A DNA stretch of 64,000 nt, taken from assembly GCA_021372615.1 (NCBI GenBank), contig JAJFUB010000043.1, forward strand, positions 1 to 64,000, given 5' to 3'. Positions within the stretch are counted from its first letter, which is position 1. Each line of letters opens with the position of its first letter. The notes beneath the pieces are model-generated. The model searched no databases. It saw nothing but the letters and a program-made list of their open reading frames with translations, and was not told the DNA's origin. The stretch is from a bacterium (GTDB lineage: Bacteria; Armatimonadota; Zipacnadia; Zipacnadales; UBA11051). Of this stretch, positions 1 through 64,000 are shown in pieces. A program made the translations under genes and the position numbers.

Positions 1-881
1 TCGGAGACCCAGCCCCAGATCAGCCCGCACAGCAGGCTGGCCCACCCCATGACCATGAACAGGCGCCCCGCTCCCACCTGGGTGTACCCACCCTCGGCCA
101 TCAGGCCCTTCACGAAGAACGTGACGTAGATGATGTACGAGAAGCCGTAGGCGATGTAGACGAAGCCGAGGTGCCAGACGGCGCCGGAAGCATAGACGGT
201 GCGCCAGGTGGGGCCCGGTGCCGGCGGCGCGGCGGAGGGAGACGCTGTCGGGGGCGCGGCGACCGCCCCGGTGTCGCCAATCGGGCGCAGACCCATCGGG
301 CCCGGGCTGTTGCGCAGCAGCAAGACCGCCAGCACGGCTACCACGAACGCGAAGGCGCCGAAGCCATACCAGCACAGGCGCCAGCCCACGCCGGGGTAGG
401 CGGCCAGGACCAGGGGGACCGTGGGCCCGACCAGGATGAGCCCGATCGAGGAGCCGGTGACGGCGATGCCCGTGCCCAGGCCGCGGCGGCTGGGCGCGAA
501 CCAGGCGGAGAGCAGCCCCATCGCCGGCACGTTGGTCGCCCCGGTGCCCACGCCGGTGACGGCCCGCCACAGGGCCGCCGCGGCGAAGCTCTGGGCGTGC
601 CCGGTGGCCAGCAGCCCCACTGCCACCAGGAACAGGCCGGAGGTGATGACGACCCGCGGGCCCAGGTGGGAAGCCAACGCGCCGCCGACTAAGGCCAGCA
701 CCAGGTAGGTGGTCAGGTTGGCCGTCGCCAGCAGCCCGGCCTGGGTGTTGTTCATCCCCAGCCCGGTCTGCATGGCCGGGAGGATGATGCCGTAGCCCTG
801 GCGCGCCACCCCCATGGCGCTGACGACGGCGAGCGTCGCCACCCCCAGCAGAACCCAGCCGTAGTGCAGTCGTGTGGTCAA
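1..881 (-). CDS. MFS transporter, C-terminus cut by window edge
   Basis: The minus-strand frame is open from a TTG at 881 to position 1, giving about 293 residues of a polytopic membrane protein. The start is TTG because an AAGGGAGGT ribosome binding site lies about five bases upstream and no ATG is in range. The protein opens with a short cytoplasmic tail (LTTRLHYGWVLLG), then alternating hydrophobic helices; a Gly/Ala-rich stretch GVGTGATNVPAMG and the APSRRGLGTG loop between helices match the conserved loop of the major facilitator superfamily, and YGFSYIIYVTFFVKG in the second half resembles the YbfB/YjiJ or oxalate/formate antiporter type. A charged, Pro/Ala-rich loop (about residues 190-225) separates the two six-helix halves. 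Substrate unknown; its divergent position beside a rhamnogalacturonan lyase makes sugar or oligosaccharide uptake possible, which is inference only. Confidence 0.85.
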   Translation of the reverse strand, partial: MTTRLHYGWVLLGVATLAVVSAMGVARQGYGIILPAMQTGLGMNNTQAGLLATANLTTYLVLALVGGALASHLGPRVVITSGLFLVAVGLLATGHAQSFAAAALWRAVTGVGTGATNVPAMGLLSAWFAPSRRGLGTGIAVTGSSIGLILVGPTVPLVLAAYPGVGWRLCWYGFGAFAFVVAVLAVLLLRNSPGPMGLRPIGDTGAVAAPPTASPSAAPPAPGPTWRTVYASGAVWHLGFVYIAYGFSYIIYVTFFVKGLMAEGGYTQVGAGRLFMVMGWASLLCGLIWGWVS

Positions 882-1075
882 CGGTGACCTCCCTTGGCCG
901 ACAGCCTGCACGATAGCAGAAATGGCCGCTCGGGTACAGGGCCAAAGGGCCTCAGGGGGCGCTCAGGCTGCCCTGGAACCAGGCCGGGCGTAGTGCGGCG
1001 CGGCAAGGTCAACGCCCCTCGCGACGCGAAGGACTCGCATGGCCGCGCGATTCACGCCCCACGTGGAGCAATGAC

Positions 1076-4000
1076 ATGAGATCCTCTCTCGGCCAGTTCC
1101 CCGCCGTCGCGTTGCTCAGCCTGCTCGTGCTCATGCCCGGCGCCGCCCGGGCGCAGCAGGACACCGACCGAGACGGCCTGCCCGACGCGGTCGAGGAGCA
1201 GTTGGCTACCGACCCCCAGTTCGCCGAGCCGCTGCAGGCGGTGGGCACGTTCACCCGCCCGGTCAGTGACAAGGGGGCCATGCAGTTCGCGCAGGTCCAG
1301 TTCGGCAACGCGGGCCAGCACCGGTGGCTGTGGGCCATCCACTTCCAGAAGCCTTACTCGTTCGCCAACTCCACGCTCATTCTGTACCTCGACGCTGACA
1401 ACAACCCCCAGACGGGCCGCACCGGGATGGGCTGCGAGTACATGTTCTCGCACAACGAGGGTCTCGGGGGCGTGACGGCCTTCGCACCCGATGGCGGCCC
1501 CGCCGTGGGCAGCAATGCGCGCGTGGCCCTGCACGCCGGTGTGCTCTACATGTGCGTGGACTGCCCGATCAAGCAGGAGCATGGCAAGTCGGTTTTCCGC
1601 TACACCGTCCTGTCCGAGTACCGCGAGCCACACACCGGGGCCGACAGTACCGCCTGGGTGAACGCGACCGGCCCGGCCGATAGCGACAAGAAGGTGATCC
1701 TCACGATAGATCAGATCGCCTCCGATGAGCACTTCCTGACGACCGAGGGCCTGGACCTGATCTGGAAGCTGCAGGCCGACCCGGCGAACGTGTGCCTCCG
1801 CACCCCCGACGCAGAGCTGAAGAACATGCGCTACCACGATACCGAGTACCGCTGGTGGGCCGTGACCGGCGCCAATGGCAGTCTCACCGTGACGGTGCCG
1901 AAGGCCGGAACGTTCTTCCCGGCGGTCGTGGCCTACGACAGCGCCGGGGCGGAGACATACCAGGTGTTGCTCGACGGCCAACCACTCGGGCACTTCGTCG
2001 CGGCCGAAGATGACCGCCGCCAGCGCATCCACTTCCTGGACAAGCCAGTCGCCTTCAAGGGCGGGGAGAAGCTGACGGTCAAGGTCGGCAGCGTAGGACC
2101 ACACATCACCGAGGATGTCATGCTGCTGGCCCAGCAGCCGCCGATCCGTGGGCGCAAGTTCGAGATCCAGCAGATCGAGAGCGGCCTCACCCGCGTCGAG
2201 GGACAGGACGTGATGCGCCTGACGTGGATCACCACCTGGCCGGCGGCGTGCAAGGTCGAGTATTGGCCCGTAGGGGCGCAATTCACTGCGCCCGGGGAGG
2301 GCGCGACGGCGGAGGGCGCGATGAATCGCGCCACTACGGAACCCGTCCCCGTGGCCAACCATCGTGTCTTCCTCTCCGGCCTCCGGCCAGGCACGAAGTA
2401 CGGCTTCCGCATCCTCGCCCCGAAGCCTGACGGGACACCCGTGCAGAGCCCGGACCAGAGCTTTACCTTCCAACTCCCCAGGCCACTCGTCGGCACAGCC
2501 AAGCGCGAGCGCACGCCACTGCGGATCGAGAACCCGTACGACTTCCCGGTCAACGATGCCTGCATCTCGACGGGTGTGCCGTTTGCACAGGGCGAGCTGG
2601 GCGATCCCACACAGGTGCGCCTACTGGCCGGCGACGGCACGGAGAAGCCCGTGCAAGTGAAGCCCACCGCGTATTGGCTCGATGGCAGCATCAAGTGGCT
2701 GCTGGTGACGTTCCTGGAGAGCGCCGGGCCGAAGCAGATCGTGACCGATCAACTGGAGTACGGGTCGCAGGTCCAGCGCCAGGCGTTCGGCAGCGGCCTG
2801 GAGCTGAAGCAGGAGGGGAAGCAACTCACGGTCAACACCGGCCGCCTCCGCGTGTCCTTCGATGCGGGCAAGTCGGCGCTGCCGACGGCGGTCAGCTTCG
2901 ACACCGACAGTGGCCGGGAGACGGCGACGCAACTGCCCTGGGCGACGATGAAGGACGCGTCCGGCAACCCGTTCGACACGCTGCACGCGCCGGAGCGGAT
3001 CGAGATCGAGGAAGAGGGACCGATCCGGACGATCGTCAAGGTCGTCGGGCATCATCAGGATGCCGCGGGCAAGCCGTTCATGGCCTACATCATCCGCTAC
3101 GTCTTCGCCAATGAGCAGACCGCGTTCCGGGTCTACTACACGTTCGGCAACGACGAGGCCAGCGACATGACCGGCTTCAAGGGGCTGACGCTGAGCCTGC
3201 CGGTCGGGCCGGACGGAAAGTGGACGACATCCGTGGACGGGCAGGTTCGGGCAGGGACGAAGCATCTGAGTGTGCGGCAGATAGATGATGGCGTCTGCAG
3301 CGTCAACGGCGAGGGCGGGGGCAGCCCGACCACCCGACGAGCCGACGGTTGGGTGGATGTCAGTGGCGCGAAGACCGGGCTGACGGTTGCCGTACGCGAC
3401 TTCTGGCAGCAGTACCCCAAGGGCTTCGAGGTCTTCGAGAACCGGATCGAGGCGCGGCTTTGCCCCGAGTTCGTGTCCGGCACCTACGACCAGCGCGACA
3501 TGATGGACGAGGTGAAGCTGTACTACTACCTGCGCAACGGGCAGTACACGGTGCGGCAGGGCGTGCAGAAGCAGCATGAGCTGCTCATCGCCCCGCACTC
3601 CGGGGGCGTGGCCAAGGAGCTGCGTGATGAGTTGACGGCCTTCCAGGAGCCGCTCATCGCCACGTGTACGCCGGAGCGCTACTGCGGCACGCAGGTCTTC
3701 GGGGACATCCTGCCCGCGACGGCCGGCCGCTCGGCGGAGTATGAGCGCATCTGCGAGAATGTGCACCGCGCGTACACGACCAACCGGGATACCTCGCGCA
3801 ACTTCGGGATGCTCAACTTCGGCGACCAGTTCGGCGAGCGCAGGATCAACTGGGCCAACGGGGAGTACGACCACCACCATGCCTTCCTGATGCAGTACAT
3901 CCGCACGGGCGACCGCAAGTGGTACTTCCTGGGCGAGAAGGCGGCCCGTCACGCGATTGACGTGGACACGTGCCACTATGGCCCGCGCCTGGGCGGGGAG

Positions 4001-5995
4001 TGGATCCACGCGATGGGCCACACCGGCGGCTACTACACCAAGGACCCCTTCGGCGGGCTGGGCATCTCGGGCGGGGGGTTCTCACCCAGCCATACCTGGA
4101 CCGAAGGCTTCTGCGATTGGTTCGCACTCAGCGGCGACGTGACCGCCTCCGAGAACGCGGCCTTGGTGGCCGACCACTATGGCGGGGCGTACCTGAACAA
4201 CTACGACTACGGCAACTGCCGCGACAACGGCTGGCACCTGCTGCTGACGATGGCCGCCTACCACGCCACGAACGACCCGTACTACTTGAACGCCGCGCGG
4301 ATCATCGTGCAGCGCACGCTGGAGCGCGTGACGCCGGGCGACAAGCCGGGCACGTCCGTGGGCTGGCACCGACAGATGGTGCCGGGACACTGCCTGGACA
4401 TGCCGCGCCACCGGGGCGAGGCCAACTTCATGCTCGGGGTGCTGGCGAACGGGCTGGAGGTGTACTACGGCGACCTCCCCGACCCGCGCGTGGCCGAGGC
4501 GGTCAAGGGGGGCGCCACCATGGCGGTCAAGGAGATGTGGGTGCCCGAGTGTGACGGCTTCCGCTACACCTCGTGCCCCAACATGAAGGGCTACACCGCC
4601 AACAACGACATGACGGCCGAGGTGCTCTTCTTCGCCTACCGGCTGGGTGGCGATCCGCAGTATGGGGAGATCGCCATGCGGGCGATGGCCGCGGCGTTCC
4701 GCGACGGCATCGGCTCCATCGCCCATCTGCGCTGGACGCCGCGCATCATCAACAACATGGACCTGCTGCGGCGCGAGGGGCTGTGGTTCGCGCCGACCCA
4801 GGGGTCGGTGGCCAGCCGGCCCGCCGTGCGGATCGTCCTGCGCAGTGACAAGGCCCAGAGCTTCAACATCAGCCTGACCGGGCAGAAGCCGGTGCAGTGG
4901 AGCAGCCTGGCTACCCTCGCCACGCCCGATGGCAAGACACTGCAAGCCGACGACGACGGCCTGCTGGCGTTGGAGAATGCCCCACCGGGCTACTACACCC
5001 TCACGGTCGCCGCCGTGCCGACGGCCTGGCAGATGGACACGACACTGCGGTACTGGGTCGTGGACGCAAGCCAGGGCGTCGTGCTGCAGGTGGGCAAGAT
5101 GCCCTCCCTGCTGCGCTATCATGGGGGCGCTACGGCCGCGCTCACAGCCAGGCAGGGCAAGCCCACCATCGGCAAGCCGGCAACGACCGGCGGCGTCGCC
5201 AGCGTGACGGTCAGCGGCCCCGGGCAGATCGTGGCGAAGCTTGGCGGGCAGCCGTGGCTGTCGCTGGGCTGGGGGGAGTTGATGGACCCCTCCGTCCCTT
5301 TAGTGTCCATTGAGGGCCCTCGGGCGTTGCTGCCGGGGGTCCTCAGCGCGGAGTACCGCGCGCAGGTCACGGACCTGGACGATGACGCCGTGAGCTACGT
5401 CTGGGACTTCGGTGACGGGCAGACGGTGCAGGGCCAAAGCGTCCGGCACACCTTCGCCGCCATGGGCCGCCAGAGGGTCAGGGTGACTGTCACCGACAAG
5501 GCCGGTCACCGGGCCGACGCGGAGATTGGCGTCTCCCTGCCGCCCGCGGAGCTCGCCACCGCGAAGCCCGAGCAGGTCATCGCGCTGGAGGCCGAGGACT
5601 TCGCCGACCAGGGCGGGGACAAGGTGCAGGTCTTTGACCGCATCGGCAACAGCGGACGCATGATCAGCTACTGGGACGCGACCAGGGGGCACTGGCTGGA
5701 GTGGAAGCTGCCGGTGAGGACGACCGGGGACTACGTGATCTATCTACGGTACTGCTCGGGGGCGCCCCAGGCGCCGCGCCGCGCGCTGACCATTGACGGC
5801 AAGTCGCCCGGCGCGCCGTTCGATGAGATGACGCTGCCGCTGACCGGAGGCTTCTGCACCGGCGGGGACAACTGGGTGTACTACGCCGCCGGAGGCGGCC
5901 AGACCGTGCGGCTGGAGGCCGGTGAGCATCGTCTGCGCCTGACGAACCTCGGCGATGGCGTGGGACTGGATACCATTCTGTTGGTGCGCCGGTAG
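1076..5995 (+). CDS. Secreted exo-rhamnogalacturonan lyase-like protein (PL26/YetA type) with PKD and C-terminal carbohydrate-binding module
   Basis: 1639 residues. A Sec signal peptide (MRSSLGQFPAVALLSLLVLMPGAARA) is followed by an EF-hand-like calcium loop (DTDRDGLPDAVEE, residues about 30-43), an N-terminal beta domain, a fibronectin type III-like module (about 365-470), then a RIFT-barrel beginning RIENPYDFPVNDACIS (about 483), a central beta-sandwich and an alpha/alpha-toroid domain (about 863-1245, rich in W, Y, H). This order matches the PcRGLX/YetA-like family, whose founding member PcRGLX is a PL26 exo-lyase releasing unsaturated galacturonosyl-rhamnose from rhamnogalacturonan I. A PKD domain (WDFGDG, about 1430-1500) and a galactose-binding-fold module (EAEDFADQGG onward, about 1500-1639) follow and probably anchor the enzyme to polymer. 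The start is the ATG at 1076 because it opens a clean signal peptide; the ribosome binding site is weak (GGAG). The 3' end meets the next gene tail to tail with four bases between. Activity on rhamnogalacturonan is family inference. Confidence 0.85.
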   Translation: MRSSLGQFPAVALLSLLVLMPGAARAQQDTDRDGLPDAVEEQLATDPQFAEPLQAVGTFTRPVSDKGAMQFAQVQFGNAGQHRWLWAIHFQKPYSFANSTLILYLDADNNPQTGRTGMGCEYMFSHNEGLGGVTAFAPDGGPAVGSNARVALHAGVLYMCVDCPIKQEHGKSVFRYTVLSEYREPHTGADSTAWVNATGPADSDKKVILTIDQIASDEHFLTTEGLDLIWKLQADPANVCLRTPDAELKNMRYHDTEYRWWAVTGANGSLTVTVPKAGTFFPAVVAYDSAGAETYQVLLDGQPLGHFVAAEDDRRQRIHFLDKPVAFKGGEKLTVKVGSVGPHITEDVMLLAQQPPIRGRKFEIQQIESGLTRVEGQDVMRLTWITTWPAACKVEYWPVGAQFTAPGEGATAEGAMNRATTEPVPVANHRVFLSGLRPGTKYGFRILAPKPDGTPVQSPDQSFTFQLPRPLVGTAKRERTPLRIENPYDFPVNDACISTGVPFAQGELGDPTQVRLLAGDGTEKPVQVKPTAYWLDGSIKWLLVTFLESAGPKQIVTDQLEYGSQVQRQAFGSGLELKQEGKQLTVNTGRLRVSFDAGKSALPTAVSFDTDSGRETATQLPWATMKDASGNPFDTLHAPERIEIEEEGPIRTIVKVVGHHQDAAGKPFMAYIIRYVFANEQTAFRVYYTFGNDEASDMTGFKGLTLSLPVGPDGKWTTSVDGQVRAGTKHLSVRQIDDGVCSVNGEGGGSPTTRRADGWVDVSGAKTGLTVAVRDFWQQYPKGFEVFENRIEARLCPEFVSGTYDQRDMMDEVKLYYYLRNGQYTVRQGVQKQHELLIAPHSGGVAKELRDELTAFQEPLIATCTPERYCGTQVFGDILPATAGRSAEYERICENVHRAYTTNRDTSRNFGMLNFGDQFGERRINWANGEYDHHHAFLMQYIRTGDRKWYFLGEKAARHAIDVDTCHYGPRLGGEWIHAMGHTGGYYTKDPFGGLGISGGGFSPSHTWTEGFCDWFALSGDVTASENAALVADHYGGAYLNNYDYGNCRDNGWHLLLTMAAYHATNDPYYLNAARIIVQRTLERVTPGDKPGTSVGWHRQMVPGHCLDMPRHRGEANFMLGVLANGLEVYYGDLPDPRVAEAVKGGATMAVKEMWVPECDGFRYTSCPNMKGYTANNDMTAEVLFFAYRLGGDPQYGEIAMRAMAAAFRDGIGSIAHLRWTPRIINNMDLLRREGLWFAPTQGSVASRPAVRIVLRSDKAQSFNISLTGQKPVQWSSLATLATPDGKTLQADDDGLLALENAPPGYYTLTVAAVPTAWQMDTTLRYWVVDASQGVVLQVGKMPSLLRYHGGATAALTARQGKPTIGKPATTGGVASVTVSGPGQIVAKLGGQPWLSLGWGELMDPSVPLVSIEGPRALLPGVLSAEYRAQVTDLDDDAVSYVWDFGDGQTVQGQSVRHTFAAMGRQRVRVTVTDKAGHRADAEIGVSLPPAELATAKPEQVIALEAEDFADQGGDKVQVFDRIGNSGRMISYWDATRGHWLEWKLPVRTTGDYVIYLRYCSGAPQAPRRALTIDGKSPGAPFDEMTLPLTGGFCTGGDNWVYYAAGGGQTVRLEAGEHRLRLTNLGDGVGLDTILLVRR

Positions 5996-5999
5996 GCGC

Positions 6000-6878
6000 C
6001 TACTGCGGCTTGGTCGCCGGTACGTGCTCGCCGATGAATGCCGTCACTTCCTTGACGGCCTCGTCCTGCGGCAGCGTGTGCGTCGTCTCGTACCACACGA
6101 TGCGCTTCGGCTCGCCGGCCGCGTCGAAGAGGCGTTGGGCCGCCCCGGGTGTGATGAGCGGGTCTTGCTTGCCGTTGAGCATCAGCAGTGGGTGAGGCGC
6201 AAAGGCGGCGATGTAGCGCGCCGGGTCAACGGCATCGAAGAATCCGGGCAGCAGGACGCCCAGCGAGCCCCCGAGCAGCAGCACCGCCGCGTCCACGCGG
6301 TCGTCCACGCCGCAGAGCACGCCCCCCATGATCGCTCCCATGCTCACCCCCATGTAGCCCACGCGAGACATGTCCAGGTCGTCCCGGCTGGCGCAGTAGT
6401 CCAGGCCCCGGCGCATGTCCACGACCGATTGCGCCCAGCCGCCGTTCTGGATCATGCCGATGACGAGCGCAACCATGTTGTTGCCGCCCGGCGCGCCCGC
6501 GGCGGCGCGTTCGCCGTGCGAGTGCGCGTCCATGCGCAGCGTTGCGTAGCCCCTCTTCGCTAGCTCCAGCGCCGGCAGGCGCACGTAGTCCACGTTCTTG
6601 TCCCCGCCCAGCCCGTGCTGCAGCAGGAGCAGTGGGTAGGGCTTCACGCCGGTCTTGGGGAGGCCGAGCAGCGCGGGCACGCGTTGCCCGCGCGTGCTGT
6701 CGTACAACACGTGGAGCACGGTCCAGTCAGCCGTATCCTCAGACGGCTTGACCTCGGCGTTGAGCGGCTGGCTCGCGTCGCGGTCATACAGGTGCACATC
6801 GGGAGCCGGTTGGGCCCCGGCGACGCCCGCCGCCAGCAGCACCGCAGCGAGGAAGAGAAGCGTCCTGACAGATCTCAT
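6000..6878 (-). CDS. Secreted alpha/beta hydrolase (dienelactone hydrolase / acetyl-xylan esterase-like)
   Basis: 292 residues from the ATG at 6878, which opens a signal peptide (MRSVRTLLFLAAVLLAAGVAGAQ). A longer open frame extends upstream but would overlap the divergent rhamnosidase gene. The fold markers of a serine alpha/beta hydrolase are present: an oxyanion-hole HGLGGDK segment, the nucleophile elbow GVSMGA, an acidic residue in GKQDPLI and a late His in ETTHTLPQ, so the catalytic triad is complete. The GG-rich loop GAPGGNNM lies before the elbow. Size and motif spacing fit prolyl-oligopeptidase-like or acetyl-xylan esterase (AXE1/DLH) families. Lying between a rhamnogalacturonan lyase-like gene and an alpha-L-rhamnosidase, it may remove acetyl groups from pectin; that substrate is inferred from neighbours only. 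Confidence 0.85.
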   Translation of the reverse strand: MRSVRTLLFLAAVLLAAGVAGAQPAPDVHLYDRDASQPLNAEVKPSEDTADWTVLHVLYDSTRGQRVPALLGLPKTGVKPYPLLLLQHGLGGDKNVDYVRLPALELAKRGYATLRMDAHSHGERAAAGAPGGNNMVALVIGMIQNGGWAQSVVDMRRGLDYCASRDDLDMSRVGYMGVSMGAIMGGVLCGVDDRVDAAVLLLGGSLGVLLPGFFDAVDPARYIAAFAPHPLLMLNGKQDPLITPGAAQRLFDAAGEPKRIVWYETTHTLPQDEAVKEVTAFIGEHVPATKPQ

Positions 6879-7047
6879 GTGCTTGCACCCGAGCTCAACT
6901 GCGGGATGGCGCCTGCCCGGCACAACCGGCGTACGGCAGCGACAGAGGCCCTTTCGACCCGCCGGCGGGCCATTCCTGCGCCCGGCAGCGGAGGGCTGGG
7001 CGCGTGCCGGGGGGAATGGGAACGTATCACATGGAGGGTGACACCGT

Positions 7048-10000
7048 ATGGCCCGCTGGCTCGCCGTCATGCTGCTGTTCGCCGCCTCCGCGCTCCACGC
7101 GCAGTCGCCTGCCGAGCTCGAACGGGGCTTCGCCAATCCCCCGCCCTCGGCCCGCCCCCAGACCTGGTGGCACTGGGTGGACGGCAACGTCACCCGCGAG
7201 GGGATCACGCTCGACCTGGAAGCCATGCAGCGGGTGGGCATCGGCGGAGTGGAGATCTTCAACGTGGGCTGCGGGCTGCCGCCGGGGCCGGTGCGCTTCC
7301 TGAGCGACGACTGGCGCCAACTGATCCAGCATGCCATCGGCGAGGCCGACCGCCTCGGGCTGGAGGTGTGCCTGCACAACTGCGCCGGCTGGTCGAGCAG
7401 CGGCGGCCCGTGGATCAAGCCCGAGCAGGCCATGCAGATGGTCGTGACCTCCGAGGTGCGGATCGGCGGGACGCGCAGTCAGGCGCGTGGTGGGCCGGAT
7501 GGTACCCGGCCCCTCCAACTGCCCCAGCCGCCTACCCGCAAGGGCTTCTACCGCGACATCGCCGTGCTCGCCTTCCCCACCCCGCCGGCCGAGCGCGAGG
7601 CAATGGCGGACCTCAAGCCGCAGGTCACCTGCAGCATCGCCGGGCTGGACGCCTCGCGGCTGGCGGATGGGCGCGGGGACACGGCGGCGAGTCTGTCCGC
7701 CACCCAGGCGCGTCCGGCCACGGTGGACTTCGTCTTCCCGCGCCCCTACACCGTGCGGTCGCTGGTCCTGCAGGCCACGGCCGGGCGGACGCCGATGCGG
7801 GTCGAGCTATTGGCCTCGGACGACGGCGCCGCCTGGCGCAAGGTGACCCAAGTCCATATCGGCGAGACGACGTTGCTGCGCCCGCCGATCACGGCCTCCT
7901 TCGCGTCCACGACGGCACGGCAGTTCCGCCTGCAGTTGACTTCGGGCGGAGGACGCACGGCCAGTCTCAACATCACCGAGCTGCGCCTGGAGGCAGGGGC
8001 GCGTCTGGGCGACATCGGCGGCAAGGCGGGCTACACCCGGGGCGGCCCGGCAGAGCCGGCGACCGGCGACGCCCCGGCCGACGCGGTCATCGCCCGTAAG
8101 GACATCGTAGACCTGACCGACCGCCTGCAGCCCGACGGAACGCTCAACTGGAAGCCGCCGGCGGGGGACTGGACGATCATCCGCTGCGGCTACACACTCA
8201 CCGGCAAGGACAACCACCCCGCGCCGCCGGAGGGCACCGGCCTGGAGTGTGACAAGCTCAGCGCCGAGGCCGCCGACGCTGCCTTCGCCGGCATGATGGG
8301 CCTGGTCATTGCCGACGCCGGGCCGCTGGCGGGCAAGGCGCTCAACCAGGCGCTGATTGACAGCTACGAGGTGGACTGCCAGAACTGGACGCCGAAGATG
8401 CGCGAGGAGTTCTCGGCGCGGCGCCAGTACGACCTCACGCCGCTGCTGCCGGTGCTGACGGGCCGGGTCGTCGACAGCGTGGACGTCTCCGAGCGCTTCC
8501 TGTGGGACTACAGGCGCACCATCGGCGACCTGTACACCGACAACTACTTCGGCCGCTTCGCCGAGCTGTGCCACAAGTCCGGCCTGAAGCTGGGGGCCGA
8601 GCCGTACGGCAACGGCAACTTCGACGACCTCGCCTGCGGCGCCAAGGCCGACATCCCCATGAGCGAGTTCTGGGTGGGCCAAGGCCGCGGTGTGTCCAAC
8701 GCCAAGCTCGCCTCCTCGGCGGCGCACACCAATGGGCGGCAGGTTGTGGGGGCGGAGTCGTTCACCGCCACCGCCGAGGCCGGGCGCTGGCTGAACCACC
8801 CGGCGCAGGTCAAGTCGCTGGGCGACCTGATGGAGTGCGGCGGCGTCAACCGCTTCATCTTCCACTGCTACGCCCAGCAGCCGTGGCGCGACCTCGCCCC
8901 GGGCATGACCATGGGCCCGTGGGGCACGCACTTCAGCCGCACGAACACCTGGTGGGAGCAGTCCGTGGGCTGGATGCGCTACCTGGCGCGCTGCCAGTAT
9001 GTGCTGCAGAGCGGACTGTTCGCGGCCGACCTGTGCTATCTGGTCGGCGAGAACGCCCCCAACGGCTCGCCGGGTCGGGGCGGCCTCTCCCCCGCCCCGC
9101 CAGTCGGCTATGACTACGACACCTGCAGCGCCGATGTGGTGCTCACGCGCATGAGCGTCCGCGACGGGCGGATTGTCCTGCCGGACGGGATGAGCTATCG
9201 CCTGCTGGTGCTGCCGCCACGCCGGACGATGACGCCGGAGCTGCTGCGCAAAGTGGCCGCGCTGGTCAAGGCCGGGGCGACCGTCATCGGCCCGAAGCCC
9301 TCGGCCTCGCCCAGCCTGCGCGAGTTTCCGCGGGCCGATGAGACGGTCCGCACGTTGGCCGACGAACTGTGGGGCAAGTGTGACGGCAAGGCAGTGACGG
9401 AGAACGCCTACGGCGCGGGGCGGATCATCTGGGGCCGGCCGCTGGACAAGCTGCTCGCGGAGTTGCAACTGCCACCCGACGCGGAGTTCGAGCCGGGGCA
9501 GGACATGGTCTACATCCATCGGCGGATCGGCGGCAGCGAGGCGTACTTCGTCTCCAGCCAGAGCGCCCGGCCGCAGGTCGTGCAGGCCACGTTCCGGGTC
9601 GAGGGGATGGTCCCCGAGCTATGGCGCCCGGAGACGGGGCAGGCCGAGCCCGCCCCGTTGTGGCGCAAGCTGCCGGGGCGCACACAGGTGACGTTGCAGC
9701 TCGACCCGGCCGAGGCGCTCTTCGTGGTCTTCCGGCGGCCCGCCAGCCCGGGGGATACGCTCGTGAGCATGGCGCGCGAGGCCGAGGCCGTACAGGCTGG
9801 CCCCCGCCCGACCCACAAGCTCGAGATCACCGGCGCCACCTATGGCGTGTTGAGCCAGGAGATCCCCGACTGTGTGGACGTGACAGCGCAACTGCGGGCC
9901 CTGGTGAAGAACGGCAGCCTGACCGTCGCCGCCACCAACTCGCTCGCCGGCGACCCGGCGCAGAATGTCGTCAAGCAGATGCGGGTGGACTACACGTACA

Positions 10001-11073
10001 ACGGCGCGCCGGGGCGGAGGATCGTGGGGGAAGGGGAGACGCTGCGTCTGCCGGAGACGCCTGCCGCCCAACCAGGCGTGCTGGAGATCCGCAGCGCCCT
10101 GTATGGCGTGCTGCCCCCGGACGGTCCGCCGCCGCAGAAGCTCACCGTGGATGTGACGCAGGCGCTGGCGGCGCTGGTGAAGGACGGCACGCTGTCCGTG
10201 GTGGCCGGGAATGCGCTCGCGGGCGACCCCGCCTCGATGATCTTCAAGCAGTTGCGGGTGGAGTACACGGTGGACGGCAAGCCGCACAGCCGCACTATCG
10301 GCGAGAACCAGACGCTGGAGTTGCCCGACAGCCGTGACCTGCCGGATGAGCCCCCCGGCCCGCCCGTCGCGCGCGTCACCGTCGCGACGGACAGCGCGCT
10401 GGCGCTGACGGCCTGGGAGAACGGCCGCTATGTCGGCGCGACGGCGAGCGGCAAGCGCGTGTCGGCGGAGGTCACCGGTCTGCCCGCGCCGCAGGTCGTG
10501 CCCGGCCCGTGGGAAGTGCGCTTCCCGCCCAGGCTCGGGGCGCCCGAGCGCGTCACCTTCTCGCGCCTGGCGCCATGGACCGAGAGTGACGACCCGGGCG
10601 TGAAGTACTTTTCGGGGACGGCCACCTACGTGGGCACGTTCAACCTGCCCGCGCCCGCCCCCGACGCCTCGCGCCGCCTGCTGTTGGACTTGGGGATTGT
10701 CCGCGAGATCGCACGCGTGTCGGTCAATGGCAAGGACGTGGGCCTCCTGTGGCACAGCCCGTTCCGGGCGGACATCACGGCCGCAGCGCAGCCCGGCACG
10801 AACCGCCTGGAGATCCAGGTGACGAACCTGTGGGTCAACCGCCTGATCGGCGACGAGCAGCTCCCGCCCGAGGCGGAGTACCGTCCCGGCGGGCCGATCA
10901 AGGCGTGGCCCGACTGGGTGTACGGCAACATCCCTCGCCCCACGACCGGGAGGGTCGCCTTCCCGGCGTGGAACCACTGGGGCAAGGACGGAGCGCTGCA
11001 GGAATCGGGGCTGATCGGGCCGGTGACGCTACGCGTCGGGCAGACAGTGACCTTGAGCCTGCCCAGGGACTGA
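7048..11073 (+). CDS. Secreted GH106-type alpha-L-rhamnosidase with two tandem DUF3395-like repeats
   Basis: 1341 residues with a signal peptide (MARWLAVMLLFAASALHAQS). The start of the mature protein (FANPPPSARPQTWWHWV, then a TIM-barrel opening with GGVEIFN and HNCAGWSSSGGPW) is diagnostic for GH106, whose members cleave terminal alpha-L-rhamnose from pectic polymers and ulvan. A large beta-sandwich insert and the catalytic barrel fill residues about 40-700, including DSYEVDCQNWT and AESFTA segments. A GATASE-like/linker domain follows (about 700-900). Residues about 922-1001 and 1011-1094 are two copies of one module: each has xxYGVL, DVT/V-x-L-x-ALVK-D/N-G, V-A-x-N-x-LAGDP and K-Q-x-RV-x-YT, the pattern of DUF3395 (C-terminal domain of DnaJ C11). 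A galactose-binding jelly roll (about 1170-1335) ends the protein. It is divergent from the esterase gene; the start is set by the signal peptide and a GGAGGGTGAC ribosome binding site. Confidence 0.9.
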   Translation: MARWLAVMLLFAASALHAQSPAELERGFANPPPSARPQTWWHWVDGNVTREGITLDLEAMQRVGIGGVEIFNVGCGLPPGPVRFLSDDWRQLIQHAIGEADRLGLEVCLHNCAGWSSSGGPWIKPEQAMQMVVTSEVRIGGTRSQARGGPDGTRPLQLPQPPTRKGFYRDIAVLAFPTPPAEREAMADLKPQVTCSIAGLDASRLADGRGDTAASLSATQARPATVDFVFPRPYTVRSLVLQATAGRTPMRVELLASDDGAAWRKVTQVHIGETTLLRPPITASFASTTARQFRLQLTSGGGRTASLNITELRLEAGARLGDIGGKAGYTRGGPAEPATGDAPADAVIARKDIVDLTDRLQPDGTLNWKPPAGDWTIIRCGYTLTGKDNHPAPPEGTGLECDKLSAEAADAAFAGMMGLVIADAGPLAGKALNQALIDSYEVDCQNWTPKMREEFSARRQYDLTPLLPVLTGRVVDSVDVSERFLWDYRRTIGDLYTDNYFGRFAELCHKSGLKLGAEPYGNGNFDDLACGAKADIPMSEFWVGQGRGVSNAKLASSAAHTNGRQVVGAESFTATAEAGRWLNHPAQVKSLGDLMECGGVNRFIFHCYAQQPWRDLAPGMTMGPWGTHFSRTNTWWEQSVGWMRYLARCQYVLQSGLFAADLCYLVGENAPNGSPGRGGLSPAPPVGYDYDTCSADVVLTRMSVRDGRIVLPDGMSYRLLVLPPRRTMTPELLRKVAALVKAGATVIGPKPSASPSLREFPRADETVRTLADELWGKCDGKAVTENAYGAGRIIWGRPLDKLLAELQLPPDAEFEPGQDMVYIHRRIGGSEAYFVSSQSARPQVVQATFRVEGMVPELWRPETGQAEPAPLWRKLPGRTQVTLQLDPAEALFVVFRRPASPGDTLVSMAREAEAVQAGPRPTHKLEITGATYGVLSQEIPDCVDVTAQLRALVKNGSLTVAATNSLAGDPAQNVVKQMRVDYTYNGAPGRRIVGEGETLRLPETPAAQPGVLEIRSALYGVLPPDGPPPQKLTVDVTQALAALVKDGTLSVVAGNALAGDPASMIFKQLRVEYTVDGKPHSRTIGENQTLELPDSRDLPDEPPGPPVARVTVATDSALALTAWENGRYVGATASGKRVSAEVTGLPAPQVVPGPWEVRFPPRLGAPERVTFSRLAPWTESDDPGVKYFSGTATYVGTFNLPAPAPDASRRLLLDLGIVREIARVSVNGKDVGLLWHSPFRADITAAAQPGTNRLEIQVTNLWVNRLIGDEQLPPEAEYRPGGPIKAWPDWVYGNIPRPTTGRVAFPAWNHWGKDGALQESGLIGPVTLRVGQTVTLSLPRD

Positions 11074-11109
11074 CGGGGCGGTCACAGCCTTGGGACGGGA
11101 CGTGGGGGG

Positions 11110-11925
11110 TCATGTGTCAACGCCGAAGCGGCGCCCGCGCATGTGCTCCGCGATGAGCTGGCGCACCTCGGTCTCATAGCCAGGCGCGTGCGCTTGCTCC
11201 AGTCGCACGCGGGCCTCCTCGCCGAGTTGACGGTACGCCTCCCGCATCTGGTGGCCCACATGCCGGTCCAGGTGGCGCAGCATGTCGAAGCTGACAGACT
11301 GCGCCCCCGCCTGTTCCGCGCCGTCAAGCAGGGCCGGCAGGTCACGCTCGGTGACGTACGGCAGCACCGGGGAGACGAACAACCCGGCCACGATGCCCGC
11401 CGCGCGCAGGGACCTGACGGCGGCCAGCCGGCGGGAGGGTGGGGCGGCGCCGGGCTCCAGCAGGGCTGCCATCTCGTCGCGAGGCGTCGTGATCGAGAAG
11501 GCGACCTTGAGTTGGCCTGCGGGGAACGCCTGCAACACGTCCACATCCCGCAGCACGAGGTCTGACTTGGTGAGCACGAACGCGGCTAGCTCGCCCTCGC
11601 GCTGCGCCGCCAGGGCGAGCACAGACAGGCACTGTCGCGTCAGCCCGTAGCGCGCCTCGAGGGGCTGGTAGACATCGCACGCCGTGGACAGGAAGACCTC
11701 CCGGGCGCGCTTGCGCGTCAGCTCCCGCTCCAGCACGCGCGCAATGTTCGTCTTAGCCTGCACCCAACTGCCCCACGGCTCGGTCTGCCCGCGCCAGTGT
11801 GTCAGGTAGGTCGCGTAGCAGTACACGCAGGCGTGCGTGCAGCCGCCGTACGGGTTGAGCGTATAGTGTCCGCCCGAGCCCGTCAGAGCGGACCGGCACG
11901 TGATCTCCTGGATGGCGGGGCCCAT
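11110..11925 (-). CDS. Radical SAM protein of the SPL (spore photoproduct lyase-like) family
   Basis: 271 residues. Residues C29, C33 and C36 in GGCTHACVYCYA form the CxxxCxxC motif that binds the [4Fe-4S] cluster used to cleave S-adenosylmethionine. The leading NPYGGC and the following segment AKTNIARVLERE-L, STACDVYQPLE and LTKSDLVLRDVDVL are typical of the short SplB-like, Rv2578c/PA0069-type radical SAM proteins rather than of true spore photoproduct lyases, which are longer. There is no signal peptide, so the protein is cytosolic. Function in this subfamily is unknown; a role in DNA repair is only suggested by the name. It lies 3' of the rhamnosidase gene, tail to tail, and upstream of nothing on its own strand except a short DUF1877 fragment. 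The ribosome binding site of the ATG at 11925 is weak. Confidence 0.85.
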   Translation of the reverse strand: MGPAIQEITCRSALTGSGGHYTLNPYGGCTHACVYCYATYLTHWRGQTEPWGSWVQAKTNIARVLERELTRKRAREVFLSTACDVYQPLEARYGLTRQCLSVLALAAQREGELAAFVLTKSDLVLRDVDVLQAFPAGQLKVAFSITTPRDEMAALLEPGAAPPSRRLAAVRSLRAAGIVAGLFVSPVLPYVTERDLPALLDGAEQAGAQSVSFDMLRHLDRHVGHQMREAYRQLGEEARVRLEQAHAPGYETEVRQLIAEHMRGRRFGVDT

Positions 11926-11965
11926 GGTATGCAGCTTTCTGCAGGTCAGCCCCGTGCAGTGACTG

Positions 11966-12223
11966 TCACGCCAGCCACACCACCAGCCCCTTGCCCTGGT
12001 CGGCAGTTCGCTGCACGAACCCCTTGAGCGTACCGAAGTACGACAGCAAGTACGCGAGCGCTTCCTCTCCTTCGTCCCAGATCGAGGGGTAGATGCTTTC
12101 CTCTGTCATCGTACCGGGGTCGAACCGCTGCCGCAACTGGGCCTCGGTCACCGCGGCGAGGGCTTCGGCCCAATGGCGCGCGGACAGACTGACTATCTTG
12201 TCCCCATTCCCACTACCTGGCAT
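11966..12223 (-). CDS. Short DUF1877 (YfbM-like) protein, probably C-terminal half only
   Basis: 85 residues. The segment LRQRFDPGTMTEESIYPSIW, then EALAYLLSYFGTLKGF and the ending GLVVWLA, matches the C-terminal half of the DUF1877/YfbM family, whose members are normally about 150-170 residues. The N-terminal half is missing: upstream of the ATG at 12223 the frame runs into the 3' end of the clan GH-A glycosidase gene, which it overlaps by 31 bases. Either a shorter form is made, or this is a remnant left when the neighbouring gene moved in. The start has only a GGGCGC sequence before it. Function of the family is unknown. The next gene downstream is the radical SAM gene, 40 bases away. Confidence 0.65.
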   Translation of the reverse strand: MPGSGNGDKIVSLSARHWAEALAAVTEAQLRQRFDPGTMTEESIYPSIWDEGEEALAYLLSYFGTLKGFVQRTADQGKGLVVWLA

Positions 12224-15200
12224 TGCGCCCGGCCCGTCGCTCGGGCTGCGGCGGCGATGTCGGGCACCCCCACGAGCGACTTCGCGCCAAAGAACGTCGC
12301 CGCAGGCTGAGGGGCGTCATACCGCTCGCCGGGCTTCAGCGACGTGTTCAGCTCCCGCCACACGTCGGGGTGCTGGCCGCCCTTCTCGCCGGGGTCGCGC
12401 CAGAAGTTCATGCGGAAGTCGCCCGGGGTGATGGTGAGGCAGCCCAGCGCTCCGTCGAGCTTCGTGTTGGTCCACGCCACGACCCCGGACGGCAGCTTGG
12501 TGGCCGCGATGTCGTTGGCCTGGTCGCCCCCGATGTTGGAGTGGGCGTAGTGGAAGTAGCTGGCCATCAGCCACGGCTCGGTGTCGGTGTTCTCGATCCA
12601 CAGCAGGCGCGACGTGAAGCAGGGCTGGCCGGGGTACAGGGCGAGGCGGTAGCAGGCGCGGTAGTGGTGCGGGCGGGCACGCTGTGGGGCATAGGTCCCG
12701 TCCTGGCCGGCGGCGGTCTTCGTGTCCGCGCCGCCCCCCGTGGCCGCGACGATGAGGTCGGCCGTGAAGCGCACTGGGCCGTTGTGGCAGGTGATCTGCT
12801 CGGTCTTGTCGGGCGCCACCCACAACGGCTGGCTCAGTTGCTGGTGCACCAGCGCCCCCAGGCGGCCGAGCAGCAGGTCGCCCGCCGCGATGCTGGACAG
12901 CAGATCGCTGCTGCCGGCCTCGTGCTTGATCGTGAGGAGGCCATTGGTGGCTTCGAGGCCACCCTCCGTCACCTGCGTCTGGACCGCTGTCCCCGCCGGA
13001 GGTGAGGCCTTGCCGGGGTGCAGGATGAACGTGCGGCAGCCATACGGGGGCAAGGCTCCGGCCTCGAAGGTGAGTTCCGCCTGCTTGCCCTCGACGTCAA
13101 CCTGGGACACGACGGCTGCCCCGCTCGCGGTCGTGATGGGGCCCGCGGTGAGGCCCGGCAGCATCTGGTTGACGCGGGCCTGCGGCAGGGGCTGTGACGA
13201 CGGGTTGCTGACCACGATTGGGAGCGGACGCTGCCCGGGGGCATAGCGGCCGTTCGCCGCCGCTGCAGAGACCAGGCGGGTCGCCAGGTTGTCGCTGCGG
13301 TCGGTCTCGGCCAGTGTCCCTTCCGGATCGGCCACGGCGGCGATCAGATGCCCCGCGCCCGCGTCGGTCGGCTTGGGCACCGTCACCTTCGCTTTCGCCC
13401 CGGCGGCCAGGCTCTGCCGCGTCACCGTCGCCTTCCCATCCACCCACACGTGCAGCGCGAAGTCCGCCTTGGCTCCGCCGGTGTTCTTCAGCGTGAGGCT
13501 CCGGCCGTCGTCCGCAATGGCGACGGCGACCTCGGGGGTCTTGCCGGAGTGGATCTCGTACACGCGGGCGTTCACGCGCGTCGCCGTCTGCGTCAGCTCC
13601 GGCCACGGGCGGTCGTCCACGTCCACCAGCCCGTAGTTGCTGTCCTCGGGGAAGGTGCTGGAGATGCCCAGGGCGGGCTCATCCACCCACATGAAGTAGT
13701 TCGACCCCACCATGAAGGGGAAGCTCATCAGCGCGGTCTGGTAGATCTCGTAGCAACGCGCCTTCTCGGCCTGGGTCGCAACGCGCTGCCCGGCGCCATG
13801 CTGGCACGGCAGGCCGCTGTCATAGGCCGGGAAGCTCCATTCGGTGATCATCATGGGGCGCTGGCCGCGGGCCGCGTAGTCGGCGAAGATCTTGGGCATG
13901 TCGGTGCTGAGGCCGCGGTCGAGGTCTACGTGGCCGTAGTAGTTGACGGTGACGATGTCGCAGACCTGGCCGCACACCTCGATGACGCCCGGGGGCATGC
14001 GCCCGGCGAACCGGCACCCCAGATTGAGGTGGTGGGGGTCGTACTTCTTCATCGCCGCATTCGTGACGGTGAAGTACTTGTCCGCGATCAGGCGGATGAA
14101 GTCGAGGCGGTCCCGGTCGGCCTGCTCGGTGCTGCTGTCCAGCGCCGTGCTCTCACTGACGGCCTGCCAACTCGGAAGCTGCGTCTTCCAGGCGGCGTTG
14201 AGAGCCGCGATGGTCGGGTAGCGCGCCTGCAAGAAGGCGAGGGCCGCGGCCTTCGCCGTGTGGCCGGCGGGCTTCTTCATCGTCTCATCGAACAGCCCCC
14301 ACGGCTTGCCGTTCTTGCCGTACCATTCCAGCTCGTTGTCTAGGAAGGTGCCGATGACCCACGGGTCGTCCTTGAAGGACCCGCAGTAGGACTTCGCGCG
14401 CTTGTCGCAGTAGATCGGCCACTTGGGGGAGAACACGTTGGGGAAGCCCGTCCAGTGCACCTTCGGGGCGATGTCGTCGACCCCCGCAAAGCCGCTGCCG
14501 AAGCTGGCGAACTCGCACCGTGGCAGCCCCTTGCCCTTCATGCCCTTGGACCAGCCGCAGCCCAGGGCATTGAAGTTCCACGCCTGCAGCCGGTCACGCG
14601 TGGACCGAGCCCATGCCTCCTCATCGTCGTTGTACTTCGCCACGCAGCTCTTGTGATACGGCGCGTAGCCCAGCTTCTCACACCAGTGGGCATTGTAGTT
14701 GGCGTGGTCGGTGCCGAGGGCGTAGAAGCCCTCACCCCGGGGGGTGATGAGCCACCAGCGACCATCCTGCTGCTTGAGGTGGAAGAACCCGGTGGCGGTG
14801 TCACGAACGGCAGCCATGCCCTTCACGTCGCAGGGCGCGTAGGTCACGACGGGCTTCGGCCTGGGCGGGGCTGTCTGCGTCACGTTGACCGTGAAGCGGC
14901 TGAACTCCGCGCGGAAGCCGCCACAGTCCAGGGCCGCGGTGCCGGTGTTGACCACGAGGGGATTGTCCAGCTTGAGCACAATGCGCCCGCGCAGCGTGCC
15001 GTCCAGCTCGCTGAAGGCGCCGGAGATCGTGTCGGCAGCCATCTCCAGCCGCAGCCGGTACGGGTGGTTCTTCTCCCATTCGAAGCTACGGCTCTCAACG
15101 GTGGTCAGCTTCGTTTTCGTGGCGCCGCTGGCGAGCCACTGGCCCTCGTAGGACTCCTGCAGCTCGATGTAGTGCTTCGCGCCCTGGGCGTCGGGAGACT

Positions 15201-15534
15201 CGACGAGGGCCAGGTGCCAGTAGTTGCGCTCATCGTCCTGGATGACGAGCCCGGCGACCTTCCAGTTGTCGCCGACCGAGGCCGTGACGGTCAGCGTGGC
15301 CTCGATGACCTGCAGACGGCCCCGCGCCGCCTTCGTGCACAGCGCCACCGACCGGCCCTTCATCTCGGCGGTGAACTTCCCGCCGGGCATGACGGTCCAG
15401 CCGAGGCCCTCGGTCTCCCAGGTCGGCGCGCCGTCGCTGTCGGGTGGGTAGGACGAGAAGTCATCCTCGAAGGACGCCTGGGCGAACACGCAGGTCGCGA
15501 GCAGCACGGCAACGAGGCAGACAGTACAGCGCAT
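12193..15534 (-). CDS. Large secreted clan GH-A glycosidase (beta-galactosidase/agarase-like) with CARDB-like module
   Basis: 1113 residues from the ATG at 15534, chosen because AGGAGGT lies six bases upstream and the first residues form a signal peptide (MRCTVCLVAVLLATCVFAQA); a longer frame upstream lies in repeat DNA. Order: a concanavalin-like beta-sandwich (about 20-200), a TIM barrel opening with WWLITPRGEGFYALGTDHAN (about 220-640), a CARDB-like Ig module (about 668-748), and a C-terminal beta-sandwich resembling the tail of alpha-mannosidases (about 770-1110). Likely acid/base is the Glu in FLDNELEW (near 401), likely nucleophile the Glu in MMITEWSFPAY (near 565), the usual pair on strands 4 and 7 of clan GH-A. 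The YPTIAALNAAW motif recalls GH42/GH50. Substrate cannot be told from sequence. Its 3' end overlaps the DUF1877 fragment by 31 bases. Confidence 0.75.
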   Translation of the reverse strand: MRCTVCLVAVLLATCVFAQASFEDDFSSYPPDSDGAPTWETEGLGWTVMPGGKFTAEMKGRSVALCTKAARGRLQVIEATLTVTASVGDNWKVAGLVIQDDERNYWHLALVESPDAQGAKHYIELQESYEGQWLASGATKTKLTTVESRSFEWEKNHPYRLRLEMAADTISGAFSELDGTLRGRIVLKLDNPLVVNTGTAALDCGGFRAEFSRFTVNVTQTAPPRPKPVVTYAPCDVKGMAAVRDTATGFFHLKQQDGRWWLITPRGEGFYALGTDHANYNAHWCEKLGYAPYHKSCVAKYNDDEEAWARSTRDRLQAWNFNALGCGWSKGMKGKGLPRCEFASFGSGFAGVDDIAPKVHWTGFPNVFSPKWPIYCDKRAKSYCGSFKDDPWVIGTFLDNELEWYGKNGKPWGLFDETMKKPAGHTAKAAALAFLQARYPTIAALNAAWKTQLPSWQAVSESTALDSSTEQADRDRLDFIRLIADKYFTVTNAAMKKYDPHHLNLGCRFAGRMPPGVIEVCGQVCDIVTVNYYGHVDLDRGLSTDMPKIFADYAARGQRPMMITEWSFPAYDSGLPCQHGAGQRVATQAEKARCYEIYQTALMSFPFMVGSNYFMWVDEPALGISSTFPEDSNYGLVDVDDRPWPELTQTATRVNARVYEIHSGKTPEVAVAIADDGRSLTLKNTGGAKADFALHVWVDGKATVTRQSLAAGAKAKVTVPKPTDAGAGHLIAAVADPEGTLAETDRSDNLATRLVSAAAANGRYAPGQRPLPIVVSNPSSQPLPQARVNQMLPGLTAGPITTASGAAVVSQVDVEGKQAELTFEAGALPPYGCRTFILHPGKASPPAGTAVQTQVTEGGLEATNGLLTIKHEAGSSDLLSSIAAGDLLLGRLGALVHQQLSQPLWVAPDKTEQITCHNGPVRFTADLIVAATGGGADTKTAAGQDGTYAPQRARPHHYRACYRLALYPGQPCFTSRLLWIENTDTEPWLMASYFHYAHSNIGGDQANDIAATKLPSGVVAWTNTKLDGALGCLTITPGDFRMNFWRDPGEKGGQHPDVWRELNTSLKPGERYDAPQPAATFFGAKSLVGVPDIAAAARATGRAQCQVVGMGTR

Positions 15535-15570
15535 GGCGGCACCTCCTGGTATGGGTCGGACGGCGGACGG

Positions 15571-15798
15571 CAACGGCGTCCTCACCCCTACCCCTCTCCC
15601 TCGCTGCGCTCCGGAGAGGGCAACGTCAACGGCGTTCTCGCCCCCGGTCCCTCTCTCGCGCCCTGCTCCGCAAGGCTCTGGAGAGGGGGGAACATCCTCG
15701 GGTGTCACGATGGTGTCTCAGTAGACACACAGTGGCCGAACGAAGCTCCCCTCTCCGGAGCGTAGCGAGGGAGAGGGGTAGGGGTGAGGATGCCGTTG
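15571..15798. repeat. 50-bp near-perfect inverted repeat flanking a degenerate third copy
   Basis: Arm 15571-15620 and arm 15749-15798 are reverse complements over 50 bases with two mismatches. Each arm contains the core CCCTCTCCGGAGCG and GAGAGGGGTAGGGGTGAGG. A related, degenerate copy in the left-arm orientation lies between them (about 15628-15692, CTCTCTCGCGCC and CTCTGGAGAGGGG). The element fills nearly all of the 276-base spacer between the promoters and starts of two glycosidase genes, both read on the minus strand, so it sits in the 5' region of the 12193-15534 gene and just 3' of the 15811-18669 gene. It may act as a transcription terminator between them. It looks like a dispersed chromosomal repeat; no transposase is nearby. 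Confidence 0.85.
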
Positions 15799-15810
15799 CC
15801 GTTCCTCCAG

Positions 15811-18669
15811 CTACTTGCCCACCTTCTTCAGCTTCAACGCCACGTCGGTCTTCAGCTCCGGCAGCCGCAGCAGGAGCTTGCCCTGCCGCACGGTCATCTT
15901 GTCGGTGCGGCTCAGGCTTCCCTTCCACGTCTCCCACCACTCAACAGCGTACTGCCCGTCCGGCAGACCGCTGAGCGTTACCGTCACGGGGTCCACCGGC
16001 GGGACCTGGCCCTGACCGTGGTTGAACCAGTCGCTCGTACCGTTCTGCAGCCACAGGATCGCGACGCCCGGCGCCTGCATGCCGGCGGCAATGACGTTCG
16101 GCGTCCGCCGCACCTGACAGCCGGTGAAGGTGTAGCGGTCCACCGACACCCAGTCCTTGCCGAAGTTCTCCAGCTTGATCTCATGCGGCCCGGCCGGGAT
16201 GTCGAAGCTGTAGTCCTGATCGTACGTCGTCTCCCACAGCTTCCACTGCTCGCGCCAGACGCTGGACTTCCCCAGCCCCTCGCCGCAGGGCAGGTCGAGT
16301 TCCTTGACTTGCTGCCCATCCAGCCACACCCGCACCAGCCCGGAGTTCGACACGCGCCCGATGTGCATGACGAACTGCCCGGCCTGGGGGAAGGTGACAT
16401 GGAAGGCCACGGGGGCCTTGAGGTCCTGATGGCCGAGGCCCTGAAGTAACTGCTGGGGGCGCTTGCCGTCGGCGAGGTTGCCGTCATCCTGCAGCGTGAA
16501 GTCCACGTCCTCGGGCTTGCCCCAGCGGCTTATGGGAAGGACGGTGGCATCGAGCGTGTCCGGCGGGCGGGTCTTGTCCTGGAACTCTACGAGGGCCTCC
16601 AGCGGCGCCCAACGGGCCGTGCCCAGCGGCAGGCCCTTGCTGAAGTTCGCGAGGGCCGTGAAGTGGAAGTACAGGTCGAGGGGGTCAATGTAGTTCTCAT
16701 GCCACCACGGCATCGGTCCGCCGGCGCAGAAGCTCGTGAGCCCCGCCCACAGGGCATTGTGGAGGCCCCAGCCCTTGGGGTCCTTGTCCACGGTGCTGGC
16801 GTGGCTGCGGATGCCGAACTCGCCAAAGATGTGGGGTTTGGCGAACTCCTGCCACTGCTTGAGGCTCATCTGGCGCACCGGCTCGGCCACGTTGCCGTCG
16901 TTGTTGGTGTACAGGTGGGTCTGCACGATGTCAATGTTGGGCAGGGCCCAGTATTCCGGCGGGCCGGTGTGGCTCCAGAAGCTCGTCGTGATGAGATGGC
17001 GGTACGGGTCCATCCCATTGAGGGTGTCGCTCATCTCGCGCGTCCAGGGTAGCTTGATGGCATCGGTAGAGTCGGCCCAGCCCTCGATCTCGTTGCCGAA
17101 CTCCCAGCACAGCACGCTGGGGCTGTACCCCCACCGCGCCACCTGGTAGCGCAGGCGCTTCTTGTAGTACGTCCGCGCCTGTTCGTTGGTGAAGAACTCC
17201 CCGGCCTTCTCGCACGGGCCGCCGTTCTTGACGTTGAAGGGGTTGCGGTCCCAGCCGCCCTCGCGAAAGTCCTGGTGGGTGTCCAGGCACATCATGTAGT
17301 ACAGGCCGAGCTGCTTGCCCCAGTCGAGTGCCAGGTCCATCCGCGCCGCGGCGTCCTGCTTGTACCACCCCAGCTTGTCGGTCCACTCGATCCCCAGGTT
17401 GTACGAGTAGAGCCACCAGCGGTTGTAGTTCTCCCCGGCGGCGGCGAACTTGTGCATCGCGGTCTCGGCAAGCTGCCGGCTGGCATGGTAGCCGGGCAGG
17501 TTGTGTCCGATGGCGAAGAAGCCGCTGCCGTCGTCGAAGGCCAGGTAGTGTGGGTCGGCCTTGCTGACCCGCAGGAAGCCCTGGCTCTTGCCGGCCACGC
17601 AGCGGCACGTGCCCTGGCCGCCGCTGACCGTGCCCGTGCGGTCCTTGAGGCGCAGCGTCCAGGTCCACTTCCCCACCTCATTGGGTGCGAATCGCACGCG
17701 CCACACGCCGTTGCCCTCGGGGGCCATGACCTCATTCCCGTTGCGGATCTCGCGGCGCATCTGGACCATGAAGAAGCCCGGCACCGTGATCCGCTTGCCC
17801 GAGGGGGCGGTGAAGTCGGCGTCCAGGGCCACGTCGTCGGGGTCGAAGGGGTTGTCGTAGGTGGCGCCCAGGTCCACGGCCAGTTCGAGCTTCTCGAAGC
17901 GCGGGACGGTCGTCAGGTTGGGCGTGACCTGGCGGATCGCCAGCGGCTGCTGCTGGGGCTTGATCTCGCCGGGGAAGCTCGCGGGCATGGCCGCGAACCC
18001 GATGCCCAGGTCGGCGGCCACGCGCCGGCCCTCGGGGAAGTCGCCGCTCACGAGGTTCATGCGCATTACGTAGGCCCCCTTGCTGCCCTCGACGTTGACC
18101 TCATGGAAGCCGCCGGGCGTCAGGCAGAGGCTCAGCCCCTCCTGCAACTCGACCAGCAGCCGCTCGGAGGCCCCCAGCGAGGGCGCGCTCAGCTTGCCGT
18201 GCCCGGCGGGGTCGGCCCACACGCGTTCGGTCCCGTCGAAGGTCTTGCGGTCGGCGAACAGATGCAGCCACACGCCGCTAGTCAGCTTGAGCGCCGCCGA
18301 CTTCTCGAACTCAAAGTGCGCGGTGACGCCCTCGGCCGAGGGTGTCGCCTTCAGCCAGTAGCGCAGTGGGGCGGAGCTCTCGCGGGCTGAGAAGGTGCCG
18401 TTCATCGTGAGGCTGCCATCGGCCTGGAGGGTCGGCCCTGCCTCGACCTTGCCGCCCTGCAGCGTCTCGTACAGGTAGGCGTCGTGCCACATGAAGGTGT
18501 GGAAGCTGAGAGTCTTCCCCCCCTGCACACCGGCCGACCAGCGCCCCTTGTCAAAGCGGACGACGCGGTTGTCTCTCTGCCAGACGAAGGCGCCGTCCTG
18601 CTCGACGAAGCCCTGGGCGAAGGCGAGTGTTGGTGCGAGGAGCAGCAGGGCGGCGAGCCGGGCGAGCAT
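15811..18669 (-). CDS. Secreted DUF5060-containing clan GH-A glycoside hydrolase
   Basis: 952 residues from the ATG at 18669, supported by AGGAGG seven bases upstream and a signal peptide (MLARLAALLLLAPTLAFAQ). The N-terminal 240 residues are a beta domain with no family I recognise. A DUF5060 Ig-like domain (about 251-345, NPFDPDDVALDADF, VPGFFMVQM) precedes a TIM barrel with FFAIGHNLPGYH. The acid/base candidate is the Glu in WEFGNEIEGW (near 526) and the nucleophile candidate the Glu in HIFGEFGIRS (near 617). The C-terminus has a beta-sandwich with LDGQQVKELDLP and a final small domain with GLPDGQYAVEWWET. DUF5060 enzymes are mostly putative cellulase- or apiosidase-like enzymes; no substrate can be assigned. 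A paralogue with the same DUF5060-barrel core lies at 61912-64000. Confidence 0.8.
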   Translation of the reverse strand: MLARLAALLLLAPTLAFAQGFVEQDGAFVWQRDNRVVRFDKGRWSAGVQGGKTLSFHTFMWHDAYLYETLQGGKVEAGPTLQADGSLTMNGTFSARESSAPLRYWLKATPSAEGVTAHFEFEKSAALKLTSGVWLHLFADRKTFDGTERVWADPAGHGKLSAPSLGASERLLVELQEGLSLCLTPGGFHEVNVEGSKGAYVMRMNLVSGDFPEGRRVAADLGIGFAAMPASFPGEIKPQQQPLAIRQVTPNLTTVPRFEKLELAVDLGATYDNPFDPDDVALDADFTAPSGKRITVPGFFMVQMRREIRNGNEVMAPEGNGVWRVRFAPNEVGKWTWTLRLKDRTGTVSGGQGTCRCVAGKSQGFLRVSKADPHYLAFDDGSGFFAIGHNLPGYHASRQLAETAMHKFAAAGENYNRWWLYSYNLGIEWTDKLGWYKQDAAARMDLALDWGKQLGLYYMMCLDTHQDFREGGWDRNPFNVKNGGPCEKAGEFFTNEQARTYYKKRLRYQVARWGYSPSVLCWEFGNEIEGWADSTDAIKLPWTREMSDTLNGMDPYRHLITTSFWSHTGPPEYWALPNIDIVQTHLYTNNDGNVAEPVRQMSLKQWQEFAKPHIFGEFGIRSHASTVDKDPKGWGLHNALWAGLTSFCAGGPMPWWHENYIDPLDLYFHFTALANFSKGLPLGTARWAPLEALVEFQDKTRPPDTLDATVLPISRWGKPEDVDFTLQDDGNLADGKRPQQLLQGLGHQDLKAPVAFHVTFPQAGQFVMHIGRVSNSGLVRVWLDGQQVKELDLPCGEGLGKSSVWREQWKLWETTYDQDYSFDIPAGPHEIKLENFGKDWVSVDRYTFTGCQVRRTPNVIAAGMQAPGVAILWLQNGTSDWFNHGQGQVPPVDPVTVTLSGLPDGQYAVEWWETWKGSLSRTDKMTVRQGKLLLRLPELKTDVALKLKKVGK

Positions 18670-19153
18670 GATGGGCCTCCTGGCAGGATCGGGCTTCAGG
18701 AGGGTTCGAGGAGCCATGGCGAGGTTCCTCTGTGCGCCGGGCGCGCGGGGGTGAGTCGCGCCTCCGGCGCGCGGGGGGATGCGCATGGGGAGGTGGGTAG
18801 GGGCGCGCGGGGGTGACGGGGGCTTCCGCCCCCGCCTAGATTGAGTCGGCCCTCCGGGCCTCAACGGCAACGGCACCCCGGCCTCGACGGTGCCCGGCAT
18901 GGACCGATGGCGTCGGCAGGGGCGCCCGGCATGGACCGATGGCAACGCTGGCGGTGTGCGGAGGCCGTCAGCGCTGGAGGCGCGGCTCATGCCAGGCGGG
19001 GGCGGTAGCCCCCGTCATCGCGGCGCGACCCCCTCCGTTCCCCGCCGAGAGCCCCGGAGGGGCGACTCCGCCGCCCGATTGACACCCGGCAGGCCTGCCG
19101 CTACGCTACCGTTACCGGCTTTCCGCGTCACGTCCAGCGAAGGGATGAGCCCC
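18670..19153. repeat. Gene-free divergent spacer filled with short palindromes and a 20-bp direct repeat
   Basis: This 484-base stretch separates two divergent secreted-enzyme genes. It holds two hairpins with the same stem and different loops: 18817-18834 (CGGGGGC-TTCC-GCCCCCG) and 18998-19013 (GGGGGC-GGTA-GCCCCC). A 20-base direct repeat, GCCCGGCATGGACCGATGGC, occurs at 18892-18911 and 18924-18943. Further GC-rich inverted runs occur at about 18750-18780 and 18845-18865. Open frames cross it, but they have no coding character and are best read as chance in GC-rich DNA. No convincing promoter was found. A GAAGGG ribosome binding site for the right-hand gene lies at 19138-19144. Confidence 0.7.
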
Positions 19154-22100
19154 ATGCGCCCCACCGTCGCCGTCATGGCCTCACTCATGGCCACCGCACT
19201 TGCCCTCGCCGCGGAGATCACCGGCGCCTCGGCGCCGCAGTGGCGTCCCTGCACGGGCTGGGTCACGAAGGCGCCAGCTGAGTACGGCGTCGCGGATGGA
19301 AGCGGCGCCCTCGTCTTCACGGCGCGCGGGGCGGGTACGGAGATGCCGTGGATCATCAACGTGGAGCGCGTGGGCGTCTCAGGCGATGAGCGCTACGTGC
19401 TGGTGAAGTACCGGGCGCGCGGCCTGGCGGCCGGCCCCGCGATCTACTTCCTCCACGGCGAGGAGGGTAGCTACGGTGGCCGGGCCTATGCCATGGCCGA
19501 CGAGCTGAAGCCCGATGACCAGTGGCATGTGCTGGCGGTAGACCTGGCGGCCATCAACCCGCTGGAAGCGACGCACAACCTGGCCCTGAAGGTCTTCGTG
19601 GATGACAGCGGCAGCGCGCGGTTGGAGGTGCAGCGGCTGTGGTTCGACAACGCCCTGCCCCCCGAGGCGCAACTGGCGCGCGTACCGGGTCAGCGGCCGG
19701 AGGAGGTCGTGCCGGTCCCCGCGCAGGCCGACCGGTTCCTGCCGCGCACGGGCTGGACCACCGCCCCGGCCTCCGACTTCGCCGCCGAGCAGGCCGGCGA
19801 GGCGGTGGCCTTCCGCGCGGGCGGGCAGGGCCGGGGGATGCGCTGGCTCCTGGCGCTCCCCAAGACCGTGGAGCTGTCGCGCACGCCCTATCTGTCGCTG
19901 CGCTATCGGGCCGCCGGCAGCCTCGGCCACACCACGTACGCGGTCTGGCTCGGGGACCAGGAGTCCGGCAGCGGCGGGCACTCGCTGCTCGCCCTGGCCG
20001 CGTCTGACCTCAAGACGGACGGCGCCTGGCACAACGTGAGTGTCAAGCTGACCCAGACCTTCCCGGTGACCCACCTCGCGGTGGGCCTGGACTGCGAGGG
20101 CCAGGAGGCGCGACTGAGCCTGGAGGGGGTGCAGTTCAGCTCCCGCCCGCACCGCTGGCCCGTGGCGCAGATGCTGCCCTACGAGACACGCGCCGGGGCC
20201 TGGCCGCAGGGCCAGGGCGGCTTCACAACCGACCCCGCCGGCGCGACTGGCGGCGCCCCTTCGGCCTTCCTGCAGCAGCGGCTGGGGGCCAGCGATTGGT
20301 TCGCGGCGCGTGAGATCACCGTCGGCGGCGTGCCGTTCGCCGTCCCAGGAGAACCCACCGCCGTGAGGCAGACGGCGACCACCGATTTGGGCACCCTCAG
20401 TCTGAAGCTACCACCCGGCGTGCGGGAGGTCTACCTGCTGACGGCGGCCATGGCTCCGGCGACGGAACTCTTCGGCATTGACTGGCAGCATCCGCGCCCG
20501 GTCGAGCTGCTGGACGTGCCGGAGAAGACATACTTCGAGGTCCGCTATGCCGCCGGCCCGCCCGACCAGGTGCTGCCGCTGGATGCCGAGACCGGGCGCT
20601 GGGGGATGCGCCGGGGGCTGGGAGTGTGCGTCGTCCATCCCGACCCTAAGCGCCAGGCCACGGAGCTGGTGCTCCACGATGGGATGCAGACGGCTGCCTT
20701 CGCCATTGTGGGAACGACCATGCTCGTGGCGGCCCCGCGCGTGAGTGAACCGACGTGGAAGGGGCTGGCGTATGCGACGCCGCCGGGGAAGGTCCTCCCG
20801 CCGTTCCGGGGCGCCGCCAGTGATGTCAACACGGTCTACGCGAACGTGCTGCGCGCTTCCTTTGGCACGGACCACGGACTGACGCTATCGTCGCTCAGTG
20901 TGGAGGGACTGGAAGGCGCTCTTCAGTGCCAAGCGGGCCCCATCTTTGAGGTCAGCATCGGAGGGAAGGTGCTACCGGCCGAGGACTGGGTGGCCGACAA
21001 GGAGCCGATGGGTGGACCGCCCCCGGAAACTGGATGGCCGCGGTTCGTGCTGCACAACCGCGCTGCGGGCCTGGCCGCCGTGGTAGAGTGTCTGCCTGCC
21101 ACAGAGGAGGGCGCGGCGCCGAGGGGCGGTCCGGCCGCGCTACGACGCGATCCGCGAGAGCTCCTGCTGCGCATGCGGCTGACCAATGAGGGCAACGCAC
21201 CAGTCACGGCGACCCTCAAGTTCCCCGTCGTGCGCGGACTGCGTCTCGGCACGGCAGCGGACACCTGGTACCTGAGCGGCAAGCGCGGCGGCATCATCAA
21301 CGAGGCGGACTTCACGACCCGCGATCCCCTCGGCGAGCGCCACCCGCTGCAGGTGGACGGCTTCTTCGGCCGCGGCCTGGCCCTGGCGTGCCTCACCCAT
21401 GACACCGAGGCCATGCACCACTTCATCAGCCTGAGCAAGAGCGCGGAGGGCGGGGCGTGGGCGGCCGAATACGTGGAGCGCGATCTGCCCCCCGGCGCGT
21501 CGTTCGACACGACCGAAGCGGCCCTGGTGCTGCGCGAGGGCGACTGGCGCGCGATCTTCGCCGCGTACACCGACTGGCTGAAGACGTGGTTCCAGCCCGC
21601 CGCCCCGCGCAAGCCGTGGTTCGAGCGGGTCTTCGCCCTCATCAGCGGCAACGGCCACTATGGCGCCTCGCCCGACCCGAAGGTGCGGGGCAATGTCCAG
21701 CGCCTCGTGGACACGATGATGAAGCATGTCGGCGTGTGCGACTATGCGCATGTCTTTGGCTGGGGCGCCTCGAAGCAGTACGGCGACTGGGGCGATTACT
21801 CCCACTACGAGGAGGTCGGCGGCCGGGAGACCTTCCACGACAACATCGCGGCGTTGCAGCAGCAGGGGATCGCCGTGAGCCTGTATCTCGATGGCTACCT
21901 GAGCAGCGAGAAGGGGCAGATCGTCGGCGCGCACGCCCAGGAGTGGGCCATGAAGCGCGCCGATGGCTCCCCGCAGTACGTCAAGGAGTACGACTCGTAC
22001 AACGAGTGCCCCTACATGGCCGGCTGGCGGCAACACCTGGCTGACACGTACGCGCGGGTCCAGCGCGACGTGCGCCCCAAGATCATGTACATTGACGAGA

Positions 22101-22828
22101 TCGGCGCCACGGACGGCCGGTGGCTCTGTCGCGCCAAGGATCACGGCCACAACGGCTATGAGATCCCGTACGCGGGGGAGGTCGAGCTGCTCAAGGCTAT
22201 CCGCGGGGCTGTCGGCCCGGACGTGGCGCTGTATACGGAGTATGCCCCGGCCGAGGTGAGCCGCCGCTATCTGGATGGCTCGATCTCCTACCAGGCGCTC
22301 TGGAGCGCCGACCAGGAAGCCCTGGCGCCGCACTTCATTGATCTGCCACGTTTCGCCTTCCCGGACTTCAAGCAGTTCCACATCATCTACTATGTCACGA
22401 CCCGCGCGGGGAACTGGTGGCTGCTCAAGTACCCATTCTTCAACGGCGAAGTCTACCGCATCGGGGAGCCCAACCTGCCGAACATGGATGCCCCCTCGCA
22501 GGCCTTCCAGAAGCGCGCGGTACTGGTCCAGTGCGCCCATCGCGAGGCCTTCGCCTCACACAACGTCCGTCCGCTCGTGCCCACGGAAGTCTCCGGCGTG
22601 TTCGCCAATCTGTTCATGGGGCCGCGCGAGAACGTGTGGACGCTGTACAACGCCAACGGGCGCAGCGTGCGACAGCCCGTGCTGCGGGTCAAGCATGCGG
22701 CGGGGGCGACCTACGAGGATGCCTGGAACGGGACGAAGCTGGCGCCGCAGGTCAAGGACGGGGTGGCGGCGGTGGCGGTGGAGCTGGGGCCCAAGGCCGT
22801 GGGTTGTGTGGTGCAGAAGCTGCGGTAG
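19154..22828 (+). CDS. Secreted DUF6259-like glycoside hydrolase with two N-terminal CBM-like modules
   Basis: 1224 residues from the ATG at 19154, picked over the in-frame ATG at 19145 because the GAAGGG site then has nine-base spacing; both give the same signal peptide (VMASLMATALALAAE). Residues about 20-175 and 195-335 are two related beta-sandwich modules (shared YVLVKYRARGL / YLSLRYRAAG and DDQWHVLAVDL / DGAWHNVSVKL), probably carbohydrate-binding. A beta domain follows (about 360-800), then a TIM barrel starting KPWFERVFALISGNG with conserved VFGWG, SLYLDGYL, IMYIDEIGATDG (near 978) and LYTEYAPAEVSRRY (near 1027), the acidic residues being likely catalytic. This matches DUF6259-type proteins, putative glycosidases of unknown substrate. 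The tail is a small Greek-key domain. It ends 28 bases before a block of palindromic repeats. Confidence 0.75.
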   Translation: MRPTVAVMASLMATALALAAEITGASAPQWRPCTGWVTKAPAEYGVADGSGALVFTARGAGTEMPWIINVERVGVSGDERYVLVKYRARGLAAGPAIYFLHGEEGSYGGRAYAMADELKPDDQWHVLAVDLAAINPLEATHNLALKVFVDDSGSARLEVQRLWFDNALPPEAQLARVPGQRPEEVVPVPAQADRFLPRTGWTTAPASDFAAEQAGEAVAFRAGGQGRGMRWLLALPKTVELSRTPYLSLRYRAAGSLGHTTYAVWLGDQESGSGGHSLLALAASDLKTDGAWHNVSVKLTQTFPVTHLAVGLDCEGQEARLSLEGVQFSSRPHRWPVAQMLPYETRAGAWPQGQGGFTTDPAGATGGAPSAFLQQRLGASDWFAAREITVGGVPFAVPGEPTAVRQTATTDLGTLSLKLPPGVREVYLLTAAMAPATELFGIDWQHPRPVELLDVPEKTYFEVRYAAGPPDQVLPLDAETGRWGMRRGLGVCVVHPDPKRQATELVLHDGMQTAAFAIVGTTMLVAAPRVSEPTWKGLAYATPPGKVLPPFRGAASDVNTVYANVLRASFGTDHGLTLSSLSVEGLEGALQCQAGPIFEVSIGGKVLPAEDWVADKEPMGGPPPETGWPRFVLHNRAAGLAAVVECLPATEEGAAPRGGPAALRRDPRELLLRMRLTNEGNAPVTATLKFPVVRGLRLGTAADTWYLSGKRGGIINEADFTTRDPLGERHPLQVDGFFGRGLALACLTHDTEAMHHFISLSKSAEGGAWAAEYVERDLPPGASFDTTEAALVLREGDWRAIFAAYTDWLKTWFQPAAPRKPWFERVFALISGNGHYGASPDPKVRGNVQRLVDTMMKHVGVCDYAHVFGWGASKQYGDWGDYSHYEEVGGRETFHDNIAALQQQGIAVSLYLDGYLSSEKGQIVGAHAQEWAMKRADGSPQYVKEYDSYNECPYMAGWRQHLADTYARVQRDVRPKIMYIDEIGATDGRWLCRAKDHGHNGYEIPYAGEVELLKAIRGAVGPDVALYTEYAPAEVSRRYLDGSISYQALWSADQEALAPHFIDLPRFAFPDFKQFHIIYYVTTRAGNWWLLKYPFFNGEVYRIGEPNLPNMDAPSQAFQKRAVLVQCAHREAFASHNVRPLVPTEVSGVFANLFMGPRENVWTLYNANGRSVRQPVLRVKHAAGATYEDAWNGTKLAPQVKDGVAAVAVELGPKAVGCVVQKLR

Positions 22829-22861
22829 GGCTGAGGTGGGCTATGCCCGCGGGTTGCGCGC

Positions 22862-22882
22862 GTGGGGACACGCGCGCCCACG
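22862..22882 (+). repeat. Dispersed repeat copy 1 (GTG-GGGA-CACG hairpin)
   Basis: The 21 bases here match 54568-54588 at 20 of 21 positions. The copy lies in a perfect hairpin, 22856-22877, with stem GCGCGCGTG / CACGCGCGC and loop GGGA, and is followed by CCCACG in both copies. It starts 33 bases after the stop of the DUF6259-like gene, so it could also act as that gene's transcription terminator. Confidence 0.7.
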
Positions 22883-22912
22883 CGATAGGGCCGCGCCTAC
22901 GCGACGAGTACG

Positions 22913-22980
22913 GTAGTGCGGGCTTCCAGCCCGCTCGAGGCCTGTCCGTGCCGCTCTGGCGGGCTGGAAGCCCGCACTAC
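22913..22980. repeat. REPIN-like element: two inverted 22-bp palindromic repeats
   Basis: 22913-22934 and 22959-22980 are exact reverse complements (GTAGTGCGGGCTTCCAGCCCGC form), separated by 24 bases. Each arm is itself palindromic around TTCCA/TGGAA, so the whole can fold as one long hairpin or two small ones. This is the layout of REPINs, which are spread by RAYT transposases in other bacteria; no RAYT gene is in the window. A third exact copy is at 27284-27305. The element lies between the convergent ends of two glycan-enzyme genes. Confidence 0.85.
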
Positions 22981-23020
22981 TGCCCACTTCGTCCTCTCGT
23001 CATTCCACCTTCACATACCA

Positions 23021-26000
23021 TCACGGCTCGAACCGGGCGCCGGCGAAGACCGCGTGGTCGCAGCCGATGTCGCCATTGGCGTCGGTGTACAGCCTGATCT
23101 CATCGGCATCGCCCAGCGGCACCGTCAGCGCCTGCGGGGCCGTCGAACGCAGCATCAGGTTCGACTTCACGGCCTCGCGCCATTCGCCGCCCTGCTTGCG
23201 GAGTTGCACCGAGAAGATGACGCTCCCGGCCTCGGTGTCATCGCAGATGCCGACCATCGCGCGGAACACCCGGAACTTGCCCGGCGGGATGGCGTAGATC
23301 GCCTCGCCGTAGTTCACGGGGCCGTTGGTGACCTCCGGGCAGATCATCAGCCCCTTCTGGTACAGCAGTCCCCCCAGCCGCATCTCGCCCCCCAGATACG
23401 CTTCATTGCGCTTCACCCCGGCGTGGGCGAAGGCCTTCGTCGGCTCCAGGTCGCTCAGGTAGACCGACCCCTCCGGGATCCGGGGGCTAAGGATGAAGCG
23501 GAACGCCAACTGCGTCGCGGCGCCCGTCACGCCGGCGTCGTTGAGGCTGGCGGTGAGGCCGTACGTCGCGCCCTCCTGGCGGTTGGCGAAGTCCAGTAGC
23601 TTCGCCGGCTCGATGGTGAGGACGCCCTGTTTCGGGTTGCCCTGGTCGAGGGTCAGCGTCACGCCGGGCTGCCCGGCGCAGACCGTCTGCTCCCCGGCCT
23701 GCACGAAGGTGTTCTGCGGGTCGAGACGGTTCAGCTTGTCCGCGATCTTGATCTCGATGCTCCGGGGCGGGTCGGGCAGGAAGAGCTGCCCGATGTCGCC
23801 GGCGGCCACGGTCTTGCCGTCGAGCTTGATCTCCGTCACGGCGGGGGGCTCGGTATCGGCCAGGTTCAGGTTTTCGGGAGACTTCAGCGCAATCGTGACA
23901 GGCCCGATCAGACCCGCCGGCACCGTCACCTGGGCCCGCTTGGTCTTCGCGTCGTGAGTGCAGGCCAGTACCTGTGCCCGGCCCGAGCCATCGCGGATGA
24001 TGAGCTTCGTCAGCGCCGTGGCGGAGGGCAGGCTGAGCCGCACCTGCGCCCCCTGGTGGTCGAGTTGCCAGGCCTGGGCGCCCAGCCGCTTGACCGCAAC
24101 GCTGTTCGTGATGCGGAAGCCAAACCACGGACAGAAGTCGTATACCCACCAGCCGATCTTGCCGTCACTGTTCTTGTCGGTGAAGATGTTGGCGAAGGGC
24201 TCCTTGCCCGCCACCTTGATCCACGCCGGCTCGGGCTTCCACCACTCCCGCGCCCGCGAGGGCATTAGCTTGCAATCCTCGATCTCCACGCCCTGCGACA
24301 GGTCCTCGTTGAACAGGATGTACCCGCCCAGCACCGGACCGAAGTCATTGCTCCAGATGTAGTCCTTGCCGAAGATGCGCCAGCGGGTGTCGGTGTGGAT
24401 GATCCGCTTGTCCGCCTCGATGCTGTCCACGTACCCCTTGCCGACCATCGGGCTGATCTCGGTGAGCTGCACCCGGCTGCCCTTGCCCTGCGGTGCGACC
24501 GAGGCGATCTCGTAGCAGGTGCTGTGCCGCCCGTTGGAGAGGACCATCCACTCGCCCTTCAGTGCCTCGCCGGGTGGCAGGGCGACATTCACGTCGAGCG
24601 TGTTCGCCTTGAAGTCCAGTGCGGTGATGGCGCCCTCCCAGCAGGGGGCCGTCTCGATGCTCACATCGCCCACTCTGAGCTTGCTGCCGCCGATGAGCAT
24701 CGCCTGCTTTACGCCCTGCTCGTCGCGACGGACCATCCCCCAGCGCCCCTGTATCTCCCCGCCCCCCGGCAGCGCGATCGGCTTCTCGCCCGTCTCGTCG
24801 GAGATGACGGTGTCGGTGTAGGCGGCGGTCTTGATCTCGGCGGCCACGGGCTCCGTGCCGCCGGCGACAGCGAGGCGGCGCACTTGCTGCATGGAGCGCG
24901 GGGCTCCAGCCCCGCATGTATCAATGATGGCAGCGAAGGCGCTGCTGAGGTTGCCCTCGCCCTTGCGCCGGGCCAGCAGCCACTTCATGTACTGCGGGAG
25001 GTTCGCCCTGACGCGCGGGGACTCGTGGTCGCCCACGATGACCTCATCCGCGCAGCCGGAGAGCATCGTCATGCGCAACTCGGGATAGGGTGGGTTGGCT
25101 TGCGACAGGAACGTGAACTCCCCGGCCGGCTTACCGCGCTGGGGGTGTGCCAGCCAGTTGAAGCCGTTGTTGGCGTCATGCTTGCCGCCCTCGGGGATGT
25201 CCTCGCCGGCCAGCGTGCCCTTGCCCGGTTCCGACAGCGTCACGCCCTCGACGCCCCAGTCGGGCACCGGTGGCAGGTGGAAGCACCAGTCGTGCTGCTT
25301 GCCGCCACGCACGCGGAACACGTCGAACAGGTAGCAGCTTTCGGGGGAGATATCCACCAGCGCGGTCTCGCGCCGGTACAGGCTCGTGCCGGGGAAGCAG
25401 CGTTCGGCGCGGGCTGACACGACCTGCACGCCGTCGCTGCCCTTGATGAAGTCCAGATAGCCCGCCTTGTAGTCCTTCTCCCCCTGCTCGTCCACCAGCA
25501 CCGAGTAGTGGCCGATGCTGTTCTGGGTGAACTGCTGGGCCTTGGCGCCCCACTGGTCGGGGTAGCCCAGGTCGGGCATCATGGACTGCCGGTGGTCGAG
25601 GAACTCGATGTTGAGCCGGTCGTGGTGGGAATGCCCACCGGCCGGACTGCCGTAGTACAGCGCGACCCCGCGCGGGCTCTGCGGCCCGCCCGACTCCAGG
25701 ATCGCCAGCCCCATGCCCCCCAAGTTGCGCGTCCGATAGTTCGGCTGGTCACCATACTTCTTGACGGCCTGCTCCAGCTCCGCCGTGCGGTCGGGCGTGT
25801 AGGCCGCGTAGCGCACGTTCTTCATCATCCACAGCGCCTGGGCGAACTTCGGATCGTGGGTGTTGTCCCAGGCCAGGTGGAACATCTGGGCGTTCCACGC
25901 CCGGCCGGAGCCCAACACGCTCCCGGCGTCGCCGATGGACGGCGTGTGCCCGTCGGCCAGGGACATGTCAATCCAGCAGCCGGCGATCTGCTTGAGGCGC

Positions 26001-27154
26001 GGGTATTCGCGGAACAGGTCGTAGCCGCAGCGCCGCAGCCGCTCGGCCACCTCCACCAGCCTCCCGGCCACGGCCGAGGAGTAGCCAATGGCGCCCTCGC
26101 ACGGGAAGCCGTCGCGGTAGGTGCAGTTGAGGATCAGCTCCTCCAGTGAGTTGTCGCCGCCGTTGTTGATGATCCACTCAATGGCCTGCTTGGTCGTGAC
26201 GCCGTCGGCCGGGTCGTTGTTGTCCCACGCCAGCGCCCAGTCGGCGAAGGCCAACTGGTGGTCGCACTCGTTCGACCAGTACATGTCAGTGCTGAGCTCG
26301 GTCCTGGCGATGGTCTGCATGAACCGCTGCTCGATCTGCCGGCGGACGGGAGCGTCCGCACGCGGGGGCAGGTCGGTCTTGGTCTTGATGAAGTCGCGCA
26401 GGGCCTGGTCGTTGTCCTGCTTTAGGTACGGGAAGAGGCGATCGTAGGCCGTGGACATCGGCGTGACGACGCTCTGGTTCTCCCAGCACCACGGGAGGAT
26501 CATCCCCCCGATGTTGCCCTGGGTGCCCTGCTCGCCGTACTTCATCTTCGGGTACTGCTCGGCCAGCGCGCAAAGCAGCACGGCCGCCTTGTGGGCGTAC
26601 TCCGGCTTGCCGGTGGCGAGATAGGCGTTGCTGAAGCCGGTGATCCCGCGCAGCACGTCATACCAGCGCTGGTGGAAGACCCAGTAGCCGACGAAGAAGA
26701 AACGGTTGCCCTTGGCGTCCACCCAGCCCGTGCCGTCGTCGGGGTAGTCGCCGGTCAGCAGCGACTTGTCCTTCATCCCGCCCTTGAGGTACGCGCCGAA
26801 GTCGTTGCTGGGATAGGTCTCTCCGCCCACAGGACACTTGACCTGCCAGGGCTTGTCGGCCGAGTACAGCCACGGGTAGAAGCCCCCGCCAACGCGGAAG
26901 ACCTCCTTGCCGTGGACGGGGCAGCCGACGTCCGTCGGGCCCAGGAACACTGCCCGCCGCAGCGACGCGGGCGGCACGTAGTCCCACAGCTCCTCATCCG
27001 TCGCGTTCTCCAGGCCGACAGGGACCTGGGGCGTCTGCGGCAGGGCGGCCTTCACGGCCTCGGCTTCCTGGGGCGTCAGCAGCGACACCCCTTCCTTGGC
27101 GCACAGCGGCGTGGCCAGCACGCACAACAGCACGAGCATTGCCCAGGGGTTCAT
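23021..27154 (-). CDS. Secreted heparinase II/III-family polysaccharide lyase with C-terminal NPCBM module
   Basis: 1377 residues from the ATG at 27154, preceded by TGAGG; it opens a signal peptide (MNPWAMLVLLCVLATPLCAKE). An alpha/alpha-toroid with repeated W/Y/H-rich helices (about 60-470) is followed by the beta-sandwich of the heparinase II/III family with GGHSHHDRLNIEFLDH (near 505-520), where His residues and a Tyr act in beta-elimination from uronic-acid sugars. After a long beta-rich region (about 560-1200, including GGYILFNEDLSQGV) the protein ends in an NPCBM-type domain (about 1224-1377, starting VYLSDLEPTKAF, with YQKGLMI and AMVGICDD), which binds galactose-like sugars. A palindromic repeat is embedded at residues about 746-754. 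The substrate could be an alginate-, heparin- or ulvan-like polymer; the sequence does not decide. Confidence 0.8.
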   Translation of the reverse strand: MNPWAMLVLLCVLATPLCAKEGVSLLTPQEAEAVKAALPQTPQVPVGLENATDEELWDYVPPASLRRAVFLGPTDVGCPVHGKEVFRVGGGFYPWLYSADKPWQVKCPVGGETYPSNDFGAYLKGGMKDKSLLTGDYPDDGTGWVDAKGNRFFFVGYWVFHQRWYDVLRGITGFSNAYLATGKPEYAHKAAVLLCALAEQYPKMKYGEQGTQGNIGGMILPWCWENQSVVTPMSTAYDRLFPYLKQDNDQALRDFIKTKTDLPPRADAPVRRQIEQRFMQTIARTELSTDMYWSNECDHQLAFADWALAWDNNDPADGVTTKQAIEWIINNGGDNSLEELILNCTYRDGFPCEGAIGYSSAVAGRLVEVAERLRRCGYDLFREYPRLKQIAGCWIDMSLADGHTPSIGDAGSVLGSGRAWNAQMFHLAWDNTHDPKFAQALWMMKNVRYAAYTPDRTAELEQAVKKYGDQPNYRTRNLGGMGLAILESGGPQSPRGVALYYGSPAGGHSHHDRLNIEFLDHRQSMMPDLGYPDQWGAKAQQFTQNSIGHYSVLVDEQGEKDYKAGYLDFIKGSDGVQVVSARAERCFPGTSLYRRETALVDISPESCYLFDVFRVRGGKQHDWCFHLPPVPDWGVEGVTLSEPGKGTLAGEDIPEGGKHDANNGFNWLAHPQRGKPAGEFTFLSQANPPYPELRMTMLSGCADEVIVGDHESPRVRANLPQYMKWLLARRKGEGNLSSAFAAIIDTCGAGAPRSMQQVRRLAVAGGTEPVAAEIKTAAYTDTVISDETGEKPIALPGGGEIQGRWGMVRRDEQGVKQAMLIGGSKLRVGDVSIETAPCWEGAITALDFKANTLDVNVALPPGEALKGEWMVLSNGRHSTCYEIASVAPQGKGSRVQLTEISPMVGKGYVDSIEADKRIIHTDTRWRIFGKDYIWSNDFGPVLGGYILFNEDLSQGVEIEDCKLMPSRAREWWKPEPAWIKVAGKEPFANIFTDKNSDGKIGWWVYDFCPWFGFRITNSVAVKRLGAQAWQLDHQGAQVRLSLPSATALTKLIIRDGSGRAQVLACTHDAKTKRAQVTVPAGLIGPVTIALKSPENLNLADTEPPAVTEIKLDGKTVAAGDIGQLFLPDPPRSIEIKIADKLNRLDPQNTFVQAGEQTVCAGQPGVTLTLDQGNPKQGVLTIEPAKLLDFANRQEGATYGLTASLNDAGVTGAATQLAFRFILSPRIPEGSVYLSDLEPTKAFAHAGVKRNEAYLGGEMRLGGLLYQKGLMICPEVTNGPVNYGEAIYAIPPGKFRVFRAMVGICDDTEAGSVIFSVQLRKQGGEWREAVKSNLMLRSTAPQALTVPLGDADEIRLYTDANGDIGCDHAVFAGARFEP
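24892..24916 (+). repeat. REP-like palindrome inside a coding sequence
   Basis: The 25 bases here are the exact reverse complement of 35936-35960. The core GCGGGGCTCCAGCCCCGC (24898-24915) is an 18-base palindrome with a TCCA centre, the same design as the intergenic 22913-22980 copies. Read in the minus-strand lyase gene it encodes CGAGAPRS, a short Gly/Ala insertion between IIDT and MQQVRRLAV. The reading frame is kept. Confidence 0.8.
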
Positions 27155-27283
27155 GGTCGTGGACCTCACAAGTCGGCAGTCGGGATGTGTCTTGGCGAGA
27201 CGGCCGGCCGATTCCTCCCTGGCCCGGGGCGCGGGCTCGGGCAGGTGCACGCGTCGGGGTGGCCGAACAGGGGCGTGTCCGGG

Positions 27284-27305
27284 GCGGGCTGGAAGCCCGC
27301 ACTAC
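27284..27305 (+). repeat. Third exact copy of the 22-bp REP-like palindrome
   Basis: GCGGGCTGGAAGCCCGC followed by ACTAC is identical to 22959-22980, in the same orientation. It sits in the 185-base spacer between divergent genes, 34 bases upstream of the ATG at 27340, so it would fall in or near the 5' untranslated region of that gene. Unlike the 22913-22980 pair it is a single copy. Confidence 0.85.
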
Positions 27306-27339
27306 CAATGGTCCGGGCGGCGTCCGGAGGAGACTGCAC

Positions 27340-28044
27340 ATGAAGCTCAGGTTCGTGAAGCTGATCTGCGTCGCGCTGTTGCTCGTGATGGCGGCGGGCT
27401 ACGCCGGGGCCGCCGAGCCGCTGGTGGCGCTCACGTTCACCCGCGACGGGTGGGATCCGGCCGCCTGGACGCTGTGCAAGAACCCCACGGTCGAGCACCT
27501 GGGCAAGTGGGTGCAGCGCGACGACTGCATCGAGAACGAGACACCCGCCGACCCGGCCAAGAAGAGCGCGCTGGACCAGACGCTCACCACGATGATCTAC
27601 AACACGAAGTTCGCCGGCAACTGGACCGCGACCGCGAACTTCGAGATCGGCGCGGGATCGGCGCCGGGAATCGTGCTTGTCCAGGACTGGGCCCCCGACG
27701 CGCAGGGCCGCCCGCAGTACGGCGAGTTCTATGAGGTCATCATCTACGAGAAGGGCCTGAACCTGTGGCACCACTTCGCCACCCCGGAGGGCAAGCGCAC
27801 CTGGGAGAAGACGTGCTACGGGAGCTTCGCCCTCCAGCCCGACACGCGCTACACGCTGCAGGTGCGCCGCAAAGGCAAGCATGTGGAGATGTCCGTGACG
27901 CTGGCCGTAGGACACGTTCCTGAAGAGCGCCCGGAGCGCCACGTGGTCGGTGTGCTCATCAACTCGCTGCCCGAGGAGCTGTTCCTGGGCGTCCTGGGCT
28001 GCGAGGGTGTCAGTCGCGTCTATGACTTCGCGGTGGAGCGCTGA
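27340..28044 (+). CDS. Small secreted concanavalin-like (DUF1080/LamG type) beta-sandwich protein
   Basis: 234 residues. The ATG at 27340 has GGAGGAG seven bases upstream and opens a signal peptide (MKLRFVKLICVALLLVMAAGYAGAAE). A longer frame upstream runs through the repeat at 27284-27305 and is not used. The mature part looks like a single jelly roll: NWTATANFEIG, PGIVLVQDWAP, FYEVIIYEKGLNLWHH and RYTLQVRRKGKHVEMSV are alternating strands as in LamG/DUF1080 domains, which bind or act on sugars; no catalytic residues can be named. It starts a run of plus-strand genes: a sugar isomerase-like gene begins seven bases after its stop and a phosphoesterase overlaps that, so an operon is likely. 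Function unknown. Confidence 0.7.
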   Translation: MKLRFVKLICVALLLVMAAGYAGAAEPLVALTFTRDGWDPAAWTLCKNPTVEHLGKWVQRDDCIENETPADPAKKSALDQTLTTMIYNTKFAGNWTATANFEIGAGSAPGIVLVQDWAPDAQGRPQYGEFYEVIIYEKGLNLWHHFATPEGKRTWEKTCYGSFALQPDTRYTLQVRRKGKHVEMSVTLAVGHVPEERPERHVVGVLINSLPEELFLGVLGCEGVSRVYDFAVER

Positions 28045-28051
28045 CCCCGCC

Positions 28052-28849
28052 ATGCTGAGAATCGGCAACATGCTCTGGCGCATCGGCCGTCTGCTGGACG
28101 TCGAGCGCCAGATGGCCTGGACGCAGCGCGCGGGCTTCGACGGGGTGGGCCTGCACGCCAGCGCGGGCACGCCGGGGCACTGGCGCGGGGTCGAGCCCGA
28201 CATCTGCCCACCGGAGGAGCGCGCGCGGCTGCGCGGCCAGCTCGCCGACTTCGCCTTCCTCGAGATCCACTCCCCCTTCGCGATTGACCTGCAGACCGAG
28301 AGCCTGGCGGAGGGGGTGGCGGCCCTGGCGCCGGTGCTCGACTTCGCCCGCGATCTCGGCGCCTGTGTCGTGACCGTCCACGCCCATCTGACCGCAGCCG
28401 AGGGGCCGGGCTGGCGGCAGGCCATGCAGGAGGTGGACGCCCGGGGCGCCGCCGCCAACACGGTGGTCGCGCTGGAGATCACCGAGGGGTTCGAGGCCGT
28501 GCTCGGCTGGGACTTGCCGCACGTCGGCGTGAACCTCGATGTCGGGCACATGGTCCTGCCGGTCAACGGCGTGCCGCTCGGGCGCTACGGGGGTTTCGGC
28601 CCGCTCATCGGTCTGCTCGGGCCAAAGCTCGTGCACCTGCACCTCCACGATGTACGCGGCAGCGTGGACCACATCGAGATCGGCACGGGGGAGATCGCGT
28701 TCGACCGGATCGTCGGGGGGCTGGCAGACATCGGCTACACCGGCACGGCGACCCTGGAGATGAACCCGGACCGCGTGCCCCCCGCGGGCATCCGTCGCAG
28801 CCTGGGCACATTCCGCAGCGCTCTGGGCGCCGGATGGCCCGCGCGATGA
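28052..28849 (+). CDS. Sugar phosphate isomerase/epimerase-like TIM barrel (AP endonuclease 2 family)
   Basis: 265 residues, no signal peptide. The ATG at 28052 is seven bases after the previous stop, with GGTGGAG inside the end of the previous gene. The protein fits the xylose isomerase-like TIM barrel: metal or substrate ligands are the Glu in FLEIHSPF, the His in TVHAHLT, the Glu in VALEITEGFE, Asp/His in NLDVGHM, the His pair in HLHLHDVRG and the final Glu in TATLEMNPD. Such enzymes isomerise or epimerise sugars, keto sugars or inosose; a few are DNA endonucleases, but the HLHDVRG motif and the genomic context favour a sugar. Cytosolic; probably acts on products imported after extracellular cleavage. 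Exact substrate unknown. Its stop overlaps the next start (ATGA), which implies translational coupling. Confidence 0.85.
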   Translation: MLRIGNMLWRIGRLLDVERQMAWTQRAGFDGVGLHASAGTPGHWRGVEPDICPPEERARLRGQLADFAFLEIHSPFAIDLQTESLAEGVAALAPVLDFARDLGACVVTVHAHLTAAEGPGWRQAMQEVDARGAAANTVVALEITEGFEAVLGWDLPHVGVNLDVGHMVLPVNGVPLGRYGGFGPLIGLLGPKLVHLHLHDVRGSVDHIEIGTGEIAFDRIVGGLADIGYTGTATLEMNPDRVPPAGIRRSLGTFRSALGAGWPAR

Positions 28850-29571
28850 AGCGGCTGTGGATTGCCGACGTTCACGCCAACCTGCCGGCCTTCGAGGCTG
28901 TGCTGGACGACGCCGGCCCCGTGGATGAGATCATCTTCCTGGGTGACATCATCGGCTACGGCCCGCACCCGGCGGCGTGTGTGGACCTGCTGAGGGACCG
29001 GCGCCCGCGGGCAGTGCTGGGCAATCACGATGCTGCAGTGCTGGCCCTGCAGGGCGATGCGCGCGCTCAGGGCGGCGCGTTCCACTGGGACCTGTGGACA
29101 CTGCGTCAGCTCAGCGAGGCGCAACTCGCGTTCTTGCAGGCGCTGCCTGAGACGGTGGCCCTGTCGGCCTGCGGGCAGGACGGGCTGGCGCGGCACCAAC
29201 TGCCGGGAGCGCCGTACCTGCACCCGGCGATGCCGGATGACATCCTGGCCGCGCACTGTGGCCCGCTGCCTGCGCCACTGGTGCTGTGTGGGCATTCGCA
29301 CCGCGCGTTGGACCGCAGCATCGCGGGACGCCGGCTCGTGTGCCTGCCGCCGGTGGGCCAGCCGCGCAACGGGGACCCGCGCGCCGGCTACGCGGTCGAG
29401 CAGGCTGGGCGCCTGACGTTCCACTTCACTCCCTACGACGTGGAGCGCGTGGCCGCCGATGTCGCGCGGCTCGGCCTGCCCGAGCCCTTCTGCCAACGCT
29501 GGATCAACTTCGTCCGCACTGCCGCGGATGCGCAATGGTCGCGCGAGTACGTGCCTGACAACGACGCGTGA
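28846..29571 (+). CDS. Calcineurin-like metallophosphoesterase (YfcE/MJ0936 type)
   Basis: 241 residues from the ATG at 28846, which shares ATGA with the previous stop; an in-frame ATG at 28834 would add four residues. I prefer 28846 because members of the family begin a few residues before the first metal motif. All five metal-binding blocks are visible: IADVHAN, FLGDIIGYG, GNHD, AAHCG and GHSHRA. The size matches small bacterial phosphodiesterases and phosphatases. The natural substrate is not known; in the likely operon (beta-sandwich protein, isomerase-like protein, this gene, lyase) it could remove phosphate from a sugar intermediate, but this is inference. Two residues after its stop the ribosome binding site of the following large secreted protein begins. 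Confidence 0.9.
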   Translation: MKRLWIADVHANLPAFEAVLDDAGPVDEIIFLGDIIGYGPHPAACVDLLRDRRPRAVLGNHDAAVLALQGDARAQGGAFHWDLWTLRQLSEAQLAFLQALPETVALSACGQDGLARHQLPGAPYLHPAMPDDILAAHCGPLPAPLVLCGHSHRALDRSIAGRRLVCLPPVGQPRNGDPRAGYAVEQAGRLTFHFTPYDVERVAADVARLGLPEPFCQRWINFVRTAADAQWSREYVPDNDA

Positions 29572-29583
29572 GTGAGGCCGATC

Positions 29584-32500
29584 ATGTCCTGCCCGAACCT
29601 GCTGTGGGTGTGCCCGATGCTGGTGGTGCTGCTGCCGCTGACGCTGGCCGCGGCGGCTGAGCTGCCGGCCCCGCCGCCGGAGAAGACGTACCACCTCACC
29701 GTGCCGCTGGTGCGCGACGGCCAGCCCGTCTGCGCCATCGTCGCGCCACCGGGCGAGGACTGGGCGGCCCTCGCCCGGCAGATCCAGACGGCGCTGAAGC
29801 CGTCCGGCGCGACCGTGCCCATCGTGGCGGCCAAGGGCCTCAAGCCCGAAGAGATCAGCAGCCGCAACCTGATCCTGCTGGGCAACTTCGTCAGCAACCC
29901 GGCCATCGTCCCCATCTACCACCAGCACTACCTGATGTCTGATGACATGTGGCCGGGGCCGGGCGGCTATGAGCTGCGCACGGTGCACGATCCCTTCGGC
30001 ACCGGCACATGCTACGTGGTGGTCGGGGGCAGTGAGGTCGTGGGCGTGGCGGCCGGCGTGCAGGAGCTGGTGGCGCTGCTACCGGCCGGGAAGACCGTGG
30101 AGTTGCCCGTCACGATCAAGATCGAGAGCCAGGGCAAGACGCCGGCGCAGGGCGACCGGAGCGCGGTCCCCGCGCTGGTCAAGAAGATGCAGGGGCTGCA
30201 GTTCCGCGCGGTGGCGGGCCAACTGTCGGCGGCGGGGCTGAGCTACCACGCCACCGGCGACCTGGCCCAGGCCGAGCTGTTCAAGCAGGGGATGCCCGTC
30301 CTCGCGGCGATTGTGGCCAAGATGCCCGCCGTTACCGATGCCCGGGGCTCGGTGCTGCTGCCGACCATCTGGGACCTGGTCGAGGAGGCGCCTGTCTTCA
30401 CCCCCGCCGACCGCACAGCCATCTTCCGCTTCATGTGGGAGTACGCGAACAAGTGCCCGAACGCCAACAGGACCCACCAGCCGGGCGTCAAGCCCGAGGG
30501 TAACAACTGGGACGCCCGCGCCAACTGGTCGGCCGCGCTGTACTTCAAGAAGTACTACCGCCTCGATGTCGCCGGCCTGTGGACCTGGTGCGAGACGTAC
30601 TTCGGCAAGGACGGGCAGGCCCGTTTCTGGAAGACCGCCGAGGACTGCCCCGGCTACGGCTCCATCACCTACCATGACCTGCTGTACTACGCTCTCAACA
30701 AGCCAGACTGGACATGGTTCGAGAACGGCAATCTGCGCCGGACGGCCGACTACGGCCTGGCCATCACCAACAACCTCGGCGCCGTCAGCGGCTTCGGCGA
30801 TACCAGCGACATGACCGGGGCAGGCCACTGGCCCTCGATCATGCTCGCTGCCGCCTGGTACCACCGCGACGGACGCTACCGCTACCAGTACGACTTCATC
30901 CCCCAGAACGGGCTGTCGGCGGGGGAGTACCTGTATACCAACTACCTCGACAACTCCGTCAAGCCTGTCGAGCCAACGGACATGCTCGGCATCAAGGCGG
31001 TGCCGCTGGACAAGTGGATCTACGAGCACCCGCAGGAGGCGCTCAGCTCCGGCACGGCCGCGGACACAGTGCTCAATGCCCAGACGACCGTGCCGCCCTA
31101 CGACAAGTGCTTTGACAAGATCTCCTTCCGCACGGCCTATCGGACCGACGCGCAGTACCTGCTGCTGGGCGGCATCTCACACGGCTACCACTCCCACCCC
31201 ACCGGTAACTCCATCGTCGGCTACACCGACAACGGCAAGTACATGCTCTTCGACAACGGCTACTTCGTGCCCGACACCATCGAGCACAACACGCTGGCCA
31301 TCGTCCGCGACGGCCTGTTCGAGCCGGTGCCGCGCTTCACGACGCTGGAGCAGCGTGTGGACTTCGGCCCGATGGGCCTGTGCCAAACCATGGTCAGCGG
31401 GTACAACGGCACGGACTGGCGCCGCAACATCTTCTGGGCGAAGGAGAACTGGTTCCTGTGCCTCGATGAGGTCGAGGCGAGGGCCGCGGGCGACTTCGGC
31501 CTGACGTGCATCTGGCGCACCATCGGCGACCTGAACCTACAGGCCGACCGCGTCTGCGCCACCCAGCCCGGCGCGCGGTTCTCGCTGCTCAATGCCAGCG
31601 GCGCGCACTTCCGCGTCACCGGCACCACACCACCCACTGCGGACCGCCACGCGATCATGCAGTCGCTCAACCCGAGCCTGGCCGCCGGCCAGAAGGCCTG
31701 CTTCATCAACCTGTTCTACTCGCCCGAGGGCAAAGAGGACTTCCCCTGCGAGGTTGTGCAGGCCGGACCCGGCGCCGCGCTGGTGCATGGGGCCGATGAC
31801 ATCACGTATGCCGGGGTGAGTAGCGCCGGGGACGGCCTCCCGCAGGTCAAGGCGGCGATGTTCGCGGCCAACTCCCAGGGCTTCACCCTCGCCGGCGGAA
31901 CGGCGCTCACCTGGGAGACGCCGTGGTTCAGCGCCACCAAGCCCGTGGACATCAGCGCGCAGATGACCGCCGGTAAGGCCACCGTTCATGCCGCCGAGGC
32001 CACGACAGTCTCGCTCGCGGCGAAGGCCGGCAAGTGCACTCTCGACGGCCGGGAGATCAGGCCCCAGCGGCAGGGCAACATGGCCGTCTTCGCCGTCCCG
32101 GCGGGGACGCACGAACTCACCTTCCCCGCCGACGTGAAGCCGGCCGCTCAGCCCCGTCTGCAGGCCCACTGGCAGCGACTGCTCGCGGCGCACCAGCAGC
32201 GGCTCAAGGCCCTCGCCCAGGCGGGCAGCCAGCCCGAGGGGCTCCGGCAGGTGTGGTCCGCGGATAACGCGCTGCAGACCCCGCGCAGCGTCTTCCACCC
32301 CGTCGGCGCGCCGGCCGATGCGCAGCACATCGCCCCGGACCTGGCCCGCGCGGGCAAGCCGAACGCCTGGACCGAGGGGAGCCGAGGCTGCAGCCCTGCC
32401 GCGGCAATGGATGGCAACCCCGAGTCCTACAGCGCCGTCGGTAGCGGCGCCGCCAACGTCACAGCCCTGCCCAAGGACCTCGGGGTGGAGTGGCAGACGC

Positions 32501-33852
32501 CCCAGACCGTCGCGCAAGTGCGCGTGACCCACTACGACATGAACTACGTCCCTGCGCCGGACGGCCACGACATCCAGGTCTGGGACGGCAAGGACTGGGT
32601 CTCGGTGGATGACACCGTCACCGGAGCGAACACGCCGCTCTGGGTGCACACCTTCGCCCCGGTGAAAACCACGCGCGTGCGCCTGCTGGTCACGAAGTTC
32701 GCCTCGATGCGCACCGCCATCCGCAGCTTCGAGGTCTTCTCCGAGCCGGTGGAGCCCGCGCAGGTCACGGTGCGCGAGCCGCAGACCATCTCCGCGCTGC
32801 AGGCGGCGGACCTGCGCGGCAATGGCCAGATGCAGGTGCTGGTCGCCGCCGGCAAGCGCGTGCGCTGCCTGGACGGCCAGGGCCAGATCGTGTGGGAGAC
32901 GACGCTGCCCGATGCCTGCCTGGACCTGGACACCGGCGACCTGAACAAGGACGGAGTGCGGGAGATCGTCGTGGGCGCGGGCAGCAACCTCTATTGCCTG
33001 GACGCCGCCGGCAAGCAACTGTGGGTGACTGCCTGCCCCAAGGACAAGTACGTCCCCGAGATCGAGCCCCAGCAGGGCCCGTTCCGCGTCGTGCGCTGCG
33101 CCGACATCAACGGCGACGGCTTCGGAGAGGTCATCGCCGGCTCGGGCAACTGGTTCACATACGGCGTCAGCCACGAGGGCAAGGTGCTGTGGGGGACGCT
33201 CAACTGGGCGCACCAGCCGACCTCGATTGCCACGGTGGACCTGGACGGGAAGGGCAAGCTGGCGTCCCTGGTGGGCAACACGTACTGCTCGGCGAACCTG
33301 TTCTCGCCGGAGGGCAAAGTCATCGGCGACGTGCCGGTCGGCTACCATGGGGCGGCCATGGCGGTCGCGGCGGGGGACATGGACGGGGACGGCAAGGCGG
33401 AGCTGATCGCCGGCTCGCGCATCGGGGGCATTCACTGCAAGACGTTCGGGGCCGAGGCGGTCAACTGGAGCCTCGATGCCGGCGCGGAGATCACCGCCAC
33501 GATCCTGACCGACCTCAACGGCGACGGGCGGCCCGAGCTGCTCGTGGCCAGCCGCAACTCGTACGTCATGGCTCTGGACGCCCAGGGCAAGGCGCTGTGG
33601 CGGTGCAACTGCGGCAACCCGGTGCGGGACCTCGCGGTCATGCCGGGCAAGGAGGCGGCCGTCGCGGTGGCGACCGACGCGGGGGCGGTGATCGTGCTGG
33701 ACGCCAAGGGGGAACGCCGGGGCTTCTTCCCCGTCCCGGCCGATGTCACGAAGGTCGTCGCGGCCGACCTCGATGGCGACGGCCAGCCGGAGATCGTCGC
33801 GGGCAGCGCCGACAGCCGCCTGGTCGCGCTCAAGAGCCTGCCGGCGAAGTAG
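29584..33852 (+). CDS. Secreted lyase-like toroid protein fused to F5/8 type C module and FG-GAP/PQQ-like propeller
   Basis: 1422 residues from the ATG at 29584. A GTG at 29572, directly after the previous stop, is in frame, but TGAGG sits six bases before the ATG. Signal peptide: LLWVCPMLVVLLPLTLAAAAE. Residues about 200-500 form a helical toroid with many aromatic residues (NNWDARANWSAALYF, YHDLLYYALN), followed by a beta-sandwich with GGISHGYHSHPTGNS (near 529), as in heparinase II/III-like polysaccharide lyases. An F5/8 type C (discoidin) module follows (about 926-1056, AAAMDGNPESYSAV). The last 360 residues are repeats with calcium-binding loops DLNKDG, DINGDGFG, DMDGDG and DLNGDG, a seven-bladed FG-GAP/PQQ-like propeller. 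The fusion of a lyase with a propeller is unusual. Polymer cleavage is plausible but not proven. Confidence 0.75.
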   Translation: MSCPNLLWVCPMLVVLLPLTLAAAAELPAPPPEKTYHLTVPLVRDGQPVCAIVAPPGEDWAALARQIQTALKPSGATVPIVAAKGLKPEEISSRNLILLGNFVSNPAIVPIYHQHYLMSDDMWPGPGGYELRTVHDPFGTGTCYVVVGGSEVVGVAAGVQELVALLPAGKTVELPVTIKIESQGKTPAQGDRSAVPALVKKMQGLQFRAVAGQLSAAGLSYHATGDLAQAELFKQGMPVLAAIVAKMPAVTDARGSVLLPTIWDLVEEAPVFTPADRTAIFRFMWEYANKCPNANRTHQPGVKPEGNNWDARANWSAALYFKKYYRLDVAGLWTWCETYFGKDGQARFWKTAEDCPGYGSITYHDLLYYALNKPDWTWFENGNLRRTADYGLAITNNLGAVSGFGDTSDMTGAGHWPSIMLAAAWYHRDGRYRYQYDFIPQNGLSAGEYLYTNYLDNSVKPVEPTDMLGIKAVPLDKWIYEHPQEALSSGTAADTVLNAQTTVPPYDKCFDKISFRTAYRTDAQYLLLGGISHGYHSHPTGNSIVGYTDNGKYMLFDNGYFVPDTIEHNTLAIVRDGLFEPVPRFTTLEQRVDFGPMGLCQTMVSGYNGTDWRRNIFWAKENWFLCLDEVEARAAGDFGLTCIWRTIGDLNLQADRVCATQPGARFSLLNASGAHFRVTGTTPPTADRHAIMQSLNPSLAAGQKACFINLFYSPEGKEDFPCEVVQAGPGAALVHGADDITYAGVSSAGDGLPQVKAAMFAANSQGFTLAGGTALTWETPWFSATKPVDISAQMTAGKATVHAAEATTVSLAAKAGKCTLDGREIRPQRQGNMAVFAVPAGTHELTFPADVKPAAQPRLQAHWQRLLAAHQQRLKALAQAGSQPEGLRQVWSADNALQTPRSVFHPVGAPADAQHIAPDLARAGKPNAWTEGSRGCSPAAAMDGNPESYSAVGSGAANVTALPKDLGVEWQTPQTVAQVRVTHYDMNYVPAPDGHDIQVWDGKDWVSVDDTVTGANTPLWVHTFAPVKTTRVRLLVTKFASMRTAIRSFEVFSEPVEPAQVTVREPQTISALQAADLRGNGQMQVLVAAGKRVRCLDGQGQIVWETTLPDACLDLDTGDLNKDGVREIVVGAGSNLYCLDAAGKQLWVTACPKDKYVPEIEPQQGPFRVVRCADINGDGFGEVIAGSGNWFTYGVSHEGKVLWGTLNWAHQPTSIATVDLDGKGKLASLVGNTYCSANLFSPEGKVIGDVPVGYHGAAMAVAAGDMDGDGKAELIAGSRIGGIHCKTFGAEAVNWSLDAGAEITATILTDLNGDGRPELLVASRNSYVMALDAQGKALWRCNCGNPVRDLAVMPGKEAAVAVATDAGAVIVLDAKGERRGFFPVPADVTKVVAADLDGDGQPEIVAGSADSRLVALKSLPAK

Positions 33853-33903
33853 GGCCGACGGGAGGGCATGACGGCGGGGCGCCGGGGCTTCGCGCCGGTT
33901 GTC

Positions 33904-36645
33904 CTACCGTGCTGCTGCGGTCCACGACACCCGCACTTCGCGGACCCGCGGGGTGCCGCAGCCGTCGCGAGCGCCGAGGGCCAGGCGGTACTGCACCCAC
34001 CGCGCCTGCGCTGTCGGCAACGCGATCGCGTTGTCGTAGCCGCCCCACGACCCTTCCCCCTCCGGTCCCAGCCACGCCGCCTGTGCGAGTGCCTCCTCAG
34101 CCTCGGCCACCCGCACCTGTGCCCGCACCCATGTCCCCTCGGGGACATCCGCCTCCCAGCTCACCCGTAGTGTCTCCACCCCGCCCGGCAGCTCATGCGG
34201 TGCGGATGCGTACAGCTCTTCGGGGCCCCGATCACGCTGGTTGCCCGAGCCCACGCGCGTCATTCCGTGCGGCCCCTCGGACGGGAGGCAGGTGACGTTG
34301 CGCTCGGAGAAGCCCTCCGGACCGTTCCACCACACGGCCGAGTGACCCAGGTGATCGTTCTCGACCTTGTGGTAGGCGATCCCGAGGTCTACCCAGCCGT
34401 CGCGGTTGAAGTCCGCCGTCACGGCGCCGGAGGCCGAATGGGCGAACAAGCGTGTCCGGCAATCAGCGCGGAACGTGCCGTCCTCCTGCCCCCAGTAGAT
34501 GAAGGAGTGGATGTCCCGCTCGCGGCCGTCGTGGTAGTTGGCCACGAAGAGGTCCAGATGTCCGTCATTGTTGAAGTCGGCCACCCCGAGGGCATTGACG
34601 CCCTGGGCGGGAAGCTGCATGCGGTTGTCCTCGCGCAGCCCCTCTGGGCCATTCCAATAGATGTACACGAACGAGTCGTGCGGTCCCTGCAGGGACGGCG
34701 TGTGGCCGGCGATGATGAGGTCCAGGTATCCATTGCCGGTCAGGTCGGCCGCCTGCGCGCAGGAGGCGTGGATCACCGACAGCAGTTGCTTGCGCTCCAT
34801 GCTGAAGCCCTCGGGGCCATTCCAGAGGATGAAGCTGCGGTCGCTGCCGATCTGCGGCACGATCAGGTCGAGCCAGCCGTCGCCGTTCAGGTCGGCCAGG
34901 CTGATCCAACGCGGCTGATCCCACTTCTCCCCCTCTGTCGCCATGCTGATCCGCTGCGGGTGCCCGATGTCGTAGCCCTCAGGCCCGCCGTAGAAGATCA
35001 GGATGTCGCCGAACGAGAACCCCACAAAGACGAGGTCGAGATAGCCATCGTGGTTCAGGTCCGCGCAGCACACGCCATGGGCGCGTGTTGTGGGCAGGAT
35101 GGTCGCCGGCTCATAGGCATAGTCGCCATCGCGCCCCCGGAAGATGAACGAGCCGGGGTCCAGATGTGTCGCGTTCTCCGAGCAGTTGGCCGTCACGATC
35201 TCGGGGAAGCCGTCGTCATCCAGATCGCAACAGACCGCATCCACCGCGTCGCGCCCCTGGAGGGGATGGCGGCGCTCGGGGCTGAAGCCTTCGGGGCCGC
35301 CCCAGTAGACCATCGGGTCCACGTCGCCCCCCGCCCGACGCGCCCGGTGGTTGACGAGGATCACCTGCGGGTCGGGCGCCGCGCTCGTACGGGCAATGAG
35401 CACCCGCCGCGTGTCATGCCCCTCCAGCGTCAGCGGCTCGGGGGCCACGCCGGTGGGCGTGCCCCGGTACACGAGCGAGTGGTAGGAGTACGACTCGTCG
35501 GTGCGGTCCTGGCCCAGCACGATGTCCGCGCAGCCGTCGCCATCCAGATCGCCGACGGCCACATCGCAGGCATTGTGCGAGGGCAGAGCCGTGCGGCGGG
35601 TCTCGTCGAAGCCCGCGGGCCCGCCCCAGTACACCCAGGAACACTCCTGGCCCGCGTGGGTTCCTCGCGAGGCCACCACGAGGTGCTCGTGCCCATCGCC
35701 GTTCACGTCGCCCGCCGCTACCGCCAGCGCGTGGGCTGCGGCGATGACCAGGGGCTCCCCCAGCGCGCGGTCTGCCCTGACGGGGGCCAGACGGAACTGG
35801 TCCTCGCCCGGGAGGAACAGGTGCGGCCTGCCGCCCAGCCGCACGACCTGCGCCAGCGCCCGCGCATCAAAGGGCTGCTCGGTCTCCGGCGTGTCGTCGG
35901 AGCGCGGCTCTCCAGAGCCGCCAGTCGTCCCCTCCTGCGGGGCTGGAGCCCCGCGCTCCACGCCTTCCACTGTGGTACAGCGCTCCGGGCTGAGCCCGTC
36001 CGCCCCACCCCAGTACACGCGCGCCTGACGCTCCCGCGTCAGCGCCAGCAGGTCCGCGTAGCCGTCGCCGTCCAGATCGTCGGCCACGATCTGCTCGGCT
36101 TCGAGGGGCAGGTCCACGAAGCGCTGGGGCTCGAAGCCCAGGTCGGACTGGGCGAAGAGGCGAACGCGGCCGCCGCAGACGAAGGCCAGGTCGGGGCGGC
36201 CGTCGCCGTTGAAGTCGCCGCAGGCCACGGCCGAGGCCCCGGGGGCGGGGATCTCGACCCGCCGGTGCGGGCTCAGGCCCGCGGGCCCGCCATAGTAGAT
36301 GAAGGCATTCAGGTCCGTCCGCGACCCGTTGTAGTCCATCGCCAGCACGAGGTCGTCGTAGCCGTCGCCGTTCAGATCGGCCACGACCCCGGCTACGGAA
36401 CCGTCCGAAGGCAGCTCCACCCGTGCCCCGCCCGCCAGGGGCGTGGGATACACATAGCACGGCGGGCGCTCCCAGTGGTTCTGGCTGTTGCAGATCAGCA
36501 GATCGGGCCAGCCGTCGCCGCTCAGGTCCAGGAAGTGCAGGCGCTGCAGCACGCCCGTCCGCGACACGTAGAGGTTCTGGCCGCCGTTGTCGAAGCTGCC
36601 GCGTCGGAAGTCCTCGAAGCCACGGGTGATCCATTCGCTCTGCAT
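33904..36645 (-). CDS. FG-GAP/VCBS repeat protein without a signal peptide
   Basis: 913 residues. The ATG at 36645 has AGGAGAGG seven to eight bases upstream; the frame continues further up but would run into ilvE. The protein begins MQSEWITRGFEDFRRG and lacks any hydrophobic leader, although nearly all of it consists of FG-GAP-like repeats with calcium loops (DLSGDGWPD, DLNGDGYDD, DFNGDGRPD, DLDGDGCAD and so on, a dozen or more copies), each followed by WxGxxGF-type strands (YWGGPEGFS). Two or more seven-bladed propellers could form. The end (about 820-913) is a beta-sandwich with WEADVPEGTWVRAQVRV. FG-GAP proteins are usually extracellular, so export by a non-Sec route or a cytosolic role are both open. 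Residues about 229-249 are encoded by an inserted REPIN-like element. Function unknown. Convergent with the FG-GAP-ended lyase gene. Confidence 0.75.
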   Translation of the reverse strand: MQSEWITRGFEDFRRGSFDNGGQNLYVSRTGVLQRLHFLDLSGDGWPDLLICNSQNHWERPPCYVYPTPLAGGARVELPSDGSVAGVVADLNGDGYDDLVLAMDYNGSRTDLNAFIYYGGPAGLSPHRRVEIPAPGASAVACGDFNGDGRPDLAFVCGGRVRLFAQSDLGFEPQRFVDLPLEAEQIVADDLDGDGYADLLALTRERQARVYWGGADGLSPERCTTVEGVERGAPAPQEGTTGGSGEPRSDDTPETEQPFDARALAQVVRLGGRPHLFLPGEDQFRLAPVRADRALGEPLVIAAAHALAVAAGDVNGDGHEHLVVASRGTHAGQECSWVYWGGPAGFDETRRTALPSHNACDVAVGDLDGDGCADIVLGQDRTDESYSYHSLVYRGTPTGVAPEPLTLEGHDTRRVLIARTSAAPDPQVILVNHRARRAGGDVDPMVYWGGPEGFSPERRHPLQGRDAVDAVCCDLDDDGFPEIVTANCSENATHLDPGSFIFRGRDGDYAYEPATILPTTRAHGVCCADLNHDGYLDLVFVGFSFGDILIFYGGPEGYDIGHPQRISMATEGEKWDQPRWISLADLNGDGWLDLIVPQIGSDRSFILWNGPEGFSMERKQLLSVIHASCAQAADLTGNGYLDLIIAGHTPSLQGPHDSFVYIYWNGPEGLREDNRMQLPAQGVNALGVADFNNDGHLDLFVANYHDGRERDIHSFIYWGQEDGTFRADCRTRLFAHSASGAVTADFNRDGWVDLGIAYHKVENDHLGHSAVWWNGPEGFSERNVTCLPSEGPHGMTRVGSGNQRDRGPEELYASAPHELPGGVETLRVSWEADVPEGTWVRAQVRVAEAEEALAQAAWLGPEGEGSWGGYDNAIALPTAQARWVQYRLALGARDGCGTPRVREVRVSWTAAAR
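35899..35960. repeat. REPIN-like double palindrome inside the FG-GAP gene
   Basis: Outer ends GGAGCGCGG (35899-35907) and CCGCGCTCC (35951-35959) are inverted. Inside lie two palindromes, 35904-35921 (core GCTCTCCAGAGC) and 35937-35954 (core GGGGCTGGAGCCCC). The right part, 35936-35960, is the exact reverse complement of 24892-24916 in the heparinase-like gene. The element translates without a stop on the minus strand into a Gly/Pro/Ser/Glu-rich loop (ERGAPAPQEGTTGGSGEPRS) that interrupts the regular FG-GAP spacing, so it is probably a tolerated insertion on a propeller loop. Confidence 0.85.
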
Positions 36646-36750
36646 GGGCCTCTCCTGTGCGTCCGTGCCTGCAGCCTCGCCAGTTCGCCCCGCTGCCCGC
36701 CGCAACCTGTGCGCGGGCCCCAACGCCCCTAGGCCTTGCGCCATTGCCAT

Positions 36751-36779
36751 TTGAAAACCGGGGGCGTAAGGACTATACT
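36751..36779 (+). promoter_or_regulatory. Sigma-70-type promoter of ilvE
   Basis: TTGAAA (36751-36756), a 17-base spacer and TATACT (36774-36779) match the vegetative promoter at five of six positions in each box. Transcription would begin near 36786, leaving a leader of about 52 bases, too short for a T-box or a leader-peptide attenuator. Confidence 0.8.
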
Positions 36780-36837
36780 TCAGCAGACGTTCGCGCCCCG
36801 TGCGGACGATGACCCTGCGATACAAGGTGGTACAGTT

Positions 36838-37710
36838 ATGCCCTTGCAGATCTGGCTCGATGGCCAACTCGTTCCCGAAGCGGAGGCCAAGATATCTGTG
36901 TTCGATCACGGCCTGCTGTATGGCGACGGTGTCTTTGAGGGCATCCGGGCCTATCACGGCCGTGTATTCAAGCTGCAGGAGCACCTGCAGCGCATGTTCG
37001 ATGGCGCGCATTGCCTCAGCCTGCAGATCCCCTACTCCCCCGAGGAGATGAAGCAGGTCGTGCTGGAGACTCTCCGCGCGAATGGCCTGCAGGACGCCTA
37101 CATCCGCCTTGTGGTCACCCGGGGCAAGGGCGATCTGGGGCTCGATCCGGCCAAGTGCCCGGTCGCCACGGTCTTCTGCATCGCCACCTCGATCTCGCTC
37201 TACCCGGAAGAGTCCTACCAGAAGGGCCTGTCGCTGATCACCTGCTCGACGCGGCGGAACACGCCGCAGGCACTGAACATGTCCATCAAGTCGCTCAACT
37301 ACCTCAACAGCATCCTGGCCAAGCTCGAATGCACGAGCGCCGGCCTGTCTGAGGGCATCATGCTCACCACGGACGGCTATGTGGCCGAATGCACGGGCGA
37401 CAACATCTTCCTAATCAACGGCAACGAACTGCTGACGCCGCCGGTGCACGTGGGCGCCCTGCCGGGCATCACGCGCCAGGCCGTCATGGACCTGGCCCCC
37501 GGGCTGGGGCTGGAGCTGCGTGAGGACATGTTCCGCATCCAGTCGGTCTACACGGCCGGCGAGGTGTTCCTGACCGGCACCGCCGCCGAACTCATTCCGG
37601 TGGTGCAGGTGGACGGCCGCAAGGTCGGGGACGGCAAGCCGGGCCCGACCACCCAGCGCCTGCTGGAAGCCTTCCGCAAGCTGGTCCAGACCTGTGGCGA
37701 GCCCATCTAG
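36838..37710 (+). CDS. ilvE: Branched-chain amino acid aminotransferase (class IV PLP enzyme)
   Basis: 290 residues, cytosolic. The protein is a class IV fold-type aminotransferase: VFDHGLLYGDGVFEGIRAY, the lysine K151 in MSIKSLNYLN that forms the Schiff base with pyridoxal phosphate, the EGIMLTTDGYVAECTGDNIF motif contacting the cofactor, and GVxR-like PGITRQAVMDLA. These fit IlvE, which transfers the amino group between glutamate and the keto acids of leucine, isoleucine and valine; D-amino acid aminotransferase and ADC lyase are the closest alternatives but the LNYLNSILAK context favours IlvE. Size (E. coli about 309) is normal. The ATG has AAGGTGG seven bases upstream and a strong promoter 60-85 bases upstream. 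It stands alone, with no other branched-chain genes close by. Confidence 0.9.
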   Translation: MPLQIWLDGQLVPEAEAKISVFDHGLLYGDGVFEGIRAYHGRVFKLQEHLQRMFDGAHCLSLQIPYSPEEMKQVVLETLRANGLQDAYIRLVVTRGKGDLGLDPAKCPVATVFCIATSISLYPEESYQKGLSLITCSTRRNTPQALNMSIKSLNYLNSILAKLECTSAGLSEGIMLTTDGYVAECTGDNIFLINGNELLTPPVHVGALPGITRQAVMDLAPGLGLELREDMFRIQSVYTAGEVFLTGTAAELIPVVQVDGRKVGDGKPGPTTQRLLEAFRKLVQTCGEPI

Positions 37711-38061
37711 GCTGACGCCCGGGGCCGTCTGCACCCGACGACACCCTCGCTCGCCTCGGCGGGCTTCGCCAAAGATGACCGTGAGGGGCCAAAGGGCTCC
37801 CTCCAGGAAACTCCGGTAGACGCCATATTGTTAGTATGATAGGACGAGTTGTGGTGGCGCCTGTGCGCCGCGTCGGGAACGGGTTGGCAGCCCGGAGAAA
37901 CCAATCCCGTACGGGCACAGTCCAAACAGGCGCTGCACCGCGCTACCGGAAGAGACCTGGCGTCGTCTCGAGCCGCATCGGGACGCCGCGAGGCGGCGTA
38001 GCTTCAGTCAGACAGGAGCGTCTGGCCGGGGGCTGGCCGTGTCATTGGAGGCACCGACGCA
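37711..38061 (+). other. 351-base spacer upstream of clpC with several hairpins
   Basis: No gene seen; a 94-codon frame here has no coding character. Features: a TATGAT -10-like hexamer at 37835-37840 without a good -35 box; a hairpin GACGCCG-CGAGG-CGGCGT at about 37981-37998; a hairpin with AGAC / GTCT arms near 38010-38022; GGCC-rich inverted arms at about 38023-38038; and the clpC ribosome binding site GGAGG at about 38047-38051. If transcription begins near 37847 the leader is about 215 bases and could fold extensively. No known riboswitch, CIRCE or CtsR operator was recognised. Confidence 0.4.
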
Positions 38062-40524
<2,463 letters not shown>

Positions 40525-40540
40525 GCGCCATTCTGAGCCG

Positions 40541-40600
40541 CGTGGGGCCGGACGTCCCGGATGGCCGGATGGTTGCGCGTCCGGGACGTCCGCAGCCACG
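40541..40600. terminator. Long inverted repeat after clpC, likely terminator or REPIN-like element
   Basis: CGGACGTCCCGG (40549-40560) and CCGGGACGTCCG (40581-40592) are perfect inverted arms around 20 bases; outer arms CGTGG (40541-40545) and CCACG (40596-40600) extend the stem after a three-base mismatch. It begins 17 bases after the clpC stop and ends 18 bases before the next start. There is no T-run, so it may attenuate rather than end transcription. Confidence 0.55.
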
Positions 40601-40618
40601 CACGGGGGAGAGCTACCC

Positions 40619-41158
40619 ATGAGCGACCTCACCATCCAGGTCAACCGCGCCCCGGTGTTGACCCTGTGGGCCGCCATCGTGGCGGAGCGGCTCGGCCATG
40701 ACTGGCCGGCGGCCCTGAGCATCGGTAAGGTCCTGGCTGGTCTGAACGCCCAGAGCAAGGGGCGGCGGCTGGGGATCTTCGGCCCGCCCAAGGGCGGGGA
40801 GGGGCAGCAGCCCAAGAAGACGGGCCTGGGCGAGGACTGCTGGGTGGAGGTGTGCGGGCGGAGCGTGCCCTGCAAGCACACGGCAGACGGTCTACGGGGG
40901 GTCGTCGAGGACAAGCCCGTTGCTCCGGAGACGGTGGAGAAGTACCTGCGCAGCAAGTTCGGCGAGGGTCTGCCCGAGGTGCTGGTGGCGCTGCGGGAAC
41001 TGGCCGCGGCCTACGAGCCGGCGGCGCTCGCTGACGAGGCCTTCGGGCTGTACGAGCACTTCCGCCCCCGCATTGACCCCGGCCAGCCCGGCTGGGGCCA
41101 GAAGGGCACGCTGGACCTGGGCGTCGTCACCTCCCTGACGCAGCGCGCCCGGTCGTAG
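40619..41158 (+). CDS. Conserved uncharacterised protein (VNRAPVLTLWAAIVAERLG type)
   Basis: 179 residues, soluble, no signal peptide. It opens MSDLTIQVNRAPVLTLWAAI, has an N-terminal helical region ending in LNAQSKGRR, a basic glycine-rich loop (IFGPPKGGEGQQPKK), the strand-rich segment CWVEVCGRSVPCKHTADGLRG and a helical end with EKYLRSKFGE and YEHFRPRIDPGQPGWGQKGTLDLG. I have a recollection of similar hypothetical proteins in several phyla but cannot name a domain or function. The basic loop and the two Cys residues might bind nucleic acid or a cofactor, but this is guesswork. A GGGGGAGAG ribosome binding site precedes the ATG. The thioesterase gene follows after 38 bases on the same strand, so the two may be co-transcribed. 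Confidence 0.75.
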   Translation: MSDLTIQVNRAPVLTLWAAIVAERLGHDWPAALSIGKVLAGLNAQSKGRRLGIFGPPKGGEGQQPKKTGLGEDCWVEVCGRSVPCKHTADGLRGVVEDKPVAPETVEKYLRSKFGEGLPEVLVALRELAAAYEPAALADEAFGLYEHFRPRIDPGQPGWGQKGTLDLGVVTSLTQRARS

Positions 41159-41196
41159 CCAACCAACCCAACCCCAACAGCCAGAGCGTTCGACCC

Positions 41197-41595
41197 ATGT
41201 TCACAGTCACTGTCACGCCGCGCTTCGGCGACGTGGACGGCCTCCGCCACGTCAACAACACCCGCTTGCCCGAGTGGTTCGAGCTGGGCCGCGGGCCCTT
41301 CTACCGGTTCTTCTGCCCGGAGCTGGACTTCGAGCGCTGGAACCTCATCCTGGCTCACCTCGGCGTGGACTTCCAGGCCCCGATGATCCTGGGGCACAAC
41401 GTGGAGATCCGGACGTACGTCCAGCGCGTCGGTAACTCGTCGTTCACGACGGTGCAGGAAGCCTGGCAGCGCGGGGAACTGTGTGCCACCGGGGAGACCG
41501 TCATCGTCCACTACGACTTCGCGGCGAAGCGCTCGCTGCCCATCCCGGACGACACGCGCACCGCCCTCCTGGCGCACGCCCGCCCGGAGCCGTAG
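41197..41595 (+). CDS. Hotdog-fold acyl-CoA thioesterase (4HBT/YbgC-like)
   Basis: 132 residues, the usual length of single-domain hotdog thioesterases. The signature FGDVDGLRHVNNTRLPEWFELGR carries the Asp and the His-Val-Asn-Asn run that opens the central helix in 4-hydroxybenzoyl-CoA thioesterase-like enzymes, and LGHNVEIRTYVQRVGNSSFTT forms the central strands. These enzymes hydrolyse acyl-CoA or acyl-ACP to free acid; the acyl group cannot be predicted. Cytosolic, probably tetrameric. It follows the uncharacterised protein gene by 38 bases and is convergent with the amidohydrolase gene, 28 bases away. Confidence 0.85.
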   Translation: MFTVTVTPRFGDVDGLRHVNNTRLPEWFELGRGPFYRFFCPELDFERWNLILAHLGVDFQAPMILGHNVEIRTYVQRVGNSSFTTVQEAWQRGELCATGETVIVHYDFAAKRSLPIPDDTRTALLAHARPEP

Positions 41596-41623
41596 CGGCG
41601 CACTTCATCGCGCCCGCAGGCGC

Positions 41624-42661
41624 CTACTGCCTGCCCACGTTCGCCACCAATGCCCGCGCGTTGTCGTTCATCACGCGCGACACTTCAATTCTCCCCCACC
41701 CCATCCGCTGCGCAGCCTGCTTGAAGGCCCGCAGCTCCTCGTACAGGTAGAGCGTGTAGCCTGCCTCGACTTCCGGCGGCTGGCGGCGGTCGGGAGTGTT
41801 CCAGCGGTAGTCGCCATCGCTGTAGTTGATGTACTCATCGCCCTGGTGCCGCCGCATCCCGCGCATCAGCGCGATCGGCAGGTCGCTGCCATACAGGAGC
41901 CGCTCCGGGCCGACCATCTGCATGGCCAGCTTGAGCACGTCGGCGTTCAGGTTCATCGCGAAGTCCCAATGGACGGGCAGGTCGTGCAGCGCCTGCAGGC
42001 CCGGCTCAGCGAAGCTCATGGTGTAGGCGCGGCCGATGTGCGCGATGATGAGCCGCAGGTTCGGGTAGGTCCCGACCATGCGGCGCACCTCGGCCTGGTT
42101 GCGCGGGTCGCGCAGCCGCTCGGGGCGGGGCAGGTGCAGCACCACGATCAGGCCCAGCTTGTCGGCCAGCGCCTGGTGCGCGGGCGGGAGGAAGTCGTCC
42201 AGCGCCACGTTCTCATCGAAGCGCCCGCCGACCAGCCCGGGGTACGGCTTGAAGCCGATGAACCCGCCGTCCTCCAGCAGCCGCTGTACCGCATCGGCGG
42301 GCCACTCGGGCCGAGTGACCAGCAGGGCATCGGACTCACCGGCCGCGACGGTTCCTGCCACGTACGCATTGGCTGCCGGGATGTCGGCCCACTTGCTGGG
42401 GTTGGCGAAGACCAGGCTGCGTGTGCGCCGGCCGGGGAACAGGAAACGCTGCACCTCGGCCAGTTGCTCACGGCTCAGCGCGTGCGGGGCCTCGGAGGCC
42501 CACGACTCCGCAATGGCCTCGGCGCTGGGCACACCGTTCCCGGGTATGTGCAGGTGCACGTGCGCGTCGTACACCTCGGCGGGCAGGAACTCCTCGAACT
42601 CGTCGGCGAAGACGCGCCGGTCCACGCGCTCGTACCGCTGCGGGTCAATCAACTGGGTCAT
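41624..42661 (-). CDS. Amidohydrolase 2-family metal-dependent hydrolase
   Basis: 345 residues, cytosolic. The first metal motif is DAHVHLH (near residue 31); LIVVLHLPRP and LIIAHIGRAY give the later His ligands and LLYGSDLPIAL the final Asp, in the order of the amidohydrolase 2 family (TIM barrel; decarboxylases, lactonases, 4-oxalomesaconate hydratase-like enzymes). The C-terminal half has an unusual acidic and aromatic segment (GDEYINYSDGDYRWNTPDRR). No known substrate matches clearly. Its ATG shares ATGA with the stop of the upstream acetyltransferase gene, so it is translationally coupled as the last gene of the bioY-sirtuin-GNAT-amidohydrolase operon. Function in that set is unknown. 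Confidence 0.8.
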   Translation of the reverse strand: MTQLIDPQRYERVDRRVFADEFEEFLPAEVYDAHVHLHIPGNGVPSAEAIAESWASEAPHALSREQLAEVQRFLFPGRRTRSLVFANPSKWADIPAANAYVAGTVAAGESDALLVTRPEWPADAVQRLLEDGGFIGFKPYPGLVGGRFDENVALDDFLPPAHQALADKLGLIVVLHLPRPERLRDPRNQAEVRRMVGTYPNLRLIIAHIGRAYTMSFAEPGLQALHDLPVHWDFAMNLNADVLKLAMQMVGPERLLYGSDLPIALMRGMRRHQGDEYINYSDGDYRWNTPDRRQPPEVEAGYTLYLYEELRAFKQAAQRMGWGRIEVSRVMNDNARALVANVGRQ

Positions 42662-43143
42662 CGCTTCAGCTCCATGACGTAGGTGACCGACTGGTGGAAC
42701 GGCTCGAAGCCACAGCGCTCGTACACGCGCCGTGCAGCGGCATGGCCCTCATCCAGCCCGGTGATGACCACCGCAAGCGGCATCCCGGCCTCGCGCAGCT
42801 TGGCCAGGGCCATCTGCACCAGGGTCGTGCCGAGGCCATGGCCGCGGAACTCCGGGGCCACCCCGTTGTAGCCGATCTGCCCCTGGTTGCGGTCGCGGTT
42901 GATGATCCAGGTGACCCATCCGGCCACTTGCCCGTCCACTTCAGCGACCAGACAGGTGGCCAGCCGCGCCCGGACGGCACCGCCGATGTCGTCGGCGGTC
43001 CACTCGTCCCAGCTCTTCCCGCCCTGGACGCCGAAGCGGTCTTCCAGGCGCTTACTCATCCCCATCGTCCAGATGCGCCGGGCGATGGCGACGATGGGCT
43101 CCAGATCGGCCTCGGTGGCGGGACGGTAGGTGATCTCCGGCAT
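42658..43143 (-). CDS. GNAT family N-acetyltransferase
   Basis: 161 residues, one GNAT domain. Strand beta-4 AGWVTWIINRD leads to NGVAPEFRGHGLGTTLV, the acetyl-CoA pyrophosphate-binding loop (R-G-H-G-L-G), and ARRVYERCGFEPF is the typical motif B with the Tyr that acts as general acid. The acceptor could be a small molecule or a protein N-terminus or lysine. It starts three bases after the sirtuin stop; lysine acetyltransferases and sirtuin deacylases are often paired, so opposing activities on the same protein are conceivable, but that is inference. Confidence 0.85.
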   Translation of the reverse strand: MPEITYRPATEADLEPIVAIARRIWTMGMSKRLEDRFGVQGGKSWDEWTADDIGGAVRARLATCLVAEVDGQVAGWVTWIINRDRNQGQIGYNGVAPEFRGHGLGTTLVQMALAKLREAGMPLAVVITGLDEGHAAARRVYERCGFEPFHQSVTYVMELKR

Positions 43144-43146
43144 GGC

Positions 43147-43911
43147 TCACTCCCAGGCGGCGAGGATGGCCTCGACCAGCGGGGGCAGGATCTCGCCGGC
43201 GGCGCCCCGCAGCGACACCGCCGCCGTGCCCGTCAGGATCGTGGCCTCGGGGTTGATCTCGACGACAAGCGCCCCGTGCTCCCGCGCCACGAAGGGCAGC
43301 GAGGCAGCCGGCTGGACGTTGACCGAGGTGCCCACCACGAGCATCACATCACACGTCTCAGCCAGGGCGAAGGCCTCCTCCAGGTCGTCGGCCGGCAAGG
43401 CCTCGCCGAACAGCACGATGTCGGGCCGCAGCAGCCGCCCGCATTCGCAGACCGGCGGCAATTCGGGGGCCGGCACGGGGTAGTTGTCATCGGCGAACCC
43501 GCAGCGCGGGCAGACGACCCGGATGATGTCGCCGTGCAGGTGGATGACGTCCGTGCTGCCGGCTTCCTCGTGGAGGCGGTCTATGTTCTGGGTGATGAGG
43601 CGCACCTGAGCGCGCGGGGGCAGCTTCTGCTGCAACTCGGCGAGGGCCACATGCCCCGCGTGGGGCGACGCCTGGTGGATGAGCTGGCGCAGGTGGTCGT
43701 TGAACTCCCAGAAGAGGCGGGGATGGTGGCGGAAGGCCTCCGGGGTGGCGACGTCCTCGGCGCGGTAGGTGCGCCAGACGCCCTCCTCCCCGCGGAAGGT
43801 CGGGATGCCGCTCTCGCGCGACATCCCGGCCCCGGTGGAAACGGTGAGCAGAGCGTGGTCGGTGAGACGTGCGACAATGGCCTCGGCCAGAGCGGAGAGA
43901 TCAGGGGACAT
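43147..43911 (-). CDS. cobB: Sirtuin NAD-dependent protein deacylase
   Basis: 254 residues, cytosolic. Sir2 motifs are complete: GAGMSRESGIPTFRG (28-41) and TQNIDRLHEEAG (107-118) bind NAD, H126 in HLHG is the catalytic base, and zinc ligands are C134, C137, C155 and C157 (the second pair is CxC rather than CxxC). VVGTSVNVQPAASLP and VEINPEAT complete the Rossmann fold. The Tyr/Arg pair that marks desuccinylases (Y-x-x-R) appears as WRTYRAEDV, so both deacetylation and desuccinylation are possible. It lies between the biotin transporter gene (18 bases upstream) and the acetyltransferase gene. The symbol cobB is by homology. Confidence 0.9.
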   Translation of the reverse strand: MSPDLSALAEAIVARLTDHALLTVSTGAGMSRESGIPTFRGEEGVWRTYRAEDVATPEAFRHHPRLFWEFNDHLRQLIHQASPHAGHVALAELQQKLPPRAQVRLITQNIDRLHEEAGSTDVIHLHGDIIRVVCPRCGFADDNYPVPAPELPPVCECGRLLRPDIVLFGEALPADDLEEAFALAETCDVMLVVGTSVNVQPAASLPFVAREHGALVVEINPEATILTGTAAVSLRGAAGEILPPLVEAILAAWE

Positions 43912-43928
43912 GGGCAGTCAGGGCCGGC

Positions 43929-44507
43929 CTAGCCCAGCACCCGCCTCATCCGCGGCCGCAGTTGCCGCACGACCACCACTGCCGCTGCCGTCTTCAGCGC
44001 GTCCCCCGGCAGGAACGGCAGGGCGCCCAGTTGCAGGGCTCTCACCCAGTCCTGCCCGGTATAGGCGCTCAGCCAGAGCGATCCGCACAGCAGGATGACC
44101 AGGCTGCCGCCGGCCGCCCCCGCGACGAGCCAGAGCGCCGTCCCGCCCCGTTCCGCAAGGCGCACCGCCAGGCCCATGACCACCGCTGCCAGCACAAAGC
44201 CCAGCACGTAGCCGCCGGTTGGTCCGACGAAGCTCGGGCCGGCCATCACCGACAGTCCCAGCAGGCTGAGCAGCAGGTAGCCTGTCGCCGACACAAAGCC
44301 CAGCCGCGCCCCCAACAGGCCGCCGGCCAGCAACGCCACCAGCGTCTGCAGCGTGAGCGGCACCGGGGTGAAGGGCAGGGGAATCTTCAGGTGCGCGCCG
44401 GCGACCATCGCTACCGTGAACGTCGCCGCCAGCCCCACCTCCAGCGCGATCTGCGTCGTCAGCGGCCGGTCGGCGGCCATCGTGTCGGTCATCTCACGTT
44501 CGTGCAT
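43929..44507 (-). CDS. bioY: Biotin transporter BioY (ECF S-component)
   Basis: 192 residues with six predicted membrane helices. BioY hallmarks are present: IPLPFTPVPLTLQTLVALLAG in the first third, PTGGYVLGF in the middle and the end segment LGALPFLPGDALKTAAAVVVV. BioY binds biotin at the outer face and passes it in alone or with the shared energising module EcfAA'T; no ECF ATPase genes are nearby, so it may work solo or with a remote module. First gene of the minus-strand operon with sirtuin, GNAT and amidohydrolase genes. No BirA operator was recognised in the 67-base divergent spacer to the sialidase-like gene. Confidence 0.9.
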   Translation of the reverse strand: MHEREMTDTMAADRPLTTQIALEVGLAATFTVAMVAGAHLKIPLPFTPVPLTLQTLVALLAGGLLGARLGFVSATGYLLLSLLGLSVMAGPSFVGPTGGYVLGFVLAAVVMGLAVRLAERGGTALWLVAGAAGGSLVILLCGSLWLSAYTGQDWVRALQLGALPFLPGDALKTAAAVVVVRQLRPRMRRVLG

Positions 44508-44574
44508 CGGGTTCGCTCCAGACTGCCGGCGTGTGGGACAGGACGACGCCGCTCCGGCGGCGAAACGTCAGGCC

Positions 44575-45510
44575 ATGAACATCGTGCAGCAGTCACTTGT
44601 CTTCGACAACCTGCCCGGTCGTCCGTCGAGCCACTGCGCTACGCTGACGGAGACGGCCGACGGCTCGGTTCTGGCGGCCTGGTACAGCGGTACCCATGAG
44701 GGGCACACGGATGTCGCCATCATGGCCGCCCACTACGGCTCGGAGGGCTGGTCAAGCCCTGTCTGTTGGCATGACACGCCGGGCCTGTCGGACGGCAACC
44801 CCCTGCTCTACACCTTGCCCGACGGCACGGTCATCCTCTGGTTCGTCACCATCCAGGGCCAGGGCTGGGACACGGCACGACCCTACTGGCAGCGCTCGCA
44901 CGATGGCGGCCGTACGTGGACCGCGCCGGAACGCTTCAGCGACCGCGACGGGCTCATGTTCCGGTGCCGCCCCCTGCAGCTTTCGTCGGGCCGGACCATC
45001 GTGCCGGCCTACGACGAGATCACCTGGGAGGGCCTGCCGCTGCTGTCCGATGACGATGGGCAGAACTGGCGGGAGGCTGGCCGCATGGTCGCCCCGCCCG
45101 GCTGCATCCAGCCGGCGATCGTGGAACTGGACGACGGCTCGCTGCTGGCGGTCCTGCGCACCGGCGGCGACGGCGGCTGCCTGTGGGAGAGCCGCTCGGC
45201 GGACGGTGGTGAGACCTGGTCGCCCGGCGTGGCCATGGACCTGCCGAATCCCAATGCGGGCGTGGACCTGGTGCGCCTGGTGGACGGCCGACTGCTTCTG
45301 GCGTACAATCCCCTGTCGAGGGGACGCCATCGCTTGGCCCTCGCCGTAGCCAATGGACAGGCCCGCCACTGGCGCAGCCTGGACCTGGAGAACGAGCCGG
45401 GCCAGGAGTTCTCCTATCCCGCTCTCGTGCAGGCCCGGTCGGGATTGTGTCATCTACTATACACGTACCGCCGCGAGAGTATCAAGCACGTCATCATTGA
45501 CCCGGAGTAG
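44575..45510 (+). CDS. Sialidase-like BNR-repeat protein, cytosolic
   Basis: 311 residues; the ATG at 44575 is the first plausible start not inside bioY and has only a weak AGG ribosome binding site. No signal peptide. Asp-box (BNR) repeats SHDGGRTW, SDDDGQNW and SADGGETW mark a six-bladed propeller like the sialidase superfamily (BNR repeat-like / PF13088). RxP-like and E/Y catalytic residues of true sialidases cannot be assigned with confidence. Such intracellular proteins in planctomycete-like genomes are often annotated as sialidase or exo-alpha-sialidase without proof. The Pycsar-TM-like gene starts within 24 bases, probably co-transcribed. Confidence 0.8.
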   Translation: MNIVQQSLVFDNLPGRPSSHCATLTETADGSVLAAWYSGTHEGHTDVAIMAAHYGSEGWSSPVCWHDTPGLSDGNPLLYTLPDGTVILWFVTIQGQGWDTARPYWQRSHDGGRTWTAPERFSDRDGLMFRCRPLQLSSGRTIVPAYDEITWEGLPLLSDDDGQNWREAGRMVAPPGCIQPAIVELDDGSLLAVLRTGGDGGCLWESRSADGGETWSPGVAMDLPNPNAGVDLVRLVDGRLLLAYNPLSRGRHRLALAVANGQARHWRSLDLENEPGQEFSYPALVQARSGLCHLLYTYRRESIKHVIIDPE

Positions 45511-45534
45511 ATGCCGGCTAGGGGACTTGGCCTG

Positions 45535-46056
45535 ATGAACGTCACCGACAGCCAGGACTTCACGCGGCAGGAGCGCCTGACGTTCCTGCACCGCTGCTAC
45601 CAGCAGATGGACGAGCAGGTACGCTACTCGAACCAGAAGGCCTCGTACATCCTGACTACCGTCGGCGCGGTCTTCGTGGGCTGTGGCGCAGCCCTCCTGG
45701 GCCCCAAGATTGGCAACCCCATGGACATCGCGCTGCTGATCTCCGGGCTGGTGCTGTGCGGCGCTGCCGGAGCCGCCTCGTGTGTCGCCATCTTCCCCAT
45801 CATCCGCCACCGCCAGGGCTCCACGGCCCGCTCGCTGATGTTCTTCGGCAGCATCTCGCGCATGTCGGTCCACGAGTATGTGGAGGCCGTGCGCGGGTTG
45901 ACCGAGGGGCAGATCGAGGAGGAGCTGGCCCGGCAGATCCACACCCTCTCGTGCCTGGCACAGGAGAAGTACCACTGGGTGCGCATCTCGACGGCCATCC
46001 TCGCCCCGAGCATGCTCCTGCTCTTCGGCGCCTTCATCGGCATCTTCACACGCTAG
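45535..46056 (+). CDS. Pycsar effector-like membrane protein (PycTM/DUF5706 type), orphan
   Basis: 173 residues from the ATG at 45535, favoured because AGGGGA lies nine bases upstream; an in-frame ATG at 45511, directly after the previous stop, would add eight residues. An N-terminal helix, then the family signature SNQKASYILTTVGAVF on the first membrane helix, a second helix (IALLISGLVLCGAAGAAS), a soluble stretch with RSLMFFGSISRMSVHEY, a helix with QIHTLSCLAQEKYHWVR and a last membrane helix (LAPSMLLLFGAFIGI). This layout matches the PycTM effectors of Pycsar antiphage systems, which disrupt membranes on sensing cCMP or cUMP. No uridylate/cytidylate cyclase gene lies beside it, so a defence role is not shown. 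A strong hairpin follows 26 bases after the stop. Confidence 0.7.
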   Translation: MNVTDSQDFTRQERLTFLHRCYQQMDEQVRYSNQKASYILTTVGAVFVGCGAALLGPKIGNPMDIALLISGLVLCGAAGAASCVAIFPIIRHRQGSTARSLMFFGSISRMSVHEYVEAVRGLTEGQIEEELARQIHTLSCLAQEKYHWVRISTAILAPSMLLLFGAFIGIFTR

Positions 46057-46082
46057 ACCAGACCGCGTTCGACAGACAGCAC

Positions 46083-46111
46083 AACGGCGGGCCCATGGTG
46101 GGCCCGCCGTT
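46083..46111. terminator. Bidirectional hairpin between convergent genes
   Basis: A 13-bp perfect stem AACGGCGGGCCCA / TGGGCCCGCCGTT with loop TGG lies midway between the stops of the Pycsar-TM-like gene and the caspase-like gene. The A/T pairs at the base of the stem and the position serve both directions; a U-run is absent. Confidence 0.75.
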
Positions 46112-46141
46112 GCCGGTTCTCATGCTCGCGACCTGGCGTCC

Positions 46142-48436
46142 TCACTTGCGCAGGGGCGTGATGAAGCTGGCGCTGTTCCCGGAAGCGTCCCGGGCCCGCA
46201 CGCGCACCAGGTACTGACCGGCCGGGGTGGACAGGCCCGAGTTGCTCTTGCCGTTCCACAGCAAGGTGCTGACTCCGGCCTCAGCGTCCACCGGCGCCAG
46301 GACACGGATTACCCGTCCGGCGATGTTCGTGATGACGGCCTCAACGTTCGCCGCCGTGGACAGGTTCAGTCTGATCTCGGCTCCGCCGGACACGGACTGC
46401 GCCACAGCCGTCACCACCAGCGGTCGGGCGATCGCCGCCGTGCCGCCGGTCCGGAAGGTGAACTTGTCCCCATACCACTTGACCCCGCCGGTGTTCAGCA
46501 CCAGACCGGGCGCCACCTCGACCGTGTACAGGCTATCCGCCCGCAGGGCGGAGGTGGGATTGAAGCACATGACCATGTTGGGGGTCGGCCAGGTGAAGGC
46601 GCCGGGCACCGCATTTCCGGCCGGGTCCTTGAGCTTGAACAGGCTCTCGGCGCTCGCCTGGTTCACCGTCCACGTCCAGGTGATCGTCAGATCAGCCGTC
46701 TGGTTCACACCGGTGGCCCCGCGCGCGGGCACCGTCGCACTCATCAGGGGAACCAGGTCGGCGAACTCCAGCTCGTTGGGGTACCCGTCCCACATGTCCA
46801 CCGTCTGGTACGGGTCCACCCGTGGTCGCACGTAGGTGTACAGCTCCTCGGCCGACACGAAACCGTTCTGGTTCAGGTCCGCGTACGAGTTGCTGAGGCC
46901 CTCCACCAGGTAGTACGTGAAGAGGCCGTTCTGCAGGGCGTCGAACTCGTAGGAGTACTCATAGTCGCGACAGGCGGTGACCACGACGCCACCGTTGAGG
47001 TCATCCAGGTCGCGCGCCTGCACCTCCTCCTGGCCCTCCGGAGCGAAGTCGAAGAACTGGTGGGAGCCGCCCTGGACCCCGACGCCGCGGATCTGTCCGC
47101 CCGAGAAGCACGTGTCCAGCAGCACCACGTACTTGCGGGTCCTCAGGGCGCGGAACCACAGGCTCAGTTCGTCGTCCCGGATGAATCTGTTACTCGTCAG
47201 CTCATAGGTACACAGGGACTCGTCAATGCCGTCGTATAGCTCATCATACGGAGGCAGATCCCACTCAGTCGTACCGTGGCTGCTCTGGTAGAACAGCACG
47301 ATGTCATCGGCGTCGGCCGACGTGACCAGCCAGGTGATCCCTGCCATGATCGCCGCCTTGGTCGCCTGGGAGTTCAGCAAGACGCGGATATTCGCCGATG
47401 ACCAGCCACAGGCCGTCAGCCAGTTGTGCACGTCCGCGGCGTCGTCGTCGCAATACGACAGATTGGCGCCGGGGTCATCATACTCCGAGATGCCCACCAC
47501 CAGGGCATAGCGGTTGACCACCCCATCTCCGGTACGGTACCTCGCCAAGAAGCTCGCGATCACGTTGCCCCCCGGGGTGATCGTGACGGACTTCGAGGCG
47601 GGCGTGAAGGTGTAGCCAGGCATGTGGGGAGCGACCACGTACGTCCCAACGGGGAGAATCTTGCTGTAGTTGCCGTCCCCCTTCGTGTACATCTCGGTCG
47701 CCGCGTAGACCAGGTTCTGGGTGAAAGTCAGACAGGCGCCGTGCAGGGGGCGGCCAGCGGGGCCCATGAGGCGACCGCGCACCACCCCGCCCTGCGCCCC
47801 GCTGATCGTGACGTCGTCCACGTATGAGCCCACATCCGTGACGCTGCTGTCCGACTGGAACACCAGCGCGAACCAGACCTGGCTCTTGCCGGTGTAGTCA
47901 CCGATGTTCGGGTCTGTCATGGAGACCGTCTTCTGCTCCCAGCCCGCCGTGTCCGCGTCGAAGTACGTCCCCCAGAAGTTCAGCCCGTCGGTGCTGAACC
48001 CGGCGAACGTGTAGTCCCAGTAGTCCTCAATCTGGCTCTGGAGCTGGAACACCGCCTGGCCGCTGACCAGGTCCGCCGTACTGAAGGGACCAAGAATCAG
48101 CCACTCGTTTGAGTCGTTCGGGTACGGCCCCGTGTCCGGCGCGACATCCTGCACGCAGTACGCACTATACGTGCCGGTCTTGGCCTGAGAGCTGGTCCGC
48201 CCCCAGTAGTCAGTGTCGCTCCACTCGCCCGGCCAGGTGGCCTCGAAACCATCGGTGAACGGAAGGGTGGCCTTGGTGGCGCGATGCACGGCGTGGGCCG
48301 GCGCCTTCAACTGGCCGTACCGGGGCCCCTTGTGCACCACCGGCGGCTTGCCCTTCGCGGCAGATGCAGCCGACCAGACCCCCACCATCAATACGGCGCA
48401 CGACAGAACCAGCGCGACACAGCGTCTCCCTGACAT
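46142..48436 (-). CDS. Secreted metacaspase-like protease (C14) with adhesion-type modules
   Basis: 764 residues from the ATG at 48436, with GGGAGG seven bases upstream and a signal peptide (VALVLSCAVLMVGVWSAASAA). Residues about 60-215 are a MAM-like jelly roll (GFEATWPGEWSDTDYW, FAGFSTDGLNFWG). A carboxypeptidase-regulatory-like domain (about 220-295) precedes the caspase domain (about 305-545): RYALVVGISEYDDPG opens it, YQSSHGTTEW holds the catalytic His and VLLDTCFSGGQIRG the catalytic Cys. An Ig-like module with VPARGATGVNQTADLT and a FlgD-type Ig end (GRVIRVLAPVDA, LLWNGKSNSG) follow. Metacaspases and orthocaspases cleave after Arg/Lys. The terminal FlgD-like domain resembles export or anchoring domains. 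The gene has its own sigma-70 promoter and a leader of about 295 bases. Confidence 0.85.
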   Translation of the reverse strand: MSGRRCVALVLSCAVLMVGVWSAASAAKGKPPVVHKGPRYGQLKAPAHAVHRATKATLPFTDGFEATWPGEWSDTDYWGRTSSQAKTGTYSAYCVQDVAPDTGPYPNDSNEWLILGPFSTADLVSGQAVFQLQSQIEDYWDYTFAGFSTDGLNFWGTYFDADTAGWEQKTVSMTDPNIGDYTGKSQVWFALVFQSDSSVTDVGSYVDDVTISGAQGGVVRGRLMGPAGRPLHGACLTFTQNLVYAATEMYTKGDGNYSKILPVGTYVVAPHMPGYTFTPASKSVTITPGGNVIASFLARYRTGDGVVNRYALVVGISEYDDPGANLSYCDDDAADVHNWLTACGWSSANIRVLLNSQATKAAIMAGITWLVTSADADDIVLFYQSSHGTTEWDLPPYDELYDGIDESLCTYELTSNRFIRDDELSLWFRALRTRKYVVLLDTCFSGGQIRGVGVQGGSHQFFDFAPEGQEEVQARDLDDLNGGVVVTACRDYEYSYEFDALQNGLFTYYLVEGLSNSYADLNQNGFVSAEELYTYVRPRVDPYQTVDMWDGYPNELEFADLVPLMSATVPARGATGVNQTADLTITWTWTVNQASAESLFKLKDPAGNAVPGAFTWPTPNMVMCFNPTSALRADSLYTVEVAPGLVLNTGGVKWYGDKFTFRTGGTAAIARPLVVTAVAQSVSGGAEIRLNLSTAANVEAVITNIAGRVIRVLAPVDAEAGVSTLLWNGKSNSGLSTPAGQYLVRVRARDASGNSASFITPLRK

Positions 48437-48437
48437 G

Positions 48438-48480
48438 CGACAACCTCCCTTTGTGGCGTCGCTTGCGACGCCCGTTGTCG
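48438..48480 (-). promoter_or_regulatory. Leader stem-loop enclosing the ribosome binding site of the caspase-like gene
   Basis: On the minus strand CGACAAC (48480-48474) can pair with GTTGTCG (48444-48438). Inside lies a hairpin of GGCGTCGC / GCGACGCC arms (48472-48455) and then the GGGAGG ribosome binding site (48449-48444). The start codon at 48436 follows by one base. The fold would hold the ribosome binding site in an internal loop closed by the outer stem, as in translational switches or RNA thermometers. This is read by eye; no energy was computed. Confidence 0.5.
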
Positions 48481-48483
48481 GTC

Positions 48484-48507
48484 CCGCACCGGCGCAGGCC
48501 GGTGCGG
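48484..48507. repeat. 10-bp-stem palindrome in the caspase-like gene leader
   Basis: CCGCACCGGC (48484-48493) and GCCGGTGCGG (48498-48507) form a perfect stem with a GCAG loop. It lies directly upstream of the stem-loop around the ribosome binding site and could be a leader terminator or one more REP-like palindrome. Confidence 0.65.
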
Positions 48508-48737
48508 CAGTAGCCCAAGCAGAAGACTCAGCGCGTCAGACTGTCCTACAGGTGCTCGTGAGGAGTGTGTGTTGCTGTGGTGTCGAAACGTCGTACCTTG
48601 CCGCAGCGTCCCGCCCGAGGGTCCAGTGAGGCCTGACCGGAGCGGGATGAGTCCGGACCCGGTGCTCTGGCACAACTGGCGCCCGCCGCGCCCCGGGCAG
48701 TCGGTACTTCGGGGCCAGGGGGCTCAGCTTCGACCGG

Positions 48738-48766
48738 AGTATAACAGGTGAGCGCGCCGCCGTCAA
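48738..48766 (-). promoter_or_regulatory. Sigma-70-type promoter of the caspase-like gene
   Basis: Read on the minus strand: TTGACG (48766-48761), 17-base spacer, TATACT (48743-48738). Both boxes match five of six consensus bases. Transcription would start near 48731, giving a leader of about 295 bases. The 383-base spacer 48437-48819 holds this promoter, the structured leader and no gene. Confidence 0.8.
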
Positions 48767-48819
48767 CAGCGCAGCGCCGTAGGGGGGAGCCTGCGGCTAT
48801 CGCCGGGAGACCGGCGCTG

Positions 48820-49917
48820 TCAGAGGGGGCGGTACGGCAGGAACCGGTGCTCGCACGGCGACCCGTAGGCCACCCACAGCGTCTGCTTCGCCACATCCGC
48901 CACGAACGACAGCAGCGTCATGCTGGGCTTGTCGTAGACCGTGTGGACGCACACGCCGGTATCCGCCCCGGGGAAGTGCGCGCGCTGGGCGACGTAGATG
49001 TCCGCGCGCTGCAGCGGCATGCCCCGCTCCCGGAGGATCTGCCGCGCCAGGTACGCCCGCGGGTCGCTCGTCTTCTGCTGCTCCTCGGTCAGGCCGTCCA
49101 GCTTCGGTGAGTGGTACGAGTTGGCGTGGACCAGGAAGCCCTCTGTCGGCTTGAGGACAGCCATCTCATGCGGTAGCGCCTCGACGCAGGCGATGCGGCC
49201 CTGGCTGTCGCCAATCGTGTAGTTCAGGCACAGCATCCGCGGCACGCGCTCCAGCAGCTTCAGTGCGTCAGGGGTGCTCGTCTGCTGCAGCAGCATCCGC
49301 GTCATGTAGTTGTAGGGCACGCCCGGCCCCGCCCAGTCGGACCGGCCCGAGGGGATGCTTGCGGCCGCCCGGTAGGGCAGGTAGTTGGCCGACACGCCGA
49401 TCCGCTCGGAAATCCCCGGCCGCCCGACGCAGCCGGCGAAGGCGACACAGCGGAAGCGCGGCCCCTGCGCCGGCTGGCCATGCAGCAGCACCAGGAAGGG
49501 CTGCCAAATCCGCCACCAATCCATGTTCCAGGCCACCAGCGAGCTGCCCTCATGCTCCACGGCGAAGCTCGTGCAGCCATCGGGGACGGTCGTCACGGCC
49601 TCCAGGTCCTTGCAGCCGCGCCAGGCGTGCACTTCGGAGGCGCAGTTGAGCCGGAAGATGTCCTCCACGCTCATCCCAGCCCCCGCCGCGATGCCCTCGG
49701 TCTCCTCATACAGGTCCGGCGCCTCGCGCTGGACGATGGGCATGGCCCCGCGCACGACCTCCCGCCCGGCCTCGTGGTACGCGGCAGGCATCATCATGTC
49801 ATCGAACTTGCGCACGAGTCGCTTGATGAGCGCCTGGCACCGCTTGCCGTGCGCCAGTCCCATCTCATACGGCGTGCCCGACATCTCGACGACGGCAAAG
49901 CGTGTGGCGGTGAGCAT
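48820..49917 (-). CDS. C45-family N-terminal nucleophile hydrolase (acyl-CoA:6-APA acyltransferase-like)
   Basis: 365 residues from the ATG at 49917; the ATG at 49926, in frame, is directly abutted by the GGGAG site, which is better spaced for 49917. No signal peptide. The sequence has the family layout: an N-terminal part with GTPYEMGLAHGKRCQ, helices with DDMMMPAAYHEAG, then DGCTSFAVEHEGSSLVAWNMDWW, where the Cys of GCTS is expected to become the new N-terminal nucleophile after self-cleavage. NYLPYRAA and LLERVPRMLCLNYTIGDSQGRI resemble the C45 peptidase / penicillin acyltransferase fold. Such enzymes hydrolyse or transfer amide bonds of unknown small substrates. The gene has its own likely promoter and lies downstream of three pseudopilin genes on the same strand, behind a terminator. 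Confidence 0.85.
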   Translation of the reverse strand: MLTATRFAVVEMSGTPYEMGLAHGKRCQALIKRLVRKFDDMMMPAAYHEAGREVVRGAMPIVQREAPDLYEETEGIAAGAGMSVEDIFRLNCASEVHAWRGCKDLEAVTTVPDGCTSFAVEHEGSSLVAWNMDWWRIWQPFLVLLHGQPAQGPRFRCVAFAGCVGRPGISERIGVSANYLPYRAAASIPSGRSDWAGPGVPYNYMTRMLLQQTSTPDALKLLERVPRMLCLNYTIGDSQGRIACVEALPHEMAVLKPTEGFLVHANSYHSPKLDGLTEEQQKTSDPRAYLARQILRERGMPLQRADIYVAQRAHFPGADTGVCVHTVYDKPSMTLLSFVADVAKQTLWVAYGSPCEHRFLPYRPL

Positions 49918-49963
49918 GTCTTTCATCTCCCGTGACGCGGTCGCGACGTCTGTGTGCAGCCTG

Positions 49964-49993
49964 AGCGTAGCCCGGCCCGGCGGGTCTCGTCAA
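49964..49993 (-). promoter_or_regulatory. Likely promoter of the C45-family gene
   Basis: Minus strand: TTGACG (49993-49988), 18-base spacer, TACGCT (49969-49964). The -35 box is good and the -10 box moderate (three of six). It sits between the terminator of the upstream pseudopilin gene and the start at 49917. Confidence 0.55.
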
Positions 49994-50005
49994 CCCCAAA
50001 GCAAC

Positions 50006-50034
50006 GACGGCCCGGCGAGGATCGCCGGGCCGTC
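50006..50034 (-). terminator. Hairpin terminator after the first pseudopilin gene
   Basis: A 13-bp perfect stem GACGGCCCGGCGA / TCGCCGGGCCGTC with loop GGA starts 19 bases after the stop of the minus-strand pseudopilin gene ending at 50054. The minus-strand sequence after it (GTTGCTTTG) is only moderately T-rich. Confidence 0.75.
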
Positions 50035-50053
50035 TTGATCGCCTGTACGAGGT

Positions 50054-50728
50054 CTAGTTGAGATCGAAGTAGGTGTTGGCACCACCCGCGTACAGCGTGT
50101 CGTACTTCATCGCCTTGGCATGGCCGTCGGCGAAGCTGGCATTGCCCATCTCGTTGTGGCGCACGCAGAAGTTGAAGTACACATAGCTCTGCGTGTTGGG
50201 CGTCGTGCCGCTACCCCAGCCGCTTGGGAAGTCGGAGCCATCCAGCTTGTCCGGCCGTCGCCCCCGCGAGGGATAGTACATGTCCCAGCAGCCCATGTAC
50301 GTGTTCACGGTCCCATCGGCCATCATGACCGTCTCGGCGGGCGTCTGGACGCCGGCCAGGGGCTGTCCCCACAGCAGGGAGTTGAAGGGGTAGCTGCGGC
50401 AACCGTTGTAACCGACATAGGACCTGATCGAGCAACTCGGGCAGTCGAACACCTGGGCATTCTTCACATAAGGCGCCAGTTGCTGGATGAAGCTGAAGTA
50501 GGGCGGTCCCTGCCCCCAGTCCGGGATGCGGCCCTTGATGAAACGCTCGTCGAAGTCCTGAACGTACTGCAGGTTGGCCAGGGCGAGCTGCTTGAGGTTC
50601 GACAGACAGCTCGACTGCCGGGCCTTCTCCCGGGCCTTGGCGAACACCGGGAAGAGGATCGCCGCCAGGATGGCGATGATCGCGATCACGACCAGCAATT
50701 CGATGAGGGTGAAGCCACGTCTCTGCAT
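50054..50728 (-). CDS. Type II pseudopilin-like protein with H-x9-DG motif (DUF1559-like), copy A
   Basis: 224 residues. The first residues [20 protein letters not shown] are a prepilin leader: a short basic tail, the G-F cleavage and methylation site, then a hydrophobic helix with Glu at position +5, followed by [22 protein letters not shown]. The globular part has paired Cys and aromatic residues and ends with [17 protein letters not shown], the H-x9-DG motif of DUF1559. Such proteins are processed by the prepilin peptidase PilD and assembled by, or exported with, type II secretion or type IV pilus machines; their abundance in planctomycetes and Armatimonadota is known, their role is not. 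AGGAGG lies nine bases upstream of the ATG at 50728. Gene A is 128 bases from copy B and is followed by a terminator. Confidence 0.9.
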
Positions 50729-50759
50729 TGCACTTGCCTCCTGTCGAGATATGTCTCAA

Positions 50760-50780
50760 CGCCGGCCCTGAGGCCTGGCG
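50760..50780 (-). promoter_or_regulatory. 5' hairpin of pseudopilin copy A
   Basis: CGCCGGCC-CTGA-GGCC-T-GGCG forms a stem with a single bulge, 32 bases upstream of the start at 50728. A second small palindrome, GTTGAGA-CATA-TCTCGAC on the minus strand (about 50742-50759), lies between it and the AGGAGG site. Copies B and C have hairpins at nearly the same distance. Confidence 0.5.
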
Positions 50781-50812
50781 CTCTGTCCCTGCTCTCCCCA
50801 CTGGAGGTCGCC

Positions 50813-50836
50813 GCACGACACCTGCGGGCGTCGTGC
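50813..50836 (-). terminator. Hairpin after pseudopilin copy B
   Basis: GCACGAC (50813-50819) and GTCGTGC (50830-50836) form a 7-bp stem with a 10-base loop, 19 bases after the copy B stop at 50856 on the minus strand. No T-run follows, so the call is moderate. Confidence 0.5.
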
Positions 50837-50855
50837 CGACGCGGCCATTGCCCGG

Positions 50856-51515
50856 CTAGTTGCTGTCAAACCAGGTGTTCGCGCCGCCCGCATAGAGCGT
50901 CTCGTACTTCATGGTCTTGGCATGCCCGTCCATGAAGCTCGCATTGCCCATGTCGTTGTGGCGCTCGCAGAAGTTCATGTAGACCCAGGCCTGCGTGTTC
51001 ACCGGGGTGGTGCCACCCCACGTGGCGTAGTCGCCGCCGTTGAGCTTGTCTATGCGGTGCCCGTTGGAGGCGCGGAACAGCGACCACGCGCCATTGTAGG
51101 TGTTCACCGTCGCGTCGCCCATCATGATGGTCTCGGCCGGGGAGTTGATGGTGCCGATGGCGGCGCCGAACTGCATGTTGTTGAAGGCATAGCTGCGGCA
51201 GCCGTTGTAGATCACAGTTGACCGCACACTCTGGCTCGGACAGTCGAAGACCTGCGCGTTCTTCACGTACGGCTCAAGCTCGGTGATGAAGCTGTAGCGG
51301 GGCGTGGTAGCCATGTAGGCCAGCGGCCACCGCTCGTCATAGTCCTGCGAGTACTGCATGCAGGCCAGCGCAAGCTGCTTGAGGTTCGACAGGCAGCTTG
51401 ACTGGCGCGCCTTCTCGCGTGCCTTGGCGAATACCGGAAACAGGATCGCCGCCAGAATGGCGATGATCGCGATGACAACCAACAACTCGATAAGGGTGAA
51501 GCCACGCCTCTGCAT
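50856..51515 (-). CDS. Type II pseudopilin-like protein with H-x9-DG motif, copy B
   Basis: 219 residues from the ATG at 51515, which has AGGAGAG seven bases upstream; a longer frame adds 13 residues that would destroy the prepilin leader. The leader [12 protein letters not shown] and the [26 protein letters not shown] segment are identical or nearly so to copy A. The globular domain is also close: both have FDCPSxSxRSxxxYNGCRSY, the [20 protein letters not shown] / [17 protein letters not shown] segment and an ending [17 protein letters not shown]...[13 protein letters not shown] and B therefore come from a recent tandem duplication. Both have four or more Cys that may form disulphides in the exported protein. 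Confidence 0.9.
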
Positions 51516-51545
51516 GATGTTCTCTCCTCGGGACATGGACTGGCA

Positions 51546-51564
51546 GGCACACACTCCGTGTGCC
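51546..51564 (-). promoter_or_regulatory. 5' hairpin of pseudopilin copy B
   Basis: GGCACAC and GTGTGCC form a 7-bp perfect stem around ACTCC, 31 bases upstream of the start at 51515. Position and size match the hairpins before copies A and C. Confidence 0.5.
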
Positions 51565-51744
51565 GCTCTGTGGAACGCCCCCTCGACCTCCGCGACTGTG
51601 GTTGCTCAACACCACCTTTCATTTCTGTCGCTACGCCCCATCTGCCTATGACGCCCCCGCACGCTTCGCGGTAGACGCCCGCAAGAAGCTCCGGGGTCTC
51701 GCGTCCTGTCGCGCCGCGCAACATCGGCCGCCCGGCCATGCCCG

Positions 51745-52404
51745 TCAGGGCAGGCTCGGGTTGGACAGCGTACTCCAGTTCCCCACGATGTCAGTGTTCC
51801 GCATCCACTTGGCGTGCCCGTCGCAGAAGTTGAGGTTGGAGCCGCCGTTGTGGCGTGAGTGCTCGTCGGTAGCCATGGAGGGGGTGCCGGTAGGACCGGC
51901 GTTGAAGTACCCGTCCGACCCGTTGCCGGCATAGGCCGTCCAGTACTGGCTGCCAAACCAGTGCACGGAGTCGCCGATGAAGTACACCCGCGCCGGCGCG
52001 AGGATGGAGCCCATGGCGAAGCCGGTGGCGGTGAAGACGCTGCCGTTGATCCCGTAGTTGACGCACAACTGCGAGTAGGGGCTACTGAAGTCGTAGGAAC
52101 CGCGACCGGAGGGGCACTGGAAGATCTGCCAGTTCTTGATATACGGGTACAGGAGATAGCGCCACTGGTTCGCGCCGCCGACCACCACGACCCCGGTGAC
52201 GAGGTAGTCAATGGGGAATCTCTCGTCATAGTCCTGACAGTAGGACATGGCGGCGGTGCCCAGTTGGCGCAGGTTCGACAGGCAACTGGTCTGGCGCGCC
52301 TTCTCACGGGCCTTGGCGAACACGGGGAAGAGAATGGCCGCCAGAATGGCAATGATGGCGATGACCACGAGCAGCTCGATGAGCGTGAAACCGCGCTTCT
52401 GCAT
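51745..52404 (-). CDS. Type II pseudopilin-like protein with H-x9-DG motif, copy C
   Basis: 219 residues from the ATG at 52404, with GAGGAGAG six bases upstream. The leader [12 protein letters not shown] and [22 protein letters not shown] match copies A and B, but the globular part has diverged: it contains [40 protein letters not shown] and [15 protein letters not shown], and ends [23 protein letters not shown], so the H-x9-DG motif is kept. It is likely the oldest member of the tandem set. The 3' spacer to copy B (229 bases) contains only the copy B hairpin and its ribosome binding site. Likely processed by a prepilin peptidase encoded elsewhere. Confidence 0.9.
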
Positions 52405-52709
52405 GACACTCTCCTCATAACGAGATCCGGAGGGCACGCGGTTTGCATGCCCTCCGGTGGAACACTGCACAACCCATCTAGGGGTGGTGTACCACTACTG
52501 TTATTCTTCTTCGCCGTCGGCCTGCTTTCTCCTGCCGCGCCTCCCCGCCAATCTTCGCGCCAGACATGCGCCTGGCGCCGGGGCGTCGCTGCCTCCACTG
52601 CTCCACGCCGCTGGCCGCGAGCACGCACGGTTGGGGGCCTGCCGCAGTCGGGCGTCGGAAGGGGCGTGCTCTTCCGCTCGCGGCCCAGACGGCGGGCGTC
52701 CGTGCGAGG
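52405..52709 (-). other. 305-base spacer upstream of pseudopilin copy C
   Basis: No gene seen. It contains the copy C 5' hairpin (52427-52457), a short A/T-rich patch (52498-52510) that may hold a promoter for copy C but without clear boxes, and a C/T-rich run (52505-52560). Short open frames here show no coding signal. Confidence 0.4.
52427..52457 (-). promoter_or_regulatory. 5' hairpin of pseudopilin copy C
   Basis: CCGGAGGGCA (52427-52436) and TGCCCTCCGG (52448-52457) form a 10-bp perfect stem with an 11-base loop, 23 bases upstream of the start at 52404 and just before the GAGGAGAG site. It could be a terminator of the ACT-like gene 250 bases upstream or a leader hairpin; the matching position before copies A and B favours the leader role. 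Confidence 0.55.
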
Positions 52710-53120
52710 CTATCCGCCCATCAGGGCGATGACGCGATCCACCGTGGCCTCGTCGGCGAAGCCGAACGCCGCGCCAAAGCTGCCTCCAGCGCCGATGGCC
52801 ATGACCTTGCCGACGTTGATGCCGGCTGCGCTGGTCTGCTCCAGAAAGCCGACCAGCGCCCCGGTCTCATCGGCGCCCTCCAGCCACACCATCGGGACCT
52901 CCTCGATGGTCAGGCCCGCCTCGGCAGCCAGCTTGCGCAGCTCCTCGACCTTCTCGGGGATGCAGACCATCGTGCTCATCCCCCCGCCCGCGGACCAGCC
53001 CCACATGGCCTTCAGCGCAATACCCCGGTCGCGCAACGCCGCCGCCATCTTGGCCCCGGTGCCCGGCTGGTCCGGCGCCTGCGTCTTTACGGCAATGACC
53101 TTCATCACTTTCTGAGCCAT
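52710..53120 (-). CDS. Small ACT-domain-like protein
   Basis: 136 residues, cytosolic, with AGGAGGAG six bases before the ATG at 53120. The two halves look like beta-alpha-beta units: KVIAVKTQAPDQPGTGAKMAAALRD with the D-x-PG-x-GAK pattern of an ACT domain opening, AMWGWSAGGGMSTMVCIPEKVEELRKL, and a second half with VPMVWLEGADETGALVGFLEQTSAAGINVGKVMAIG. ACT domains bind amino acids and regulate metabolic enzymes. No catalytic domain is attached, so a stand-alone sensor is plausible. It is the third gene of the aldolase-aminotransferase-ACT set, 52 bases after the aminotransferase stop; an amino acid made or used by the aminotransferase may be the ligand (inference). Confidence 0.65.
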   Translation of the reverse strand: MAQKVMKVIAVKTQAPDQPGTGAKMAAALRDRGIALKAMWGWSAGGGMSTMVCIPEKVEELRKLAAEAGLTIEEVPMVWLEGADETGALVGFLEQTSAAGINVGKVMAIGAGGSFGAAFGFADEATVDRVIALMGG

Positions 53121-53172
53121 CGTGACTCCTCCTCACATCCCTGGCATCACTGCGGCCCAACGGCCGGTCAGA

Positions 53173-54525
53173 CTAGCGGTACCCTCGCTCCCGCTCCACC
53201 TCCGCAATGCTCTCCTCAATGATGTCCATCGCCTTGAGCGCCACGTCGTCCTCCATGATCAGCGGCGGCGAGAGGCGCAGGACGTTCCCCGCCGGCACCC
53301 ATGCCAGGCCCTTGGCGAAGCCCTTCTGGTACACCAGTGTGCCCTCCTCGGTCGCCTCTTCCTTCGTCTCGCGGTCCTTGACCAGCTCGATCGCCAGCAG
53401 ACACCCGAGCCCGCGCACATCGCCCACCAGCGGGTGGCGGTCCTTGATCTGCTGCAGCCGCGCCGTCAGCACCTCGCCCAGGTGGGCCGCCCGCGCGATG
53501 ATGTCTTCCTCCTCGATGACCTCCAGGCTCGCCAGCGCCGCCGCGCAGGCCATCGGGTTGCCCCCGTAGCTCGTGCTCGCGCTGATCTTCTCCACCTGGT
53601 CCTTGTACTTGTCCCGCACCACCATCGCCGTGACCGGGAAACCGTTGCCGAAGCCCTTGCCGAGGGTCAGCACATCGGGCACGAGGTTCCAGTGATCCAC
53701 GCAGAACATCTTCCCCGTGCGGCCCATGCAGGTGAGCACCTCATCGGCAAACAGCAGGATGCCGTGCTTGTCGCAGAACTGCCGCAGGCCCGGCATGAAG
53801 CCCTCGGGCGGCACGGTCGAGCCCGCCCAGCCCTGCACCGGCTCCATCACAATCGCCGCGACCCGCCCGGCGGTCTCTTCCTTGAGCACCGTGCCGATGT
53901 ACTTCAGGCAGTGCAGGTTGCACTGGGGGTGGGTCAGGCCGAAGGCGCAGCGGTAGCAGAACGGCCGGGGGACGAGGTGGAACCCCGGCGCGCGCAGGCC
54001 CTGCGTCGGGTCCAGCCGCGCCAGCGACACGGCCCCGAGCGTCTTGCCGTGGAAGTCCTTGTGGAAGGAGATGAACTCCAGGTTCGGGTGGTTGGCCGCC
54101 CGGCAGATGCGCAGCCCGGCCTCGACGGCGGTGGTGCCGGAGTCATAGAGCTGCACGCCGCCGAGGTCTCCCGGCGTCATGGAGGCCAGCTTCTCCAGCA
54201 GCTTCGCCTTCAGCGGCGTGGTGAAGTCATGGCAGTTCATCAGCGTCTTGGCCGCCTGCGCGACGGCCTCGCTGATCTTGGGGTGGCAGTGCCCCAGCGA
54301 CGTGACATAGATGCCGCTGGAGAAGTCGAGGTAGACATTGCCATCCACATCGGTGAGGGTCACGCCATGGCCGCTCTCAAAGGCGACCGGGAAGAGCCGC
54401 ACCTGCGACGAGTAGCCCTTCATGTGGGCCGACGCGCGCTGGTGCCACTCGACGGAGAGCGGCCCGGGAGGGGTGCACTTGAGGTTGGGGACGGTGGCTA
54501 CGTCTACGTGGGACCAGTTGGACAT
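53173..54525 (-). CDS. Class III PLP-dependent aminotransferase (4-aminobutyrate/acetylornithine type)
   Basis: 450 residues, cytosolic. Fold-type I class III features: GVTLTDVDGNVYLDFSSGIYV near the start, LGHCHPKISEAV, YDSGTTAVEAGLRICR for cofactor phosphate, FHGKTLGAVSLA, AAIVMEPVQGWAGS, LLFADEVLTCMGRTGKMF with the Asp that contacts the pyridine nitrogen, and LTLGKGFGNGFPV with the Schiff-base lysine. SASTSYGGNPMACAAALASLE ends the active site. The substrate could be 4-aminobutyrate, ornithine, beta-alanine, taurine or a sugar; the YRCAFGLTHPQC insert with four Cys/His in a row is common in 4-aminobutyrate-type members. Upstream by 67 bases lies the aldolase gene, downstream the ACT-like gene, all on the same strand. 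Confidence 0.88.
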   Translation of the reverse strand: MSNWSHVDVATVPNLKCTPPGPLSVEWHQRASAHMKGYSSQVRLFPVAFESGHGVTLTDVDGNVYLDFSSGIYVTSLGHCHPKISEAVAQAAKTLMNCHDFTTPLKAKLLEKLASMTPGDLGGVQLYDSGTTAVEAGLRICRAANHPNLEFISFHKDFHGKTLGAVSLARLDPTQGLRAPGFHLVPRPFCYRCAFGLTHPQCNLHCLKYIGTVLKEETAGRVAAIVMEPVQGWAGSTVPPEGFMPGLRQFCDKHGILLFADEVLTCMGRTGKMFCVDHWNLVPDVLTLGKGFGNGFPVTAMVVRDKYKDQVEKISASTSYGGNPMACAAALASLEVIEEEDIIARAAHLGEVLTARLQQIKDRHPLVGDVRGLGCLLAIELVKDRETKEEATEEGTLVYQKGFAKGLAWVPAGNVLRLSPPLIMEDDVALKAMDIIEESIAEVERERGYR

Positions 54526-54567
54526 ATGCTACAACTCCTTCGTCTCTGTCACGACCACGAGGCGGGC

Positions 54568-54588
54568 GTGAGGACACGCGCGCCCACG
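54568..54588 (+). repeat. Dispersed repeat copy 2 (GTG-AGGA-CACG hairpin)
   Basis: Twenty of 21 bases match 22862-22882 in the same orientation. The flanking bases allow a hairpin with GGGCGTG and CACGCGCGCCC arms and one bulge. It lies in the 67-base spacer between the aldolase and aminotransferase genes, just after the aldolase stop codon region. Confidence 0.7.
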
Positions 54589-54592
54589 GCAC

Positions 54593-55405
54593 TCAGCGTA
54601 CCCCCATCTCCCGCGCCACCGCCTCCGGGTCCGCCTCCTCTTGCACGACCTTCTTCAGCGCCCGCAGGAACCGCGCCGGGCTGCTGGCCTGGATGACGTT
54701 GCGGCCGAAGACTACCCCTCGCGCGCCGGACTTGACTGCCCGGTACGCCAGGGTCAGGGCGTCAATCTCCCGCGGCGTCTTCTCGGCCCCCAGGCAGAAG
54801 ATCGGCACCGGGCAGGCCTCCACGATCTCCCGGAACGCCTCACCCGTGTAGAAGGTCTTGATCGCGTCCGCGCCCATCTCCGCCAGGATGCGGCAGGCGA
54901 TGAACACCAGGTTGTGCAGGTCCTCGGGGAGCAGGTTCTCGGGGGCGATGGGGTAGAACTCGCCGATCAGCGGGATGCCCGCCTGGCGCTTGCCCGACAC
55001 CATCTCGGCAAACAGCGCCACGTTGTCCCGGTCCATGACCTGGTCGGTGCCCGACAGCGTCAGCGACGCGAGGGCGATGTCGGCGCCCATGGCCAGCGCT
55101 TCCTGCGGTGACACCACCTTGGCCGACCGCGCCTGGTCATAGCCCCACTGGTTGCAGTACACCGTGCTCCAGTTCAGGCGCACGATGGCCTGCGGGGCGT
55201 TGCGGCGCGAGAAGACATGGCCGCAGTGGGCGATCATGCCCGGCGACAGCAGGATGCCATCGGCCTCCTGAAGCTGCGTGATGACCTCCGGCAGGTCAAT
55301 GATGCCGGGCGTGGGGCCGAAGAACTCGCCATGGTCCACGGCCACGATCACCGCCCGCCCTGCGGAGAAGAGCCGGTTCAGCCGAATCCAATGTCCTTCC
55401 ATCAT
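54593..55405 (-). CDS. Class I aldolase of the DhnA/LsrF (DeoC/LacD) family
   Basis: 270 residues. TIM-barrel aldolase features: IVAVDHGEFFGPTPGI with the DHG phosphate/aldehyde motif, ADGILLSPGM, the Schiff-base lysine in GADAIKTFYTGEAFREIV, and the final phosphate-binding strand GARGVVFGRNVIQASSPARFL. This pattern is shared by archaeal-type class I fructose-bisphosphate aldolase, LsrF and the 2-amino-3,7-dideoxyheptulosonate synthase used in an alternative shikimate route; sequence alone cannot pick between them. MM at the start gives two ATG options (55405, 55402); GAGG fits the second better. First gene of the aldolase-aminotransferase-ACT set, divergent from the M48 protease gene. Confidence 0.85.
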   Translation of the reverse strand: MMEGHWIRLNRLFSAGRAVIVAVDHGEFFGPTPGIIDLPEVITQLQEADGILLSPGMIAHCGHVFSRRNAPQAIVRLNWSTVYCNQWGYDQARSAKVVSPQEALAMGADIALASLTLSGTDQVMDRDNVALFAEMVSGKRQAGIPLIGEFYPIAPENLLPEDLHNLVFIACRILAEMGADAIKTFYTGEAFREIVEACPVPIFCLGAEKTPREIDALTLAYRAVKSGARGVVFGRNVIQASSPARFLRALKKVVQEEADPEAVAREMGVR

Positions 55406-55624
55406 ATGCCTCGTTTCGCGTGCCCGGCGCGGGCATGGGCCGCCCCAGCGCCGCCGGGGTCCTGTGATGCTGGACTTCGGTTCGCCATCACAAGGAGAAA
55501 TGCCTCCGCGAGGCGAAAACTACCATAGCTAACGGGAACATAGCAACGATGCGCACCCTCTGACGCTGTGTGGGGCGCAGCGGTTGATGTTGTTCGCGGG
55601 CACGATGGCGACGAGGTGAGGCTG

Positions 55625-57601
55625 ATGAGCAATCTGAAACGCGTGCTAATCCCTGCTTTGCTGGCGCTGCTGGCTCTGAGCCTGCTGGTGGGCTGCGACG
55701 AGGACGACATCGAGCGCAGCCTGGGCAAGCAGACCTCGGCGGCGGTCGAGAAGGAGTTCGGGCTCAACAACGACCCGGTGCTGGGCGCCTGGGTCAACAC
55801 CATGGGGCACTCACTGGTCGGCCAGTCCAAGCGCCAGGGCATCCCCTACCATTTCCGCGTCGTCAACACGGACATGGTCAACGCCTTCGCCGCGCCCTGG
55901 GGCTACGTCTACGTCACCCAGGGCATGCTGCGCTTCGCCCAGAGCGAGGACGAGTTGGCCTTCGTGGTGGGGCATGAGGTCGGGCATGTCGCCAACCGCG
56001 ACTCGATCAAGAGCTTCAAGAACAGCGTCCTGTTCAACATCGGCGTGGCCCTGCTGGGGACGCAGAGCGAGACGCTGGCCAACATCGGCGGCATCGGCGC
56101 GGGCCTGCTGATGCTGTCGTACTCGCGCGACGACGAGAACGATGCTGACCTGTCCGGCTCGGCGTTCGCCTATGCGTCCGGCTACGACCCGGCCGGCAGC
56201 ACGGCCTTCTTCCAGCGGCTGATGACGGAGATCGAGAAGGACCGCCCGTCCAGCTTCGAGCACATCTTCATGACCCACCCGCCGACGGACAAGCGGCTGG
56301 CGGCTGAGAAGAAGCGCCCGGAGATGAACCTGGGCGATCCGGCCGTGGCCTCGCGCATTGGTCGCTGCTACGCGCGCCGCTATGCCTACGGCACCGCCTG
56401 CACGTTCTACCAGATGGCCCTGGACAAGAAGCCTGAGGCCATCCCGACGCGCCTGCGATATGCCGAGGCCCTGCAGGCCCAGGGCCTGCGCGAGCGGGCG
56501 GCGACCGAATACCAGGCCATCTTGCTGCGCGATCCCCAGAACGCCCGGGTCGGCACGGCGCTGGCTGCGCTGCAGGCGCCACCGTCGGGTCAGACGTTGG
56601 CGACGGCCGCCGAGCAGCAGCAGGCGGGCGCACTGCTGACCGCGGCCAACAGCGCCAGCAGCGACGCCAGCGCGCTCGCGACGGCCTCGAGCAACTACAC
56701 CTTCACCATGCAGGCGCCTACCGCCGGCGTGTCCGGCATTGCGCGCAGCAGCATCAGCAGCATGCGGGAGATCAGCAACCGCGAGGCGGAACTGCCGGAC
56801 GCGGTGCAGCAGGCCTTCCTGGGCGCCAACTCGGCCATCAGTGACGCCAACGAGACGGTGTTCGCCCTGGAGACGACCAACAAGGCCGTGGCCCAGACGA
56901 GCGGTCTGCTCCGTCGCGACGCCGAGGGGCTCCGCAACGCCGTGGCGCAGGTGCAGGCCGGGCGCGCCCCGGCCGGGGACCTGGCAGTGTACCGCCGCGC
57001 CCTGCGCGAGATGCAGCTCGCCGGGGCGAACCTGCGGCAGGCCATGACCGTGGCCGCGGCGGTGGAGCCAGTGGTGCGCCGTGCGGGGCAGTCCGCCAAC
57101 GACACGGTTAGCCTCGTCGGCACGATGGTGGGCTCCAAGGAGCCGGCACGCTACATCTACAACGTCAACGCCGCCGCGCAGAACACGGTGTCCAAGACCG
57201 CGGCGGCCGCCGAGGCCGTCAACCGCATCAAGTCGGCCACGACCGACGCGGAGGCCCGCGCCTTGCTGGCCAAGCTGAACCTAGCCGCCTTCGGCGCCTC
57301 GCCGGAGCTGCGCGCGACCTATGACGGCATGACGGCCTACTACTGCCACGTGTCTCCGCGCGAGGTGGCGGCGTTGCGCGAGCAGGGACTGGGCTTCGGT
57401 GACGCTTCCTTCTTGCTCATCGCCGCCGGCACGCGCGACGTGGCGCCTTCCACGCTGCTGCCCCTCGCCCAGAGCCCCGACAGCCTCATCGACTCCCTGC
57501 GCGGCCAGGGCCTCGCGATGGCGGGCCCGGTGGCGCTGCTCCGGTTCCTGAGCAACGCCATTGACCGCGAGGTCGCAGCTCGCCAGAAGGCGCAGGGGTA
57601 G
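55625..57601 (+). CDS. M48-family metalloprotease lipoprotein with TPR-like and long helical C-terminus
   Basis: 658 residues from the ATG at 55625 with GAGGTGAGG just upstream. The signal LALLALSLLVGC ends in a lipobox Cys (near 24), so the protein is lipid-anchored. The zinc motif is H117-E-V-G-H121, with NRD following and the third ligand Glu in DDENDADLSG (about 40 residues later), as in BepA/YcaL-type M48 peptidases that clear misfolded outer-membrane proteins. TDMVNAFAAPWGYVYVTQGM matches the family's substrate-side segment. A TPR-like part (about 245-325) follows; the remaining 320 residues are mostly long Ala/Gln/Glu-rich helices (AVAQTSGLLRRDAEGLRNAVAQ), likely coiled, of unknown role and much longer than in BepA (about 487 residues). 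Convergent with the phosphofructokinase gene; a terminator lies between. Confidence 0.88.
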   Translation: MSNLKRVLIPALLALLALSLLVGCDEDDIERSLGKQTSAAVEKEFGLNNDPVLGAWVNTMGHSLVGQSKRQGIPYHFRVVNTDMVNAFAAPWGYVYVTQGMLRFAQSEDELAFVVGHEVGHVANRDSIKSFKNSVLFNIGVALLGTQSETLANIGGIGAGLLMLSYSRDDENDADLSGSAFAYASGYDPAGSTAFFQRLMTEIEKDRPSSFEHIFMTHPPTDKRLAAEKKRPEMNLGDPAVASRIGRCYARRYAYGTACTFYQMALDKKPEAIPTRLRYAEALQAQGLRERAATEYQAILLRDPQNARVGTALAALQAPPSGQTLATAAEQQQAGALLTAANSASSDASALATASSNYTFTMQAPTAGVSGIARSSISSMREISNREAELPDAVQQAFLGANSAISDANETVFALETTNKAVAQTSGLLRRDAEGLRNAVAQVQAGRAPAGDLAVYRRALREMQLAGANLRQAMTVAAAVEPVVRRAGQSANDTVSLVGTMVGSKEPARYIYNVNAAAQNTVSKTAAAAEAVNRIKSATTDAEARALLAKLNLAAFGASPELRATYDGMTAYYCHVSPREVAALREQGLGFGDASFLLIAAGTRDVAPSTLLPLAQSPDSLIDSLRGQGLAMAGPVALLRFLSNAIDREVAARQKAQG

Positions 57602-57667
57602 GGGCCAGGGTCAAGGGTAACGGCGAACGACCCGCGACCGACCCATGGCCGGCAAGCACGAACGACA

Positions 57668-57696
57668 GGGGCCTCACCGATGATCGGTGAGGCCCC
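57668..57696. terminator. Bidirectional terminator hairpin
   Basis: A 13-bp perfect stem GGGGCCTCACCGA / TCGGTGAGGCCCC with loop TGA lies between the convergent M48 and phosphofructokinase genes. It is nested in a longer imperfect inverted repeat, CCAGGGTCAAGGGTAACGG at 57605-57623 against CCGTTACCCTTCACCCTCG at 57716-57734. Confidence 0.75.
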
Positions 57697-57758
57697 ACTG
57701 ATTCCGGGGACCAGGCCGTTACCCTTCACCCTCGACCCTTGCCCCTCGACCCTCTCCC

Positions 57759-58994
57759 CTACTTCTCCCGCACGTACTTCTCGAGCTTGGGCTCGATGAA
57801 GTGCTTCTGGAAGACCGGGTAGGACGGGATCGCCATGGGGACGGCGGCGGGCGTGGTGCCCAGCAGCGGCTCGACGTAGGCGATGAACTCGTCGGTCACG
57901 CCGTTCTGGTCGGCGTTGATGAGGTCCTCGGTCACGACCTTGGTCTGGTCGGCCACACTCATCAGCGAGGTCTCGCCGATCTCCCACTGGTACGGGCTGT
58001 TGCTCTTGCGCTCGATGGTGGTCATGATGTCCGTCTGGCCGGCCACGGCCCGCATGACGGCCTCGTAGCCCGCCTGGTAGGCGTGCTCGTTGTCCACGTC
58101 GCTCATGCAGTACGCGAAGCAGCGCTGCAGGTTGCCCAGCTTGTCGGTGCGCACGCGGGTGCCGATGGCGTCCTCGACCATCTTGCCCAGCGCTTCGGCG
58201 ACGCCGCCCAGACGGGCATGGCCGAACTCATCGAGCTTGTCGGAGGTCGTGGCGATCTCGCTGTCGGCGAACGTAAAGCCCTCGGAGACCGCGATCACCA
58301 GGTAGCCGTACTGCTTGTAGCAGGCTTCGCAGTCGGCCAGGAACTTGTCGGGGTTGACCTTGACCTCGGGCAGGTACACCAGGTGCGGGGCCATCCACTC
58401 CTCTTTGCGGCCGACGGCGGTGGCGCCGGTGAGCCAGCCGGCGTGGCGGCCCATGACCTCGACGATCTCGGCCTGGCCAAACGCCATGGCGTCGCGGGCG
58501 GCGAACTGCACGGCGGCTGCGGCATAGCGGGCCGCGCTGGCGAAGCCCGGGCAGCAGTCGGTCACGACCAGGTCGTTGTCAATCGTCTTGGGGATGCCAA
58601 TCACGCGCATCTCCCAGTCCGACTTCTTGGCGAGCTCGGAGATCTGGTGGCAGGTGAGCTGGCTGTCATTGCCGCCGTTGTAGAAGAAGTAGCGGATGTT
58701 GTGGGCCTTGAAGACCTCCATGCAGCGTGCGACATCGGGGTCCTTGACCTTGAGGCGGCAGGTGCCCAGGGCGGCGGAGGGGACGTAGCGCATGGCCTCG
58801 ATGACCTCGTCATCCTCGCGGAACAGGTCGAACAGCTTCTCGTTCATGACGCCCGAGACACCGTTGGCGGCGCCGAAGAACTGGTCAATGTCATCACACT
58901 TCTCGGCGGCCTGGACGGCGCCGACCATGCTGGCATTGATGACGATGCTGGGCCCGCCGGACTGGCCGATACAGGCGTTGCCTTTGAGCGACAT
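57759..58994 (-). CDS. pfp: Pyrophosphate-dependent 6-phosphofructokinase
   Basis: 411 residues from the ATG at 58994, which has AGGAGG nine bases upstream; a longer frame with 11 more residues lacks a site. CIGQSGGPSIVINASM is the N-terminal phosphate-binding loop, FYNGGNDSQLT carries the Asp that replaces the second Gly of ATP-type enzymes (GGDGS becomes GGNDS) and marks the pyrophosphate-dependent kind, PKTIDNDL binds fructose 6-phosphate, and VEVMGRHAGWLTG is the family signature. It interconverts fructose 6-phosphate and fructose 1,6-bisphosphate, saving ATP and working in both directions. Cytosolic. Promoter seen at 59060-59088. Symbol by homology; pfkA-like naming is also used. Confidence 0.92.
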   Translation of the reverse strand: MSLKGNACIGQSGGPSIVINASMVGAVQAAEKCDDIDQFFGAANGVSGVMNEKLFDLFREDDEVIEAMRYVPSAALGTCRLKVKDPDVARCMEVFKAHNIRYFFYNGGNDSQLTCHQISELAKKSDWEMRVIGIPKTIDNDLVVTDCCPGFASAARYAAAAVQFAARDAMAFGQAEIVEVMGRHAGWLTGATAVGRKEEWMAPHLVYLPEVKVNPDKFLADCEACYKQYGYLVIAVSEGFTFADSEIATTSDKLDEFGHARLGGVAEALGKMVEDAIGTRVRTDKLGNLQRCFAYCMSDVDNEHAYQAGYEAVMRAVAGQTDIMTTIERKSNSPYQWEIGETSLMSVADQTKVVTEDLINADQNGVTDEFIAYVEPLLGTTPAAVPMAIPSYPVFQKHFIEPKLEKYVREK

Positions 58995-59059
58995 AATGAC
59001 ATTCCTCCTGGGAATGGATTGGTGCAAGTGGGTGGCGTGGCGGTGGCTACGCAGAGAGC

Positions 59060-59088
59060 AGTTTATTATGCCGGGTGCCGCCAGTCAA
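59060..59088 (-). promoter_or_regulatory. Sigma-70-type promoter of the phosphofructokinase gene
   Basis: Minus strand: TTGACT (59088-59083), 17-base spacer, TAAACT (59065-59060). The -35 box matches five of six, the -10 box four of six, with an A/T-rich patch TAATAA beside it. Transcription would begin near 59053, a leader of about 60 bases. The plus-strand half of this 250-base divergent spacer, upstream of amt, shows no clear promoter. Confidence 0.75.
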
Positions 59089-59244
59089 GCGCACGAGTGC
59101 AACCGTCGGCGCTTTGCAGAATCACCCTCGCCGTGGCCTGGCAAGCGAAACAACCACGAAACCTCACGGCAATACACGTGCAACACTTCGCTGCCATACT
59201 CCTCGCCAGTGCCGTAGTCGCAGACTAGCGAGGAGGATGTCGTC

Positions 59245-60777
59245 ATGAACCGCGTGAGAGTCCATGGAGCGGCCCTGGTGGCTGCCGCGCTCATCATTGC
59301 GATGCTGGGCGCGATGACGGGGGCCTGGGCCGGCGATCCGGCCGGCACAGCCACGGGCACGGCCGCCGATGTGACGGCCAAAGAGCCGGGCGCGCCCACC
59401 CCGGCGGAGGTGGCGGCCGATCTCGGCCACACCAAGATCGCCGTCAACTACGTGTGGCTGCTCATGGCGGGCTTCCTGGTCATGTTCATGCAGGCCGGCT
59501 TCGCCATGTTGGAGACGGGCTTCGTACGCTCGAAGAACGCCGTACATACCATGATGATGAACCTGATGATCTATGCCCTCGGGGTCATCGGCTTCTTCGT
59601 CCTGGGCTTCGGGTTCATGTTCGGGGGCGCTGGGCCGTTCGCCTCGCTGGCCGGCGGCGGCGGGCTGGCCCATGAGCTGACGATCACGCTCTTGGGCAAG
59701 CCTTTCGGCCTGCTCGGCTGGTCGGGCTTCGGGCTGGGCGGCGGCGCCTACGACGTCGCCGTGTTCGGGATGTTCCTGTTCCAGGTGGTCTTCATGGACG
59801 CCATGGCGACCATCCCCACCGGCGCGATGGCCGAGCGCTGGCGCTTCGCCAACTTCTGCCTCTACGGCCTGTGCGCCAGCACCATCATCTACCCTATCTT
59901 CGGCAACTGGGTCTGGGGCGGCGGCTGGCTGTCGAAGCTCGGCGCCAACTTCGGTCTGGGCAACGGCTACTGTGACTTCGCCGGCTCGAGCGTCGTGCAT
60001 GCCGTCGGCGGCCTCACAGCGCTGGTCGGGGCCTGGCTGCTGGGCCCGCGGATCGGCAAGTTCGGGCCCGACGGCAAGCCGCGCGCCATCCCCGGCCATG
60101 ACATCCCCATCGCCGTCCTGGGCGCCTATGTCCTGGCCTTCGGCTGGTTCGGGTTCAATGCCGGCAGCACGCTGGCCGGCGGGGACTTCCGCCTGGCCGT
60201 GGTCGCGGTCAACACCATGCTGGCCTCGTGCTCAGGCGCCCTGGCGGCCATGCTGTACATGCGCCGGGTCACGAGCAAGTTCGATGCCCCCATGTCCACC
60301 AACGGCTTCCTGGCCGGGCTGGTCGCCATCACCGCTCCGTGCGCCTTCGTCCCGGCGTGGGCGGCTCTGGTCATCGGCGCGGTCGCCGGCGTACTCGTTT
60401 GCGTGGTGGTCAGCTTCGTGGAGAGCAAGCTGCACGTGGACGACCCGGTCGGCGCGGTTGCCGTCCACGGCGCCAACGGCCTGTGGGGCTGCCTGGCGCT
60501 GGGGATCTTCGCCGATGGCACCTACGGCGCCGGCCTCAACGGCGTGGACCATGCCGTCCGTGGCCTGCTGTTCGGCGGCGCGGACCAGTTCCTCGCCCAG
60601 GCCATCGGCGTGCTGACCGTCTTTGTCTACACGCTGGTCATGGCCTTCGTCGTCCTAAAAGCCCTCAATGTCTTCGTCCCGATGCGCAGCCCGCGCGAGG
60701 ACGAGGAGTCGGGCCTGGACGTGCCTGAGACCGGCACCGTCGCCTACCCCGACTTCGAGATCGCACACACTCTGTGA
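59245..60777 (+). CDS. amt: Ammonium transporter Amt
   Basis: 510 residues. GAGGAGG lies eight bases before the ATG; a cleavable leader (GAALVAAALIIAMLGAMTGAWAG) precedes a 45-residue Ala/Thr/Pro-rich stretch, longer than in E. coli AmtB (mature about 406), then eleven membrane helices. AGFAMLETGFVRSKNAVHTM starts the pore domain; the first pore His is in SSVVHAVGGLTALVGAW and the second in AVAVHGANGLWGCLALGIFADG; the FNAGS segment is the family signature. The C-terminal tail has VFVPMRSPREDEESGLDVPE, which in AmtB contacts the PII protein. It forms an operon with a barrel-like gene (13 bases downstream) and a PII gene, so control by nitrogen status is expected. Confidence 0.93.
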   Translation: MNRVRVHGAALVAAALIIAMLGAMTGAWAGDPAGTATGTAADVTAKEPGAPTPAEVAADLGHTKIAVNYVWLLMAGFLVMFMQAGFAMLETGFVRSKNAVHTMMMNLMIYALGVIGFFVLGFGFMFGGAGPFASLAGGGGLAHELTITLLGKPFGLLGWSGFGLGGGAYDVAVFGMFLFQVVFMDAMATIPTGAMAERWRFANFCLYGLCASTIIYPIFGNWVWGGGWLSKLGANFGLGNGYCDFAGSSVVHAVGGLTALVGAWLLGPRIGKFGPDGKPRAIPGHDIPIAVLGAYVLAFGWFGFNAGSTLAGGDFRLAVVAVNTMLASCSGALAAMLYMRRVTSKFDAPMSTNGFLAGLVAITAPCAFVPAWAALVIGAVAGVLVCVVVSFVESKLHVDDPVGAVAVHGANGLWGCLALGIFADGTYGAGLNGVDHAVRGLLFGGADQFLAQAIGVLTVFVYTLVMAFVVLKALNVFVPMRSPREDEESGLDVPETGTVAYPDFEIAHTL

Positions 60778-60790
60778 GGGAGCACCAACT

Positions 60791-61453
60791 ATGAGACCTC
60801 TCGCACTGCTGATCGCCGCATGCTGCACCGCCGCCGTGGCCTGGGCCACGCCTTCGACGCTGGTGTGGATCCCGTCCTTGGACATCCAGTCGCACGGCAC
60901 ATGGCACCTGGGCGTGGACAGCTACTTCACCCCGACCGACGGCTACCGCTCGCCAACGGACGTCGGGCTGACCTACGGCTTCGCCAACGGCCGCGCCGAG
61001 GTGGGCGTGGACTACCTCGGCGGCCAGGACGATCCGTTCTTCCTGAACGCGAAGTTCCTGTTGGCGGCCGAGACGCCCAAGATCCCGGCCCTGGCGGTAG
61101 GTGTCTACAACATGGGCACCGAAGACGACGTGACGGACTACAACATGATCTACGCGCTGGCGGCCAAGACGTTCGGCCCGATGCGCGTGACAGCCGGCTA
61201 CTGCCGCGGCAACGAGGACGCCCTGGGGACGGACGAAGACATGCTGCTCCTGGGCCTGGACGGCTACCTCACCAAGGACAAGAAGTGGTGGGGCGCAGTG
61301 GACTACCAGAGCGGCGAGAACGCCTTCGGCGCGCTTAGCGTCGGTGTCTCGTACGCGGTCGCCCCGAACGTGAATCTGCTCGTCGGCTATGACTTCTACA
61401 ACGCCGACGGGGTGGACGACACGTTCACGACGCAACTGGATATCAACTTCTGA
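60791..61453 (+). CDS. Predicted outer-membrane beta-barrel protein of the amt-PII operon
   Basis: 220 residues, signal peptide MRPLALLIAACCTAAVAWA, GAGGGAG before the ATG. The mature part is mostly short alternating strands ending in Gly/aromatic residues (HLGVDSYFTP, DVGLTYGFANGRAEVGVDYLG, FLNAKFLLAAET, ALAVGVYNMG, VNLLVGYDFYNADGVDD), with about ten to twelve strands, and it ends in TTQLDINF, a terminal Phe as in outer-membrane barrels recognised by BamA. No named domain is recognised. Placed between amt and the PII gene, it may help ammonium or another small solute cross the outer membrane; this link is from context. It also indicates a diderm cell. Confidence 0.7.
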   Translation: MRPLALLIAACCTAAVAWATPSTLVWIPSLDIQSHGTWHLGVDSYFTPTDGYRSPTDVGLTYGFANGRAEVGVDYLGGQDDPFFLNAKFLLAAETPKIPALAVGVYNMGTEDDVTDYNMIYALAAKTFGPMRVTAGYCRGNEDALGTDEDMLLLGLDGYLTKDKKWWGAVDYQSGENAFGALSVGVSYAVAPNVNLLVGYDFYNADGVDDTFTTQLDINF

Positions 61454-61480
61454 CCGCCGCGTGGCGCGAGAAAGAGGTGA

Positions 61481-61831
<351 letters not shown>

Positions 61832-61851
61832 CTACACAGACGCGGCAACGT

Positions 61852-61883
61852 CGCGGGGACAGGCCCCATGGCCTGTCCCCGCG
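61852..61883. terminator. Terminator hairpin of the amt-glnK operon
   Basis: A 14-bp perfect stem CGCGGGGACAGGCC / GGCCTGTCCCCGCG with loop CCAT starts 20 bases after the glnK stop and ends 28 bases before the stop of the convergent glycosidase gene, so it probably serves both strands. Confidence 0.8.
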
Positions 61884-61911
61884 TGGTGTTCTCGGGCGCG
61901 CGACTGACCTG

Positions 61912-64000
61912 CTACAGCGGCCGTACCTTCCCCGCCAGATCCTCGGCAAAGGTCGGCGGCTTGAGGACCAGGCCGTTGCCCTGCGCGGTCACTTCCTGGG
62001 TGCCGACGACCTTGCCAGCGATGGTGTCCCAGTATTCGACCCGGTACTGCCCCGGGTTGAAGCCGTAGAGCGTCACGGTCGCGTCGTGGACCTGCCGGGC
62101 GTCGGGGATGGTCTCCGGCTTGGGCACGGACATGTTGTCGAACTGGTAGAGGTAGAACATCCCGCGCGTGCCGTTGCCCATCGCCCGGGCGTTGATGGTC
62201 GGGCCCTTCTCGCCCCGCTGCCGCTCCTCGGGCGTCGGTCGCCACTCGGGGATGCCGGGCGCCTCAATGGTAGCCCGCAAGGTCTGGTAGTTCTGGCCGC
62301 GGCGGTCTTCCCCGGCGTTGAAGGCGATCAGCCCCTGCTGGTACTCCCACAGCCGGTGCTCCCGCCAGGCTTCGTGGTACCAGAACTGCCCCGGGGCCGC
62401 CCCGGGAATCATGTTCGAGACCCACATGCCCAGGCGAAAGTCCAACTGCCACCGCTCGTAGCTGATGGGCAGCGACACGGTCTGCGGGCCGTACTCGATG
62501 AACAGGAAGGGCTTGTCGAACTGCTGGCGCGAGCGCCAGCCTTCATACATACCGATGTCCCGCCGCTTCCAGTAGGCGTCGGCCTGCACGTACTCGATCT
62601 CGGGCAGCGCGAACAGCTCCTGGCCGTAGCCGTACAGGCAGATGTGCGTGGCCACCAGGTGCTTCCAGGGGTCAATGCTCTTGAGGTAGGCGGCCATCTC
62701 CTGGTGCCAGGCCGCGACCTTGTCGCGCTGGTAGCCCTCAGTCAGGTCCACCTCGTTGACCATGTCCCAGGACATCAGGTTCTGGCTGTAGCCCCAGCGC
62801 GCCACGATGTAGCGGTAGCGCTGCTTGACCATCTCCTTGGCGCGCGGACTGGTGAAGAACATCGCCGGGCTGGCCACGAAGCCCCCGTTGCGCACCGAGT
62901 AGGGGTTGTACTCCCACTCGGCGTCGAACTTGTCGCGGCGCATCTGCCCGTGGCTGTTGAGCGTCAGCTCCAGCAGCAGGCCGGTCTTCTCCGCCAGGTC
63001 AAAGGCATAGTCCAGCCGCCAGGCATTGTACTGGGCGTAGTGGCCCACGCCGTCGAAGCGCGAGTGGTACTTGTCGCTCCACTCGATGCCCCCCCACCAC
63101 GCGCACATCCACGTGCGCACGAAGTTGAGCCCGTGCTCGCGGAAGAGCTTGAAGTAGGCGTCGAAGTCGTAAGAGCCCTTCTGCTTCTCGGCCTGGTCGC
63201 CGCCGTCGCGCATGTTGATGCCGGTCGGGAACAGGTAGTCGCCGTTCTCGTACTCAAAGCACCGCGGGTCCTGCTTGCTGATCCGAACGTACCCGCGTGG
63301 GTCCACGGGGGCTGTGGCGACGAAGCTGCCGGGGTCGGACCGCGTCTCTCCCAGCGCGTCGCGCACCGTGACAGTATAGGTGTACTTGCCCTGCAGCCGC
63401 GGCGCGAAGCGCACCTTCCAGGAGGTGTGTCCGACCGGGATCAGCTTCTCGTACCCCTCCGGCGTCTGCGTGCGCTCGTAGGCCTGGTAGATGAACCCGG
63501 GGACGTGGACCGTCTGCCTGTCGGGGCCGGTGAAGTGCCCCTGCACGTCCACCACCTGCGGGTCATAGGGATTGCCATAGTCGCGCCTGAGGCTGAAGTT
63601 CAGTTCGAGCTTGCGGAACTGGGGTACACTGGCGGCGCTGGGGGTCACGGCCAACTTGTACGGCACCAGCTTCGGCTCACCCGAAGCGTACCGGCCCAGC
63701 GGCAGCTTCTCGCCGGTGAGCTGCACATTGTCCAGCCAGACCGTCCCACTCCACTTGCGGCGGGAGAAGACCCGGAGGCCGAACTCGCGGGGATAGTACA
63801 GGGCGCGCTCCCAGGCCCGCCGATGCCCGCCGGGCTTCCAGATGGTCGAGGTCGGCGAGATGTCCAGCTTGATGGTCGTCCACTTGCCCGGCTTCGGGCC
63901 GGGCAGCGGCTTGCCGGTCGTCGGCGAGCGGAAGGGCGCCGTCTGATACCAGTAGTACTGCTTGTCCTTCAGGTAGACCCACAGGTCGAACTCCTTGGGC
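61912..64000 (-). CDS. DUF5060-containing clan GH-A glycoside hydrolase, N-terminus cut by window edge
   Basis: The minus-strand frame is open to the right edge, about 696 residues present. The visible N-terminal part is a beta-sandwich CBM-like domain (FDLWVYLKDKQYYWYQ, KWTTIKLDISPTST, FGLRVFSRRKWSGTVWLDNVQL). A linker is followed by a DUF5060 Ig-like domain (NPYDPQVVDVQGHF, VPGFIYQAYER) and a TIM barrel with DYLFPTGINMRDGGD, RTWMCAWWGGIEW, the acid/base Glu in LMSWDMVNEVDL and the nucleophile Glu in FLFIEYGPQTV. The end has YGFNPGQYRVEYWDTIAGKVVGTQ. It is a paralogue of the 15811-18669 enzyme (same DUF5060-barrel order, similar PGQYRVEYW / DGQYAVEWW tail). The substrate is unknown. An upstream start and any signal peptide lie outside the window. 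Confidence 0.8.
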   Translation of the reverse strand, partial: PKEFDLWVYLKDKQYYWYQTAPFRSPTTGKPLPGPKPGKWTTIKLDISPTSTIWKPGGHRRAWERALYYPREFGLRVFSRRKWSGTVWLDNVQLTGEKLPLGRYASGEPKLVPYKLAVTPSAASVPQFRKLELNFSLRRDYGNPYDPQVVDVQGHFTGPDRQTVHVPGFIYQAYERTQTPEGYEKLIPVGHTSWKVRFAPRLQGKYTYTVTVRDALGETRSDPGSFVATAPVDPRGYVRISKQDPRCFEYENGDYLFPTGINMRDGGDQAEKQKGSYDFDAYFKLFREHGLNFVRTWMCAWWGGIEWSDKYHSRFDGVGHYAQYNAWRLDYAFDLAEKTGLLLELTLNSHGQMRRDKFDAEWEYNPYSVRNGGFVASPAMFFTSPRAKEMVKQRYRYIVARWGYSQNLMSWDMVNEVDLTEGYQRDKVAAWHQEMAAYLKSIDPWKHLVATHICLYGYGQELFALPEIEYVQADAYWKRRDIGMYEGWRSRQQFDKPFLFIEYGPQTVSLPISYERWQLDFRLGMWVSNMIPGAAPGQFWYHEAWREHRLWEYQQGLIAFNAGEDRRGQNYQTLRATIEAPGIPEWRPTPEERQRGEKGPTINARAMGNGTRGMFYLYQFDNMSVPKPETIPDARQVHDATVTLYGFNPGQYRVEYWDTIAGKVVGTQEVTAQGNGLVLKPPTFAEDLAGKVRPL

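Follow-up and report, generated by a model that had tools for sequence, protein, structure and literature searches.

The short palindromes in the 64,000-nucleotide stretch of DNA analysed here (the window) very probably represent two families of GTAG-superfamily REPs, some of them paired as REPINs and others decayed to single copies, with in-frame copies that survive in tolerant loops of proteins and with a RAYT as the most likely agent of their spread. This identification draws on the copy number, anatomy and stem covariation of the elements, their in-frame location, the net length gain of their host proteins over REP-free orthologues and the presence of RAYT genes in the genome.

A first-pass annotation of this DNA had reported palindromes of two sequence classes, and all of the elements lay where it had placed them (Table 1). 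Two convergent genes (18890-22828 on the plus strand and 23021-27250 on the minus strand) enclose the spacer that holds the class 1 REPIN, and the flanks of this REPIN scored as non-coding. The single class 1 REP lies in the spacer that separates the heparinase gene from a divergent plus-strand open reading frame (ORF) with its ATG at 27340. Class 2 is represented by the two coding elements, and the pair in the FG-GAP gene is a hybrid, with a CTC/GAG stem in its left half (35899-35921) and a GGC/GCC stem in its right half (35937-35959). The annotation had also claimed that the coding copies share an identical 25-base core, TGGAGCGCGGGGCTCCAGCCCCGCA; this is correct for the heparinase copy and the right FG-GAP half. 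In the whole genome, the GGC/GCC stem variant is found just twice, at these same two sites, and local copying across the 11 kb that separates them is likely. Shuffled sequence gave no class 1 match for the window even at three mismatches, and a mean of 0.11 class 2 matches (two mismatches) versus the three present.

Table 1. Repeat elements of the window and the two genes that carry class 2 copies.
Feature	Position	Strand	Remarks
Class 1 (GTAG) REPIN	22913..22980	.	68 bp, two exact REPs inverted, head-out
Class 1 REP, left half of REPIN	22913-22934	+	Exact match
Class 1 REP, right half of REPIN	22959-22980	-	Exact match
Heparinase II/III-like protein, C-terminal NPCBM domain	23021..27250	-	ORF intact
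Class 2 (GGAG) single REP	24893..24915	+	Stem variant GGC/GCC; in frame, heparinase-like gene
Class 1 (GTAG) single REP	27284..27305	-	Exact match
FG-GAP/VCBS repeat protein	33904..37011	-	ORF intact
Class 2 REPIN, hybrid	35899..35959	.	61 bp; in frame, FG-GAP gene

The window comes from a 6.4-Mb draft genome of 171 contigs that is 96.7% complete, and a search of this genome showed that the repeats are abundant rather than unique. Class 1 (GTAGTGCGGGCTTCCAGCCCGC) had 93 core copies, versus none for a reversed-pattern control, and class 2 (GGAGCGCGG-nnn-TCCAG-nnn-CGC, with the inner triplets left free) had 115 matches with at most one mismatch, versus four for the control. We surveyed the elements in 117 patches (760 kb) around the genome match sites, which contained 112 copies of class 1 and 96 of class 2. 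Exact matches numbered 68 for the class 1 22-mer, GTAGTGCGGGCTTCCAGCCCGC, and 55 for the class 2 23-mer, GGAGCGCGGCTCTCCAGAGCCGC. Together, the two classes amount to about 200 copies in the genome. Neither exact sequence occurred in 60 related genomes, which indicates a lineage-specific expansion. The exact class 1 22-mer was also seen in unrelated genomes (Oscillochloris, Scytonematopsis, Dehalococcoidia, Chloroflexi, Binatia, Phycisphaerales and another planctomycete); this distribution across several phyla, including a cyanobacterium, may reflect horizontal spread or repeated origin.

The anatomy of the elements is that of REPs assembled into REPINs. Class 1 has a GTAG head, and its short hairpin with an unpaired head places it among the GTAG-superfamily REPs. 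The head of class 2 is GGAG within GCCGTTGGAG, outside a strict GTAG definition; class 2 has the extended consensus GCCGTTGGAGCGC and extends to GCCGTTGGAGCGCGGCTCTCCAGAGCCGCAG. Adjacent inverted pairs of the same class were head-out (+-) in 53 cases and of the opposite orientation (-+) in none, and mostly measured 53-74 bp. Each of the two pairs in the window folds as one hairpin (class 1, -32.6 kcal/mol, z -8.6; class 2, z -3.6). Across 34 distinct class 2 sequences, 94% of stem cells were paired and 13 were double compensatory cells. The covariation score of this stem was 0.237, compared with 0.111 after shuffling (none of 500 shuffles reached the observed score) and no more than 0.074 when the pairing was slid. 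The elements are thus high-copy, dispersed and mainly extragenic, as REPs are, and they form inverted doublets of fixed orientation in one hairpin with compensatory changes in the arms, as REPINs do. Anatomy, copy number, orientation and covariation together back the REP/REPIN identity that had been proposed from the window.

We next consider where the copies lie relative to genes, with coding state assigned by scoring the codon usage of the flanks against a training set of long ORFs rather than from curated gene models. By this score, 65 of the 125 assessable elements (52%) had a clearly non-coding context on both flanks, compared with 3.6% of control windows, whereas one open coding-like frame ran through both flanks of 27 elements (22%, roughly one in five), compared with 67% of control windows. 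Two of the 125 would shift the frame. The resulting ratio of 27 in-frame to 2 out-of-frame copies departs from the 1:2 ratio predicted in the absence of selection (p = 2e-11) and implies that genes do receive insertions but that only in-frame outcomes persist. In-frame intragenic copies, first suspected from two genes in the window, are therefore real and frequent throughout the genome. As read from the sequences, class 1 has a TAG stop in one of its six frames and class 2 has a stop in none; every open REP frame was put to use among the in-frame copies. One coding match, C27:8144, deviates at several positions, and we judged it to be a probable chance match rather than a true REP.

In the window, the effect of the repeats on the host proteins is modest, with existing loops lengthened or overwritten. 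The REP in the heparinase-like protein encodes CGAGAPRS in a beta-turn, which the structural model sets between two strands. Relative to REP-free relatives at about 40% identity, the net change is +2 to +3 amino acids (aa), and the turn is present in those relatives too. The REPIN in the FG-GAP protein encodes about 21 residues, VERGAPAPQEGTTGGSGEPRS, and lengthens the protein by a net 9 to 11 aa compared with orthologues that are 55-68% identical. The gain falls in a linker that varies in every orthologue and that an AlphaFold2 model places between two strands with pLDDT below 50. The orthologue alignment that the first-pass annotation had proposed gave a divided answer: the REP-bearing proteins are longer, but the loop sites exist in relatives without the repeat. 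Its claim that the repeat creates new Gly/Pro-rich loops does not apply strictly to the window genes, for which REP-free relatives already have the linker or the turn; new segments do arise at other loci of the genome, HydF among them.

For 13 in-frame genes, an alignment to REP-free relatives from the same family and order spanned the insertion site, and the REP-bearing protein was longer in 12 of them. The clearest case is HydF, which has 18 to 20 additional aa at a 58-bp REPIN, seen as a clean gap in a 76%-identical orthologue; HydF chains in the PDB also lack the segment. Large gains were likewise found in a membrane protein (C118, +22 aa), a DNA methyltransferase (C142, +24 to +29 aa) and a helicase-like protein (C89, about +30 aa), and smaller ones in the products of genes on C10 (+11 or +12 aa), C114 (+14 aa), C110 (+10 aa) and C101 (+5 aa). 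The gains on C76 and C85 fell within the range of +5 to about +30 aa, the C85 comparison being made at only about 40% identity. By contrast with these gains, FolC (C48) is 32 aa shorter beside its REP, so deletion may go along with insertion. Because net length change is unequal to element length in several proteins (the heparinase-like protein, FolC and the C101 protein), flanking deletion or overwriting must also occur. Comparisons of FolC, the FGGY kinase and an acyl-CoA synthetase with PDB homologues gave ambiguous gaps, as the loops vary in length. Usually, then, an in-frame REP adds 5 to 30 aa to a loop or linker.

The genome encodes seven Y1_Tnp transposases, two of which exceed the cut-off of the curated RAYT model NF047646: the product of a gene on C34 (80.7 versus a cut-off of 80 bits) and that of a gene on C146. 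A search for such RAYT/TnpA-REP genes had been suggested together with the original REPIN proposal. The C34 RAYT has the motifs NHVH (HUH) and EYTEMNPVKAGL (the tyrosine motif), and its gene is bracketed by inverted REPINs, GCCGTAGGAGCGCCAGCTTCCAGCTGGC, of a sister family. This family has 18 exact copies plus covarying variants, and its head, GCCGTAGGAGCGC, agrees with the extended consensus of class 2, GCCGTTGGAGCGC. None of the seven Y1 genes of the assembly has exact class 1 or class 2 REPs at its flanks; several of the 171 contigs end in REPs, and a matching RAYT could be missing from the assembly. A RAYT gene in Candidatus Binatia is bracketed by GGAGTGCGGGCTTCCAGCCCGC, which is the class 1 stem, and its product is 51% identical to the C34 RAYT over 182 aa. 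Moreover, a Chloroflexi genome that carries exact class 1 copies also codes for a RAYT of the C34 type. The sister REPINs around the C34 gene and the class 1 stem around the Binatia gene make the C34-type RAYT clade the best candidate mobiliser, and we infer that a member of it moves classes 1 and 2 and that movement is ongoing.

Most likely, the REPs spread as single-stranded hairpins that are cut and pasted, or copied, by a RAYT (HUH/Y1) of the C34 kind. Insertions would land in both genes and spacers, and frameshifts and damaging inserts would be purged by selection. GC-rich and almost stop-free copies with a net change that is a multiple of three would therefore persist where loops and linkers tolerate them, and would be translated there as short peptides rich in Gly, Pro, Ala and Arg. 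We take these peptides to be neutral rather than useful.

An alternative is that the palindromes are immobile transcription terminators or mRNA-stability hairpins that recombination has spread and a regulatory role has maintained, the coding copies being by-products. The strong enrichment in non-coding spacers (52% versus 3.6% of control windows) and the position of the copy at 22913-22980 between convergent genes would fit this explanation. However, terminators are not expected to show a fixed head-out pairing and spacing, an association with RAYT genes both in the host and in another phylum, or a net added length in conserved enzymes such as HydF. We therefore consider it quite unlikely, and pair orientation, RAYT linkage and the enzyme insertions led us to reject static terminators as the sole explanation.

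It is also possible in principle that the inserts are positively selected as functional peptides, the lineage drawing on REPs for new protein segments. The share of in-frame copies (27 of 125) is high compared with Pseudomonas fluorescens SBW25, in which 14 of 1,067 core 16-mers overlap genes (PMC3116915), and the ORFs are intact, with many copies at loop positions. Yet purifying selection alone explains both the depletion from genes and the strict frame rule, the two sites modelled are a turn and a disordered linker, and the peptides vary by reading frame and share no sequence, all of which makes such selection very improbable. A further reading, which we regard as unlikely, is that RAYT-borne REPs steadily supply this lineage with new protein segments: with nearly all REP frames open, insertions would be tolerated often enough for some of the two dozen in-frame copies to have taken on roles as functional loops. 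It is hardly credible that chance or convergence produced the coding copies as GC-rich codon runs with no repeat insertion: the heparinase net change of just 2 or 3 aa in an alignment at about 40% identity, and the probable chance match at C27:8144 among the listed coding matches, lean that way, but 22-23-base matches to a family consensus are not expected by chance, the flanking T and A that the 25-base core includes are family consensus as well, and the clean HydF gap against a 76%-identical orthologue also speaks for insertion. For most copies, this explanation is already contradicted.

The reading preferred here, RAYT-borne REPs that persist in genes when in frame, has precedents. REPs in frame have already been published, and the present case is a rich, orthologue-tested example of known elements. 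For many species, PVC bacteria included, Di Nocera et al. (2013) reported GTAG REPs that lie in frame within ORFs, with the most intragenic copies in O. terrae; intragenic GTAG dimers encode 20-30 residues, for which a linker or loop location was suggested (PMC3733652). Our elements resemble those REPs in having an unpaired head and a short stem, head-to-head dimers, a mostly extragenic location and some in-frame copies, whereas the head of class 2 is GGAG (GTTGGAG when extended) and the in-frame share is high. The two REP sequences found here are absent from the main text of that paper. Similar to the REPIN/RAYT system (Bertels and Rainey 2011, PMC3116915; Nunvar et al. 2010, PMC2817692), we found inverted doublets in one hairpin, covarying stems and a RAYT bracketed by inverted REPs, but the connection to a RAYT is made here by way of REPs of a sister family and of a RAYT homologue from a different phylum. 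Earlier work on Rickettsia palindromic elements (RPE) reported in-frame insertion into ORFs, with host ORFs that are likely functional (cited in PMC3733652). Palindromic repeats in frame within ORFs are common to both cases, whereas RPE-4 and RPE-6 of R. conorii are CGTC-tagged (PMC3733652) and the elements described here are GTAG/GGAG-headed units of 22-23 bp with a RAYT link. We rejected membership in the RPE or CGTC REPs, as the heads are GTAG, GGAG or GGAC and no CGTC tag is present.

One genome and its REP-free relatives thus provide a well-documented case in which mobile palindromes have added segments to conserved enzymes, HydF among them. This makes a long-standing question testable: are REPs inside genes neutral debris, or do they supply raw material for protein evolution? 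In addition, a RAYT clade common to distant phyla is tied to a common REP stem.

Other repeats were seen alongside these elements. The sequence GCGTGgGGACACGC, often followed by CCGCCCACGCGA, occurs in the window at 22860-22873, adjoining the class 1 REPIN, and at 54566-54579, and has 45 copies (at most one mismatch) in the 760 kb around REP sites. The FGGY-kinase ORF (C22:57052-63074) contains, besides its in-frame REP, a second insert, SPPCPPLKGGEQKGPPRLPLPPLSGGGRGG, which PDB homologues lack, and the similar LPPTPSLKGGGDG follows the REP in an ORF at C101:15599; the two probably represent another intragenic repeat class. Within their first 140 bases, C153 and C154 share an identical stretch before a class 2 REP and then diverge, which suggests a longer repeat at these contig ends. 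Further Y1 genes are flanked by other repeats (GTGGGCTGCCGCCCACGGCTACG, 93-bp tandem units and GCCGGCGAGACGCCGGC), and several REP/RAYT systems seem to coexist in the genome.
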